Assembly (NCBI RefSeq): GCF_963678975.1
Contig: NC_089277.1
Span: 24,254,672 to 24,318,671 of the forward strand
Direction of reading: 5' to 3'
Source: Dysidea avara
Taxonomy: Eukaryota > Porifera > Demospongiae > Dictyoceratida > Dysideidae
Length of the DNA stretch: 64,000 nucleotides
Below, piece after piece: positions 1 through 64,000 of the stretch. Under the pieces are notes generated by a model. The model did no database searches. It was not told where the DNA came from and was given only the letters and a program-made list of their open reading frames with translations. How positions within the stretch are numbered: position 1 is the first letter of the stretch; every line of letters starts with the position of its first letter. The position numbers and the translations under genes are program-made.

Positions 1-667
1 ACCTTGACAACAGCACACATTTTTGGCAGCAAAACAGCTATATTACCTTTCGTCACTGTGAAATCACTTCAAACTGCCAGGTTATTGGCCTCTAGAAATA
101 ATTATTGTTTCGATAATTTCACTACTTTAATAGCATTGCTTGTGAACACGACTTCAACTTATTGCACTGGACCCTGGTGTCGGTACAAGTCTAGTTATGC
201 CACTGCTTTCTAAGTATACAATGGGGCCCGTCAAATAATTTTTCTAATTTATTTTCATGCATCAGTAGGTATTAAGGTGTGTATATATAAATTATATAGC
301 AGACCTACTGTATACATGGAGTTATTCCAAGAAGAGCACTGTACATAATGTGCGCAGACAATAGCAACATGTCAACAACTTACAACAACACAATGACTTG
401 AATAAAAGTGAAATTCTGGCATAACAATGAGAAACAAAAGAACAAGTGTAGTCCAGTTTAATTGCTTAACAATTAATAACTGAAGAAATGATATATAGCT
501 GGTGGCAGCTCCAGCCTACATATACAACCATAATCACTAAGGTCATGCAAAAAACAAATTAGCAGTTTCTCATTACACTTCTAATCATTGTTCCTGAGTT
601 CTAATCAGTGGAAATTCTAGAGCTGAACTGACACACAAGAGGGGAGAACTTCATGATAGTTGTAAAT
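1..667. other. Noncoding 3' flank, no gene seen
   Basis: No convincing coding region. From about 205 on, this is the outer part of the left duplication arm. The stretch around 480-520 is a single copy of the 47-bp unit that is expanded about fourfold at 31577-31757 in the other arm. Confidence 0.6.
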
Positions 668-1281
668 GTGACCATATTTTGGAAAACCATCCTTTTCCAC
701 ACACATGGCAAAATTGAAAAGTCAATTGCAATTTTTTTTAAATTATTTCTTTGCACATTTTAAGTTTGGTAAAGCTATCAAACCTTCTAGTTGTGACGTT
801 TTACACCCATGGCTTCTTTTAGCCAGCAGATACAGATGATTACATCAAATCGGCCATGTAGCAATTTTACATGCATTGAACATCAAATAAATTTACAAAT
901 TGGGTGATTTGTTCAGGTGATGGAGTGGCTAAAGACAATGATAAAAAATTTAATGCTATTTAATTGAAGAAAAGGACCAAGAACTACCAGAAATATATAT
1001 TTATATTATTTTAAATGGTAGGAAACTGTAAATATTTGTCAACAAAGTAATTTGTCACCATTTTTCACACTTAACCACTCATAAAACTTAATGCATTACT
1101 ACAAAAAGTTATTTTGTACTGTAAGACAGTACATTGGTCATATAATTTGGTCAGGAATGCTTCAAGATATCAAGTTAAAATTTTGACAGAAGAAACGGGA
1201 CCCCAAGAACATCCAATTCCTCAATTGAGCTATAAAACAAATTGACCAATGTGTGGAAAAGGATGGTTTTCCAAAATAAGT
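668..1281. mobile_element. TIR-bearing non-autonomous element (GTGACC family, variant 1)
   Basis: It begins GTGACCATATTTTGGAAAAC. Near 1253-1278 the same inner terminal motif returns inverted (GGATGGTTTTCCAAAAT), so it is a TIR element of about 0.6 kb with no coding capacity. The outermost right terminus has been lost against the next element. A split, inverted homolog lies at about 29965-30325 and 31222-31435 in the other duplication arm, so it predates the duplication. Confidence 0.6.
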
Positions 1282-1289
1282 TCAACATA

Positions 1290-1507
1290 ATAAGCCGGGG
1301 CATGTGGGAACAAGCTTCAGCCTGTCACACAACAGGATATTTCTAAATACTGAAATAAAATATTTGCATTCTGCAACTATTAATTGCTTAATACCTACTA
1401 AAACTTTCAAAGCATTAGCATGATGGCACAGAAGTTATGCGCAGTAAATATTTGAAAAAGTAAGCAAATTTTATGTGCCCATATACCTTTATCGCAGGCC
1501 CGGTCAC
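1290..1507. mobile_element. Short MITE of GTGACC family (GCATGTGGG subtype)
   Basis: Left inner terminus GGCATGTGGGAACAAG and right terminus GCAGGCCCGGTCAC are imperfect inverted repeats. The internal sequence is alike in copies at 22161-22415, 29731-29956 and 39807-40051. The copy at 29731-29956 occupies the corresponding place in the inverted duplication, so this insertion predates the duplication. No coding capacity. Confidence 0.65.
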
Positions 1508-2440
1508 ACATATATGTGTATATAATTAGAATTTCAAGGGGATCTGGAGGTGCAACCCCTTAAAGGCCTTAGAATTGATGCTAAAGCAAGTGAAATTAAT
1601 AATGCCAATTTATACCGCAATATTTCCACAACATAATTATTTCAAAACTTGCTTTTCAACAGGGGGTACTGCTCCCACCCCTTAAATCGTCTATGGTTTT
1701 AATTATCCATTTGCATTGCACAAATTGTCGAGTACCAGCAAGCACAATAACTGTGTCTATTGATCGCAATAGAGGGTGTTTATAGTATGCATGATATGAA
1801 TCATTGTTCATACAGTACCTGCAAGTTATTAGATTATATCCACTCCTAGCATGCATACAGGCATATAATTATTATACATGTAAGGATGTAAAAATTTGTG
1901 ATTTGAATTTTCATTGACATCCCACAGTAAGATTTTACAAGTAACCCCATGCCAGAGTTGTGATAATCGTAGCATTTCAAATTGCATGTGCAATATACTA
2001 TATAACAACAATGTTATGTGGATGGCTGAGAGGATCATAGATAATGTAGGTCTAGTAAATGTGCAATATTGTTACACTGTATGATGCATCTGATTCATGT
2101 TTTTAACTTTTGGTAGCTATAAGACCTGGGGAGGAATACAGAAGGCATACTTGCATGTGGAACATTTGGGCACTTGTGACTTGCCTGATTTACGATTATG
2201 CTCACTTGTACTCAGGACTGTGTTGGCAAATCATTAATACCCATGTTACAACTATTACATAGCTATCATAATTATAATTGTAACTAAATATCTCGGTAGT
2301 TCATATCACTGCATGTTTATAACTATGCATGGATGAAGTATGATACGTATACCGTGAATAGTGTTATACGTGCAAAATTTATGTACCTGTTTGTGTGAAG
2401 TATATAGGTGTATACATAATAGTGTATCCTGAAAAGTTAG
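1508..2440. other. 3' flank of the 2441-5995 gene, no gene seen
   Basis: No coding sequence recognised. This region is conserved inverted at about 28400-29510 behind the plus-strand pseudogene. Part of it (2190-2260) also recurs at about 9000-9060 downstream of the truncated copy, so flank and gene were duplicated together. Confidence 0.55.
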
Positions 2441-5400
2441 TCAATCTTCACCTATCAGTGGTTCTCGAAAACTAGCATAGTTATACTGAATGTCTGGAAT
2501 TTCCATGGTAAATCTTTCATTATGAATTTGCTTCCTGCTGTGGCACTTTTCAAATATATAATTCCATATAGCTGTTACAGTTTTAGTTAATTTGGCACAA
2601 TAAATGGTGATGACAAAAGCATAAAGATGATAAACTAAAATGATCAGAAAGTGAAGAAATGACAGACCAACCATCACATTTACTGTGATTATGATCATTG
2701 TTTCATTTCCATTAAATATGAGCAATATACACATTATGGCGAAATTGTAAAGTAGTAACAATTCCTGAATATTAATTAACTTGTTCTTGTAAGGCTGAAT
2801 ATATCCTTGAATTATAGCCACAGTTACAATTACAATACAACCTATTGTAAGACTTATAATTTTTCCTAAAACACAAAGTGCCACCAACACATTTCTGATC
2901 AACAGTTGTATTCCAAGCCAGTAATAGTATTGATACTTATACGGACCTTGAATAGCATCTATCAATGGTTTAAAGTAATGAATAATTTTAAACCGCATTA
3001 GTAACTTAGTGAACAACAATATGGCATTGAACATTAGCAACAGCAGAAACAACAAGAAGCATACACTTATCAAAAGTAAAAACTTCCATTCAAATAGTGG
3101 AATAGTTGGATCAAGTAACCAAAGATTCTTGGAACTGTGACTTGGTATAGTGATGATGGTAGAGTACAAAGGCGTATTAGCAATGGTTTGCAGTATACTA
3201 TTGTAAGTAAGCATAAACAAGGTCGCTAGTACTGGTAGTGCTCTGTTATGTGTTAACCGATAAAGTTTGCCAGAGTATCGACTACCAATGATAAATAAAG
3301 TAGCAATAGCTATCAAATAAATTGGATATGTAAGTTGTATCCAGATTTTAGCATACATACTCATTCCATTGTAAAAGCACATTTCAAACGATGGTCCAGC
3401 ATTTGTAGTTATAATATATGAATGCAAAAATGTTTCCATTTGTGAAAGAAAGAACGGACTAATAATCCTAACCATGTTTACATATAGAATAACACCATTG
3501 ACAGCTCCTGAGGTCACTGTTAGGTTGAGAAGAAACAGAATCATGATAAGAAAAAATCCTGTGAACCAGAAATAGATGATATAAAATAAATGGAGGTTAG
3601 AACACTTTCTGCATTTGTTGGACCCAAACACTACACTGTACCCTTCTATACATTGTGAACACAAGAGACCAGTTCTGTGAGGCTGACATTGATCATCTGG
3701 ATGATGTAAATTGATCCTTGTTGTACTTTGTAGGCAATAGTTGGTGGGACAATCAGTGGACACCATGTACTGTTTGGTTGAGTTAATACCAAATATATAA
3801 GTGTTGGAAAGTCTTCTCACTGTTTGACTACTTATCATACACTCATCAATGTATTTTCTAAGATCATTATCACAGTCACAAATTCCATGTTGCAATGTAA
3901 ATCCTAATGGACATGGAAGAAGGTGGACATTGAAGGCATCATAAGAAGTGAACAAGTTTGGTTGAGCTGTTAGGAATAACTCACACACTGGAAGCTCTGA
4001 AACAATAGAAAAATGTACAGCTCTGCTTTTTTCCCAATGGAATATATGTCTCATATTGTCATGTTTATAAATTTTACAAGCTGAATTTGGTAAGTTATTG
4101 TTATACATTTCAACATACATGACTCCAAACTCTTCATTGTTTTGAGGTAGACACAAATCCACAGTCAAATTTTCACCAGGATATACAGGACCTAATTGAT
4201 CGACACTACAATTGTAATGTGATGATGATGGACAGTAACAAACTGTGGTGTGAATACCTACTTGAGATGGAAATAGGCTATTTTCATTTACTAATTTAAT
4301 AATACCATTATTAATAAATAAGGGAGTGACATTTTGAAATGCTGCACCAGGAGCCCATTTACAATGTGATGTTAACTGATGGATGGTATCATGAATAAAT
4401 TCAGTAAATTCACTATATTGTGTCATTGGCTGGTTAAATGATATGTTGATTTGAAAACTTTCACTTGTATTGTTATTTGGTGAATAATACTGGAATAGAC
4501 AGTAAGGATAAGGATGATTGGGTTTAATGCTAACATGTATTATTTGATTGATTACTTTGTTATTGGATATGGTAAGTGTTACTTTGGAACTATTTGAGAG
4601 CACCAAATAACCTTTTCCGCTAATGATAGAAATTACGTTTATGCAAAAGTTATTGTTGAACAAAGTAGAATTTGAGAAATGCATTGTGGAAGTAGACAAA
4701 TGAACTATGTATCCAAAATGATTATCAATAAATCTAGTGATTCCATTGAAATGCATATGTACATATTTCAATGATATTAATTTTCCGTCATCGTACAAAT
4801 TTTTATTTCCTTTTGCAATGAAATAACCATTAGTGTTAATAACAATAGATGACTGATTGGTGTCTGATGTTGTAAAGGAAGGTAACACTTCTAGTAAAGT
4901 TAAAGAGTTGTCATAAAATGCTACATTGTTGAATTGAATATTTAGGAGGTGCGAACATTGTGACACTTCATTAATTTTCAGGAGTGGAATATTTATGCTT
5001 GCGTCTAGATGTGTGTTTGAAAATACTGTTTCACTGAAACAAATATTAAGTATAGGGTGGAGTTCCCTTAGATCCAAAATGCTAAAGAGGTTGTACTGCA
5101 AATCAATAAGACCATATGTCACATGGTTAGAAAGAAATCTGCACTTGTGAAAATTGATGTTAGTATGCGATAGAGAAGTAACTGTTATCATTACTATGCC
5201 ATCATTCCAATTAGAAAAGTCCGAGTTTACAATAATTATAAACACACTGAAATAATCAATTGATAATTCAAGCATCCTTTTATCAGAAATACAGTCGCAA
5301 CACTTTGTAATACAATAATCTCTCAATATAATGTTATTAAATTTAGTAATAACTTCTTTGTCATCTTTTACAGTGTCACTGTCAATATTTGCATAATTCC

Positions 5401-5995
5401 AGCAAATGCCATTGCTGCATATAGAATTATTGTATTTTTCCTGTCTACCCATTATCACAGTAACATTATCTAGGCTATTGTTTCCCATCACATTGAAGGC
5501 TAATATACCATATCCCACTGGGTTGTAAATGTATGAATTTATAATTGCCAAATCAGTGCAAAAATGAAAAAACAAGGTTGCCCAACAATTAAACTTGTAT
5601 TCACATATCTCTGGCACTAAACTACCACATTCCTCAAACTTTAACTGTTTAATCAGCAGAGTAGTGACACTGTAAAAATAAATATGGTGATTAGGTGAAC
5701 ATCTAATAACACTTACAGGTGAGGTATGGTCACTGGTATTTGGTGTACCAATGAGTGAAACATTAGTGACATTTTGAATTATGAAATTGCCTTTTACATG
5801 ATAATAATCTCCCTGATCAAACAACAATGTTGTATCAGACACAAAGTACTCATCAGAGTTGTTAGTGAAGTATTCTAGTGTATGACAAGGTGGTTGTAGA
5901 CATGGGGTATCATCAGGATGAACATGATATTGATCATGAGCAGCAAGTATGATGGTTAGGATGGTTAGTAGTCCAGCAAACAAAACATAAAACAT
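2441..5995 (-). CDS. Secreted beta-helix / multi-pass membrane protein (copy A, intact)
   Basis: Single exon, 1184 residues, starting at an ATG directly before a hydrophobic signal peptide (about residues 1-18). A short Cys-containing segment is followed by about 600 residues of Asn/Ile/Ser-rich irregular repeats with many N-glycosylation sequons, the pattern of a right-handed parallel beta-helix. A cysteine-rich segment follows: CPLGFTLQHGICDCD near 695-710 and an EGF-like block with motif GLLCSQCIEGYS near 770-800. The last 380 residues hold about eight hydrophobic segments (roughly 800-835, 885-900, 915-930, 968-995, 1018-1040, 1048-1064, 1075-1095, 1101-1130) and a cytoplasmic tail ending in a conserved REPLIGED. 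The architecture suggests a cell-surface receptor or adhesion protein, but no function is established. The YYYW...R stretch before a hydrophobic segment loosely recalls EGF/ephrin-receptor-like multi-pass proteins of protists. Related copies lie at 7558, 9931, 23735 and 33144. Confidence 0.85.
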   Translation of the reverse strand: MFYVLFAGLLTILTIILAAHDQYHVHPDDTPCLQPPCHTLEYFTNNSDEYFVSDTTLLFDQGDYYHVKGNFIIQNVTNVSLIGTPNTSDHTSPVSVIRCSPNHHIYFYSVTTLLIKQLKFEECGSLVPEICEYKFNCWATLFFHFCTDLAIINSYIYNPVGYGILAFNVMGNNSLDNVTVIMGRQEKYNNSICSNGICWNYANIDSDTVKDDKEVITKFNNIILRDYCITKCCDCISDKRMLELSIDYFSVFIIIVNSDFSNWNDGIVMITVTSLSHTNINFHKCRFLSNHVTYGLIDLQYNLFSILDLRELHPILNICFSETVFSNTHLDASINIPLLKINEVSQCSHLLNIQFNNVAFYDNSLTLLEVLPSFTTSDTNQSSIVINTNGYFIAKGNKNLYDDGKLISLKYVHMHFNGITRFIDNHFGYIVHLSTSTMHFSNSTLFNNNFCINVISIISGKGYLVLSNSSKVTLTISNNKVINQIIHVSIKPNHPYPYCLFQYYSPNNNTSESFQINISFNQPMTQYSEFTEFIHDTIHQLTSHCKWAPGAAFQNVTPLFINNGIIKLVNENSLFPSQVGIHTTVCYCPSSSHYNCSVDQLGPVYPGENLTVDLCLPQNNEEFGVMYVEMYNNNLPNSACKIYKHDNMRHIFHWEKSRAVHFSIVSELPVCELFLTAQPNLFTSYDAFNVHLLPCPLGFTLQHGICDCDNDLRKYIDECMISSQTVRRLSNTYIFGINSTKQYMVSTDCPTNYCLQSTTRINLHHPDDQCQPHRTGLLCSQCIEGYSVVFGSNKCRKCSNLHLFYIIYFWFTGFFLIMILFLLNLTVTSGAVNGVILYVNMVRIISPFFLSQMETFLHSYIITTNAGPSFEMCFYNGMSMYAKIWIQLTYPIYLIAIATLFIIGSRYSGKLYRLTHNRALPVLATLFMLTYNSILQTIANTPLYSTIITIPSHSSKNLWLLDPTIPLFEWKFLLLISVCFLLFLLLLMFNAILLFTKLLMRFKIIHYFKPLIDAIQGPYKYQYYYWLGIQLLIRNVLVALCVLGKIISLTIGCIVIVTVAIIQGYIQPYKNKLINIQELLLLYNFAIMCILLIFNGNETMIIITVNVMVGLSFLHFLIILVYHLYAFVITIYCAKLTKTVTAIWNYIFEKCHSRKQIHNERFTMEIPDIQYNYASFREPLIGED

Positions 5996-6624
5996 GACTA
6001 CAGTGTATTTCTATACAAAGAAAATTGAAACAAATTAATTTCAGTGGTCTAAAAAACATATTAAGCCTACATAGCTGGTACCGCAGTACTTGGGATTTTG
6101 CTATAATTTTCTGGCAATTTTGTGAAGATATGATGTTTGCTACAGGTACACTTCTTGTTAGCTACGTAGCTATTGTGGTAGCTGTGTACCACTGAAGGTG
6201 TAACTACACACCATGCATACAACTGTATTGCAGCTATACCATGTAACTTTTGACCCATGTTGTTTACAGCTTTTCCAGAGTACTTACACAAACATACAAT
6301 TATACTGTTTGTCATCAATTGCGTATATATCAATGGCATACAATACTTACCTTCTATATTCATTATTCCATGACTATTTTTAACTGACTGTAATGAATGT
6401 GACTTTATATCAGTGTATTATTATATATTAGCAATCCAGGTTATTAATATGCATTACAAGATATCCTGTTGATCTCAATTAGAAGGTGACTTTCATGCAT
6501 GTGGTCAAATGCTAATGAAATTGAAACTTCATAATAACATTAGTTACAATAGTTGTTTATGTTCAACTTTCTTCTTTGGATTTTGACAATAGTCTATTAT
6601 GCTGCAACATTTTCAACAAAATAT
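5996..6624. other. Upstream region of copy A, no other gene seen
   Basis: AT-rich noncoding DNA that should contain the promoter and 5' UTR of the minus-strand gene ending at 5995. A 98-codon minus-strand open frame at 6067-6363 shows no recognisable domain and was not called. Confidence 0.5.
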
Positions 6625-7334
6625 GTGACCAGATTTCACATAACAAGGCTTCCACACACACAAAATCAAACTTATACGATTTTACCAGAAATGGATTGCT
6701 GGTCTAATACACACTGTACACTGACAAGTCTGGTTTCTGTAGCAGCTTTCTTCCGACCCTGTCAAAGCCACGAGTGTGAGATTGGCACCATTAAATGGCC
6801 ATGGCTTTGTGATAATGGTGTGTAGTGAGCTGGGACTTCACAGAGAGCTCGCCAATAGTGTTCTCAGTCAATTTGGAATAATTTGAGGGCCATGGAGAGC
6901 CCAAACTTGGCCTCTGGATTCCAATCATGTTCTTACTTCATTTTATACCCATACATGATATTAAGATCACCGTCCACCCCCACCCTCCCACCCTATTACT
7001 ACCACCCTATTACTACCACCCTATTACTACCACCCTATTACTACCACCCTATTACTACCACCCTATTACCACCACCCTATTACTACCACCCTATTACTAC
7101 CACCTGTGATATTATTACCCGCTCGAAAAAAGCTGCTCAAAACAGGGCAAATTTTGGGTATCAGAAATGTATACACCCACTCAGTGATAGCTAGTGAACA
7201 GATGAACAATAGGTGCAAATTTTGTTTGCACAGCTGTAGGCACTGGGAAGTTATTACATAATGATTCCTTAAAATCGCCATATCTCCTAACAAAGCTTTG
7301 TGCGTCGAAGCCTTGTTTTGTCAAATTCAGTCAC
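6625..7334 (-). mobile_element. 0.7-kb TIR element (GTGACC family, ATTTCACATAACAAGG subtype)
   Basis: Ends are GTGACCAGATTTCACATAAC and the complement of GTGACTGAATTTGACAAAAC, and AT dinucleotides flank both sides. Two further copies in the opposite orientation lie at 54216-54872 and 55046-55676. Short open frames across it are identical in character among copies but carry no known domain, so it is taken as non-autonomous. It contains a 14-bp tandem array (6985-7104). Confidence 0.8.
6985..7104. repeat. 14-bp tandem repeat, unit ACCACCCTATTACT
   Basis: About eight head-to-tail copies of a 14-bp unit, with one or two base variants. It sits inside the TIR element. The sister copies at 54216 and 55046 hold only one or two related units (as TAGTAATAGGGTGG), so this is a minisatellite expansion private to this copy. 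Confidence 0.9.
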
Positions 7335-7557
7335 ATATGTGTAAATTCTGTGCATTTATTGATAAACAGTTAAGGTGCTTCACAGTACTGCTACAGCCCT
7401 GTAATGTTTTGGCAGCTGAAATCATTTACAATGCATAACATCAAGAGTACATATTAAATGTAGATAATATTCTGTGTATTATTGTGTTAGCTAGGGATTT
7501 AAAAAAATACAGTATGTGTGCATAGTACAATGTGTAAAAATGTTTCTCAAAAGAAAG
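7335..7557. other. Spacer between TIR element and pseudogene B
   Basis: Noncoding AT-rich sequence. Nothing recognised. Confidence 0.4.
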
Positions 7558-8124
7558 TTAATCTTCAGCTATTAGTGGTACACTAAATTAACTAACCTCT
7601 GGAATTTCCATTGTAAAGTTTTCATGGTCAGAACATCTTTTTTTGGTCGAAACACTTTTTCAAATATACAACTCCATGCTTCATTATTTCTGTTAGTCTG
7701 TTACATTATCACAAATCAAGTACATGAAAATGATCGCAAAGTGAAGAAATGACAGACCAACCATCACATTTACTGTGATTATGTTCATTGTTTCATTTCC
7801 ATTGAATATGAGCAATACACACATTATGACAAAGTTGTATAACAGTGACAATTCTTGAATATTTATTAACTTGTTTTTGTAAGGCTGAATATATCCTTAA
7901 ATTATAGCCACAGTTACAATTATACTACAATTACTGTAAGGCTAATATTTTTTCCTAAAGCACAAAGTAGCACCATCACATTTCTGATCAACAGTTGTAT
8001 TCCAAATCAGCAATAGTATTGAAACTTGAAAAACATCTATCAATGGTTTAAAGTAATGAATAATTTTAAACTGCATCAGTAACTTAGTCAACAACAATAT
8101 GGTATTAAATATCAGCATGAACGA
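7558..8124 (-). pseudogene. C-terminal remnant of the beta-helix/membrane family (copy B)
   Basis: About 570 bp align by eye with the last 190 codons of copy A (2450-3030), including the segments for the final hydrophobic helices. The frame is broken by deletions. The conserved C-terminal tail is damaged, and the block encoding the residues before the YYYW region is shortened. Nothing upstream of about 8124 is recognisable as the gene, so only the 3' fifth survives. Confidence 0.8.
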
Positions 8125-9480
8125 AAGTACTACATTAGAAGTGTAACTTTACCAAATTTTACCTGATACCTATAGACTTTGATGCATGGAGTACATTGTC
8201 ACATTGTTTTGGTGATATTGTTTTTCTTGCAATTGCTGTTTGTCAAAGGTGAAGGCTAAACACCTTACTGGACTGTATGGTAGCTGTTGTCTATGCAGTG
8301 ACTACATATTCTCTTTGAGGTATGGTTTCACAGAGATATAAAACTAAATGTATTATAGATAATATGTATGTACCACTTTCACATGTCACTTCAAAGGAAA
8401 AAGAAGGTGTACAATTACCATAATATACATACGTTACACTCACTGCTATCAGTGTTCGGTAATGATTAACAGGAAACAGAGGAACGTATATCTTATCAAA
8501 TATACATTTCTCCTAGTCCTAGGAGGGAGTATACTTTTGAATACTACCTTTATTTCTCATTAATCCACTCCCAGAAATCATTGCAATTCTTTGATGAAAT
8601 TTTGTTATCTCCTCTGTTATAGTGTAGTTACACTTTACAAGTTTGGTTGTGGGTTTATAATGTAACGTTCAGCATTAATTTATTAGGATGAAGGTCACAA
8701 ATTAGTTTACACTAGTCTGATTGACACCTGGTGCGAAGTACTTTGGTTCCTTTAAAACATTGTTGAAAGCTCTCATTTCAGTTTTCTGTGCTTTCATTAC
8801 ACCTACACGTAAAGTTCACTGTATGCTTGTGTTTATACACTTACGTTTGGCCTAATGGCCTCAGTAACACCTTGCTGTTATTCTTAAGTAAGTTATCCAC
8901 AATTGGAATTCCCAATAGTAATTCATTATATAATGCCTGCAGTTTCCTAGACTTATATGTGAAACATATTTTGGAACTTGTAAGTTTCCTGATATATACT
9001 GTACCTATATGTACTTGCACTCGGGACTGTAGTGGAAAATCATTTGTGCCCATGTTAACAGAGTAATAGAACATTCACTGGAAACATGTAGTTGATTCTG
9101 TTATGAATTTTTCCAAATCTGCCGGGACCTATACATACAATGAAGTGCATTGGTCTGTTTAAAGGGCTTTATTCATCTACTTGCGTAGTTAATAATTATG
9201 TAGGACAATACTCAATTCAGGTACACAATTTCCATTGAAAATGCTCTCAGATTCAATCTTGTATTGTTGAAATTTCAAAATTTTCCACTTTCAACATTAT
9301 TATTCTAACATGCACCTATTCAGTGTTGTGCAATTATGAGAGGGGTGCATCATGTACTTGGTTGTCTATACCTACCCAAACTTTTCCATTAACAAAATGC
9401 TTCAGAGAGCCATACCTATAATCTAAAGGCAGTATATAAAATGTGTACAGGCAGAAAATATTATGAATTTTATGTGGAAA
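8125..9480. other. Noncoding, with old 3'-flank duplicate
   Basis: No gene recognised. The stretch around 8985-9060 matches 2190-2260 in the same orientation and 28770-28830 inverted, so it is the duplicated downstream flank of the membrane-protein genes, here about 0.9 kb beyond the end of copy C. Confidence 0.5.
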
Positions 9481-9489
9481 TGTACCCAA

Positions 9490-9665
9490 ATTGCAGTATT
9501 TTAGCATCTATTTTTCAAAATTTCTTGGGGGGCATGCCCCCAGACCTCTCTAGTTCCAGCATACTTCACAAGCTGAGAAGTGTGCTTTGCACACTTCTAC
9601 CCAAGAGATTAGTACCTTGAGTTAGCCCCCCCCCCCTGCCTTTATAAATCCTAGATCCACCCCTG
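9490..9665. mobile_element. Terminal fragment of CAGGGGYGGAT-ended element
   Basis: The right end reads CCTAGATCCACCCCTG, the complement of the terminus seen at 52640 (CAGGGGCGGATCTAGG). The fragment also shares the GGGGGCATGCCCCCAGACC stretch found at 12151-12170 and, in altered form, near 52865. No intact partner terminus was found, so it is a fragment. Confidence 0.5.
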
Positions 9666-9930
9666 ACCAGTGGAAAGATAGAAAGGACCTTGAGAATACT
9701 GGAAGTGTTGCAGTGGGACTCTGGAACCTGTATATTTACCAAACCCAACCACCATCCTAGGACGGGGGTTGTATCCAAGGACCATTAGTCTTACTATCAA
9801 CACTAATAATTATTGGATACATTGCATTACAAACATTATAATATAAATAACAGTGACTGCATGTGTTTGTGTTACAGTTACCAAATGTATACATAATATT
9901 ATGACAACAGTCAATGACAACTCAAAGAAG

Positions 9931-11567
9931 TTAATTTTCACCAATAAGTGGTTCTCGAAAATTAGCAAAGTTATACTGAGCCTCTGGAATTTCCATAGTA
10001 AAAGTTTCATTGCAAACTTTACTTTGCTTCCTATTGCAACTTTGTTCTATTATATAATTATGTAATGTTGTTACAAATTTAGTTAATCTGGTACAATGGA
10101 TGGCGACCATGTAAGCAAACACATGATAAACTAAAATGATCAGAAAGTGAAGAAATGACAGACCAACCATCACATTTACTGTGATTATGTTCATTGTTTC
10201 ATTTTCATTGAATATGAGCAATATACACATTATGGCAAAGTTGTATAACAGTAACAATTCCTGAATATTTATTAACTTGTTCTTGTAGGGTTGAATGTAA
10301 CCATGAGCAATAGCCACAGTTATAACTATAATAATGCAGCTTAAGCTGATAATTGAATTGTTTCCAAATACAGAAAACAAGACCATTACATTTCTGATCA
10401 GAAGTTGTATACCAAACCAGTAGTAATATTTGTACTTGAATGGTCCTTGAAAAGCATCTATCAATGGTTTAAAGTGATGAATTAATTTAAATCTCATCAG
10501 TATTTTAGTAAATAACAATACTGCATTGACCATTAGGAGGATCAGAAACAACAGCAAGCATGCACATATTAAAAGCAAGAATTTCCACCCATGTAGTGAA
10601 ATATTTGAGTCAAGTGACCACACATTTATGGATTTGTCACTTGGTATAGTGATGATGGTAGTGTACAAAGGTGCGCTAGCTATGGCTTGTAGTATGCTAG
10701 TGTAAGTAAGCATAAACAAGGTTGCTAGTACTGGTAGTGCTCTGTTATATGCTAACCGATAAAGTTTGGTAGAGTAATGACTACCTAGTGTTAATGAAGT
10801 AGCAATCAATATAAAATAAATTGGGTATGTAAGTTATATCCAAGTTCTAGCATCTCATTGTAAAAGCACATTTCAAAAGATGTTCCAAGATTAACTGTGT
10901 AAAAGTATGGGTTTAGAAATGTCACTAATCTGTCCTTTAAATGGACAACAGGTTTAATGATCCAAACCATGTTAACATACAAAAAATTACCATTGATAGT
11001 TCCAGAGGTGACTGTAAAGTTAAGGAGAAAGAGGAGGACAATCAAAAATAAGCCTGTAAAAGTAAAATAGATGATATAAAGCAAATGAAGATTAGAACAC
11101 TTTCTACATTGGTTGGATGCAAACACAATGCTATACCCCTCTGCACATTGTGAGCAAAGCACACCAACTCTACTTTGCTGACACAGAGGAGAGTTTGAAT
11201 TGTTTAAATTAACCCCGGTTGCTCCTGGTAAACAATAATCATCAGGACACTTTGTAGAAACGATGTACTGTCTAGTTGTCAAGTTGGCTGATATGTACAC
11301 ATTCAGAAGTCTTCTCACTGTTTGATTACTTATCATACAGTCATCAATGTATTCTCTAAGATCAGAATCAGAATCACAAATTCCATGTTGTAATGTAAAT
11401 CCTAATGGACATGGAAGAAGGTGGACAAAAAAGACATCATACGAACTGAACAAATTTGGTGTTGCTGTTAAGAATAGCTCACAAACTTGTTGCTCTGATG
11501 TGATAGCAAAGTTTACACTTTTGAATTCATTATAATGAAATTTATAATAATGCATGCTCTTAAACAC
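9931..11567 (-). pseudogene. 5'-truncated beta-helix/membrane gene (copy C)
   Basis: Two open frames, 10806-11567 (253 codons) and 9931-10809 (292 codons), join across a frameshift near 10806. Together they cover the cysteine-rich segment (CPLGFTLQHGICD, then CSQCAEGYS) and the whole multi-pass C-terminal region with the conserved tail ending REPLIGEN. The beta-helix N-terminal half and signal peptide are missing: homology stops near 11570, where a dispersed repeat begins. Close in sequence to copies A and D. The long open frames suggest fairly recent loss, or use as an exon of something else, but no start context is seen. Confidence 0.85.
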
Positions 11568-11579
11568 ACAAGCAGATTT

Positions 11580-11730
11580 TGAAAAAGTGTCACTTGTTTC
11601 AGTAAATATAGTCCGGCTGTTGAAGGGTTGGACCTTGAAGAAATTGGTATAGAAGAAAATTTGGTATCAACAGAAGCGAAATTTTTTGTAGAATGGCATA
11701 TCCAAAGTCCACCAAAAACCACTTTGGGGA
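11580..11730. repeat. Dispersed repeat bordering the truncation of copy C
   Basis: The block around 11610-11700 (containing CCTTGAAGAAATTGGTATAG) is repeated inverted at about 23625-23710. In both places it adjoins the 5' truncation point of a membrane-protein pseudogene. Possibly the end of an unrecognised element. Confidence 0.55.
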
Positions 11731-12110
11731 AATTTTTTTATTCCTTATTAAAAATTTTTATTGCCAACATTTTCAGGGACCATGCTATTCTATATATTTC
11801 CCAAACTGTAAAACGAATTACCATAAAACTATATATAATACTGTTTGCTATTGTCTAAGAAATGTGATTATGCAGTTTCTGTTTACCTAACGGTAACCAC
11901 AAGAATCTTATGACACAAATTCGTGTATACTTTCTTATCTAATAGCTATTTACATATTTTGTGTAATGCACAATTGTATTGTAGCTATTTATTATTTCTA
12001 TGAAATTTGAAGTACGTATTGTGGCTATAACTACTCCTTTATGACTATAATATTGTAATATAGTTAGCCATATGCAGTATAAGTTATATATAGAAAATAG
12101 TCAGAAAATG
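11731..12110. other. Noncoding, nothing recognised
   Basis: AT-rich, with only short open frames lacking any recognisable domain. Confidence 0.4.
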
Positions 12111-12129
12111 TCACCAGTTTCAATCTCCA

Positions 12130-12293
12130 GACTCCAATTTTCAAAAATTTTCTGGGGGACATGCCCCCAGACCCCCCTAGATTGGGTGTGCTTTGCACAC
12201 CCAGTCTCAGTACCTTTATTAATCATCATGCAAGTAAAGGTCCACTTTTGGTCAAAAAGAACCCCCCTTTCAAAATCCCTGGCTACGGGCCTG
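12130..12293. mobile_element. Terminal fragment of CAGGCCCGTAGCCAGG-type element
   Basis: The sequence ends CCTGGCTACGGGCCTG at 12293, the complement of a TIR type I associate with hAT-like elements in many invertebrates. Internally it carries GGGGGACATGCCCCCAGACC, related to 9530-9550. Only this end is seen. Confidence 0.5.
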
Positions 12294-12650
12294 TAAAGCC
12301 ATTATGATAGTCTAACTAGTAAAAATCGGACTGTCAGCTTTGTAAGAACATTGTAACACTAGCAAACAGTGTCCTAATGTTCCTTACAATACAATAAATA
12401 CTGCTAGTCTTCTTATAATTGAAGCAACATACATTAGGGCTGGTTTTCAGGTGCTTTACAACTACGCATGTGCAAACACACACATGCATGGCCTAAAAGT
12501 CCGTCTTATAGAAAAGTTGCACTACAATCTCGTAACTAACCTCCTACCTTTGCTTATCCTTCTCTTGCGTAGACTACATGGTTATCGTTTCACAAATCTC
12601 TTTAGTATGCTAGAAACACACCACAGATGAACAGACAATTACATAATGTT

Positions 12651-12658
12651 ATGCAGAA
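12651..12658. repeat. Left target-site duplication ATGCAGAA
   Basis: Eight bases, ATGCAGAA, directly before the transposon end CAGCGTTGAAACC. The identical octamer follows the other end at 20041-20048. A perfect match of this length at both exact termini fixes the element boundaries. Confidence 0.92.
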
Positions 12659-12673
12659 CAGCGTTGAAACCGG

Positions 12674-12706
12674 GTCACTACTGCTGACCCGGATTTGACC
12701 CGGATT
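12674..12706. repeat. Subterminal GACCCGG motifs, left end
   Basis: About three copies of ACCCGG/CCGGGT directly inside the terminus. The right end has about seven (19956-20030). Short subterminal repeats of this sort are usual transposase-binding sites. That role here is inference. Confidence 0.65.
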
Positions 12707-12745
12707 TATTTTATTTTATTTATTATTAATGGACCTTATCCGCAT

Positions 12746-12774
12746 TGACGTCACGATATAAAAATGGCGGCGTT
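12746..12774 (+). promoter_or_regulatory. Promoter-like block in left TIR: CRE palindrome, TATA, YY1-like
   Basis: TGACGTCA (12746-12753) is a perfect CREB/ATF-type palindrome, four bases before TATAAAAA (12757-12764), which runs into AAAATGGCGGC, a YY1-like site. The first good start codon is about 60 bp downstream at 12824. The same block lies inverted at 19902-19933 before the minus-strand gene. Motifs are seen directly; promoter activity is inferred. Confidence 0.6.
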
Positions 12775-12823
12775 AGTGTGGGGAGTTTGTACAGGCAACC
12801 ATTGAGAGGGTTTGTATTTCGCC

Positions 12824-12857
12824 ATGAACAGTGTGAAGAATTCAAGAGAAAGTTCAG
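12824..12857 (+). CDS. Shared first coding exon, left copy
   Basis: The ATG at 12824 opens an 11-codon exon (MNSVKNSRESS) followed by a good donor (CAG then GTAAGG) after one base of the next codon, that is phase 1. The identical exon lies in the right TIR at 19822-19855 on the minus strand. All downstream cassette exons and both main exons accept phase 1, so this exon can serve as the N-terminus of either protein. Confidence 0.6.
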
Positions 12858-13219
12858 GTAAGGTATTTTATTTATTGTCCGATGTAGAAAGGGCCATTTT
12901 CGTACTAAATAAGAGTTCTAAGGATGGTTTTTTAAAGATGGTTCTCGTGAGGCTCCTCCGAAGGGTTGTAAACGCTAGGCAGACCAACTTATTTCCTTAC
13001 ACAATCTGCTTAAAGGTTGTTGGGTAGTGCGAAAATGCGTAGTAGTGCGATAGCATGCCGGTCCAAGTCGTGTTTCTTGTTGACCCGTCGGCAGTGCGGC
13101 GGCGAGGTAACGTGTTTTGTTCAGGCTCTTATACATATACATGTATTCATGATAACAGTTTGTAGCTCTTAATAGAGATGGTCGGTGATTTAGCAAAATT
13201 TTATGTTGAATGTTGACAG

Positions 13220-13920
13220 ATTCTACCTTGCTGTCCACCTGGAGTCAAATTGTTAGTAGTCACAGTTCAGTAGATCATGCCAGTGATGCCAGTGAGACCA
13301 CTGAGAGTAGAGACCACTGAGAGTAGTGCCATGAGAAGGCTTGGTAAGAAAATGATCAAGATTGTACATGTGAACTGACTTCAAACATTTTATGTAGAAG
13401 CTGAAGGTGATGTTTGTGGCTTTGATCATGATGTAGCAGGTGGTGACAGAAGATATTATGGTTAGAGGCTTTCATCATATCAGCTAGCTAAATAATAATT
13501 TGTTTATTTGTATGTAGATGCTGAAGATAATGTCTGGAGTCTTGATGATAGCAGTGTTGCAGTAGGTGACAGAATTCTCGGTAGCTAAGATATATATGTA
13601 TTTTGCTTACTTATACGATAATTTACAGATGCTGAAAATAACATTCCTGGCTTTGTAAACCAAGATCACAGTGTGATGGAGGATGAAACAATGCTATCCA
13701 ATGGTTAGAGATTATATATCACAGCTACTTGCTGATTTGTTGGCATATCCATTTTATAGATGCTGAAGGTTATGCCCAAAGTCTTGTGTCACACAGGAAA
13801 GGATCACAAATTGCTTGGTGAGATACTGCATCATTTGTTTATATAATACAGCCATTTATGTAGATGTAGAAGGTAATGTCCTAGCAAAACCTAAGGGTGT
13901 GATGGAACTTGAGTATGATA
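13220..13920 (+). CDS. Array of phase 1-1 exon cassettes in left TIR (a-f)
   Basis: Predicted exons: a 13220-13343, b 13398-13460 (63 nt), c 13518-13580 (63), d 13629-13703 (75), e 13760-13817, f 13864-13920 (57). Each follows an AG acceptor and, except f, ends at a GT donor. Cassettes b, c, d and f are multiples of three and read, with one base carried over, as short acidic modules beginning (D/E)AE or DVE, so they look like serial duplicates. Cassette a holds a 16-bp tandem duplication (unit GAGACCACTGAGAGTA) that breaks its frame; without it the length would be 108. Cassette e lacks 2 bp present in the right copy. Skipping any intact cassette keeps frame. Splicing is inferred from the sequence. 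Confidence 0.5.
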
Positions 13921-14297
13921 GTTTCAGGCTCTTACTTTTTGTTGACACATTTTTGTAACTAATATAAAGGGTTTGATGTTGGCAGATTCTGTCTGCCAGG
14001 TGGAGACAGATTCTGTCTCTACCTGGAGCTTGTAGTGGTAGTGGCGATCGCTTTGCACATTCTGTAGCTGCCCAACAGACTGCAAATCATAGCCATATAC
14101 CAAGCTTGAGCCATACATGTTGACTTGCATTTTTATAGATACTGAAGCTGATATTTTGTCATAGCCAAACACCAATATTGATGTCAACATTACAATCAGC
14201 TCTGGGCCTACAAAATGTGTAGAAGGAAAGACTACAAATTCTTCAGGTAACTAATTGTCGTGCATTGTGATATCTATTTGTAATCATTTCATTCCAG

Positions 14298-15838
14298 ACT
14301 CACAATCATTGAACAGTACTAGTTTTCACAGAGCTGTTGGAAGCTCAAGCAAACCTTGGAATGGGTACAATTGTTGTGTGCCTGGGTGTTACAATTCTTC
14401 TGGCGAGAATAAGTTTAGGGATGAGTCCTCAAAAGTTTCCTTTCACAACCTTCCTGATGTCAAGTCAAAGAAGGGAAAAACATGGATTGGGTTGATTCAT
14501 CGTGATCTTAATGAGGATTTTGTTGTCACGAAAAGTACCAAAATTTGTTCTGACCATTTTCTTTCTACTGATTTTCTTTTAAATTGTGAGAGACGGCGGC
14601 TAAAACCTGATGCAGTTCCATCCTGTTTTCCTTGGAGAAAATGCTTTAAACGCAGATCACGAACATCTCAAAAAGCATCACAAGCTTTATTGGAGGATGA
14701 AAAACCTAATGAGAGGATGGCTAGTGCAACGAATAGCAGAAAGAAAATGAAAGCAGAAATTGTTTCTGTCAGTATGGATTCTACTGATATACAACCTAGT
14801 GCAGAAACCGCTGAGGAACCTGACCAACAGGATGTGATTGTTAACCTTCAAACTCAGGTTATTAGTCTTCAAAATCAACTGGCAGAAACAGAAAACAGGC
14901 TTAAAAAGAGTTTATTTAGGCTTGAGAACATCAGGGATGATGCAAAGTTGATGAAGTTTTATACAGGATTTGTAGACTACGAAACTTTAATGGCTTTTTA
15001 TGAGATGTTGGAATCAGATGCATTAGTGATGAGACAGTGGAGTGGGAGGCGCTGTGGATCTAATTATGATGATGTAAAAACTGGACCAAAGTACAAGCTT
15101 CCATTGAAAGAGCAATTCTTTTTAACCCTTGTTAGGCTCCGAGCTGGACTACCTGAGCTAGATGTTGCTAATAGATTTGATGTTTCACAAGCAACAGTTT
15201 CAAGAATCACTAATACGTGGATTAACTTGATGTTCCACACCCTTAAGTCCATTGAGAAATTTCCACCATGGCATGTAGTAAAAAAGTATATGCCTGATTC
15301 ATTCAAAAAAGAGTACCCAAATACAAGAATTATTATTGACACAACAGAATTTGCAGTTGAAAGGCCATCTTCCCTGTTATCTCAAGCTTGTACATTTTCT
15401 GCCTACAAAAACAAGAATACGATAAAAGTTTTAATAGGTGTAACTCCCAGTGGAGCAATTTCATTTGTTTTGGAAGCTTACGAAGGATCGATATCTGACC
15501 GAAAATTAGTAGAAGTCAGTGGACTATTGGATAAACTAGAGCCAGGAGATGAGGTCATGGCTGACAAAGGTTTTACTATTCATGACTTGTTGATTCCTCG
15601 TGGTGTACGTTTGAACATTCCGCCATTTCTTCAAGGAAAAGTGCAAATGACACCCAATGATGTATTTCTTACCAAGAAAATTGCTCATCTAAGGGTGCAT
15701 GTGGAAAGAAGCATTGGACGAGTCAAAGAGTTTAAAATTTTGCAGGACACTCTTCCTGCAACTATGTGGGATTCTGTTAGTCATGTTGTGTACGTTTGCT
15801 GCATGCTTAGTAACTTTGGACCTCCATTAGTATGTTAG
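14298..15838 (+). CDS. THAP-domain DDE transposase (main exon)
   Basis: The exon starts after the acceptor ATTCCAG at 14297; the phase-1 entry matches the upstream cassettes. An N-terminal THAP zinc finger is present: CCVPGC, then ICSDHF, closed by AVPSCFPW, giving the C2CH set. A coiled coil follows (VNLQTQVISLQNQLAETE), then a helix-turn-helix (KEQFFLTLVRLRAG...DVSQATVSR) and a DDE_Tnp_4-type catalytic domain. Likely catalytic residues are Asp at 15338 (IDTTEF), Asp at 15562 (ADKGF) and Glu at 15714 (HVERSIGR). Length and order fit transposases of the PIF/Harbinger-ISL2EU sort. It would bind the element ends and cut and join DNA in the nucleus. The frame is intact and ends 95 bp before the convergent gene. 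The N-terminus comes from upstream exons, since no ATG lies at the exon start. Confidence 0.9.
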
Positions 15839-15933
15839 CAGTATAATTGTAATTACATTATTGTTTGGTAGAATTATCAATGGACATACATAAATACAAA
15901 ATAGTAATTGTACGCTAAATTTTTACATGTGAT

Positions 15934-18487
15934 TCATAAAGAGTTTGTGGAATCATAATGATTTATGCCATTATAAATAATGAGAAGAGGTGGTGGGTTA
16001 TACTTATTCCATTGATCAAGCAAATCTTCCAAGTCCATAGGAATGAAAATCCCACCTCTCATTTTAGGTACAGGTGGAGGGTAGCATAAAAACCTCCGTG
16101 CAGAGGTGCATTTATCACCTGATCTTGTGATTACCACTATTTCCCTTCCTATTCCAATGGCAAGCAAGCGTATTTCCAAATCACCACCCCATTCAGTAGC
16201 CTGCAAAACTCTTAATTTTTTTGTCTCCCATTGCTGTTGTGAGAGTCCTTCCTCAGTTCTTACATCTGGATACTTCTGCATGGTAATTAGGGTTAACATC
16301 CTTAATTGCTGTCCAACACATTTGTCTCCACGTGAAGACGGTTCAATATAACCAGCCTGGTGAGCAATGGAATAATACAAACAATTTCCATCACCACACA
16401 CTGTGTGTGGTGTACAGTGCAGTTGCTGTAGTATATTGATTGGTGGTTGTGGCCTGCTCACTGTTGAAACACACAAAAATTCAACTTCATCATATGATTC
16501 TACAGGGGCTCTCTTCACTGAAAGGTTGTCTGTACTCAGATCTGTACCTATTGCAGAATGTTCATAAGCCTGTGATATGATGAAATATGGCACAATGGAT
16601 GGCAAAAATTTATCAAAATAAAATACTCTGGCCTTAGATATTGCTTCTTCAATGAATACTTGGTCGTAGAAAATCCTTTCTACGTGAATGTCTCCTCCTG
16701 GAGCCCACAAAACAAAATCACCCCAGGACAATCAAGTCACGAACAACTGGGTCTGTACCTGATAAAAGTATTGATGGCTTCTCTTAAGTTGCAATTCTCC
16801 GTTACTGTTTGTATGCAGACAAAATGTTTTCTCCATAGCAGCTGCAGTTATGGGCTTTTTTGCACATACAAAAGGACATTTTACCTCTAAACATCCCATG
16901 TCTTCACCATCTATTATAACAAGGGAATCAGGAGTGGCAGCTAGCCAAGGTATGGCAACATTAATAAACAAGCCGCATTTGTGGACTGTTACGTCTATGC
17001 CCTGTTTCTTTTGATAATGAATATAACTATCAATTGCTCTACTTTCATTCTTTTGTCCATAGTTGATGGCTGGAGAATTGATGGATTTTTGAGCCAACTT
17101 ATTAGTGATAAATGCCTTAGCGTCAGTGTCTTTCTTCCTATGACAAACAGTTTTCATTATTGACGCTGAGATTCGTAGCATCCTCTCATCATGCCAAACA
17201 TTTGATATAGACTGATTGCGTGTGCTGGCTTCAATATCAATAGCTCTTGAAGGACCAATACAAATATGATCTTCGTACAGATTTCTCACAAGATACGACG
17301 GTGGAGGTACTTCAGAATTATCAACTTCATAAGGGACTGCTGTATTAGTAGAGGAACTATAACAATGATCGTGATTGATAATATCTACCAAATTACACAA
17401 TTCTTGCTGAAATTTTGATTTCATTGCTTTAGCTTTTGAAATCCGTTCTTCTCTAGCCCTTTGAAGTCTATCTTCTGATGGTGCTGGTTCATCATCAAGC
17501 AATTGCAAAAAACAAGATGTCCCATATCTACTGAGCATTGTTTGTGCTTCAATGGCTTTTTTTGTCTCTGCTACATTAGTGGCTGAAGCAACGGCATGGA
17601 CAGCAGCCTCTTTCTTCTTTTGGTCTATAGCTAACAGCCTACTTCTTAAATTAGGCCTCCTGTCAGGTGGAACAGCTCTTCTGGAAGTTGGTCGACAGTC
17701 CCATTGGTTAACAGTGCAAACTTTGATTCTTTTCTCTACACCATACACCTTCTTTGTTAGTGTAACTAAGTTGGTAGGTCTTGCATCTACTTTCTTGTCT
17801 CTTGGCTGGTTCCAGAGTTGACGTTTTTCTGTACAACTTTTTTCATCTTCTTCATTCAGCTTTAAATGGAAATAGTTCTGTAGACAGTAGAGAGTAGCTG
17901 TGACATGATTACAGCAACCAGATAGCCCAGCTGGGCATGCACAGAAAGCCTTAGCGACATCACTTGTTAGTTCTGATAGGACTATATACACTTTATAAAG
18001 TTTGTCTTTCTTCATAGACGGTAAGACATCGGCCCCAATGCAAATGTAGTTCAATTGGTTGGACATAGGATGGTATCTGATGTTTTGAACATGCCCATCC
18101 TGAAAGAAACGGTATGCCTTGTCCAATGGTCGAGTGAAACCAATAGATTCCTCTGAGCCAAGATTACTTATCAACTTCTGTTTGCCAACATCCTTAACTG
18201 AACAGCTATCTCTCCTCTCCATAGCACTTTCAACATAATCTGCATTTCTTAGAAAACATTTTCGATCGACTAGAAACTTAAAAATGGTGCCAAATGTAAT
18301 TTTAGGACATTTGTGTATATCCTTGGTCCATTGATTGTCTTTAGCTTTTGGTACTGACTGTAATAGGTTTTCATCAAGAAAATTTCTATGCTTTGCAGAT
18401 ACGGATTGTAACTTATTCTTAACGTTTATGCCAACATCTGGATCAATCAGATATAGGTCCCATCCATATTTAATGAAATCACAAACT
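15934..18487 (-). pseudogene. SWIM-YqaJ nuclease-OTU protease protein, main exon, with one in-frame TGA
   Basis: One frame runs from the acceptor at 18488 to the stop at 15934, broken only by TGA at 16732-16734. A conserved N-terminal part (WDLYLIDPDVGINVKNK) leads to a SWIM zinc finger (CACPAGLSGCCNH, near 17930). A YqaJ/lambda-exonuclease-like domain follows with TPDS near 16927, LEVKCP near 16880 and YQVQTQL near 16750. After the stop the same frame goes on with WGDFVLW...HVERIFYD, the normal continuation of YqaJ proteins, then an OTU cysteine protease with DGNCLYYS (Cys nucleophile) and a later NHYD (His). The nuclease could process transposon DNA; the protease could remove ubiquitin-like modifiers. 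Both roles are inference. The TGA probably replaces CGA by CpG decay. The region past the stop could still be made by readthrough. Confidence 0.85.
16732..16734 (-). other. In-frame TGA splitting the YqaJ-OTU frame
   Basis: The codons on either side are ACT TGA TTG. The YqaJ homology continues in the same frame without loss. A single C-to-T change at a CpG (CGA to TGA) is the simplest explanation. It follows the catalytic YqaJ motifs and precedes the OTU domain. Confidence 0.8.
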
Positions 18488-18534
18488 CTGAAATTTTAAC
18501 TATTGATTTAAAATACATGTATTGATGAACATAC

Positions 18535-18814
18535 CTTTCAATCAGTTCTGGCTTTTTCCCATTAGTTGGTGCCCCACGGCAAACAAGCCATCTTTTCAAC
18601 TGCATAACATTCAATTCAGATGGATGTTTACCATCCAGCGAAGAGCCAGGAACATCACACTCTGCCAGCAATAGAATACCAGTATCCAAAATATCATCAG
18701 GTTCTCCTTCAACATTATTACAGCCCTCGATATGGTTCTCAGTTCCCAATAATTGGCTATCATACTCAAGTTCCATCACACCCTTAGGTTTTGCTAGGAC
18801 ATTACCTTCTACAT
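18535..18814 (-). CDS. SAP-domain exon of the YqaJ-OTU gene
   Basis: The exon runs from an acceptor (TATGTAG) at 18815 to a donor (AAAG then GTATGT) at 18535. A 47-bp intron separates it from the main exon. Entering in phase 1 it starts DVEGNVLAKPKG, the same cassette f as in the left TIR, then leaves the inverted repeat at 18757. It continues through an acidic stretch to a SAP motif (SELNVMQLKRWLVCRGAP...KPELIER), a helix-loop-helix DNA-binding fold. The joined reading across the intron (ELIER/VCDFIKYGWD) is open and in frame. It thus links the TIR-encoded N-terminus to the SWIM-YqaJ-OTU part. Confidence 0.8.
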
Positions 18815-19821
18815 CTACATAAATGGCTGTATTATATAAACAAATGATGCAGTATCTCACCAAGCAATTTGTGATCCTTTCCTGTGTGACACATAAGACT
18901 TTGGGCATAACCTTCAGCATCTATAAAATGGATATGCCAACAAATCAGCAAGTAGCTGTGATATATAATCTCTAACCATTGGATAGCATTGTTTCATCCT
19001 CCATCACACTGTGATCTTGGTTTACAAAGCCAGGAATGTTATTTTCAGCATCTGTAAATTATCGTATAAGTAAGCAAAATACATATATATCTTAGCTACC
19101 GAGAATTCTGTCACCTACTGCAACACTGCTATCATCAAGACTCCAGACATTATCTTCAGCATCTACATACAAATAAACAAATTATTATTTAGCTAGCTGA
19201 TATGATGAAAGCCTCTAACCATAAATCTTCCGTCACCACCTGCTACATCATGATCAAAGCCACAAACATCACCTTCAGCTTCTACATAAAATGTTTGAAG
19301 TCAGTTCACATGTACAATCTTGATCATTTTCTTACCAAGCCTTCTCATGGCACTACTCTCAGTGGTCTCTACTCTCAGTGGTCTCACTGGCATCACTGGC
19401 ATGATCTACTGAACTGTGACTACTAACAATTTGACTCCAGGTGGACAGCAAGGTAGAATCTGTCAACATTCAACATAAAATTTTGCTAAATCACCGACCA
19501 TCTCTATTAAGAGCTACAAACTGTTATCATGAATACATGTATATGTATAAGAGCCTGAACAAAACACGTTACCTCGCCGCCGCACTGCCGACGGGTCAAC
19601 AAGAAACACGACTTGGGCCGGCATGCTATCGCACTACTACGCATTTTCGCACTACCCAACAACCTTTAAGCAGATTGTGTAAGGAAATAAGTTGGTCTGC
19701 CTAGCGTTTACAACCCTTCGGAGGAGCCTCACGAGAACCATCTTTAAAAAACCATCCTTAGAACTCTTATTTAGTACGAAAATGGCCCTTTCTACATCGG
19801 ACAATAAATAAAATACCTTAC

Positions 19822-19855
19822 CTGAACTTTCTCTTGAATTCTTCACACTGTTCAT
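19822..19855 (-). CDS. Shared first coding exon, right copy
   Basis: Identical to 12824-12857 on the opposite strand: ATG at 19855, 11 codons, phase-1 donor GTAAGG. Here it would start the SAP-SWIM-YqaJ-OTU protein. Confidence 0.6.
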
Positions 19856-19901
19856 GGCGAAATACAAACCCTCTCAATGGTTGCCTGTACAAACTCCCCA
19901 C

Positions 19902-19933
19902 ACTAACGCCGCCATTTTTATATCGTGACGTCA
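19902..19933 (-). promoter_or_regulatory. Promoter-like block in right TIR
   Basis: Mirror copy of the left block: TGACGTCA at 19926-19933, the TATAAAAATGG complement at 19912-19922, start codon about 60 bp on. It would drive the minus-strand gene with the same inputs as the transposase. Confidence 0.6.
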
Positions 19934-19955
19934 ATGCGGATAAGGTCCATTTGTA

Positions 19956-20030
19956 AACCGGGTCAGACCTGGATGACCCGGAGAAAATGTGACCCGGTTG
20001 ACCCGGATGACCCGGATGACCCGACCCGGT
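19956..20030. repeat. Subterminal GACCCGG motifs, right end
   Basis: About seven copies of GACCCGG or close variants at 6-12-bp spacing, against about three at the left end. Likely transposase-binding array, by analogy with other cut-and-paste elements. Confidence 0.7.
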
Positions 20031-20040
20031 TTCAACGCTG

Positions 20041-20048
20041 ATGCAGAA
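20041..20048. repeat. Right target-site duplication ATGCAGAA
   Basis: Perfect match to 12651-12658, directly after the right terminus GGTTTCAACGCTG. Confidence 0.92.
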
Positions 20049-20170
20049 TAGTGCGCGAAGGAAGGAATCATTTACCCATATGATTATGATTATGATTACT
20101 GAAAACACAGTTACAAACTGATATGTTCAGGTAAGGAAAAAACATTACAAATCACATAGATAAGAGTCAG

Positions 20171-20668
20171 TTATAATTTATCTAAAAATACTTGTAGAGA
20201 TTGGGATTCTATTGCGTCAGTTGGTAAATTGTTCCAATCACGGATAGATTTGGGGTAATAGCTGAATTTATAATGATCTGTTCTAGCAAACGGAATCTCA
20301 AAATGGAAGGGGTAGTGGTGGCGGGTGAGATATGTGGTGTTTGTGAAATAATTTGGGACTGTTAAGACTGATGAGGAGTAAACAATGTTGTAGAAGACTT
20401 TTAATCTAGTCACATATCGTCGGTGTTGAAGTGATGGCCATTGTAGATCTGCTAACATAGATGTAACACTACTGTTATATCGGTAGTCTGACTTGACCCA
20501 ACGAGCAGCACATCGTTGTACCATTTCTATACTTTGTATCTCCTTCTGCAAGTAGGGGTCCCATACTGCCGATCCATACTCCAACAGTGGTCTCACTATC
20601 CTGGTGTAGGCTAAACATTTAGTTTCTGCAGAACATCTATAAAGGTTACGTTTAACAAATATTCCCAT
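20171..20668 (-). pseudogene. LINE reverse transcriptase C-terminal fragment (1)
   Basis: An open 165-codon frame has the layout typical of the region just after the RT palm in CR1/L2/Jockey-like LINEs: RPLLEYGSAVWDPYLQKEI, MVQRCAARWVKSDYR, then a WPSLQHRR stretch and a C-terminal DWNNLP. The 5' part of the element is absent, as expected for a 5'-truncated insertion. It differs clearly from the LINE at 25218-26012, so it is another family or an old copy. Confidence 0.8.
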
Positions 20669-20726
20669 GTTTGTAGGATTTGCGCCTGGTTTAACATATG
20701 AAGAAAGCTATAGCATGTCTAAATGG

Positions 20727-22600
20727 CGAGGTCTATAGCATCAGGGTAGAATGTTCAAGCCTGTAAACTATATTCGGTGATCTTGCTCGTATTATTTCAA
20801 CTGCTTTGAGCCACAATGGCTGATTAAATGTTACACATGGTGTTGGGATATTCAGTTGTTCAGCTTGACTTTGGATGTACACCAATGTGGAATGTAATGC
20901 AGTTATCATCAGATGGGTTCAAATCAATAATGGGCAGAAGGAGCAATGTAGCATTTTCCAGAATTGTTCTGTCCCGTCCCGTTCCGGAAAGTAGGTATGC
21001 CCCAGATTTGCAAAAAGAACTGTGGCAGTTAGAAAAGGTTGTCTGTCTGCATAAAACCTGACCAATTTGTTTTAAGTATGGCTGAATGTCCATCCACAGT
21101 GCCAGAGAAGATTAGAGTATAGCTGTAATGGCATAGTGTATGGAGTTTGTAATTCATTGATTGTTGAAACAGCTGTAGATAATTCCCATACCATGCAAGC
21201 TACCACTACCATCTAATGATGCCACATTGTGGTCAAAATTATCTGCAACCCACTGGCTAAAAGTACCGGGAAGGTACTCTGCAAACAAGTTATCCAGGCG
21301 TTCACTCTGAGTAACAGATTGTTTGTATCTGTTTACCTCATCATAACTGTTGGAGTAACAAAGCTGTGATAGTTCATTTCCAAGCCACCTTTACCCAAAC
21401 ACATGGTCCATCTCAACACCAATGCCAAATAGTGTAGAGGTTGTAACAGATTTTGGTCTTGCAGACAGTGTAATTGAATGACCAATGCTGTTATGCTCAA
21501 GTAAGAATCGCCAGGAATGTTTGCAGATGGCATGATATCCATTCCAATAACATTAGCAATATCTTCATTAGTGGGGTATGATTTAATTTGTGTAATGTAT
21601 TCTTTCCCTAAATTCAGCCCTTACGATTTTAGCTCAAGCGCTGTGTTTCCTCTTCTATGTTTCTTTTCCGAATACCATTTGTCATTGATAGTATATAACC
21701 TGCCTTGTTTCTAAAGCACAAAATAGAGCCACACCCCTCAACCTCTGCAAAGAATATGCAGCCTTCATAATGTTTGTGAAATTTTTGTTTTAGCCATTTA
21801 GAAGTGTAAATGTCAGATCCTCCAGAAAATTCTCTCATCTTGTCATGTAATTCTGATATATATATAGTGTATAGAGCTCGGCATCAGCCTCTGATTCAAG
21901 CCACTGGTCCAACATGTGGAACCAATGCAACATCCCTCTATCCTCAGACCTACCTGGAACACTTTCTATTGATAAAGTGTTTCCTTTATTTAGCAAAAAT
22001 CTGAATAACATGCAATTTGCATGGTAATTTTCCTCTGCTACAACTAAGTCAAAACAGCCATACAGACGTCTTTGAGCCTCAGATGCCCATGTATCACCCC
22101 TTTTGTCACAACACTCTAGTAGATTATCATGCATAGCAAGTATTGTAACATTGTGTATTTGTGACCGGGCCTGCGAAAACAGGGCATGTGGGCACAAACT
22201 ACACCCCATCATTCTACAGGCCATACAGGTATCTCACTGCTGGAAGAGTATATTTGCATTCTGTAACTTGCATCATGATGCCAATTAAATCCTTACTAAG
22301 AGCTGAAAATTGCAATGCCATAGCGTAATGGTACAGAAAGTTATGAGTGATGACAGTTTGAAAAAGTAGGCAAAAATCATGTGCCCACATGCCCTATTTT
22401 TGCAGGCCCAGTCACATTTTGTTTCTCTCTGGGTGGCGAGCATCAACTTTAGCTTTTTCCCCACATAGCATGCAGTTTTCTTTCCAATTAAATGATATCA
22501 AAACTAGATTTTGCTTGTGGAAGCTGATCCTCTTCAACACTGCTGCAACAAGTGACCGTTCTTTGGTTGGTATAATCTCAACCACAGCTTTTATGTACTA
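20727..22600 (-). pseudogene. Decayed gene of a dispersed uncharacterised protein family
   Basis: Read on the minus strand, fragments in changing frames line up in one order: CMLCGEKAKVDARHPERNK near 22430-22490; CDKRGDTWASEAQRRL...AEENYHANC at about 21990-22120; GGSDIYTSKWLKQKFHKHY...FAEVEG near 21740-21830; further pieces at 20860-21540; and VTFNQPLWLKAVEII near 20770-20830. I recall this protein type (CxxCG start, CDxRxDxWA, YHxxC, TFxQPLxxKA) as high-copy in cnidarian and sponge genomes, with no established function. It is broken by frameshifts, stops and the MITE at 22161-22415. Probably a repeat-borne gene, not a host gene. Confidence 0.65.
22161..22415. mobile_element. 255-bp MITE of GTGACC family inside the decayed gene
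   Basis: Ends GTGACCGGGCCTGCGAAAAC and the complement of GTGACTGGGCCTGCAAAAAT. ATTT flanks both sides (22157-22160, 22416-22419). Coding homology of the decayed gene resumes on each side, so the insertion point is clear. Same subtype as 1290-1507, 29731-29956 and 39807-40051. Confidence 0.8.
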
Positions 22601-23620
22601 AGACTTTTCCAATAGGAGTCTGACTAATACATTCAGTAAGGTAGGAATGCAGCATTCAACTTTACTGAAACTGATAAGGCTCATCATACCCTTTTCTGTC
22701 ACTGTGATAGCTTTATCATTTTAAAATCCTTGTATGCATATGACACAACTGTCTACTTCAATTGTGCTAACTGCTCCTGAAGATCCTTCTTCGAGTATGA
22801 TAAAACTTAATCTAGAGTCAAAATGTACACAACTTCAAACCAGCTACTAAATTTTAATGCAGTTTACTTGTTGATGATAACACAAAAATTAAAGATAAAT
22901 TAATACAAAATTACAGGTAGAATAAACTAACAACATGCACTAAGAGCAGATTTAATTAATGATCATTACTACATAGATAGTTAATAGTCAACAGCTTACC
23001 TTACAATAAAAGCTTTGTGTCATGAATTTCAGTGAGCAAGCGCTAAGCTGGTGTAGCTCTCAGAAGTTAGAAGCACTTTAATAAGCTCAACTAAACTCAA
23101 ACACTTAATACTGTACTCATACAAACAACAAATTGCACTCTGTATTTATACTACAAAAACTGAATTATTTTATTGCATGATGGAAAACTACATAAACAAA
23201 AGACCTAATACAGCAATAGAGTCACTTTAACATTGTAAGGCTGCCTTATATCTATAGTAATTAATCATACATCATTTCCTAATATTACAAAACAAAACTC
23301 CACATTGCTAGGTGTGTACTAGTCTGGTATAGCTGACCTGCATGCAGAGCACTCCAGCTTTGCCAGACATACGTAGGCCATTATGTCATATCTTTTAGCC
23401 ACACACATGGTAGCTACGTATCTTCTAAAATAATAATGGTGAAAGATACATGTTGACATTTTGCATTAATGTTAAACAAATTGTACTTTGATGCTGGAAT
23501 TTTTGATGAAACAAGTCAAGTATGGGTGCAAGTTCATGTTGAAAAACTGAAGTCAGGCTAATTAATATAAATAGTCATAAATTAAATTCCCCGAATGCCA
23601 TTGAGGTGGATTTTGGATAT
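22601..23620. other. Noncoding, nothing recognised
   Basis: AT-rich DNA without recognisable coding or clear terminal repeats. Confidence 0.4.
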
Positions 23621-23927
23621 GTTGTTGTCTGAAAAATTTCGCTTCTTTTGATACCAAAATTGCTTCTATACCAATTTCTTCAAGGTTTGACCCTTTTTTG
23701 ATGTTTAACAGCCAGACTAAACATCACCGAAAACTTAATATTTGTTTCTATGAAACAGTATTTTCAAACACATATCAAGACACCAACATAGATATTCCAC
23801 TCCTGCAGAATCAAGAAGTCTTCACCTCCATTTTAAGCTAAACATTCGATTCAACAATGTAGCTTTTTATAGCAACTCTTTAACTTTACTGGAAGTGTTA
23901 CCATCCAGTCCAACGTCACACAATCAA

Positions 23928-24383
23928 CGAGGGGTCCAACACGTATGGAATCTAGCATTAAGCAGGATTCAAATCCTTAAATCATAAAATCCTTTAAATC
24001 TCTAAGGCTGAACGAATCTTTAAATCCTAAAATTTCATGAAATTCCGTAAATTTTTGTATTCTATTCCTCAATTCTCCGTTTATTCTTTGTGCAAGATCG
24101 AGATACTCTAATAGAGCAGTCAACTGCAGCAGTTGAAACTATTCTAATAGAATTTTCATAATGTTAAACAGATATTGAAGAAAAAGCTAAAATACTATTC
24201 AGAATTCTTCAAATTTAGTAGATCTTGCATTGCTATTCTGTAATTAAATACTTTGCACAATTCTAGTGGTTTATTTCGATGTATTTCAAACTATTTGAAA
24301 TACATTAAATCCTGGTGTAAATCCCAAATCCCTGCTAAAATTTTGTAAATATTGAATCTAAGGTCTTCATGTCGGACCCCTTG
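23928..24383. mobile_element. hAT-like MITE inside copy D
   Basis: Termini CGAGGGGTCCAACA and the complement of CAAGGGGTCCGACA, with a perfect 8-bp duplication ACAATCAA (23920-23927, 24384-24391). The coding homology of copy D resumes exactly after the second octamer, confirming the insertion. 456 bp, no coding capacity. Ends and duplication length fit hAT. Confidence 0.88.
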
Positions 24384-24490
24384 ACAATCAATCATCTATT
24401 GTGATTCACACTAATGGTTATTTCATCGCAAAAGAAAATAAAAATGTGTATGATGACAGAAAATTAATTTCATTAAACTGTGTACATATT

Positions 24491-24942
24491 AGGCACCGGC
24501 CGATTATGCCAGCATAATTTAAAGCATAATAGGTGACCACAAGCATCGAGCATAATGCCAGCATAATAGGGACGATGTTTGAAAAATTAATTAAATGCGC
24601 AATACGCGCGCCTGAAAGAAAGCAAATATTCACAGCCAATAGTATTATTAGTGTACTTTATAATTAAAAACACGTAATATACCTTATTAAACCGTTTCTT
24701 TGTTGGTTATTCACACTTTTCAGAAATAAGATCGAGATACTCTAATAGAGCAGTCACTTACTCTAATAGAGCAGTCAGGTCTAATAGAGCAGTCAGGAAA
24801 GGCTGATATACTCTAATAAAACAGTCAGGTCTAGAGCATAATCTTGATTGTGAAAGCATAATCTTGAGCATAATAGGCTTAATTTTTGAACAATGCTCAA
24901 AAGCATAATAGGTAAAATTTTGGGCATAATAGGCCGGTGCCT
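24491..24942. mobile_element. AGGCACCGGCC-ended MITE inside copy D
   Basis: Termini AGGCACCGGCCGATTATGC and the complement of AGGCACCGGCCTATTATGC. Flanks GTACATATT and GTACATAATT look like an imperfect duplication of about 9 bp. The coding match to copy A is interrupted here and resumes at ATGCATTTCAACGG. Inside are several CATAATAGG motifs and four copies of the CTCTAATAGAGCAGTCA motif. Confidence 0.82.
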
Positions 24943-25071
24943 AGTACATAATTATGCATTTCAACGGAATCACTAGATTTATTGATAATTCTTTTGGAGA
25001 CATTGTTTATTTGTCCTCTTCCACAATACATTTCTCTAATTCTACTTTATTCAAAAATAATTTGTACTAGT

Positions 25072-25190
25072 AATAGCATGGGTAGCAGTGAAATTTGGGA
25101 TAAATACCACGAGTGTTGTATTGGAAATTTACTATTTCCAATACAACAAAAGTGGTATTTATCCCAAATTTCACTGCTACCCATGCTATT
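25072..25190. repeat. Near-perfect hairpin, about 118 bp
   Basis: The arm AATAGCATGGGTAGCAGTGA (25072-) is complemented at 25171-25190, continuing inward with few mismatches to a centre at about 25131. A transcript would fold into a long stem. Confidence 0.9.
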
Positions 25191-25217
25191 CCCAGTTAAT
25201 ACCATACTCGCTGCATA

Positions 25218-26012
25218 TTATTATTATTGTTTACTGAGCAGTCAGCCCTGCTGGTGTGCTCAGGAATCACATAAACAAATACATTAGGTACAATAATATG
25301 ATTGGAGTCTAGCTGTAAATAGATCAGTATCTGCAATTTCAATTGTATCAGTTGTTAGTATGTTCCACTCGTTTATTGTTCTTGAGAAATAGCTGTTTTG
25401 GTATGCTGTGGTGGATGAGGTAGGTAAAGTATAGTGAAGATGGTGGTATTGTCTTGTTGGTCGTGTTTTTGGTAAGTAATATTGAGGAATTTGGAGTGAT
25501 AACTGTTGGTAGTGTATCTTATGCAATATGTGTAACCTAGATAATTTCCAACGAATTTGTAATGTAGGCCATTTCAGCTGATCCAACATTAGAGAAACTG
25601 AACTGAATCTGCCATAGTCATTCAACACCCAGCGCGCTGCTCTTCGTTGTACTTTCTCTAACTCTGAAATATCTCCAACGTGGTAGGGATCCCAGACAGC
25701 AGATGCATACTCTAGTTGTGGTCTCACCATTGTTAGGTAAGCTGATTCTTTAACTTGTTTTGAACATTTGTTTAGATTGCGTTTTAAGAAATTGAGTGTT
25801 CTAGATGCTTTATTGACAACATTTGATATGTGAGGTGACCAAGACAGTGATTTATGAATTAAGACTCCTAGGTACATATGTTGATCAGATATGTCTAGTA
25901 TGTGACTGTGAATTGTGTAGTCGTAAGCGAGTGGTGATAAGGATCTTGTGCAATGTATAACATATATATACGCATGCTGTGCATTAGCATTGCTATGTAC
26001 GCAATTTGTCAC
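25218..26012 (-). pseudogene. LINE reverse transcriptase C-terminal fragment (2) with TAA-type tail
   Basis: A 242-codon frame contains MYLGVLIHKSLSWSPHI, LNFLKRNLNKCSKQVKESAY, RPQLEYASAVWDPYH, EKVQRRAARWVLNDYG and a final INEWNIL, the usual order in CR1-like LINEs from the palm end to the C-terminus. The 3' end (25219-25230) is an ATT/AAT microsatellite. A shorter sister copy on the plus strand at 42404-42705 shares the C-terminus and tail. Confidence 0.85.
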
Positions 26013-28399
26013 TATGTACTAAACACGCGTCGACACTAATTGGCGCTACATTGTTAACATAAATTCTAGCCAATGAAATTACAATTACAACTTTTTCACT
26101 GCTGTCAGTGAAATTGGTATGGTATTACTGCAAGAATTTGATTCTATAATTAGTGGAAAAGGTTATTTGGTGCTTTCAGGTAGTTCCAAAGTAACTATAT
26201 CCAATAATAAAGTAGTTAATCAAATAATACACGTTAGCAGTAGAACCAATTATCCTTATCCTTACTGTCTATTCCAGTATTATTCACCAATTAACAACAC
26301 AAGCAAAAGTTTTCAAATTAACATAATATTTAACAAGCCAATGACTAAATCTACATCTCCTGGATTCATTCATAATGCTATCCATCTTGCAGTTAACATC
26401 ACATTGTAAATGGGCTCCTGGTGCAGCATTTCAGAGCATCCCTCCCTTAACTATAAACAATGAAATTATTAATTTGATGTATGACGATGGTATATTTCCA
26501 TCTCAGATACAGGTGGGGATTCACACCACAATCTGTTACTGTCCACCATCATCACATTACAATTGTAGTGTTGATCAATTAGGTCCTGTATATCCTGGTG
26601 AAAATTTGACAGTGGATTTGTGTCTGCCTTACAATGATGAGGAAATTGGCATCTTGTATGTGGAAACATATAACAAAAATCTACCAAAATCAGCTTGTAA
26701 AATTTATGAGCAAGACAGTATGAGCCATATATTCTATTGGAACCAGAGTAGAGGTATCCAATTTCCTATAGCTTCAGAACAAGCAGCAGTTTGTGAGTTA
26801 TTTCTCACAGCAACACCAAACTTGTTCACTTCTTATGATGTCTTTTATGTCCACCTTCTTCCATGTCCATTAGGATTTACATTACAACATGGAATTTGTG
26901 ACTGTGATCCTGATCTTAGAAAATACATTGATGAGTGTCTGATAAGTAGTCAAACAGTGAGAAGACTTTCTAACACTTATATATTGGGTATTAACTCAAC
27001 CAAACAGTACAAGGTGTCCACTGATTGTCCCACCTACTATTGCCTACAAGATACAACAAGGATTAATTTACACCATCCAGATGATCAATGTCAACCACAC
27101 AAAACTGGTTTGTTATGCTCACAATGTGCATAAGGGTACAGTGTAGTGTTTGGGTCCAGAAATTGCAGGAAGTGTTCTAACCTCCATTTATTTTATATCA
27201 TCTATTTTGACGTGCTCACAGGATTTTTTCTTATCGTGATACTGTTTCTTCTCAACTTACATGTAACAGTGACCTCAGGGACTATCAATGGTCTTATTCT
27301 ATATGTTAACATGGTTTGGATTGTCAGTCCTTTTTCCTTTCGCAGTTAGAAACATTTTTGCATTCGTATATTAAAATTACTAATATTGGACCATCTTTTG
27401 AAATGTGCTTTTACAACGGAATGAATATGTATGCTAAAATATGGATACAACTAACATATCCAATTTATTTAATACTGATTGCTGCTACATTTATTGTAGG
27501 TAGTCGTTATTCTACCAAACTTTATCGGTTAACGTATAACAGAGCACTACCAGTACTAGCAACCTTGTTTATGCTTACTTGCAATACTATACTACAAGCC
27601 ATATCTAGTGCACCTTTGTACACTACCATCATCACTATACCAAGTGACAGTTCCAGGAATCTTTGGTTGCTTGATCCAACTATTCCACTATTTGGATGGA
27701 AATTTTCACTTTTGGTTAGTGTATGCTTGTTGTTGTTTCTGCTGTTGCTAATGTTCAATGTCATATTGTTGTTTACTAAACCACTGATGAGATTTAAAGT
27801 TGTCCATCACTTTAAACCATTATTAGATGCATTTCAAGGACCATTTAAGTATCAATACTATTACTGGTTTGGAACACAACTGTTGGTCAGAAATGTGATT
27901 GTGCTACTTGCTATTTTAGGAAAAAATACGTATAAGCCTTACAGTAAGTTACATCATAGCTATGACTGTTGCTATAATCCAAGGGTATATTCAGCCTTAC
28001 AAGAACAAGATAATTAATATTCAGGAATTGTTGCTGCTGTACAATGTTGCCACAATGTATGTATTGCTCATATTCAATGGAAATGAAACACTCAACATAA
28101 TCACAGTAAATGTGGTGGTTGGTCTGTCATTTCTTCACTTTCTGGTCATTTTAGCTTATCATCTGTATGCTTTTGTGATCACCATTTATTGTACCAGATT
28201 AATTACAAGTATAACAACTGTATGGAATTATATATTTGAAAATGCTACAGCAGGAGGCAAAGAGAATTTCACAATGAAAGACTTACCATGGAAATTCCAG
28301 AGGCTCAGTATAACTTTGCTAATTTTCAAGAACCACTGATAGGTGAAGATCAACAAACTTTTCCTCAAGACAGCATACATTATTATGCATGCACCTAAG

Positions 28400-29730
28400 A
28401 TATACTTCACACAAACAGGTACATAAAGTTTGCACGTATAACACTATAGTTACACAGTATACATACTTGTACCAAATTACATCCATGCATAGTTATTAAA
28501 CATACGGTGATAGGAACTAAAATGGTACCTCAAACCCCTTAGGACCAGGGATGGTTCATAAGTCTGAAAAAGTCTGTATCTTTGAAATTGTGCATAATTG
28601 AACTTAAAATATTTTAAAATATCAATATTATCAACTAATAGGACAGTCATTACTCTAATAGAGCAGTCATCTCCATAGTTACTAATAGGTTAACCGAGAA
28701 TCTGGATAAGTGGGTCAAGGTTCTACTGCACTGAGATATTATTTAGTTACAATTAAAATTATGGTAGTTATGTAATACTTGTAACATGGGCATGGGAATG
28801 ATTTGCCAACACAGTCCAGAGTGCAAGTGCATATATAATCAGGGTCACAGTGCCCAAACATGTTGCACTTGCAAGTGTGCATACCTTCGTATTCCTCCAA
28901 GTCATATAGCTACCAAACTTTAAAACATGATGCATCATACAGTATAATATCTCATATTGGAGATAATATTGTACATTCACTAGACCTACATTATCTATGA
29001 ACCTCTCAGCCATCTACATAGCATTCACTTAATTGTTGTTATAGTATTGCAGATACAATTTGAATGCCATGTATGATTATCACAACTCTGCCATGTATGG
29101 GGTTACTTGTAATAACAAAATCTTACTTTATTGTGTGATCAATGTTAATATAAATTCAAATCTCAAAATGTTGCATCCACACACAGGTATACATAATATA
29201 CAATCATAAATACTTGCATACATGCTAAGAGTAGTATAATCTTACTATTTGCAGGTATACTGATTCACATCATGCATACCTCTAATTACACTCAATAGAC
29301 ACATTTGTTTTGCTTGCCAGTACTTGACAATTAATTTTGTGTAATGCATGGGGGGAGTGCCCCCTGTTGAAATGTAAGTTTTGAATAATCTTGTGGAAAA
29401 GTTGCAGTATAAATCAGCAATATTAGTTTTAGCATCAAATCTAGGGCCTTTAAAGTTGCAACGATCCTATATGGGTCGCACCTCCAGATTCTCCTGAAAT
29501 TTACTTATATTATATATGTGACTGATCACCATGCATGAAATAATTATAAATTTAATGTTTAGGGTTATTGTGTTTAGTGCAGGCCGCTGCAGGGTCCAGT
29601 TTTAAAAATATATCTTGTAATTCAAGGAATTTAACATCATTAACAAGTGGATTTACACCAAGAGGCTTGTAACTTAATCATTAAATATTTTACATGTCAA
29701 ATGGATGATTTCCAAGATTTGTTCACATAT
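28400..29730. other. 3' flank of copy D, no gene
   Basis: Noncoding, matched inverted by about 1508-2420. One CTCTAATAGAGCAGTCA motif lies near 28652. Confidence 0.5.
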
Positions 29731-29956
29731 GTGACCAGGCCTGCAATAATAGGGCCTGTGGGCGCACTAAAAAATTTCCTAGTGTTTTATTTACTCCACA
29801 TAACTTTTTGTGCTATCATGCTATGGCTTTGAAAGTTCAGCAGGTATTAAGCAATTAATAGTTGTAGATTGCAAATAATTCCAGTACTGAGAAATGCCCT
29901 GTTGGGTTACAGGGTGAAGTTTGTTCCCACATGCCCTATTATCGCAGGCTTGGTTA
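29731..29956. mobile_element. Short MITE of GTGACC family (counterpart of 1290-1507)
   Basis: Ends GTGACCAGGCCTGCAATAAT and a decayed complement of it (GCAGGCTTGGTTAT). AT flanks both sides. It occupies the corresponding position to 1290-1507 in the inverted duplication. Confidence 0.7.
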
Positions 29957-30329
29957 TATGTGTGAGTCTACTTTGGAAAACCATCCTTTCCACACATTGG
30001 TCAATTTCTGTTTATAGCTCAATTGAGACATTGAATGTTTCTTGTGTCAAAATTTTAGCTTGATATCTTACAGCATTTCAGAGATATGGCCAATTTACTG
30101 TCTAATACAGTACAAAATAACTTTTTGCAGTACATTGAGTTTTGTGAGTAATTACATAAGTGTGATAATGGTGACAAATCACTTCGTTGACAAATATTTC
30201 TATTTAAACCATCTATAATATATAAAAAATATTTTTGATACTTAGTTAATTTTAAAATCAATTGTTCTCACTTTTAATAACATTATCATTGTCTAGACCT
30301 GAACAAATCACCCAATTATTAAAATATTT

Positions 30330-30578
30330 GTGACCGGATTTGCGAAAAGGTACCTTTTTCACACATAAAATTTGACCCATTTTTTCAAATTTCAAACTTT
30401 GTAACTTTTGTATCATTGCAAGCACGTGTCTGTAATTTTCTATGAGTATGCCTACATTATGTGGTTACATTTTGATACAAAAAGAAAGTCAATCAGTGCA
30501 AGGAGTCAACAGTTATGACATTTTGTTTGCTGGTATGTCAAATGTGTGAAAAAGGTACCTTTTCGCAAATCCGGTCTC
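30330..30578. mobile_element. 249-bp MITE of GTGACC family (AAAGGTACCTTTT subtype)
   Basis: Termini GTGACCGGATTTGCGAAAAG and the near-complement ending ATCCGGTCTC. The inner TIR extends through GGTACCTTTTTCACACAT, giving about 33 bp of inverted match. Absent from the other duplication arm, so inserted after it. Confidence 0.85.
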
Positions 30579-30596
30579 ATTTAGTGCTCCACAAAT

Positions 30597-31221
30597 GTGA
30601 CCGGATCTTGGAAAACCTACCTTTTGGGCACAAGCTAACTTTTTGGGAAAACTCAAATGAAAATTTCAACAATAATTTTTAAATTAATTTTTTTGCACAT
30701 TTGGATAAAGCAACTATTACACCTTCTTGCTGTGACGTTTCACACCCATAGCTTCTTTTTCCTAGGAGATATGGATGATTATATCAGACCATGTAGTAAT
30801 TTCACATGCATGGGACAACAAGTAACTTACAAATTGGGTGATTTGTTCAGGTGCTGGAATGGCTAAAACTTAGTCTTAGACAATGATACAAAGCATTTAA
30901 TTGCAGAAAAGTACCAAGAATACTTCATTAAACTATCAGAAATGTCTTTTAAAGTATTTTAGATGGTAAAAATGAAATTATTAGTAAACAAAGTGATTTG
31001 TCACCATTTGTCACCCTTAATCACCCACAGAACTCAATACATTACCATAAAAGTTAGTTTGTAATGTACAGGACAGAAAATCAGCCATATCTCAGAAATG
31101 CTTAAAGATATTAAGCTGAAATTTTAACACAAGATAGATGAGTACCCAGTATCTCATTTAAGTTATAAAACAGAAAATTGACCCATGTGCCAAAAAGGTA
31201 GGTTTTCCAAGATCAGGTCAC
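30597..31221. mobile_element. 0.6-kb TIR element of GTGACC family
   Basis: Termini GTGACCGGATCTTGGAAAAC and its complement ending in GATCAGGTCAC, with AAAT on both flanks. Internally related to 668-1281 but a separate, later insertion: the older copy continues beyond it at 31222. No coding capacity. Confidence 0.8.
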
Positions 31222-31576
31222 AAATGTAAAATTGCTACATGGCTTGATGTATATCATCCATATCTGCTGGCTAACAGAAGCCATGGTATGAAACTTTACA
31301 GCAAGACGCTTAGTAGTCGCTTTTATCAAACTTGAAATGTACAAAAAACATTAATATAAAAGATTGCAATTGAGCTTTTTCTACAAATTTTACCATATGT
31401 GAAAAAAGGATGGTTTTCCAATTATGGTCGCATATACAACTATCATGAAGTGCCTTGAGTATAAATTTCCATTGATCAGAATCCTGGAACAATGATTAGA
31501 AGTGTAATGAGAAACTGCTAATTTCTTTTTTGCTACGTACCATTGACCTTAGTGATTATGGTTGTGTATATATAAG

Positions 31577-31757
31577 CTGGAGCTGCCACCAGTTATCACT
31601 TCTTCAGTTATTTATGTAGCTGGAGTTACCACCAGTTATATATCACTTCTTCAGTTATTTATGTAGCTGGAGCTACCACCAGCTATATATCACTTCTTCA
31701 GTTATTTATGTAGCTGGAGCTGCCACCAGCTATATATCACTTCTTCAGTTATTTATG
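31577..31757. repeat. 47-bp tandem repeat, about four copies
   Basis: Units begin AGCTGGAGCTGCCACCAG and end TTCAGTTATTTATGT, with lengths 43, 47, 47 and 47 and few differences. The homologous place in the other arm (480-520) holds a single unit, so expansion followed the duplication. Confidence 0.88.
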
Positions 31758-32200
31758 TAGTTACTGTATAAAATTAAGCTATTTATACTTTGAAATTAAA
31801 CTGGACTACACGCGTTTTTTTGTTACTCATTGTGAATTTTACTTTCATTCAAGTCATTGTGTTGTTGTTGTTGTTGACATGTCCTGCGCACCTGGTGTAC
31901 TCTTCTTGGAATAGCTTCATGTATAGGACTGCTATATAATATAATTTATACACCTTAATTGCTATTGATGAATGAAAACAAACTAGAAAAATTATTTCCA
32001 TTGTATACTTAGAAAGTAATCAAAGTAAAATTATATTGTTGTTGCATATGTTTTCTCAGAAATTCATAAAATCCATAGCAGCTACAAATATTCGTTATAT
32101 TTGTTAAATACTAATTAACTCTTTTTTTAGATATGCAATTTTGTATATAGAAGCCTAGAAGGCTATACAAACAGTATACTTACCAGTATGTACTGCATTT

Positions 32201-32260
32201 GTGACTGGCGGGCCTGTGAAAATAGCACATGTGAGCAGAAACCGCTACACCTTGTCACAT
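32201..32260. mobile_element. Fragment of GTGACC-family MITE
   Basis: GTGACTGGCGGGCCTGTGAA followed by a sequence like the GCATGTGGG subtype. No second terminus found. Confidence 0.4.
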
Positions 32261-32324
32261 AAATTGTCATATAATTGTTGTAGTAAAGAAATATCATTTT
32301 TCTGACTGTTGTATTAGTATATGT

Positions 32325-32477
32325 AATAGGACGGATGGCTGTGGTATTCGGGATTAATAGTGCGAGCATTGTAAACAGGAAGGAGTAAAATAGTGCGAGG
32401 CGAAGCCGAGCACTATTTCCTTCCTGTTTACAGTGCGAGAATTATTAATCCCGAATACCACAGCCATCCGTCCTATT
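32325..32477. repeat. Hairpin MITE with GCGAGGCGAAGCCGAGC apex
   Basis: The arm AATAGGACGGATGGCTGTGG is complemented at 32458-32477 and pairs inward with small bulges to an apex near 32401 (GCGAGGCGAAGCCGAGC). About 150 bp in all. Confidence 0.85.
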
Positions 32478-33143
32478 GCAAATTAATCCGACAACCATAG
32501 CAACTGTTACTAGGCAACAGAAATTCAAAAAATAACCACTGCAAAAGACCAATCACACTTAGCAACCGTTGCCTGGCAACCGTTGCTATGGTCTCAAAAT
32601 GACTTTTACCTTAGCAACTGTTACCTAGCAACCATGTTGTGTCATGCCTCGGGGGCATCTATCACTATGGTAACAATAGTTGTCAAATCGGACATTTACT
32701 TCTAATATAAACACACCACACTATTTTAGCCAATCAAATTAGTATTATAGATTTTTGTCATGGGACCTTGACAAACAAGTGTAATACTAATTCTATTGGC
32801 TAATCACTTGACGTATTTCAATATAATACGTCAAGCTGCTATTGAGAGTATTATACAGTAACACATTCAGTTGTTGGATTAGAGTAGATGATAGTCTGCT
32901 TATTTATCCAATAGAAATGCTTATTCTCTAAATTGCATAATTCCTGAATGATTTTCTTACATTACCAGTATCATTATTATACAATTTGGGAATATTTCCC
33001 TTTGCACCAAAAACAGAAAAATATTCCAAACCTTATAATAATTATAATACATTAACCACCCTATCACATGTATAATGTATTTATGTTGTGTATGATATGA
33101 AGCAACTATAATTCAATACATTAATACCTTGATATTGTCCTGA
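32478..33143. other. 3' flank of copy E, no gene
   Basis: Contains repeated AGCAACCGTTGC/CCTGGCAACC blocks (32530-32640) and two opposed stretches around 32725 and 32790 (CCAATCAAATTAGTATTA and its complement), a possible small foldback. No coding sequence. Confidence 0.45.
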
Positions 33144-36100
33144 CTATGAGTCTAGAGCCACCAAAGGCTCTCGATGCTCATGATAGTTAAAACTGACTTC
33201 TGGAACATTATTAAGTTGAAAACTCTGAACTGCTGATTGATTCCTCCTTTGTTTCACAATTGCATTCACACCTTGTTGTATCTTGTTCCTGATCACTCCA
33301 CCACACATGTAAGTGATGATATGGTACATCACAATAAGAGTGAAGTGAGCTGCCGCCATAGCAATAACAGTATTTATAGCAGTCATATTTAACTCATGCT
33401 GTTGTGCAAAAATATACAAAATCTGTAAGTTTAAAAGTACAGCAATTTCATGGTAGTTTTGAAATTTTCTTTTGAAGGGATGTGCTATGCCAGTTAGAGC
33501 ACATGTAAAAGAAACTATCACAATTCCAACCAGAACTTTAGTGTTCTCGTCTAAAGTTGATATTCCAAGGAACACCACGCGTACCATAAGATGTAAGCCA
33601 TTCCAATAGTAGTAGCTGTCTTTATACGGTCCTTGATAAGCATCCAGTAATGGCTTAAATTTGTTTATGTAATGAAATCTTCGTAGAGGTCTGCTGAACA
33701 AAAGGATAATGGTGAAAGGCACTTGTACAAGGAACATGATGAGACATGCTAAGAACAATACGACAAATTTTACTCCCAGTAATGGCACATTAGCATCTAC
33801 TGACCACACTAGTGTAGAGTGCTTACTAGGTAGTCGAATGATGGTGGAATAGGAGAACAAGACACTGGATACAGTGTGGAGTATTTTTGTATAGGACAAC
33901 AGGAATAGTGTAGCAAGTACTGGTAGAGCTCTACGTGCAGTGAGTCTCTGTATTGTAGTAGAGTAATGGCTTGTTATAATGAGTAATGTAGCAATGAGCA
34001 TGAGATAGAAGGGAAGCAATAATTGTAACCATATCTTAGCATAGTCATCCATACCATTGTAAAAACATGTTTGAATTCCCAAATCAAGATTAGCTAATGA
34101 TGTAAGTGTATAAGCTGGTGTAGATGTTTGAAATAACAAAGAAGCATTAATAGCAGTAATATTAACATACAAAATGAAGGAATTAATAGTCCCATCAGTT
34201 ACTGTTAGGTTGAGAAGAAAGAGTAATAAGACAAGCACAAGACCTGCTACTGCAGCAATAGGGATGATGAGAAACATGTAGACATTGGAGCATCGTTGAC
34301 ACTGAAAAGAAGAAAAAATAGTGCTTAAACCTTGTTGACATTGTCCACACAGTATACCTGACCTGTTAAACTGACACTGTGAATTAGGAGAGGATAGATT
34401 AATGTATGATGGAAAAGTTTGGCAATAGGATGCACAATGTAGTGAAAAGTAATAAGTTTGAGTTATTGATTTGTTGTTAGTCACTGCAGCAGCTGATATC
34501 CAACTATTAGCAGGACGTAGTATAGTGTGATCATTAATGTTACAAACTATCACTCCAAATGGCACAAGATTCGGATCACACCTACATTTACCATATATTT
34601 TAGCAAACCCAAGTGGGCACCTTAGTTGGTTAATGTATAAAATATTCACATAATCATTTGAATCTGAAGCAATTTTAAGGAAAATTGCACACAAGCTGTT
34701 TGTAGGAAATGCTATCGTAAAATTCACTTTAGTGCAGTTTTTTTTAAGTTGAACATACTTTGTGCTATCTGTAATGTCAACTGTACACGCTGATATGTAG
34801 GACTGGTTGACAGTAGACTCTAATGTGATTTTCACTTCTGAATTACTAAATTTTTTGGTGTTGTCTGAAATAAACATATGCAATATTTGCCCAGGGAATA
34901 GGCTTCCCAATTCGTTCACACCACAATCAGAATGTTGTGAGTCTTTGCAGAAACAAAGTGTTTTTTGATTGCTTGTTTGTGGTACCATGTTATAAGTGCC
35001 TGATTTGTTGATAAACTTAATGTAGTTCATGTTTACATCAGCTGGAAGCATATTTGAAAATAGCGTATTTGCAAACCATTGGCAATCAATAAGAGGTACA
35101 TTTCTATAGCATTTCTCCATGTAATAGTTTTCATTGAAAGTAATTGAATAGTTTCGGTCTTGCAAATATTCTTTATCATAGGGAATATTACTAAAATACT
35201 GGAAAATGCACAATGGAAATGGCACAAAACTAGTAGTGAAAATTGCACATATATGGTTATTGTAGAACAGTAGTGTGGTATTTTCTATTATATATACAAT
35301 TTGCAAATACAATGAGAAGTCTATTATACAAAGTGCAATGTTTCTAGAGAATTCTATTTTTCCTACATTTAAGATTATTATACTGTAGTAGTGTAGGTAA
35401 ATTATACTACGACTCACAGCATTCTTATAAAATTTTACGTTTCCCATAAGTACCACCTTGGTGTTTGATACCTGAATAAGGTTACTATGCATCTGTTTTC
35501 TAATATTATTGCCTGAAAAATCAACATTTTGTAATATGAGTGTTCCAGCTTCTAGATTAATATTGGGATTAACTTGTAGTACACTTGTGTTTACGTTCCT
35601 ATGAAAAACACTATTAGAGATAATTGTTTCTGTGCTAGTTGTTACTATTATTGCATCACTCCTTGTATTGTTTTGGAATAAGCAACTTATTATTTGTGTC
35701 GATAAATGATTTCCTTCACTAGTTGTGATCATTGATATTAGGCGAAAGCTAATAATATTACTCAAAAATTTGCAATTAGCAAATTGTATCAAAGCATCAT
35801 TTGAACTTTTAAAAAAGAAAATTGTTCCAACAAAGTAGTTGTCAGTGAAGTCACAGTCAGTAACAAATACTGTTGTACAACCAATAATATGAAATATGTC
35901 AATGTACAAAAAGAAATCAACATCTGTACACAATACATGTTGAATAGTGATGTTTGATATTTTCAATATGACCTTGAGTTTTTGTAATACAAGTACCTTT
36001 AATGGATTGGCCAAGTGCAAATCACAGGAATTTGCAATATTAAAGAAGTAGTGATCGAGTGTAAAATTAGCTGCCAGTTTTTTGTCTGTGCTGTTGTAGT

Positions 36101-36698
36101 ACAAATACATGCCATGACATGTAATGTAACTGAAGTAGGACTTTCCTATGTTGTTTACTGCCATCACAGCGTAAAAAGTAAACCATGAAGTATTTTTGTA
36201 AATGTGTAGTAAATATAAGGCTACCGTGTTGCATTCTTTGATTAGAAGTACTGCACGTTCATAATTGTTAGCATCATGGTTAGGAAACTGACCCTGGCAG
36301 TGTTTAATGATCATATTTTCTAATGTTAAGTTAGTGATATTAACAAATATGATACCTATAAAAGTAACATCACACTCACACTGGATTACTGCTGCTGGTG
36401 TTGTACCATTAGTCACACTATTTCCAATCAGTGATATGTTGTGAACATTTTGTATTATGAGATCAGTTTTAAGGTGATGTAGTCCTGCTAGGAAAAGTAG
36501 TTGAGTGTTAGAAGTGAAGTATTTGGTGGTATTGAGCAGGTAGTGTTGTAGGTTATGACAATGATCACATGTAGTGTTAGGATAGTAGCGATCATCTTGT
36601 GTCACGGTGTAGACATTATCACTTGTAATACTTTGGAGTGATACCACCAACAGCACTGTGTAACCAATGGGTGACATTCTAGATACTTTGAAGTACAT
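33144..36698 (-). CDS. Secreted beta-helix / multi-pass membrane protein (copy E, intact paralog)
   Basis: Single exon, 1184 residues from the ATG at 36698; a second Met (MSPIGY) eight residues on sits nearer the hydrophobic signal peptide and may be the real start. Same plan as copy A: a Cys pair and SNTQLLFLAGLHHL near the N-terminus, beta-helix-like repeats with many sequons to about residue 600, then CPLGFAKIYGKCRCDP near 691, an EGF-like GILCGQCQQGLS...CQRC near 775-803, about eight hydrophobic segments from 806 onward, and a tail with EVSFNYHEHREPLVALDS. Sequence is clearly diverged from copies A, C and D, so it is the oldest branch of the cluster. Localisation would be the plasma membrane with the beta-helix outside. 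Ligand and signalling are unknown. Confidence 0.85.
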   Translation of the reverse strand: MYFKVSRMSPIGYTVLLVVSLQSITSDNVYTVTQDDRYYPNTTCDHCHNLQHYLLNTTKYFTSNTQLLFLAGLHHLKTDLIIQNVHNISLIGNSVTNGTTPAAVIQCECDVTFIGIIFVNITNLTLENMIIKHCQGQFPNHDANNYERAVLLIKECNTVALYLLHIYKNTSWFTFYAVMAVNNIGKSYFSYITCHGMYLYYNSTDKKLAANFTLDHYFFNIANSCDLHLANPLKVLVLQKLKVILKISNITIQHVLCTDVDFFLYIDIFHIIGCTTVFVTDCDFTDNYFVGTIFFFKSSNDALIQFANCKFLSNIISFRLISMITTSEGNHLSTQIISCLFQNNTRSDAIIVTTSTETIISNSVFHRNVNTSVLQVNPNINLEAGTLILQNVDFSGNNIRKQMHSNLIQVSNTKVVLMGNVKFYKNAVSRSIIYLHYYSIIILNVGKIEFSRNIALCIIDFSLYLQIVYIIENTTLLFYNNHICAIFTTSFVPFPLCIFQYFSNIPYDKEYLQDRNYSITFNENYYMEKCYRNVPLIDCQWFANTLFSNMLPADVNMNYIKFINKSGTYNMVPQTSNQKTLCFCKDSQHSDCGVNELGSLFPGQILHMFISDNTKKFSNSEVKITLESTVNQSYISACTVDITDSTKYVQLKKNCTKVNFTIAFPTNSLCAIFLKIASDSNDYVNILYINQLRCPLGFAKIYGKCRCDPNLVPFGVIVCNINDHTILRPANSWISAAAVTNNKSITQTYYFSLHCASYCQTFPSYINLSSPNSQCQFNRSGILCGQCQQGLSTIFSSFQCQRCSNVYMFLIIPIAAVAGLVLVLLLFLLNLTVTDGTINSFILYVNITAINASLLFQTSTPAYTLTSLANLDLGIQTCFYNGMDDYAKIWLQLLLPFYLMLIATLLIITSHYSTTIQRLTARRALPVLATLFLLSYTKILHTVSSVLFSYSTIIRLPSKHSTLVWSVDANVPLLGVKFVVLFLACLIMFLVQVPFTIILLFSRPLRRFHYINKFKPLLDAYQGPYKDSYYYWNGLHLMVRVVFLGISTLDENTKVLVGIVIVSFTCALTGIAHPFKRKFQNYHEIAVLLNLQILYIFAQQHELNMTAINTVIAMAAAHFTLIVMYHIITYMCGGVIRNKIQQGVNAIVKQRRNQSAVQSFQLNNVPEVSFNYHEHREPLVALDS

Positions 36699-38845
36699 GC
36701 AACATTATAATTATTAGAAATAAATGCTGAGATACAGTTCATAACATAAAACACCAAGTATATTATTATGTAATGAGAAGCATCCATTACCACCAAAAAT
36801 TACAGTTAGTGGTTAACAATTCTCTATCATAAAATGTCCTTTATGTGGTGCAATTGCCTATAATATAATAATTATTTAATTTAAATGTTGGTATGTGTAC
36901 AAATTCGAATGTTCTTTCATTAGTTGAGGGCCGCCAAATTTAACATTGTTGAAAGTAGGGCAAGGTCAATAAGCCTCACTAGGTGATTATGCTACAAATC
37001 ATAACAAGAATATTTTATCCTGGTAGGGCGTATACAGTATACAATGAGGTCACATGTTATAAGGATACTGTATGTATATATCTAGAGCAAATCACTATAG
37101 TTGAGCCTCCCTAAAGTATCAATTCAATAAACTTAGGCCCATTCATCTGCTGTATGTTGCAATAAAGAAGCGTTCCTCTTTCTTGAGGTATGTAATGCGT
37201 TCAAATTAAAGTCACACCTGCTGGATCACTTTTACATCTATCATGTATGAACATGGCAATTAATATACAACTTGGGTTTTTATTAAAAGTTTAAAACATT
37301 TCGCCTCATTTCTACAGCAACATCTGTGTGTGCTATAGCTAAAACCACTAAATTCCTAACTCTGTTTTCCTTACTTTGAGGGAAAATGAATCCATGAAGA
37401 CTTGGTTTACACATTTGCAAATATACACTCACATAATAACATGTACTTTCTGACTGTATACACTATGCTAATATTGTATGAACTCACTTGTAAATTAATA
37501 TACAGGCATAGTGAGACACGGAGATGAACCATTTATATAAAGTGATTTGCAGCAATAATAGCAATCTGGCATCATGAAGATGACACTTATATAGAGCCAA
37601 ATGCATAAACAGAAGTATGTATATTGTACTACAGTAACTCACAAAAGAACATAATTTAAATTTTCTATATACACACATACAAGTACACAATGAAGTTGCA
37701 ACTACAACATATGCTTCACCTAAAAGTTACTATAACATTAGTATTGCTGTTTGTGACTGTAGCTTGATGTGGTGTTGATTATATGGTTGACTTGTTAGTT
37801 AATATATCCTACAAGCTATAAGCCTGTAACTGTATGTATAGTGAGTCAGTGTGTTGATTTTAAGCATTTAAATTTGCATCACAAGCAAATCCATCAATGT
37901 AGATACCAGATTACTTGAAGGTGGTTACGTTATAGTGCTATTCATTGCATTGGCACACAGAGAGGCCATCACAACTATTGAAAAGATTATTGCATACATG
38001 TGCATGCACATCTTCTAATAGCTATTTACCATATTTTGTATTAAAGTCATACAGCATGATAATAAGCAAGTGGATATTGCATTTGTGTAGCTGTGTTTAG
38101 CCATAAGGTTACAGAGTATATTAGTATATATACGCTGTATATATTTCAAAACCATAGGTTCCTACACTGTACTTTTCAGATTATATTAATCTGTACAATA
38201 AAAATCTATGATAACAGCTTAGTTGAATGAAGGATGTAGCCTTAAAAGAAAGAGAGTTGTGAAATCAATTAAAGGTGCATGGTATAGATATTAAGAAATA
38301 ATTCTTCAGTCATCATTAAAAGTGATTGATATAAATATATTGTTGTAGCAGCCATTTCTTGGCTGCTTTCATTGATTACTGGTTTTTCTATGAGGCTATA
38401 CACTTTATTGCAAGATTAGTAGCATTTAATTTATTTATAATACATGTGTACTATAGAAATATAAGTAGAATGTCTGAACCGTTTACACTGTGATGGTTAG
38501 CTTGCAGGTTCTTAGAAAGACCTATATTAAAAGTTGTTTCAAGTTATATTGAGTGCTAAAAGTGAAATCAGCTGTTTATGTAACATTAAAGTACTTGTCT
38601 AGCTAGCTATTACCACTTCTGCATGCTAGCATTAAAATATTTCACCTGTCTTAGAATTGTACTGCACTAATTTAAAACAATTCTTTGTTCACTCTTTAGA
38701 TGGTTTGGTGTGATTGCTTAATAGTACAAGTTAAACAATAATGCTATGATGTGTAATACACTGGATTGGAATGAAACTGAGGTGCATGTTCTTTCACTTA
38801 GGCACTAGTGTCTTATTCTTTTACCTGTTACACTATGTTGTGCAG
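36699..38845. other. Noncoding, nothing recognised
   Basis: AT-rich upstream region of copy E. Only short open frames without domains. Confidence 0.5.
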
Positions 38846-39243
38846 TAGGGCTGAAACAAATACTAATACTCAATGAGTACTCATTAAGGATTTTGGTAAT
38901 CAGATAGTAAAATTGGTCATCGAGTTCTCGATTTGAGTACTCAATAAGATCACGTGACCAAACTCACATGATGTGTTTGTTATCAGGGAGTGACACAATG
39001 AATTCGAAGGCTGTAGAGTTTGATTGGCATAACATTTTGTCAGAGACACTAACATCAGTACTTTAATACAGTGTGTGTATCATTGTTGTTACTTGAAAGC
39101 TGTAAACTGTTTAATGTTGATACAAAACATGTCAAATGGCCTGTCAAATGGGTACGACTGCATGCAACTAGTATTTGTGAGTACTTGATCATTAACTCTA
39201 GAAGGTACTCAAATACTAAAAAATCACAATCATTTCAGCCCTA
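38846..39243. mobile_element. hAT-like MITE, 398 bp
   Basis: Termini TAGGGCTGAAACAAATACT and the complement of TAGGGCTGAAATGATTGTG. Flanks TTGTGCAG (38838-38845) and TTTTGCAG (39244-39251) are an 8-bp duplication with one mismatch. The internal part repeats GAGTACTC-type motifs. No coding capacity. Confidence 0.82.
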
Positions 39244-39251
39244 TTTTGCAG

Positions 39252-39806
39252 TGCTAAAAATTTAAACTAATATGCTCGCAACATTAATTTTATGTCTATA
39301 TTATTGTAAACAGTAAAATTTGCACTCTGTGAATAAATATTAGTAACTTTACTGTAGTGCTCATGCAGGAGTAGTGTAAGTTGTGGTATGGCATGAATAT
39401 TCTACCTAATAATGCTTGATGGATGCCTCGAGCTCTGACACAGTGCACTCAAAATTATGCAAGTATTATGCATACTAGAATTCTTTTGTTCTCCATTGTT
39501 GTACTTGTGCTTCACTTTCAAGCCATGTGTTGTTGTTAGCATGTTGCAATTGATTGTGGTGTTTACTCTTGTAAAGAACCTTGCAATCCACTTCCCTTTG
39601 GTCTGCTATATTGTTCAGGGATTTTTCTGCATTCAATAGAGTTTTAGTGACATGTTTCTGACTCTCTGTTACACAGGCTTGTAGTAGCCTTCTTTGCTGG
39701 TCCCTACTACAATTATATAGATATTCATTAATAAGAACTAGACTTATAAACCCCTTCCAACTTTTATCACAGAAGTGTTCTAGCCTTGCACTTCTGAAGA
39801 TAAAAT
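39252..39806. other. Noncoding, nothing recognised
   Basis: No recognisable gene or repeat. Confidence 0.4.
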
Positions 39807-40051
39807 GTGACCAGGTCTGCAGGCATGTGGGGACAAACTACATCCTGTCACACAACAGGTCATATCTCAGTAATGGAATAAAACATTTACATTCTACAAC
39901 TTGTATCATAAAGCTAATTTATTGCTTAATACCTGCTTAAAATGTCAAAGCCATCATAGTAGCACAATGACACAAAACATTATGGGTAATTGAAGTTTGA
40001 AAAAGTAGGCCAGTGTTTTATCCACATGTTCTAATTATGCAGGCCAGTCAC
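39807..40051. mobile_element. 245-bp MITE of GTGACC family
   Basis: Ends GTGACCAGGTCTGCAGGCAT and the complement of GTGACTGGCCTGCATAATTA. Interior like 1290-1507 and 22161-22415 (CTGTCACACAACAGG block). Confidence 0.75.
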
Positions 40052-40129
40052 AAATGGTAGAACAGTAATGAAGCATAATATTTATAACTATAAATTCTAG
40101 TTGTAATAACTTTTCTCTTCTTTGAATTT

Positions 40130-40330
40130 CCAGTGCAGTTTGTGACTTGCCAGTCCTATCTCCTGTGATCTTCACCCCAGACACATATGTAATGCACCAT
40201 CAGAATCAACTGCAGTAGCAATATTCAAAAAGCGACTTGATGATTATTGGAAAAATCAAGATATGGCCCAGGCACACACAAAGGCCTGCAGCCTAGCCTG
40301 GCAATATTCATTGCCTAGGAATCTCAGCCC
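40130..40330 (+). pseudogene. LINE C-terminal scrap
   Basis: The frame around 40190-40270 reads SESTAVAIFKKRLDDYW, which fits the extreme C-terminus of CR1-like LINE proteins (a FK.RLD..W pattern). Too short to classify. Confidence 0.45.
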
Positions 40331-40337
40331 ATTAAAT

Positions 40338-40856
40338 AATTATGCAACTAAGTACTAAGAATAATACGAAATGCGGTTAAAATTATGTCATAAATATTAA
40401 TAATGAATGAAATAAATAATTAATGTTTGGGAAAACTACAAGGCCTGTGAACTTGCACTAACTGGGGTTCGACTCGCCGGTGAACAAAGCCAAAGGCACA
40501 AACGTATAATAATTATGCCCGTCCGTGCTGATGACTTGAACGAACGTGTAATTCTGTATAACTATAGATTATATATTCCTTTAATCTATGAAATAAGCAA
40601 GAGTGTGGTATTGGGTATTATATAGAATTACATGTATGGTCGAGTCATCAGCACGAACGGGCGCGATGATTATACAGCTGTGCCTTCGTTCACAGGCAAA
40701 TCTATCCCCGGTTAGTTCATGTCTCTAGACCTCGTAGTTTTCTCAAAGATTATTTATTGTTTATTTATTTATTCATTCATTAATTCAATATTATTATTTA
40801 TGACATAATTTCAACTGCATTTCTTATTACTCTTAGTACTTGGTTGTATAATTAAC
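40338..40856. mobile_element. Fold-back element, about 520 bp
   Basis: Arms of about 220 bp (40338-40560 and 40640-40856) are imperfect inverted repeats: CAACTAAGTACTAAGAATAA against the complement of 40834-40853, and CCGTGCTGATGACT (40529-40542) against AGTCATCAGCACG near 40645-40657. No coding capacity. A tRNA-like B-box string near 40465 lies in an arm and lacks a tRNA around it. Confidence 0.8.
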
Positions 40857-41175
40857 ACTTTACAGTGACCAGCACTGCATGAAGGTCTACAGCAACTATA
40901 TGTGCTGCAGCCTTATTAAATGGCTTTATACATAGAATTTCATTTGGGGTCTGAGGGTACAATCCCCAGAAGCTATAGGATTTTACAATTTACATATTAT
41001 AAAATGGCTGAAAAATGATACTAAAAATCAAATCAAGGCTTAACAATATCTTTCAAGCATTGGGGCCTTCAAAACCTGGGGGGCCTCTTGGCACCCCTGT
41101 GTGTATTATCATTTTTTTTTTTGTTATGTTTAAGAAACCTCGTTATTAATTCAAGCACACCGTGACAATATACTA

Positions 41176-41535
41176 TTACATCATAATAATTCTCTGAATA
41201 TCTTTCAACACTGTCCTCCATCCCACACAATCGCCCTGCAATAAAAGATCAGCTGGAACTAAGTCCCACAAAGGCACAACTGCGGCCCGCCAACTACGGC
41301 GGAAACGATCCAGAGATCGAAAATTACATATGTTCATGAAACGGAGATGGCTAGCTGGGTCAAAAGAATGTAATCTGTTAGATAGTCGGGTTGGTGATTT
41401 CTTAAATGTTGGACAAAAACTTTGTAAATTGTCTCGTCCCTCACCATCTAAAAGGCGACAGGTAAAGCCCAAGATGGAGGCATACTTGCTGTTTGCATGT
41501 TTCCAATTGTTTATATGTTTCACTTTCAGTTGCAA
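41176..41535 (-). pseudogene. Probable LINE C-terminal fragment
   Basis: A 119-codon frame contains HLRFMNICNFRSLDRFRRSW followed by AVVPLWDLVPADLL, like the F.RS....WN.LP region at the C-terminal end of LINE reverse transcriptase proteins. No upstream RT motifs are present. Alternatively an unrelated open frame. Confidence 0.4.
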
Positions 41536-42403
41536 GTCGTTATCATATTGTTGACATATGCTTCAATCGTCTGCTTTGTGTATTCATAAAAAAGCTCGTA
41601 TATATTATTATACAAGGTGCTTTTTCAAAGCAGACAATTGAAGAATAATTATATGCATTATATCAACAACATGATAATGACTTGCAATTGAAAGTGAAGT
41701 GCCGTACAGTGTACATTATAAACAATTGAAAACATGCATGTAAAGAACATTAAAGACATAAACAACAAAATGAGACCATTAACCACCAAATTATAGAGGT
41801 TTTTAGTGGCGTGCATAAAATAAATTCAATTTTTTGATGAAAATTAATAGCTATGTAATTCCTTAATATGTTTACTTATTTGTAGCACACTAGCATGTAC
41901 AGTGAAAAGTCTGTAAAATCAACGTACAAAACCAACTAGATTATCATGAGATAAATGATGCCTAGTAGTACAGTATTGTAGTATTAGAATTGTATTAAGT
42001 TTTTAATCCATAATGTCTTTCATTATCATTCACTAATTCAATACTAGCAGCATATCATTCACCATTGTGGTAAAATTAGAAATGTAACTTCCCTATGGAT
42101 GTGTACGTATCTACACTAAGGAACATCGGTACCAATATTTAACAATGTTAACTTAGTATACAAGTTAACTACATAGCTACTCTTCACTTGATTTGAAAAT
42201 ATGAATTCAAAATTTTAAAATTGTAGGGTTTGTTTCTACCTTAAACCCCAGAATTCTCTTAGTAAGCATGAAGGCACTGACTGTTATGTGACAGTTTGAC
42301 AGTTGGTTTGACTTTAGTTTCAGGCAAGTTTGTTGGTAATAAGTATGTATATTTCTTTTCTGATTTTGGCCTGACATAATAAATCAAAGAAGTAAAATAC
42401 ACT
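41536..42403. other. Noncoding, small foldback
   Basis: 41520-41700 shows inverted similarity (GCAAGTCGTTATCATATTGT against the sequence near 41665-41690). Otherwise nothing recognised. Confidence 0.45.
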
Positions 42404-42705
42404 ACCAACAGTTATCACTCCAAATTCCTCATTAATACTTACCAAACACACAACCAACAAGACAATACCACCATCTTCACTATATTTTACCTACCTCATC
42501 CACCACGGCATACCAAAACAGCTATTTCTCAAGAACAATAAACGAATGGAACATACTACCAACTGATACAATTGAAATTGCAGATACTGATCTATTTACA
42601 GCTAGACTCCAATCATATTATTGTACCTAATGTATTTGTTTATGTGATTCCTGAGCACACCAGCAGGGCTGACTGCTCAGTAAACAATAATAATAATAAT
42701 AAAAG
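42404..42705 (+). pseudogene. 5'-truncated LINE copy, sister of 25218-26012
   Basis: Only the last 70 or so codons and the 3' UTR are present, very similar to the complement of 25218-25520. It ends in an AATAATAATAATAATAAA tail, typical for a target-primed LINE insertion. Confidence 0.85.
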
Positions 42706-42950
42706 TATGGACTCCTCCACAAACGTGGGGTGCATTTGTCCCCTCCTGAATTTGCCTTTGTATTGTACATCCACTTTGAAATGGCTTACCTTGCCAAGAA
42801 TTCTCACATCTGATTGTAGACCCTCTGTTATATACACGTAGCTAATACGCTGTGGTGGATTCCAGCGTGCGTGTTGTGTTCTTGCAAGAGCAGAAGAGGA
42901 CTTAGTTGTAAATTTCATATGTAGACATAAGCGGCTCTGCCTATATAATA

Positions 42951-43090
42951 GTTAGACACAAAGACCAAGGGAACTAAGCGATTTAGTAACCTTGATGGCC
43001 TGAGGCTGTAGCGTCCCGAGCGCAGCGAGGGCGCTACTAAGGGCCAGAGGGGTTACTAAATCATAGTTCCCGTTGGTCGCGGTGTCTAAC
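42951..43090. repeat. Hairpin MITE, 140 bp
   Basis: GTTAGACAC at 42951 pairs with GTGTCTAAC at 43082-43090, inward through CCAAGGGAACTA and GGTTACTAAAT to an apex with CGAGCGCAGCGAGGGCGC. A flanking piece (43385-43480) repeats the GTGACTAA.TGATTTAGTAACC motif. Confidence 0.8.
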
Positions 43091-43482
43091 TTATTTAGAC
43101 TATGGTTTAAAGTACATACCTTTATAGCCAGAGCATTAGGGTGGCATGAAAGAGCAATGCAGAACAGCAGAACGGTTTCTTCCTAATGTCCTTACAGCGC
43201 CCACAAAAATAATTATTCGACCGGTAACCAGAGTAACGGCTAGAGCTATAGTAGATATGCTGCTTAGTCTACTATTTCTCCAGAATTATTCACAGAACAC
43301 GGAGAAGAATTGTATTACAGTATTATCAAGTACTCCAGTGTACCTTTCATGTTATAATTATTTTTCACGTACAAAATTTCCTGAGGGCGGGTTACTAAAT
43401 GAACATGTGTAGGTGACTAAATGAGCATGTCAGGTGACTAAGTGATTTAGTAACCCTCTAAATGAGCTATAGTATCATAGTT

Positions 43483-44978
43483 AGGGTCCGCAATCCGAAA
43501 AATCAACTTCTACAAATCAATCCCCCTACTATTGTGGGATGTTCATTGTAGTATCCCATTGCTAGATCCACCATGAAACTGGAGGCACGATTGTTGTCTT
43601 CACAGAAATATTGTTTTCAGTACTTCGCAAGATGCAAAATTTATTTTTTAAATTTCATGCTCCACAAAAAGAACCGGATGAAACTTGCTACTTAGCCAGA
43701 TCATATCCAGAGTTGTTGTAGTTGAAAAGTACGCACAGAAATAGTGATTAATTTGTTGAGTTCCCAGCACAGGGTTGCCTTCTTTGAAAAAACAGACAAA
43801 GAAATACAAAGTTTCGAATTCAAACTGCCCTACCACCCAGGGCAAGAGAAGCCAACTCTTCCTCTTAGTGTTTCGATACGGTTGGGTGCATAGTCTGTCT
43901 ATGCTGTTAGTTTGAAAAAAATCTGAGACTACTCACCATCTGGGTGACGAGTGTCAAATTTTTCTGCAGCATCAAAGAATTGTATCGCGCTTTCTAGCCA
44001 TTTCCAGCGCTTATGCAGCCACAACAATCATCAATTATTGACTAAAACTATGGCAAAAGATGTCACTGAACGTTTGGTAGCAGCAGTTGTCCATTGTTAT
44101 TTCATCCACAGCTTCCAAGCCTCGCTCTAAGCTATGCATCAAAGGAGGCAGCAAAATCGTCCAAATTTGACTTCACCTCTCATGCTCCACAGCAGCTTCC
44201 AATCTTCACTAAATCACCCTACATCACCATTATGCTGCAAAACATCCCCCAAAAAAACGAAAAAAGCACAGAAACCTTCAGTTTTGATTCGAGCTGGATG
44301 GAGCTCCTGGTGAGCTGCTGGTATACTGCATCATATGAAATCACAGAAACACCAGCTGCTACTACTACCAAATGTTTTGAACCATCATTTACCATCATTC
44401 TATCATTTACCATCATTCTAAACAAAATTAAGTGACTAGTGTGGCATCAGAAGTACTGGAAAGCACTTTGGTACAATTGAGAGAATCCCTTGAAATGACG
44501 CACTAAAATTTTGACGTTCTGCAACCAGATGGTGAAAAGTCTCAGATCCTTTCCAGATTAACAGCATATGCATCCGACCTTATCACATCACTATGAGGAA
44601 GAGTTGGCTTTTCTTGTCTTGTCTGGTAGGGAAGTTTGAATTCGAAAATTCGTGTTTCATTTTTCTGCTTTTTGAGAGAAAGCAATCCTGTGCAGGGAAC
44701 CCAGTGAATCATTTGCTTATTATTGTGCGTACTTTTTGACTACATTAACTCTAGATAATATCTAGCTAAGCAGCAAGTTTTATCCTGTTCTTTGTGTGGA
44801 GCACGAAATTTATAAACTATTTTTTGCAGCTCACGAAATACTAAAATCAATATTTCTGTGATGACAACAACCGTGCCTCGAGTTTCATGGTGGATCTAGC
44901 AATGAAGTACTACAATGAACATCCCACAATGGTAGGGGGATAGATTTGTAAAAGTTGATTTTTCGGATTGCGGACCCT
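43483..44978. mobile_element. 1.5-kb MULE-like non-autonomous element with long TIRs
   Basis: Termini AGGGTCCGCAATCCGAAAAA and its exact complement. The inverted match extends imperfectly for several hundred bp (43483 to about 43860 against about 44600 to 44978). Flanks ATCATAGTT and ATCATATTC resemble a 9-bp duplication with two mismatches. A 113-codon open frame at 44094-44435 has no recognised domain. Long TIRs and 9-bp duplications are Mutator-like traits; assignment is inference. Confidence 0.8.
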
Positions 44979-45004
44979 ATCATATTCTAAAAAGCCCTGT
45001 TAGG

Positions 45005-45700
45005 GTTTCCAACTCAAAATAGGAAGGTGCTTTCTTTTGTTGTTTCTGGTGATTTTCATACAGATTGACCTTTAAGATAAAAGCAAACAAGTGCTAATTT
45101 ATTATTGGATTGCTTGTAGCATTGGGTATCAGCACAAGTTTAACACACAAAAACATACAAAAAGTGGCCACGTGACCAAAAATATCATAATAGTTAAATT
45201 GGGCCGCTTTTTAGAAAATCACTGTATTTTAGGGTTGCCGAAGTCAGAATTAGTGTATCTTATTGCCTTACAATGAAAACTTCTACATCTTGTAGTGCTA
45301 TGGCACATCATTTATAGTTGTAGTGGGATTGTTGGCCACGTGACCACTTTTTGGGTATTACGGTTAAAACTGCACTGATATTGAAAGTAATAGACAGTTT
45401 AATAATTTATTAGCACTTGTTTGGTTTATCTTAAGGTCAGCCTGCGTGAAAATCATCAAAAACAATTTTAAAAGGCTGAGGCATCATCATATTTTACGGT
45501 GGAAATCCTATGTGAAAGGATTTTTGGTCACGTGACCACTTGGATATTTACATTTGTTAAAATTGTACTGATAGCGACTGCTGCAAACATTCCAATAACA
45601 AATTAGCACTTTTTTTGTTTTATATTAAAGGTAAATCTGTGTGAAAATCTCCAGAAATAACAAAATGAAGCATCTTCCTATTTTGATTGGAAATCCTAGC
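45005..45700. repeat. Three diverged copies of a ~170-bp unit with CACGTGACC motifs
   Basis: Blocks near 45005-45110 (inverted), 45365-45480 and 45560-45670 share AATTTATTAGCACTTGTTT and GTGAAAATC stretches. Each neighbours a CCACGTGACC motif (45170, 45337, 45530). Possibly a decayed foldback element. Confidence 0.55.
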
Positions 45701-45964
45701 CCTGTACGATTACCAGGTAAATGATTCAGAGGAGGTGACCCTCACTACAAAGGGGTAATAGGAAAAGGCGGATACGGTCGGACGCGGACACGGACACGGA
45801 CATTTTCTAAAAGCACTTTTTTTCCAGGCTAATTTCAAAAAGCATTTTTACATTTATATAACATACTTAACAGCAGTCTTCGCTTCCAGACCCAGGCGTC
45901 GATCTTGTCATAACGCTTATCCATTTATAAACGCACGTGCGAAGGACTAGACCAACATTCCACA

Positions 45965-46075
45965 GCATGCCAATAGTCTCGTCCTCGCAGACCCATTTTC
46001 AGGGGTGGCGCTTATAATCTCTAATCGATAAGCGCCACCCCGGAGAATAGGTCTGCGAGGACGAGACTAGCATGC
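45965..46075. repeat. Hairpin, 111 bp, upstream of the NCK-like gene
   Basis: Arms from GCATGCCAATAGTCTCGTCC pair with 46056-46075; inner pairing through CGCAGACC and GGGGTGGCGCTTAT to a loop near 46020. Typical small foldback MITE. Confidence 0.88.
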
Positions 46076-46320
46076 CAAAGACCATATAGTGTTGTACACA
46101 TGCCCTAAAGTCTAATACAGAGTTATATAGTTGTAGAGATTAGCTTGTATGCCCCATGCAACTTAGCTTAGCAGGCCAAATCCACAATATTTTGCCTTTT
46201 TAGTATAAGGCGCAGGCGCGTATACTGAGTGTTGAGAGTTTCAAGGACCTGGCCTACGAGATTAGGTTGGCACATGCTAGATTAATCTCTGTGACTCTCT
46301 ACCAGCAAACCAACTTAGTG

Positions 46321-47133
46321 ATGCAACAGCCCGCGGGTCAATCCACTAAAGCTATCGCTCGTTATAAATATACTAGTCGTAGTGCAGAGGAGTTATCATT
46401 TGAGAAGGGTCAAGAAGTGATGGTGTTAGAAAAGGAAGGGGGTGGATGGTGGAGGGGAAAATGTGGAAGTTATGAAGGATGGTTTCCCGCCAATTACGTT
46501 GAAGAGATAGAAGCTGCACCTCCTCCAGCAGCAGCTGCTAATGTAGTACCACCATCAAAGAAGCCAGTGATTTGTTCTGTTGTAGCATTATATTCTTTTG
46601 AGAGTGGCAACTCTGAAGAATTGCCATTCCAGAAAGGAGACTTGATGGACGTTATAGGGCAACCACCAGATGACCCAGAATGGTGGGAGGCTTGTAAACA
46701 AGATGGCAGCCATGGACTAGTCCCAAGGAATTATGTTGAAGTGGTGCACTCGTCTATTACTAGTAATGGTAAGACCTCACCAAGTGGTGACCCTAGTTCT
46801 GGATCAACTCAAGACTTTCCCTTCAAGACAGAACAGTGGTTTCATGGTAAAATCTCTCGCCAGGTAGCTGAACGATTGCTGGTCAGTCGAGGAAGAGATG
46901 GGGAGTACCTGGTTCGAGACAGTGAAGCACTGCCTGGTAATTTCTCCATATCAATGAAGGCACCAGATAGAATCAAGCACTTTAGAATACAGATATTGGA
47001 TGGGCAATATTGTATCGGTCAACGCAAATTCAACACAATGCAAGCGCTGATCGATCACTACCACCAAGCCCCCATCTACACCCCTCAGCCTGGCATCAAA
47101 ATGTATCTAACCAATGGATTGTCACGGACATAA
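46321..47133 (+). CDS. NCK-like: NCK-like adaptor, SH3-SH3-SH2
   Basis: 270 residues from the ATG at 46321. The frame is open further upstream but has no earlier ATG; a possible splice acceptor CTCTCTACCAG lies at about 46299-46309. SH3 one (about 10-62) has the ALYDY-type start ARYKY and GWFPANYV. SH3 two (about 86-142) has ALYSF, DPEWWEA and GLVPRNYV. SH2 (about 172-262) has WFHGKISR, YLVRDSE (the phosphotyrosine-binding Arg near residue 199) and YCIGQRKFNTM. The wording is closest to SH3-2, SH3-3 and SH2 of NCK/Dock, adaptors joining receptor phosphotyrosines to actin regulators (WASP, PAK) in the cytoplasm. Animal NCK has three SH3 domains; the first is missing here or lies in an unseen exon. 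A polyadenylation signal AATAAA is at 47319. Confidence 0.9.
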   Translation: MQQPAGQSTKAIARYKYTSRSAEELSFEKGQEVMVLEKEGGGWWRGKCGSYEGWFPANYVEEIEAAPPPAAAANVVPPSKKPVICSVVALYSFESGNSEELPFQKGDLMDVIGQPPDDPEWWEACKQDGSHGLVPRNYVEVVHSSITSNGKTSPSGDPSSGSTQDFPFKTEQWFHGKISRQVAERLLVSRGRDGEYLVRDSEALPGNFSISMKAPDRIKHFRIQILDGQYCIGQRKFNTMQALIDHYHQAPIYTPQPGIKMYLTNGLSRT

Positions 47134-47318
47134 TTTAGCGGCCATTCTTGGCACATGATGTCTTAATACACTACTTTATATGTATGTACATAATTAATAA
47201 TAATTATAATTATTTACTTACATTTAGACTATACTGATAATACTTGTCATGGATGCTAGCAAAGATATGGCAAGTAGTAATACTAAAAGTATATGTACGT
47301 ACAGTTTATGGGTGACAT

Positions 47319-47324
47319 AATAAA
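47319..47324 (+). terminator. Polyadenylation signal AATAAA of NCK-like gene
   Basis: AATAAA lies 186 bp after the stop codon in AT-rich DNA. The position is plausible. Cleavage is not shown. Confidence 0.5.
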
Positions 47325-49525
47325 TATTTTAATTGAATTTTACAATCCATTAGCAAAGTATTGTGTATGTTTTTACTCATCATATGTCATAACATGTTGC
47401 TGCAGACCTTCAGTGCTGGTCACTGTAAAGCATTAATACAATACAAAACAATACAATACAATAAAAATGTAGCTATACTTATCTACAGCATCAACCAAGT
47501 TACCTGCAGTTACGTTCAGACAAATATCAGCTTGATTTATAATATTGTCATAATCACCATGTTTGCCTGAATGTCTCAGGTACGTATTGTACATGCACAG
47601 AACTAGCTATATGTACCCCTGTAAATATTATATATCTTGTAATTGATCTGTAGTTAAAACTGAACTTGGGAGTGTATACATATGGATAATCTCTCATAAA
47701 CATCCTCTAGCAGTTATCTTTAGAGAACTGAATCCTACACAGTCATTGTGTTGGAATAGAATTTTGCTTGGAATAGAATACACATATTGAATTACCAATG
47801 TATGTACAGTGTGTCTACGTGTAGGTTTGTTTATACACTGTAAGTGCAGTTTCAACTTGCCAAATCTCCTCAAAAGGGAAGTTGTTACAATGTAATACTG
47901 TTCAAAGAGAACACAACCCAATAGCATACAATCCCAACACATTGAACACAATAAATATTATTATATAAATGTGTTGAAAGTAAGCAATACAACTGTCACA
48001 TAATGAAGGTTATAAAAAGCGAGTATGTAAAGCTCAGCATTCACAAGTCATCACAACATGGCGTCGATAGAGCATGAAAATAATTTTGTTGATATTAATG
48101 CAGCAAATCTGTATAAATATAATTTAATCTCTCACACAAAGCTATTGCTAAAATCCAACAACCACATTATATCCACTACTGTACACATGCAGGGTATGTA
48201 TGTTATTGTACTTCCAATGCCTTATGTTTTGCTGATAAGCTGGTATTAGTTTTAAATTACATTCGTGTAACAGTAGCTATTCACATTCCCATCCTTCAAG
48301 GTATACATAGTTGCAATGGTTGGAGCCTATATCCAGTGACGAATCAATGCTTATGAAAAGGTAGCTACTATGTTGAGAATTGTGGCTATCCTAAACTAAA
48401 TAGCTAGTCTAACAGTATGCATACGTAATGGTAAATAATTTCATCCCAAGTAATGTGTACTGTTGAATTTTACCGTGTGAGAACAGTTAATTTTGAGAGC
48501 AGCAGTTAGAAAAACTATATGGGTCAAAAATCAAAATAGTTTGATTATTGTAAAGGAACTAAAACAGAACACTCACCAAGTTAAGGTTTCCTGTGATTTT
48601 CCAATAAAGGAAGGTAAAGTGAGTGCCTTTACTGCCTTGAGCAATAAAACTGATTATGCTACACTGAATTTGCTTCAATTAAAACGGAAGGTTTTGAAAC
48701 CCTGCTGATCTGCCACTGTTACTAATGGGAGCTAGCAAATTACTGGTGCTATAAAAATTAATTATTAATTGTTAAGACCCGATTTTGGAAAATCAGTCTC
48801 AATGTCACATTTGAAATACATAGAAATCCACACTTGTATGTGTCACCACTGAGCACTTATGCACCTAGTAAAATATTTCACAGAATTTCTTGTAATTCAG
48901 GACACTGACTACTGATCTAATCACTGTAAAGTCGAGCAGATGTATATAATGCCTTACTTTAATCATAAATATTCCAGTTTTAAAATGTGACATTAAAACC
49001 AACTTTCCAATTCCAGTCACATTTATAGATTATAAATATTTGATTTAATATAAAAAAGCAAGGTATTCACTGTATCAGAATGAGTATCATTCATTTATTA
49101 ACATCATCATCACTGAGATCAACTAGTCTATCACATTTGGGAGGATAATGCCTCCACTCACAGAATAGTGAGTGTCCATAGTTGTACCAGTAGCCAATAC
49201 TGAACACCAACTGGTCCATACCTCCTTCAGGTACTGATATAATATTGTACATGATCAGTCCAAACATGATCACCACAATTTATGCACAAGTAAGAACCTA
49301 TAATCTTATTTTTGAAAAAGAAAATGGAAAACATCAGGCCGTAGCTACCTTCTGGATAACCTTGTTGATTACAAGGAATGCAAAGTACATGTACTATATT
49401 TCAAGTGTGCATTGTGGCCAGAAAGGAACTAGTATATCAATTGATGTTATGCCCCCCTCCTTCCCAGTCATGTGGCGTAATAGGGATTTGACAAAATACT
49501 AGTGTCAAGCTGCCTATATTGGGGC
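47325..49525. other. Noncoding, weak MITE remnant
   Basis: No gene recognised. 48776-49020 may be a decayed GTGACC-family element (GACCCGATTTTGGAAAATC at the left, TTTCCAATTCCAGTCAC at the right). Confidence 0.4.
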
Positions 49526-50477
49526 CAGTGTTTATTCTAGAGTTCTAGAGTTCAAAAAACTTTCTTTCCCCCCTAAAATCTCAGACTCACCCCCTAAAAT
49601 TGTAAGTGACTACTACACTATACTTTAGCTTGTTTTAAAAAATCTATAAAAGTGCTTTCAGATTTCAATCTCACAGTGTTTACTATGTAAAATTTTCCCA
49701 GGTTAGAAATTACTGACACAGCCTTAAAATGCTCTCAGGTTTAAATCTCTAAAGGTACATAATAAAGTTATCAAAAAATTCTCTGTGTGTCTGAATGCTA
49801 CCCCACTAGGGACCTGTGAGAAGGCTAAAGCCTGTGAATACAGGGAGTCATAAACATGTAACTAAAACATTGAAGAATGCAGAAAAAAATCCCAGACCCA
49901 GTGGTGACTTGATCCCCAGCACCATGCATCTAGACATGTGTCAAAGGAGCCGTAACGACTGAGATCTGAGATTTTCTCTCCATTCAACCTGTGACTTAAA
50001 CATCGATTTCTCGCCAGTAATGAAAACTCCTATTTAAAGAGATGGCTATTCAAATTATTGTTTCTATAAATAGCATTCTTAGCTATCAAAATAGTCCTTA
50101 ATTTCAATATCTGCATTTTCTAAGCCAGTTTTCTTTCAAAATACAGCCAGCAAAATACCCCCAGATTTAATTTCAGAAAGCCTGATTTTAAATTATCTTG
50201 TTTTTGCTATAATTATGGTATCATATAAATACTAATAAATAATTCACATGCATCAATTGTCCTAGATAATTATTACATCATTACAACACTAATGCATCAA
50301 GCCCTACATCCATAGGATCTGATCACAAAAATCAACACTCGTGATACAGCTAAGTACTTTGGTCAACTGCTTTACATAGTTGTGAACTTGTAGCTAGTTA
50401 TTAATCATAGACTTTCACCCGGTCACCCCCCAAATTTCTAATTCACCCCCAAAGAAGAAATCCTAGAATAAACACTG
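49526..50477. mobile_element. hAT-like non-autonomous element, 952 bp
   Basis: Termini CAGTGTTTATTCTAGAG and the complement of CAGTGTTTATTCTAGGA, with a perfect 8-bp duplication ATTGGGGC (49518-49525, 50478-50485). The CAGTG start and 8-bp duplication are hAT traits. The interior lacks a transposase and has CACCCCC stretches near both ends. Confidence 0.9.
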
Positions 50478-51900
50478 ATTGGGGCAGAGATGCTGTCAGA
50501 TCCACATTGTTTCTACTTCCTAAATTGACGTAAATAATTAAAGGTCTATATAAGGTATTTGATTGACCTACAAATATAAATATTCTTACCTTATAGCAAA
50601 CTACCATAGATGTCAATAGTCTCATGGAGTGGACAAGACATAATAACCAATGTCAAATCTTCAGCTAAAATGAGACCAGGCATGATAGATGTATAATACT
50701 GAGAGAACTAAGCATTCATACCTACGACTACATATATTCTTTTAAAGCATAACTCAAAAGTGTTGGTGTCCCTACAGTTATTTGGTTATGCTGGCAGAAT
50801 TTCTGGTTTAAAACATAGGAAGGAAATCACATCAAGCACAATATCTACAAAATAATGGCACACAGATGTTCAGGTTTTGAAGACAGAGTCCTGCAAAAGA
50901 CGTCTACAAAGAAATAAATCACAAAAATTATCTACGTACTCAAGCCATAGAATACATACCAATTGCTGTAATGAAATATTGTTATGGTGGTTAATTGGTT
51001 ACTGCATGCCTTGTGAAAACAGGGGTGCTCCAATTAGTAAATTCAGCAACACTTTAAGCATAACTTGTGCTTGGAATCTTCAGTTTTTTCCAAGTAATTT
51101 TTGTAGGACCAATGATCCAAGTGTTATCAGTACTTCACTAACAATGCCACACTGATCAATGTAAACCCAAGAGGACTGTAAACATAACATGAATGCTCTG
51201 AGGGGTATTCAGCTAAATAATACTGAGTTGTTCTATTAGATGAAAATTTACAGCTTTTGTAAAGATTTGAGTGTAGAAGCATGCATATGCACATGTTCCC
51301 CCTTTAGACTCACCCCCGAGAATCAATATAATATAATTATGTAGTTTTGTCCCTTTGTCTCACCCCCGAGAATCAATTTATATGTAGCTTTTGTGTTACT
51401 TGCAATTTTTTGGTGTTTTAAAACTGATTCACTTCCAATTAAACTGTTATATATAACCTGTAGATGTGTTCAATTGAGGTTCTGGCTCTTTTGCACAAGC
51501 TTAGACAGAGGATTGAGTCTGTGAGTCACCATGTCCTAGGTCACATTGGGTCATTATGCTCATTAAGCAGAGTTTTACTGTTAAAGTTTTGAATACTAAA
51601 AGGAATTGCTTTTACAAGCATTTTATATCTTCTTGTGGGTCTTTACTTGGATAGAAATTTTTTGCAATAGATAAATCACCTGTGAATAATGTTATTCTTG
51701 TTTAAGTGTGTGGCTTCATGTGCTGAGATACTTAGCCTAATGAATTCATGTACAAAAATATCTAGTTTGTTTGAATCTATTTTCAACAAATTATCCTTTA
51801 TACTTTCACATTGCAAAGTGTATATTTAGCCTGTCACTGGTCATTGTGCAAATATTTACTTAGCTGGTCATTTGTTGTATAAATATTAGAAATTTGACCC
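50478..51900. other. Noncoding, scattered repeat fragments
   Basis: CACCCCCGAGAATCAAT occurs at about 51310 and 51362 (a short direct duplication), related to the subterminal CACCCCC of the preceding hAT-like element. No gene. Confidence 0.45.
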
Positions 51901-51904
51901 TATA

Positions 51905-52110
51905 GTTAAGAAACACAGTTATAGGATTAGAAACAGCACTCCTAGGGTTAGGAACAGTGCCCCATTAGGAATAGCACCCTTAGGATTAGGAGCAGCATTC
52001 CTAGGATTAGTGAAAGTGCTTCTATGATTAGGAACAGCGCTCTTAGGACGAAGAAGACATGCAATTAGGATTTGGGCACAGTTGTTAGCCATTAGGTTAG
52101 GGTATGGGTA
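51905..52110. repeat. Degenerate TTAGGATTAGGA-type interspersed repeat
   Basis: About eight imperfect units of roughly 20-25 bp with a core TTAGGAACAGC.C or TAGGATTAGGA. Some contain TTAGGG (for example TAGGGTTAGGAAC near 51955 and TTAGGTTAGGG near 52092). It looks like a decayed minisatellite. Telomere-like words are short and irregular. Confidence 0.65.
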
Positions 52111-52639
52111 TAATGATATTATTATACTATTTTAATATGTTTGTAACATTTAAATAGTACAAAGCATATTATTGATAAAACCTGTAGCTAAGCATATAAG
52201 GTAGCATTGTCATAATTTAATAACATTTGATTGTGACTGTTCTATTAGAGTAGTGACTTTTTTTTAGAATATCTCAATCTCTAGTAGCACAAAAATTCAA
52301 CCTTTAATTTGTCTCATTTTCTTCACAATGTGTTTATAACTGTAAAGTGCATTCATAAAACTGTTGTCTTCTGTTGGCATGGTGGCTTTAGTCTCTGTAC
52401 TTCTGAATACAGTAACTACATCACTTTCAACTCTACTAATACTAGATAAGGCACCAACAACAAACTCTTGTTACCTCAACATCTTAACAACATATCACAA
52501 AATTCTTATTTTCATTGTTTACCATCCCTGTGAAATGCCATGCCAATTCTAGAGTTCAAAAAACATGTCAGTTTGTTTGCTGAAATCTAGACTGAAATCA
52601 TATCTGTGGGATCATTTCCTGAGAAACTTTGATGAGAAT

Positions 52640-53973
52640 CAGGGGCGGATCTAGGATTTTTTGAAAGGTATAAGACATGGATATAGGTGACTAGCTAGAC
52701 ATTAGATGATACCAAGCCTTCTAACAGGTCCCTAGTGGGATAGCACTTATATATACGTATAAGGGGTACTTTAATGCAGAGACCAAGTGATAAAATTCAT
52801 CTTTTATCTGTATTTGAAATAAAGGCTACATTATAGCATGCAAAGCATGCCAACCTAGAGGATCTGGAGGCATGTCCCCCAGGAAATTTTTAAATCTTAA
52901 GACTCTCTATAGGTGAATCTGAGCATGTTTTCAGCTGTTTTCAGTGGAAAATGGTGTTTTATATCATTTGGTTTTCCATTGTATAAAGACTGATTGCAAT
53001 ATATGCACTGAGTATCACACATAATTACAATCTTCATTTGTAACTACCAAAGTATTTAACTATAGCTATATATATAATTATTACCTAATGGATCAGCTTC
53101 TCTTAGCCATGCTCTAATCAGCTAAATCTGTGATATAGAAACAGTAAGTAGCAGTAGTGCTGAGCATTATTTTAAAGATCACAATTGGTATGCATGCTCC
53201 TTAGCTTAGTGACACTTTAGCCTTAAGCACCAAATAGTGTAAAAGCAGAAGGCAGTCAGTGTGATATGCTATTACTCCACTATAGTAACCCTTAGCAAGG
53301 TGCAAGCAGCTTTATTTGCATTTATGATGATGAGTTTTCTCGCTGTTGTGATAGCTTGTCAACTTATTTCTAGATCTGCCAGGTTATGAAGCCTCATCTA
53401 GCTAGCTACAAATGCCAGCACCATAATCCACAGCATGAGGTCATATCAGAAGGTAACCAATACAGATTTAACATTTGTAGACAAAAGTGGGTGAATATGC
53501 TATAGCTAGCTGCCTCATCAGACTGTCAATTACCAAGACTACACTACATTGAGTTTTGCTAAATGGTTGAGTTGGTAGCTATATACTGACTGTAACCAAT
53601 AAACTAACAAACACTTTGAATCAAATCACACCTTAATTAAGACGAATCACCTCTTATAGCCATACTGGAAAACACTGGATAAACAAAACTCACAATTAAA
53701 ACTTCTGTAACTATGGAAATACAACCCCGCAATTGAAACCTTTTCTTGAAGAACTCTTGAGGAAAAGGAAGCTATACACTCCAGGAACAGAGCTGAACAA
53801 TAGGTATAGTTACATAGATATCATTTGTGTTGATAGTGATGTATAGTTCCTGAAATAAGACTACTTTTAATACACATAGAAGATTTAGGGTTTTATTGGC
53901 CAAGTACTAACTTAAAAAGGAAGGGGGGGGGGGGGGCTACAGTCTCCTTAGCCCCTTCCCTAAATCCGCCCCT
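52640..53973. mobile_element. 1.3-kb TIR element, CAGGGGCGGATCTAGG ends
   Basis: The left end CAGGGGCGGATCTAGGATTT is complemented by AAATCCGCCCCTG at 53962-53974. TGAGAAT repeats at both ends (52633-52639 and 53973-53979), partly overlapping the termini, so boundaries are uncertain by a base. No transposase. A G-run of about 15 lies at 53922-53936. Fragments of relatives occur at 9490-9665. Confidence 0.75.
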
Positions 53974-54215
53974 GAGAATAACAACTACACTCTACATTAC
54001 TTATGTCCATGCTCTAGATGTCACCAAACTAAACCTCCAACTACCAATTTTAAATACTTATAAATTTAACTATGTAATTATTAGTAGTTAGTAATAATTG
54101 TACGTTGCTATGGCTTTTGGCTTTGGCATATACCATAACACCTAAAATAAATAAAATTCATACAGTGTGACTAAATGCACGATTTCTGTTACGTTACTCG
54201 TGCCATTATGTATAT
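53974..54215. other. LINE-like scrap and spacer
   Basis: Around 53975-54110 the sequence recalls the 3' end of the LINE-type repeats (short AATAAATAAA tail near 54145). Not classifiable. Confidence 0.3.
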
Positions 54216-54872
54216 GTGACTGAATTTGACAAAACCCGGCTTCGACGCACAAAACTTCGTTAGGAGATATGGCGATTTTAAGTAATCATTGTGTAATAAC
54301 TTCCCAGTGCCTACAGCTGTGCAAGCAAAATTTGCACCAAGTATGCATCTATTTACTAGCTATCACTGAGTGGGTGTATACATTTCTGATACCCAAAATT
54401 AGCTCTGTTTTGGGCAGCTTTTCTCGAGTGGGTAATAATATCACAGGTGATAGTAATAGGGTGGGAGGGTGGGGGTGGATAGTAATAGGGTGGGAGGGTG
54501 GGGGTGGATGGTGGTCTTAATATACGGGTATAAAATGGAGTAAGAAGACGATTGGAATCCAGAGGCCAAGTTTGGGCTCCCCATGGCCCTCAAATCACTC
54601 CAAATTGACCGAGAACACTATTGGTGAGCTCTCTGTGAAGTCCCAGCTCACTACACACCATTATCACAAAGCCATGGCCATCCAATGGCGCCAATCTCCC
54701 ACTCGTGGCTTTGACAGGGTCGGAAGAAAGCTGCCACAGAAACCAGACTTGCCAGTCCTAAAGGAAGTACAGTGTGGAATGTGATAGTGTATTAGGCCAG
54801 CAATCCATTTCTGGTAAAAACGTAAGTTTGATTTTGTGTGTGTGGAAGCCTTGTTATGTGAAATCCGGTCAC
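54216..54872 (+). mobile_element. TIR element of GTGACC family, tandem copy 1
   Basis: 657 bp, ends GTGACTGAATTTGACAAAAC and the complement of GTGACCGGATTTCACATAAC. AT flanks both sides. Almost identical to 55046-55676 except for an extra GGGTGGGAGGGTGGGGGTGG-type unit near 54460-54510. Inverted homolog at 6625-7334. Confidence 0.88.
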
Positions 54873-55045
54873 ATTTAATATTAAGAGAGGCATCACGTGA
54901 GATCACGTGATCTAACAATACTAAAGTTAGCTTGTTTGGCTGCCTCTTGCTACTCCTTGTGTTCCATGGGTTGGTAATAAAGTGTGGGCCTGTTTTCAAG
55001 CGTCAATTGGTAAGTTACACTTTGTATGGGCTATAATGTATTCAT
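54873..55045. other. Spacer between tandem element copies
   Basis: 173 bp, not part of the element, unrelated to the flanks of copy 2. It contains TCACGTGA twice near 54895-54910. Confidence 0.5.
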
Positions 55046-55676
55046 GTGTGACTGAATTTGACAAAACCCGGCTTCGACGCACAAAACTTCGTTAGGAGAT
55101 ATGGCGATTTTAAGTAATCATTGTGTAATAACTTCCCAGTGCCTACAGCTGTGCAAGCAAAATTTGCACCAAGTATGCATCTATTTACTAGCTATCACTG
55201 AGTGGGTGTATACATTTCTGATACCCAAAATTAGCTCTGTTTTGGGCAGCTTTTCTCGAGTGGGTAATAATATCACAGGTGATAGTAATAGGGTGGGAGG
55301 GTGGGGGTGGATGGTGGTCTTAATATACGGGTATAAAATGGAGTAAGAAGACGATTGGAATCCAGAGGCCAAGTTTGGGCTCCCCATGGCCCTCAAATCA
55401 CTCCAAATTGACCGAGAACACTATTGGTGAGCTCTCTGTGAAGTCCCAGCTCACTACACACCATTATCACAAAGCCATGGCCATCCAATGGCGCCAATCT
55501 CCCACTCGTGGCTTTGACAGGGTCGGAAGAAAGCTGCCACAGAAACCAGACTTGCCAGTCCTAAAGGAAGTACAGTGTGGAATGTGATAGTGTATTAGGC
55601 CAGCAATCCATTTCTGGTAAAAACGTAAGTTTGATTTTGTGTGTGTGGAAGCCTTGTTATGTGAAATCCGGTCACA
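55046..55676 (+). mobile_element. TIR element of GTGACC family, tandem copy 2
   Basis: About 630 bp, nearly identical to 54216-54872, again flanked by AT on both sides. The right end runs directly into the hairpin at 55681. Confidence 0.88.
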
Positions 55677-55680
55677 TATG

Positions 55681-55839
55681 TTAAAGCATAGCCTTGCTCG
55701 TGCTATATGAAAAATAAAGTACAAGGCGCGCGGCCGAGATGCTAATAAAGCACGAGGCGAATCCGAGTGCTTTATGAGCATCGAGGCCAAGCGCCGAGTA
55801 CTTTATTTTTCATATAGCACGAGCAAGGCTATGCTTTAA
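55681..55839. repeat. Near-perfect hairpin MITE, 159 bp
   Basis: TTAAAGCATAGCCTTGCTCG pairs exactly with 55820-55839 and onward through ATATGAAAAATAAAGTAC. The inner half pairs around GCACGAGGCGAATCCGAGTGC. Very few mismatches, so young. Confidence 0.92.
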
Positions 55840-56342
55840 ATGATTTATGGAACTTTCTAGTCGTGTAGCTTCACCATACACTAGGACTCGTAATTAACAA
55901 GCATTGCACGAACTATTAGCAGCCTGAACGCACACAAACTAGTTTAACAAAGTAACTCACGCGTATTTCACCATAGTTTGGCATAGTAGACGTTCATCGC
56001 GTCTTTTGGCAAGTTTTGCTCGCAACCCACAATCGATTTTATTGTGAGTCACATGGTGAAGTATTTCCGTGATATCTCCAGGATTTGTTCGTTTACATTA
56101 ACAAACGTAACAGCAACGTTACCTTCTCCCACCCATCATCGAAGCATTTAGGGATGTCTATAAAAGCAATCCAGTGGTAGAAATCGTATTGGCTGGGGCG
56201 ATTGATCGCTCAGCGCGGCGAGGCTATCAGCCTTCACCGGCTTTTGTGATTAGTCGTACTGGCGCGAGCCCCGTAGGCTATTAGCCTACATTAAGGCACG
56301 TGGGCAACTGTGCTTTATTTCCCACAAAGAGTACATTATTGT
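55840..56342. other. Noncoding, nothing recognised
   Basis: GC content is somewhat higher near 56160-56280. No gene. Confidence 0.4.
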
Positions 56343-56360
56343 ACTGCAAAGAGTGCTTTA

Positions 56361-56636
56361 TTGAACGAATAAAGCACTCTTTGTTTTGCGGTGCAATAAA
56401 GCACTGTTTGTGGTCAATGAAGCAGTTGGCCGGCTGAGAGTGTACTTTATGAAATTTAAAGTACACTTTCCTTTGATCTCTCCCACGCAAAGTTTTATAA
56501 TGAATGAATAAAGCACTCTTAGCGGTGCAATAAAACACTCTTTGTGGTCGATGAAGTAGTTGGCCGGCTGAGAGTGTACTTTATGACAATTAAAGTACAA
56601 TTTTCCCTTTGATCTCGCCCACGCAAAGTTCTATAA
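56361..56636. repeat. Tandem duplication of ~138-bp unit
   Basis: Two units (56361-56500 and 56501-56636) share ATAAAGCACTCTT, GTTGGCCGGCTGAGAGTGTA and CCCACGCAAAGTT blocks with some substitutions and indels. Open frames across it carry no domain. Confidence 0.8.
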
Positions 56637-57731
56637 AGTCCAAGGATCAAGAGAAAGGCCAATGTGGGGCAAAATCCTCCCTTGGTATGAAGCAAACTCA
56701 AACCTTTGTATGTTGACATGTTTGGGAAATAGTTGCTTTGGTGTTAAATTTTTGAGGTTAACTAGCTGACTATTTGTTTACATTATAATGGTACCCACAA
56801 ATACAACAATTTTTTACCAATAAGCTGAGTCATCACAACTAATTATAGTTATCAAGAGTAAAGACATAGTTAATTTCGGCATCATGACAAATAAGGAGTG
56901 CATCATTATCAGTTGAGTATTTATAGTAGTATCAGTTGAGTATTTATGGTAGTAATTAGTTCAGTATTTATAGTATATACTCGGTTGGTATCTTTAGTAA
57001 CTGAATCGTAATGCCGTATAAATATCATTAATTCTATGCCTATAAAAGCTGCACTTCAGCTAACTATAACCTGAAGTCTGCTATTATCCTTATTAAGCGG
57101 AACTTGGTTGATTGGTTCATTAATAAAAGCGATACCGAGCAGTAGCTACACTGGCCAGGTACGTAACTCAAGGTTGTCATTTGCACTGTGATTTATTGAT
57201 TAGCTACTTTATAAGCTAGGTTAGCTATATTTGACGTGTACAGGTGTAGCTGTAGCTACTGTATAGTTTTTTGACATTCAACAACAGAAAACACACCATG
57301 AAAAAAATACTAAATAGCTACATTGTAACTAAGAGTTCAAACACAATCTCGGGGTTTAGACAGCCCCGAGGCATCCCTTCTCCAGTAGTCAGTCGACTGA
57401 AGCTAGCTGGAAGCCTGGAACATGACCCTTACAGGATTGACCAGAGGAGGAACGCCTTATGCCCATGATGGCAACTTGGCAAGAACTAAAGAGACAGTGT
57501 AACCAGCTCATTACTCTATTACTCTGCAATAAGGTGTCTTCCACTTGAATGACAAGAGCCTGAAAAGGAATGCCAAGCGCGTTTATAACTAACACTCGCA
57601 CTGAGTTGAAGCACCCATGCGGTCTGAAGTGGAGAAGACGAATGGGCTGAAATTTCTATGATCAATCTCACGAATCCTGAGCGCCGTCAGTATGAGGTCG
57701 GAGAGACCTCGACGGTGCTTTGCATATTAGC
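56637..57731. other. Noncoding, nothing recognised
   Basis: A short repeat ATCAGTTGAGTATTTAT.GTAGT occurs around 56915-56970. No gene. Confidence 0.4.
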
Positions 57732-58020
57732 TACTGAGGTTTTCATCACAGTTCGAATCTGCGTGACGCTGTGCGTGAATGCGTAGCGGTTATCGTGATG
57801 GCACACTCAGCCTTTTGCCTTCACGCCAACCGCTACGCACTCACGCACGGCGTCACACAGATTTACTGAGGTTTTCACCAGCGTTCGAATCTGCGTGACG
57901 CCGTGCGTGAGAGCGTAACAGTTAGCGTGATTGCACACTCAGCCTTTTGCCATCACGCTAACCGGGTAAGCTCTCACGCACGGCGTCACGCAGATTCGAA
58001 CGCTGGTGAAAACCTCAGTA
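57732..58020. mobile_element. Two adjacent hairpin MITEs (ACTGAGGTTTTCA.CAGCG ends)
   Basis: The second (57864-58020) is a nearly perfect palindrome: ACTGAGGTTTTCACCAGCG to its complement at 58001-58019, passing through TCTGCGTGACGCCGTGCGTGA. The first (57732-57863) is a slightly diverged copy that lacks its outer right end and butts onto the second. Confidence 0.9.
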
Positions 58021-58026
58021 AATTAT

Positions 58027-58065
58027 TCAAACACACACACACGCACACGCACACACACACACACA
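58027..58065. repeat. AC microsatellite
   Basis: Run of about 18 CA units with two CG interruptions. Confidence 0.95.
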
Positions 58066-58251
58066 AAAATTGCATATAGTTCATCAGTCAGAAAGAGGGA
58101 GCTTTCCCTCACTCACAGCAAGAGAAAAGTCAGTGAGATCTTAATGAGGCCTACCAGCATTAGAACGACTTCCACGAAGAAAAATGATAGCCGAACGTAG
58201 TAGGGAAAAAGATGATCTGCAGCGAATAAAGATGATCATAACATTATATTG

Positions 58252-58480
58252 TTAATTCTTCTTTGTAGCAAGGAGTGAGGCTAATCTTTTGTAGGTGGTT
58301 TCTGCAGGCTTGCTCATTCCTCCCAAAGCTGAGAACACAAGAGGTGTAAATGATGCCCATTCAATTTCACGCACACGTTGTTCGTAAGTCCTACGCTTTT
58401 CTCGATCATGAGACTGAAAGCAACTGGCAAGAGAATTGCAGCGATTTGTGTTAGCGAACGCTGATGAAACTGAGGTTTTT
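58252..58480 (-). pseudogene. RLE-type retrotransposon C-terminal fragment
   Basis: The frame reads SLASCFQSHDREKRRTYEQRV, then REIEWASFTPLVFSALGGMS and TYKRLASLLATKKN. I recall this as the C-terminal end of non-LTR retrotransposon proteins with a restriction-like endonuclease in sponges and cnidarians (pattern KRR.YE.RV.E.E..SFTPLVFS..GG). The open frame runs on upstream into hairpin MITE sequence (58469-58587), which is an insertion, not part of the protein. Confidence 0.7.
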
Positions 58481-58774
58481 ATCAGCTTTCGAATCTGCGT
58501 GACGCCGTGTGTTATAGAGTACTGGTTAGCGTGATAGCAAAAAACTGAACGTGCAATCACGCTAACTGCAGCTACGCACTCACGCACGGCGTCTCACAGA
58601 TTCGACCGCTGGTGAAAACTTCAGTCCGGTAGCAGTTACCTATCGTGATTGCACACTCAGCCTTTTGCCGTCACGCTAACATGATAAGAATATGGGACAT
58701 AACGCTAACTGGACAAACTGGTACGCTCTTACGCACGGCGTCATGCAGATTTGAACGCTGATGAAAACCTCAGT
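58469..58774. mobile_element. Third and partial fourth copy of the 57732 hairpin MITE
   Basis: 58469-58624 is a complete palindromic copy with more mismatches. 58625-58774 is a right-half-like piece ending GAAAACCTCAGT with an internal insertion. They interrupt the retrotransposon remnant. Confidence 0.82.
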
Positions 58775-59234
58775 ACATGGCGGCGGTGGATGCATGATTA
58801 GCTACAAGGGGCCGCATAATGATTAAAAATTCTGACACCGAAAAAGTTGATTGAAACCGACAGCCCCAAAAATCCTGAAGCCTTTTAATGTCCAAGCGAT
58901 ACTAAAATTTTGTTATATTTAATAGCGGAATGTAATGAGAGGCGGATTCTCCACTTGGAGTGCTCAAAGATTTTTGCTTAGGCTCCTAGGCTATTATTAT
59001 TACTGGGCAGGCAGTGTTTACTGATTATTCCCAGGAGGGGAAAATTACAGGGGGGACATATGTTCAATTAGTTATTTACAAATGATTAGTTAGCTACAAA
59101 TGTTATCTAGAAATAATTTCTTATCAGTGATTTCAACTAATGAGGTTGATAATGAGTTCCAATCAATGATAGTTCTTAGAAAGTTTTTTTTACAATACAA
59201 ATTACTCTACAACTAAACTACAAACACAATTAAT
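58775..59234. other. Noncoding, nothing recognised
   Basis: No gene or clear repeat. Confidence 0.4.
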
Positions 59235-61107
59235 TTACAACAGGGGTTTGGGGAAAGGAAAATCAGAGTCCTCACACTGCAAAGACCAGTACCGTAAAAT
59301 CATACGGGCATTGTTCATCCATAAAGAAACTGAAAGTTGTTGTAACAAATGTTTACGAGCCTGTTTGGTTGATGCACCACTTCTGGCTGTGGTGCGTTCA
59401 GCGATGGTACGAAGGGTTTGAAGTGCAAATGGTGACCAAAAACCAAAAGTTTCTACAACAAGTAGGACAGAGTCACACCCTGCCTCCTCTACAACATCTT
59501 GATGTCTCTGGTCCTTGGCTAACTCACCAGCTGCAGCAGCTACCCCAGCACAAGAAGAAGAAAAAGAAATGTGAGAAGGCTGGGTAGTGCTACGAACAGA
59601 CACATCAAAATAAGCTGGACGACCATGCTGAAAATCAGGGTGGTACACATCACCTGGGCGAGAATTATCTTCATAAGAAACACGTTGTTCCTTCAAAACT
59701 CCTGAGTGACTCTGGGACAAAGCATGACAAACAATGTCAACTAGAGCATCATGGCAATGAATTCTCATAGGACCATGAGAACATTCTAGAAGATGGTCAC
59801 CAAATTGGTCAATGGAAGTAAGACACACACATAATGGGGAAAGTGGAAATAGAGGGATTCCGAGCCACAAACGAAGGCCAACAACAAACTCAGGACCAGG
59901 AATAGCCAGAGTAAGGGAGACTTGAGGAATAGCTTTGAGCCATCCACTGCTAGTACCAGATGAGTGAGAGAGAGCAGTAAGTCGAGCATGGTTTCGGATG
60001 TTGAAAGAAGCAAATAGTTGGTCATACTGATTTTGATCTAACAGAGCCTGTAAGTCTTGCTGGGTAGCAGAGGGAATAAAGATATCAGATGTAAACCTTT
60101 CAAAGGTAGCAACAGCATGTTCTTCATTTGGAAACACTAGATCATGAAAGTCCTGGGATAGAAGATGAGAAGCCAGGAGACGAACACTATTACATGAACC
60201 CAAAAAGGCCGCAGCAGTGGAAGAAAAGGATGAGTGCAAGCCCAGACCCCCCCAAGCGAAATGGTAAAGTGGCTTGGCACCAAGAATCATTAGGAAGACT
60301 ACATTGTATTATGCGACTTAGGCAAGATTTAAGATTAGAATCAAACTGTTCTAAAAAGGAGTGCAATATACAGAATGGCACTGTGCGCAAAAGATGAATG
60401 ATCTTGCAGCTTCCAAGGCAGCTGCATAGTAAATGAAGCTCGACTTGAGGGTCTTCTAAAATTGCAATGCTGTCTTGAGCAGCTGTAACCTTGGCTAAAC
60501 GAGAGAACAAGAACTGATCGAAAAAGTTGTCAGTTCCCCAAATAGGAGATCCCAAAAGCTCCAAACCTTCACCAGCTCGGTTGATAATGGTGGGAAATTC
60601 AGGGAAAGAGTCTCCAGAAAGCCAGAATAGTTCACACTTGGACAGATTTAAATGAAGACCAAATCGGGGACCATGAATTGAGAATGAATCTAAAAGCTTC
60701 AGTAAGGAAGATTTCGAACCAATAAATGTCCCATCATCTAAATACCACAGATGTAATTTGACTAAATCATGAAGCTTGACAAAATCAATAAACTGCAACA
60801 GAACTAAAGAAAAAAGCAAAGGGCCCAAAGGATCACCTTGTTGTACACCAGATGAGGCCATGATACGTCTAGAACCAAAACGAAGCTCAGCAGGTTGTGA
60901 GTAGCACCACTTAACCCAAGCAGAAATCTCTGGGAAATCTTCAGCAATTCGTTCGAAAAAAGCAGTACGACTACATTCATTGAAAGCGTTCTTCATGTCT
61001 ATTTTTAACAGAGCTAAGGAAGAGTCAGAAGCATGTTGGTAAATGTAATGACGAGTAACGTGGATAGCAGTCTCCAACCCCCACTTGACCGTAGGGGATA
61101 AAAACAC
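59235..61107 (-). pseudogene. Non-LTR retrotransposon: reverse transcriptase plus restriction-like endonuclease, frameshifted
   Basis: The upstream frame (60190-61107, open a little beyond its 5' end) has RT motif A LLKIDMKNAFN, motif B SGVQQGDPLGPLLFS and motif C WYLDDGT, with the catalytic Asp residues present. The downstream frame (59235-60290) continues with GLGLHSSFSSTAAAFLGS, a Cys/His cluster (DHLLECSHGPMRIHCHD), RPGDVYHPDF and YFDVSVRST, the pattern of a PD-(D/E)xK endonuclease of R2/CRE/NeSL-type elements, then a C-terminal QLSVSLWMNNARMIL. The frames meet at a run of seven G (minus strand, near 60247-60253), where one base gained or lost explains the break. The N-terminal region before motif A is short and altered, so the copy is 5'-truncated. 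Confidence 0.85.
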
Positions 61108-62499
61108 TAGGGAGATATGCTGTGGTGTTTGCGCTTGGGTGGATGAATGTGATATAGGGCTAAACTATAGCCAGAAATCACACATTGTTTACATAGCTTG
61201 CCCACTCAACTACTTAAAAATAGAAATCTTGACGTAAAACAATTGTATGATCCCTAAAGTACAGCTAAAAGTGATGTTATCGTAGTCAGGAATCGTAAAA
61301 TAAAATATAATGGCGCTACGGAAATTACAATTAAGCTCGCGTGATTTCTTTTTTATTTTAGTAGTAGAAGTCGAATTTTTACATTGGGAACCCTAGGTAT
61401 GATTACAATACAAAAAAACACAATGATTACTGTAGCTAGTAGCTATGAAATGCATGCATTTAGTTATTCTGCATTTTACTGGCTGTATGCAATATAACGC
61501 CAGCTATATTATTTCTCATGCACGGAGAATTTTAAAACTAATGGAAATAATTTTTATTTAGCATAGCCTTGTGCAGTACTCCCTGATGAGGATCTCAAAA
61601 ATACTCAGTTTTTTAAAAACCGTCATAGGATGGCGGACTTTAAAATAGGCAAAACTTTCTCCATATCTTTCCATTGAAAAAAGTCCCAAAAATAGCACAA
61701 TTGAACAAATGCTTATAACTAAGCTTTGCAATACCATTTTGAACTTCTGTTTTCTGTTATAAATACCTTAATACATGGACCACAGTGTAACATTACTTGT
61801 AAGATCCTCTGAATAAAGTACACCTCCATAGAAAACCACAAAATAGTTGCATGCATTAATTGCATTTAGCATCTTACGGATGGCAAAACAGCATACACAT
61901 GGTAAAGTGCAACCACTCTGTACCAGTCACCTCCACTCAAAAAGACAATGTGCATGCAAAGCAAGGAGTTGTACTGTTGATTTATAGCTGCTTAAATATA
62001 TGATTATTTTGTTCTTAATGTACAGCTCCTTGACAGCTACTAAAATGGTGCATCAAAGAGATGAGCTATTTGTGGTGCAAATTTGTTGACTTTTAGCATA
62101 GTAATATTGAAAACTACATGGACAAAATGCTCATCTTGCTGTAAATAACATGTGCTACATCGTTTCTTGCAAAGAGAACATAACATTGTGGTGGTTATAT
62201 TGCAAAATAATCTTATAATAGGCATAAAACTTCACACAAACATATTGATTTTGTAGCAGAAAACTAACTGCACTGTCATATTCCTTGACCCAGAAACCCT
62301 AATTGTTTGATCAATCACTCATATGGTAGCAAATTGATTGTGCCAACTCTCCAATGGAAGATTCATGGAGAAAATTTTATGCAACATTTACGGAATTCCG
62401 GAATCACCAACTTTAGTCGAGTGCATGCATAAAGTTGTTTTCTAATATAAATTAATGTACCACTCTGTGTGGGCAGTTCAAAGGCACCGCCAGTGCCAT
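61108..62499. other. Noncoding, nothing recognised
   Basis: AT-rich. No domain-bearing frames on either strand. Confidence 0.45.
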
Positions 62500-62650
62500 A
62501 ATTTGTATATTGCACTGCTGCAGACCGCAGCGAGTGCATTATAACTTATAACGCACTGGTTGTGGTTTTGTAGACCACAACGAGTGCATTATAAGTTATA
62601 ATGCACCGACCGCAGTGCAATATACAGATATTGCACTGGCTGCGATTTTG
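62500..62650. repeat. Nested hairpin with CGAGTGCATTATAA units
   Basis: TATATTGCACTGC near 62507 pairs with GCAGTGCAATATA near 62612. Inside, two versions of CGAGTGCATTATAACTTATAA.GCAC are placed in tandem and are self-complementary. Confidence 0.75.
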
Positions 62651-63382
62651 TGCAGCATAGCAGAAGTGCCGGTAGCGAAGACCACTACGACACCTCACCT
62701 AATAGGTGGAAGGACACTTCACAGATCACTCGAATTCTTTTATAGCCTGACATGTAAAGGTCGATTGTGGGCCATAACGTCACCAATACGTATAATGTTT
62801 ACAAGCAGCCAATGGCGATCGAAAAAGCCAACACGGGTGGTCACAACTCTAGTCTACATATATATAAACGTACTTATACACCTTACTAGTCTGGTGCCAT
62901 CTTAGCCCAGATTAAACTGTAGTCCACTTCGACAATGACTCAATAAAACAAATTATATTCTAAATAATACTAACCTTTACGTTCGATTGTGGTAACCAGT
63001 TTTGTCATGCCACCAGATTCGTGTTTAGCCAGTGTGAATAGTAAGAATTAGACTAGTATCGTTTAGTAGTTGGGTTTTGTTTACTTAAAACGTCTATTTA
63101 ACTACTTTTTTCGCTCGAGGGAATCACTATGGCGATTAGTCTGGTGCTTAGTCTATATGGCGATTGAGTGATCACGCTGGCATGTTGAGCACTACATAAT
63201 GAGAGTCGAATAGCGAATACAGGTTAGTGATATAACCCATAGCGTACTAGCTTTCAATATCTCAGGTGGCTGCAGTACTGCAGGGGGGACGTCATCGCAA
63301 CGTCCGGCTTGGTTACCCACAATCGATATTAGAAACCTGGCCTTTATAAGTGTTACAGCTGTCTTGTGAGTGGTACATAACA
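62651..63382. other. Noncoding, nothing recognised
   Basis: A short repeat AGTCTGGTGC appears near 62887 and 63138. No gene. Confidence 0.4.
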
Positions 63383-63495
63383 GTTATACAACGTGCACTC
63401 GTGCTCTGCCTGTATAAACGCACTTGCCTTCGGGCCTAATGGCCCTCAGGCTCGTGCGTTTATATCAGGCAGAGCACTCGTGGCCGTTGTATAAC
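63383..63495. repeat. Hairpin MITE, 113 bp
   Basis: GTTATACAACG at 63383 pairs with CGTTGTATAAC at 63485-63495, inward through CACTCGTGCTCTGCCTG and ATAAACGCAC to an apex around GGGCCTAATGGCCC. Confidence 0.88.
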
Positions 63496-64000
63496 TATAT
63501 AATGTAGTTAGCTGAGCTGAGCAATGTGCATACTAGCTCCGCAATCCAGTTTGTTTGCTTCTATGCTAATATCATTGAATGGTTGGAATATTGGGTGAAT
63601 ATTAGCATTGGACTGCTGTGTGATGAGATATAGGGCTGTATGCTGAAATAATTCAATAGATTTTAATGGAAATTATTGGTCTAGATGGGATTTACTGAAG
63701 GCATTGCTCTAGAATTAAGCTATTTGCAGAATAAATAATTTTCTCACTCATGTAAGCTTGATACATAGTTGAAAGCACTATGTCCATTTTTTTACCTGTA
63801 GACATGTTAAGAATAGTTTTAGTGGTTTATACAAGCAATTTGAGTTGGTCTATTTTATTAAAAAATGTAAAAATCACTAGCTAATTTTCCCTTTGATGAC
63901 ACTCTTCATGTTCCTAATTTTTTTATGACATTGTAATAGTTGTAACTTCAGTGTAGAAATACAGTATTGATCTGAATTTTTGGTAGATGTTGCATGTTAG
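63496..64000. other. Noncoding window end, nothing recognised
   Basis: AT-rich. No gene or repeat called. Confidence 0.4.

What the first reader, a model, noticed from the sequence alone, without database searches (positions are those of the whole stretch)
12659..20040. Two-gene DNA transposon joining a THAP-DDE transposase with a SAP-SWIM-YqaJ-OTU protein
Seen: perfect 8-bp duplication, 1.26-1.28-kb inverted repeats, two convergent genes. One encodes THAP, HTH and a DDE triad; the other encodes SAP, SWIM, YqaJ exonuclease-type motifs and an OTU protease with DGNC and a later His. Known: THAP transposase plus YqaJ nuclease fits my memory of the ISL2EU group. A cysteine protease of the OTU deubiquitinase family joined to the nuclease would give a mobile element both a DNA-end-processing and a ubiquitin-editing activity. 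I do not know of a description of that combination.
Basis: partly seen in the sequence, partly recalled or inferred. Interest (0 to 1): 0.88.

Follow-up and report, generated by a model that had tools for sequence, protein, structure and literature searches.

The report
Sponge transposon with deubiquitinase-like nuclease
A cut-and-paste jumping gene in a sponge genome carries, opposite its transposase gene, a gene whose product joins a DNA-chewing enzyme to a likely ubiquitin-removing enzyme, and its long inverted ends carry the first coding exons of both genes, so the two proteins are predicted to begin with the same stretch.

Summary
The element is real, but its boundaries and target duplication were misread. 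It is a 7,218-bp ISL2EU-type transposon (12731-19948) in the sponge Dysidea avara: all 7 full-length copies found end in GGACCTTATCC flanked by AT. The 8-bp duplication belongs to a common repeat into which this copy inserted. THAP, HTH, DDE, SAP, YqaJ and OTU pass Pfam cut-offs; SWIM is a conserved motif only. YqaJ and OTU form one protein: two copies of a related family carry an uninterrupted SAP-SWIM-YqaJ-OTU frame of about 1,100 aa. OTU-partnered transposases form one clade. The window copy has stop codons in both genes. OTU in transposons (Ginger1, Helitrons) and YqaJ in ISL2EU were known; my paper searches showed neither their fusion nor the shared leader. Deubiquitinase activity and its role are inferred.

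The parts
12731..19948 (.). Whole ISL2EU-type element, 7,218 bp
   Evidence: Ends GGACCTTATCC and AT duplications identical in 7 of 7 full-length copies found
12729..12730 (+). Target-site duplication AT (left), in A|AT|T
   Evidence: 13 of 13 fetched copies of the host repeat run uninterrupted through the site
19949..19950 (+). Target-site duplication AT (right)
12731..13921 (+). Left long terminal inverted repeat (promoter-like region and shared leader exons)
   Evidence: 99.58% identical to right arm over 1,193 columns
18757..19948 (-). Right long terminal inverted repeat
12746..12772 (+). TGACGTCA, TATAAA and ATGGCGGCG motifs near the end of the left arm (the right arm is identical there); promoter-like, not tested
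12824..12856 (+). Leader exon 1 (MNSVKNSRESS), left copy; right copy 19823-19855 on the minus strand
   Evidence: tblastn of annotated D. avara proteins P0073 and P0025
13216..13921 (+). Stretch with the further leader exons (acidic DAE-type mini-exons), left copy; right copy 18757-19463 on the minus strand
14138..14246 (+). Private leader exon of the transposase gene (approximate ends); in-frame stop codon in this copy
14255..15838 (+). Transposase main frame: THAP, coiled-coil-like stretch (by eye), HTH_Tnp_4, DDE_Tnp_4
18447..18920 (-). Partner gene: frame with a leader exon and the SAP exon
   Evidence: SAP 6.9e-8
16732..18495 (-). Partner gene: SWIM motif and YqaJ exonuclease domain; ends at an in-frame TGA (16732-16734)
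   Evidence: YqaJ 5.2e-11; lambda-exonuclease fold
15934..16731 (-). Partner gene: end of YqaJ, linker and OTU domain (active-site Cys codon about 16381-16383, by reckoning)
   Evidence: OTU 4.5e-7; OTU fold; Cys in 33 of 33 aligned rows
12659..12730 (+). Left half of the host repeat, not part of the element
19949..20040 (+). Right half of the host repeat, not part of the element
   Evidence: right end matched at 97-100% at 40 scored places, window included; 13 of 13 fetched copies continuous through the insertion point
12651..12658 (+). 8-bp duplication ATGCAGAA of the host repeat; second copy 20041-20048

Best explanation
This is a recently mobile, now broken copy of an ISL2EU-type cut-and-paste DNA transposon family in the sponge Dysidea avara. 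SHOWN: two convergent genes, AT target duplications, ends starting with GG, long inverted repeats that contain the leader exons of both annotated proteins, and (in relatives) a partner protein that joins SAP, SWIM motif, YqaJ nuclease and OTU protease in one chain with both catalytic sets conserved. INFERRED: (1) the DDE transposase binds the ends through its THAP/HTH parts, cuts, and inserts at (A)AT(T); (2) the partner, brought to DNA by SAP/SWIM, uses its lambda-exonuclease-like YqaJ domain to process DNA ends around excision or integration; (3) its OTU domain removes ubiquitin from the transposase, from itself or from repair factors at those ends, keeping the complex from degradation or biasing repair; (4) because each inverted repeat carries a promoter and the same leader exons, one pair of ends makes both proteins with a common acidic N-terminus, which ties their expression and may help them co-assemble. 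My odds: steps 1 and 2 in outline about 0.8 and 0.5, step 3 about 0.45, co-expression in step 4 about 0.7, co-assembly about 0.25.
For: Domains. Seven full copies with identical ends and AT duplications. Five other copies are 98.3-99.3% identical to the window in the stretches compared. Uninterrupted SAP-SWIM-YqaJ-OTU frames of 1,104 and 1,099 aa in L028 and L029, a related family, 99.47% identical to each other over 5,273 columns on two chromosomes. Catalytic residues in a 33-row alignment that I chose among the OTU-bearing proteins: OTU Asp and Cys 33 of 33, late His 29 of 30 ungapped; YqaJ D, E, K 33 of 33. Folds: LHK-Exo/lambda exonuclease and OTU proteases by Foldseek on a model with pLDDT mostly 80-97 in both domains. 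OTU-partnered transposases form one clade (SH-aLRT 99, quick tree); distances of the two genes correlate across 11 pairs (r = 0.90, 0 of 9,999 permutations as high). Shared leader: P0073 and P0025 identical over 135 residues, P0013/P0079 89 of 116, P0059/P0129 67 of 87; the same exons lie in both arms of the window and, for P0013/P0079, in the 728-bp arms of L053.
Against: No activity was measured; whether this OTU cleaves ubiquitin or something else is unknown. Of 6 other full-length copies of the family, the partner gene could be read in 3; these and the window (4 of 4) each have a break somewhere in it. 17 of 20 fetched YqaJ loci in this genome have no OTU, so the OTU is dispensable for ISL2EU-like elements in general. 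11 of the 51 rows of the OTU clade lack it in the recorded frame. L028 has only a 51-bp terminal repeat and L029 gave none, so long repeats and a shared leader are not general. Leader sharing was not found for 3 of 7 named partner proteins tested against 11 named transposases. The shared leader rests on annotators' gene models; I saw no transcripts.
Confidence: 0.8

Rival explanations
1. One reading: a single element 12659-20040 with 8-bp duplications (a P/hAT-like target signature) and 1.26-1.28-kb inverted repeats.
For: A perfect 8-bp duplication and an 18-bp outer inverted repeat are present.
Against: 7 of 7 full copies end at GGACCTTATCC with AT duplications and different outer flanks; the outer right sequence exists elsewhere (40 scored places, window included, of 1,506 candidates), and 13 of 13 fetched copies run uninterrupted through the insertion point.
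Confidence: 0.01
2. The OTU domain is fused and conserved but is not a ubiquitin protease in vivo: it cleaves another ubiquitin-like modifier, matures the element's own proteins, or acts only as a binding module.
For: No substrate is known; matches among solved structures include OTU enzymes solved with ISG15 as well as ubiquitin; position 704 of the GDGNC motif is N in 17 and S in 15 of 33 rows.
Against: Asp and Cys invariant in 33 of 33 rows and His in 29 of 30 ungapped argue for catalysis; fold matches include OTUD3 and DUBA.
Confidence: 0.3
3. The shared N-terminal leader is a side effect: inverted repeats lengthened by gene conversion or unequal repair swallowed the promoter and first exons, and the leader has no job as a protein tag.
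For: Leaders are acidic and unrelated in sequence between families (by eye; pI); L028, of a related family, has a 51-bp repeat; the arms are 99.58% identical over coding and non-coding parts alike.
Against: The property is present in three families of named protein pairs and demonstrated in the DNA of two, and the leader is acidic (pI 4.0-4.2) each time.
Confidence: 0.6
4. Chance juxtaposition or assembly artefact: OTU happens to lie downstream of YqaJ only in this copy.
For: An in-frame TGA separates the two here.
Against: 32 of 72 proteins (window protein included) have a complete OTU downstream of YqaJ; 25 places in the genome have this OTU in an open frame of 600 aa or more, 22 of them with a YqaJ-tail match listed for the same frame (my count).
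Confidence: 0.01

Closest known systems
ISL2EU group of the PHIS (PIF/Harbinger-ISL2EU-Spy) superfamily (PMC4482050; passages seen)
   Same: THAP + HTH + DDE transposase; second gene with YqaJ exonuclease domain; AT target duplication, partly in A|AT|T; ends start with GG; animal host.
   Different: Partner also carries SAP, SWIM motif and OTU (the paper's text has no 'OTU' or 'SWIM'); inverted repeats 1,193 bp (the paper gives 6-259 bp); 7.2 kb against an average of about 4.84 kb; leader exons in the repeats; in a sponge, where the paper reports the superfamily absent.
Ginger1 DNA transposons (PMC2836005; passages seen)
   Same: Cut-and-paste element with a C-terminal OTU cysteine-protease domain on its protein; alternative C-terminal modules there (OTU, Ulp1, PHD) resemble the OTU or PHD ends of YqaJ proteins seen here.
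   Different: OTU is on a Gypsy-integrase-like transposase itself, not on a separate YqaJ nuclease; different transposase family.
Helitrons/Helentrons with OTU or VTD deubiquitinase domains (PMC9741609; passages seen)
   Same: Transposon-borne deubiquitinase-type domains; VTD members were shown to cleave ubiquitin chains, while the paper says transposon OTU domains had not been tested.
   Different: Rolling-circle RepHel elements; no DDE transposase.
OTU-less ISL2EU-like elements of the same genome (L012-L027, L031)
   Same: Convergent DDE transposase-like and YqaJ frames (20 of 20 fetched loci, the three OTU-bearing ones included).
   Different: No OTU in 17 of 20; of two examined by Pfam, one (L022) ends in a PHD finger and one (L013) does not; transposases outside the OTU-partnered clade.

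Membership tests
ISL2EU | 2-bp AT target-site duplication | tested here: met
   7 of 7 full copies
ISL2EU | Target context A|AT|T | tested here: inconclusive
   Full A|AT|T in 4 of 7; left A in 5 of 7, right T in 5 of 7
ISL2EU | Termini usually begin GG | tested here: met
   7 of 7
ISL2EU | One gene with THAP, HTH and DDE | tested here: met
ISL2EU | Second gene with YqaJ exonuclease domain | tested here: met
   fold match
ISL2EU | Inverted repeats of 6-259 bp (reported range, not a definition) | tested here: not met
   1,193 bp; a relative, L028, has 51 bp
ISL2EU | Transposase falls in the ISL2EU clade of reference transposases | not tested
   No named reference ISL2EU transposases were at hand to align
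OTU cysteine protease | Pfam OTU above cut-off with catalytic Asp/Cys/His | tested here: met
   30.9 bits against cut-off 23.3; residues
OTU cysteine protease | Ubiquitin cleavage | not testable with these tools
   Needs biochemistry
SWIM domain | Profile match | tested here: not met
   No Pfam SWIM match at E<=1; CxC and CxH residues conserved in all ungapped rows
P/hAT-type element with 8-bp duplication | 8-bp target duplication directly flanking the element | tested here: not met

The most novel reading that the evidence does not exclude
A clade of ISL2EU-type transposons evolved a fused nuclease-deubiquitinase that guards its transposition complex from ubiquitin-dependent repair or destruction. 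In at least two families the inverted repeats also became coding, so transposase and partner are born from duplicate promoters with the same N-terminal tag and co-assemble through it: the ends serve as promoter, leader exons and cleavage site at once.
Probability: 0.2. Interest if true: 0.8.

Novelty: new variant of a known kind. Interest (0 to 1): 0.62.

Why it matters
Several unrelated transposons carry ubiquitin- or SUMO-type proteases (Ginger1, Helitrons, Mutator), and authors have guessed that these protect transposition proteins or steer repair. Here the protease is fused to a DNA-end-processing type of nuclease, which ties the guess to DNA ends, and copies with uninterrupted fusion frames exist in a sequenced sponge, so the idea is directly testable by removing the OTU. 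The leader exons inside the inverted repeats show a way in which one pair of ends can serve two convergent genes and give both proteins a common N-terminus. The finding also places ISL2EU-type elements in a sponge; the 2015 survey whose passages I saw reported the superfamily absent from sponges.

Tried and rejected
Relatives in GTDB genome contigs and in viral contigs: none confirmed. Exact search of the outer 17-mer in viral contigs gave 3 loci, each matching only one terminus of about 17-20 bases plus a weak 22-base match in one. Assignment of the 8-bp duplication to the element: rejected. Chance YqaJ-OTU juxtaposition: rejected. Precise ends of L028 and of the OTU-less families could not be fixed from single copies. 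For L053, an AT duplication inside a palindromic target is possible but not established. L054 showed a terminal repeat cut by the end of the stretch and no shared leader. L049 and L052 came out in the opposite orientation, so the stretch taken missed most of the partner gene. The first table took the first, not the best, OTU stretch; redone. In one search the script looked for both termini of the host repeat and printed '0 of 0', because the left terminus was not found in any of the 13 fetched stretches; the continuity through the insertion point was read by eye from the printed sequences.

Caveats on counts: in the transposase tree the label 'OTU partner' is by shared locus for 5 of 13 rows (window, L028-L030, and P0079 through L053) and by equal contig length or chromosome for 8; for P0109 the partner ORF itself (P0026) lacks the OTU and the label rests on its place in the OTU clade, and for P0114/P0123 only the chromosome matches. 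L021 and L023, with split transposase frames, were left out of that tree. Seven of 72 proteins were dropped from the YqaJ tree for a short YqaJ match. Both trees are quick trees with SH-aLRT only and some long branches flagged. The YqaJ loci fetched were picked from the best Pfam scores, which favours OTU-less families. The first protein search used a query part that includes the OTU; the second did not. In one search, P0059/P0129 were paired by shared leader, not by contig.
Full report
CHECK OF THE OBSERVATION. Two convergent genes lie between long inverted repeats. Pfam finds THAP 3.6e-14, HTH_Tnp_4 1.6e-17 and DDE_Tnp_4 2.2e-44 in the plus-strand frame 14255-15838, SAP 6.9e-8 in the minus-strand frame 18447-18920, YqaJ 5.2e-11 in 16732-18495 and OTU 4.5e-7 in 15934-16731. 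SWIM is not recognised by Pfam at E<=1, though its CxC and CxH residues are kept in every ungapped row of a 33-row alignment (27 or 28 rows ungapped). YqaJ and OTU lie in the same frame, parted here by a single TGA.

BOUNDARIES. The arms align from AATGGACCTTATCC inwards and are 99.58% identical over 1,193 columns inside the element; they differ at five columns. The sequences outside share an 18-bp terminus and CCGGGTC-type repeats. A DNA search of the host genome with the left arm (601 bases from 12728) gave 53 matches (40 of 129 candidates scored): seven copies with both arms, the window's among them, one single arm at C3:27273050, twelve short paired-end derivatives of about 320-410 bp, and other partial matches (grouping by me). 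At all seven full copies the element ends exactly at GGACCTTATCC and is flanked by AT on both sides; the full A|AT|T context is present in 4 of 7. This is the target signature described for ISL2EU (PMC4482050, passages). The element is therefore 12731-19948, 7,218 bp.

THE 8-BP DUPLICATION belongs to something else. Joining the two outer halves gives a 162-base sequence. Its right 92-96 bases match at 97-100% at the 40 places scored (the window's own among them) of 1,506 candidates in the genome. Thirteen fetched copies (13 of 13) run without interruption through the insertion point and end at the same CAACGCTG (read by eye). In those 13 the part further left differs from the window, and the left terminus was not found within the fetched 241 bases of any of them, so the window's host repeat is a short or rearranged member; I did not recover an exact twin or verify 8-bp duplications at the other copies.

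HOST. The transposase is 99% identical to a named D. avara protein. D. avara is a demosponge.

THE FUSION. A search with the YqaJ-end-to-OTU part gave 23 proteins, 17 with a precomputed OTU domain. A search with a part that excludes the OTU gave 66, of which 29 carry it. Of the 72 proteins examined together (the window protein and 71 homologs), 32 have a complete OTU after YqaJ, 8 have one cut by the frame's end, 9 have an incomplete or absent YqaJ, 17 have no OTU and a tail under 100 aa, and 6 have a longer tail without OTU. Of those six, P0024 has a PHD finger above Pfam's cut-off, and P0065 and P0068 have zinc-finger or PHD matches below it. In a YqaJ-domain tree (65 rows) all 40 OTU-bearing rows fall in a 51-row clade (SH-aLRT 93) with 11 rows lacking it, scattered; the 14 rows outside all lack it. 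In the host genome the OTU query gives 158 matching stretches (144 of 244 candidates scored; pieces counted apart; the table is cut short); 25 of those listed reach at least residue 250 of 265 in an open frame of 600 aa or more with no stop in the match, and for 22 of these the table also shows a YqaJ-tail match in the same frame (my count). L028 and L029 are one uninterrupted SAP-YqaJ-OTU frame of 1,104 and 1,099 aa by Pfam, with the SWIM motif present, 99.47% identical over 5,273 columns on two chromosomes, each beside a convergent transposase frame about 55% identical to the window's. In L030 YqaJ and OTU are in different frames.

CATALYTIC RESIDUES AND FOLD. In 33 rows chosen among the OTU-bearing proteins, OTU Asp702 and Cys705 are kept in 33 of 33 and His846 in 29 of 30 ungapped; YqaJ D523, E537 and K539 in 33 of 33; that these are the catalytic positions is by motif and recalled knowledge of the families. 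The AlphaFold2 model has pLDDT mostly 80-97 in both domains but mean 74, pTM 0.38 and a low-confidence linker 643-684, so their relative placement is unknown. Foldseek matches LHK-Exo and lambda exonuclease first, and viral and cellular OTU proteases including OTUD3 and DUBA. By sequence alone the OTU part matches nairovirus OTU structures.

CO-INHERITANCE. Of 20 YqaJ loci fetched from the genome, 20 have a transposase-like frame in convergent orientation; 3 of 20 carry the OTU. Transposases labelled as OTU-partnered form one clade in a 29-row quick tree (SH-aLRT 99; labels and omitted rows explained under Tried and rejected). Across 11 transposase-partner pairs the distance matrices correlate with r = 0.90, with 0 of 9,999 permutations as high.

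CODING INVERTED REPEATS. The annotated D. avara transposase P0073 and partner P0025 have the same first 135 residues and then diverge into the THAP and SAP parts. Mapped on the window, the shared residues fall into small exons present in both arms, starting with MNSVKNSRESS at 12824 and at 19855; the arm ends inside the exon that follows them in the partner. P0013/P0079 share 89 of 116 N-terminal residues and P0059/P0129 67 of 87, with sequences that look unrelated to the first pair. In all, 4 of 7 named partner proteins share a leader with one of 11 named transposases, and 3 do not. For P0013/P0079 the locus L053 shows 728-bp inverted repeats, 97.9% identical, with matches to residues 12-79 of both proteins in both arms. 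Leaders are acidic in all three pairs tested (pI 4.0-4.2). L028, with a 51-bp terminal repeat, shows that long repeats are not universal. These are annotators' models; no transcripts were seen here.

STATE OF THIS COPY. Both genes are interrupted: the partner by the TGA, the transposase by a stop in its private leader exon, and the left arm differs from the right by a 2-bp length difference in a leader exon. Of four copies of this family whose partner gene was read (window, L048, L050, L051), all have a break somewhere; YqaJ and OTU are continuous through the junction in two, L048 and L051, and the copy on C13 has the whole OTU part in an open frame of 492 aa. The five other copies compared are 98.3-99.3% identical to the window, so amplification was probably recent.

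KNOWN AND NEW. ISL2EU elements encode a THAP-HTH-DDE transposase and a YqaJ protein (PMC4482050 passages; PMC9179366 one passage). Ginger1 transposases carry OTU or Ulp1 domains and its authors discuss a role in repair (PMC2836005 passages). Some Helitrons carry OTU and VTD deubiquitinase domains (PMC9741609 passages). Searches for YqaJ with OTU/SWIM/transposition (20 listed of 78), YqaJ with OTU, transposase and inverted repeats (14 of 14 listed), ISL2EU with OTU (none), YqaJ with THAP (8 of 8 listed), inverted repeats with identical N-terminus (none) and a looser form of it (20 listed of 28) showed, in the listings, no description of the fusion or of the shared leader. Of five papers naming both ISL2EU and sponges I saw passages; none of these passages describes ISL2EU in sponges, and PMC4482050 reports the superfamily absent there. 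PMC10027918 (passages) treats THAP genes without YqaJ, ISL2EU or OTU. The library is open-access only and Repbase/Dfam were not available, so the element may be catalogued there.

VERDICT. An ISL2EU-type element of a new variant: a lineage with a nuclease fused to a probable deubiquitinase, and in some families coding inverted repeats. The anatomy is well supported; the biochemical roles are inference.

Noticed in passing
12659-12730 and 19949-20040: Two halves of a very common CCGGGTC-rich repeat with 18-bp inverted termini (CAGCG...) and an 8-bp duplication; right end matched at 97-100% at 40 scored of 1,506 candidate places. The 8-bp duplication and CAG-type terminus suggest a hAT-like non-autonomous element; recalled, not tested.
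   Followed up: partly
G000 short matches; L044-L046: Twelve short derivatives of about 320-410 bp keep the element's outer ends (78-89% in the end matches) and look like non-autonomous (MITE-like) relatives moved by this or a related transposase; three were fetched.
   Followed up: partly
L012-L027, L031: Other ISL2EU-like families in the same genome without OTU (17 of 20 loci fetched); several have TATAGAG-like ends, one (L022) a C-terminal PHD finger.
   Followed up: partly
2441-6010, 9931-11666, 26345-27133, 33144-36704: Large membrane-protein-like frames; stretches in the first three regions are 77-85% alike in DNA. The first has only a weak DUF7630 match and the last no Pfam match.
   Followed up: partly
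46204-47133: Frame with two SH3 domains and one SH2 domain, like an NCK/GRB2-type adaptor (recalled).
   Followed up: partly
60190-61164: Reverse-transcriptase frame (RVT_1 2e-13) of a likely non-LTR retrotransposon; 20171-20707 looks similar by eye but has no Pfam match.
   Followed up: partly
54212-54874 and 55044-55677: Near-identical local duplication (99.6-99.8%).
   Followed up: no
L028 and L029, linker of the partner protein: Long run of KQSVG/EKQSV-type repeats between YqaJ and OTU, differing in length between two otherwise 99.5% identical copies.
   Followed up: no
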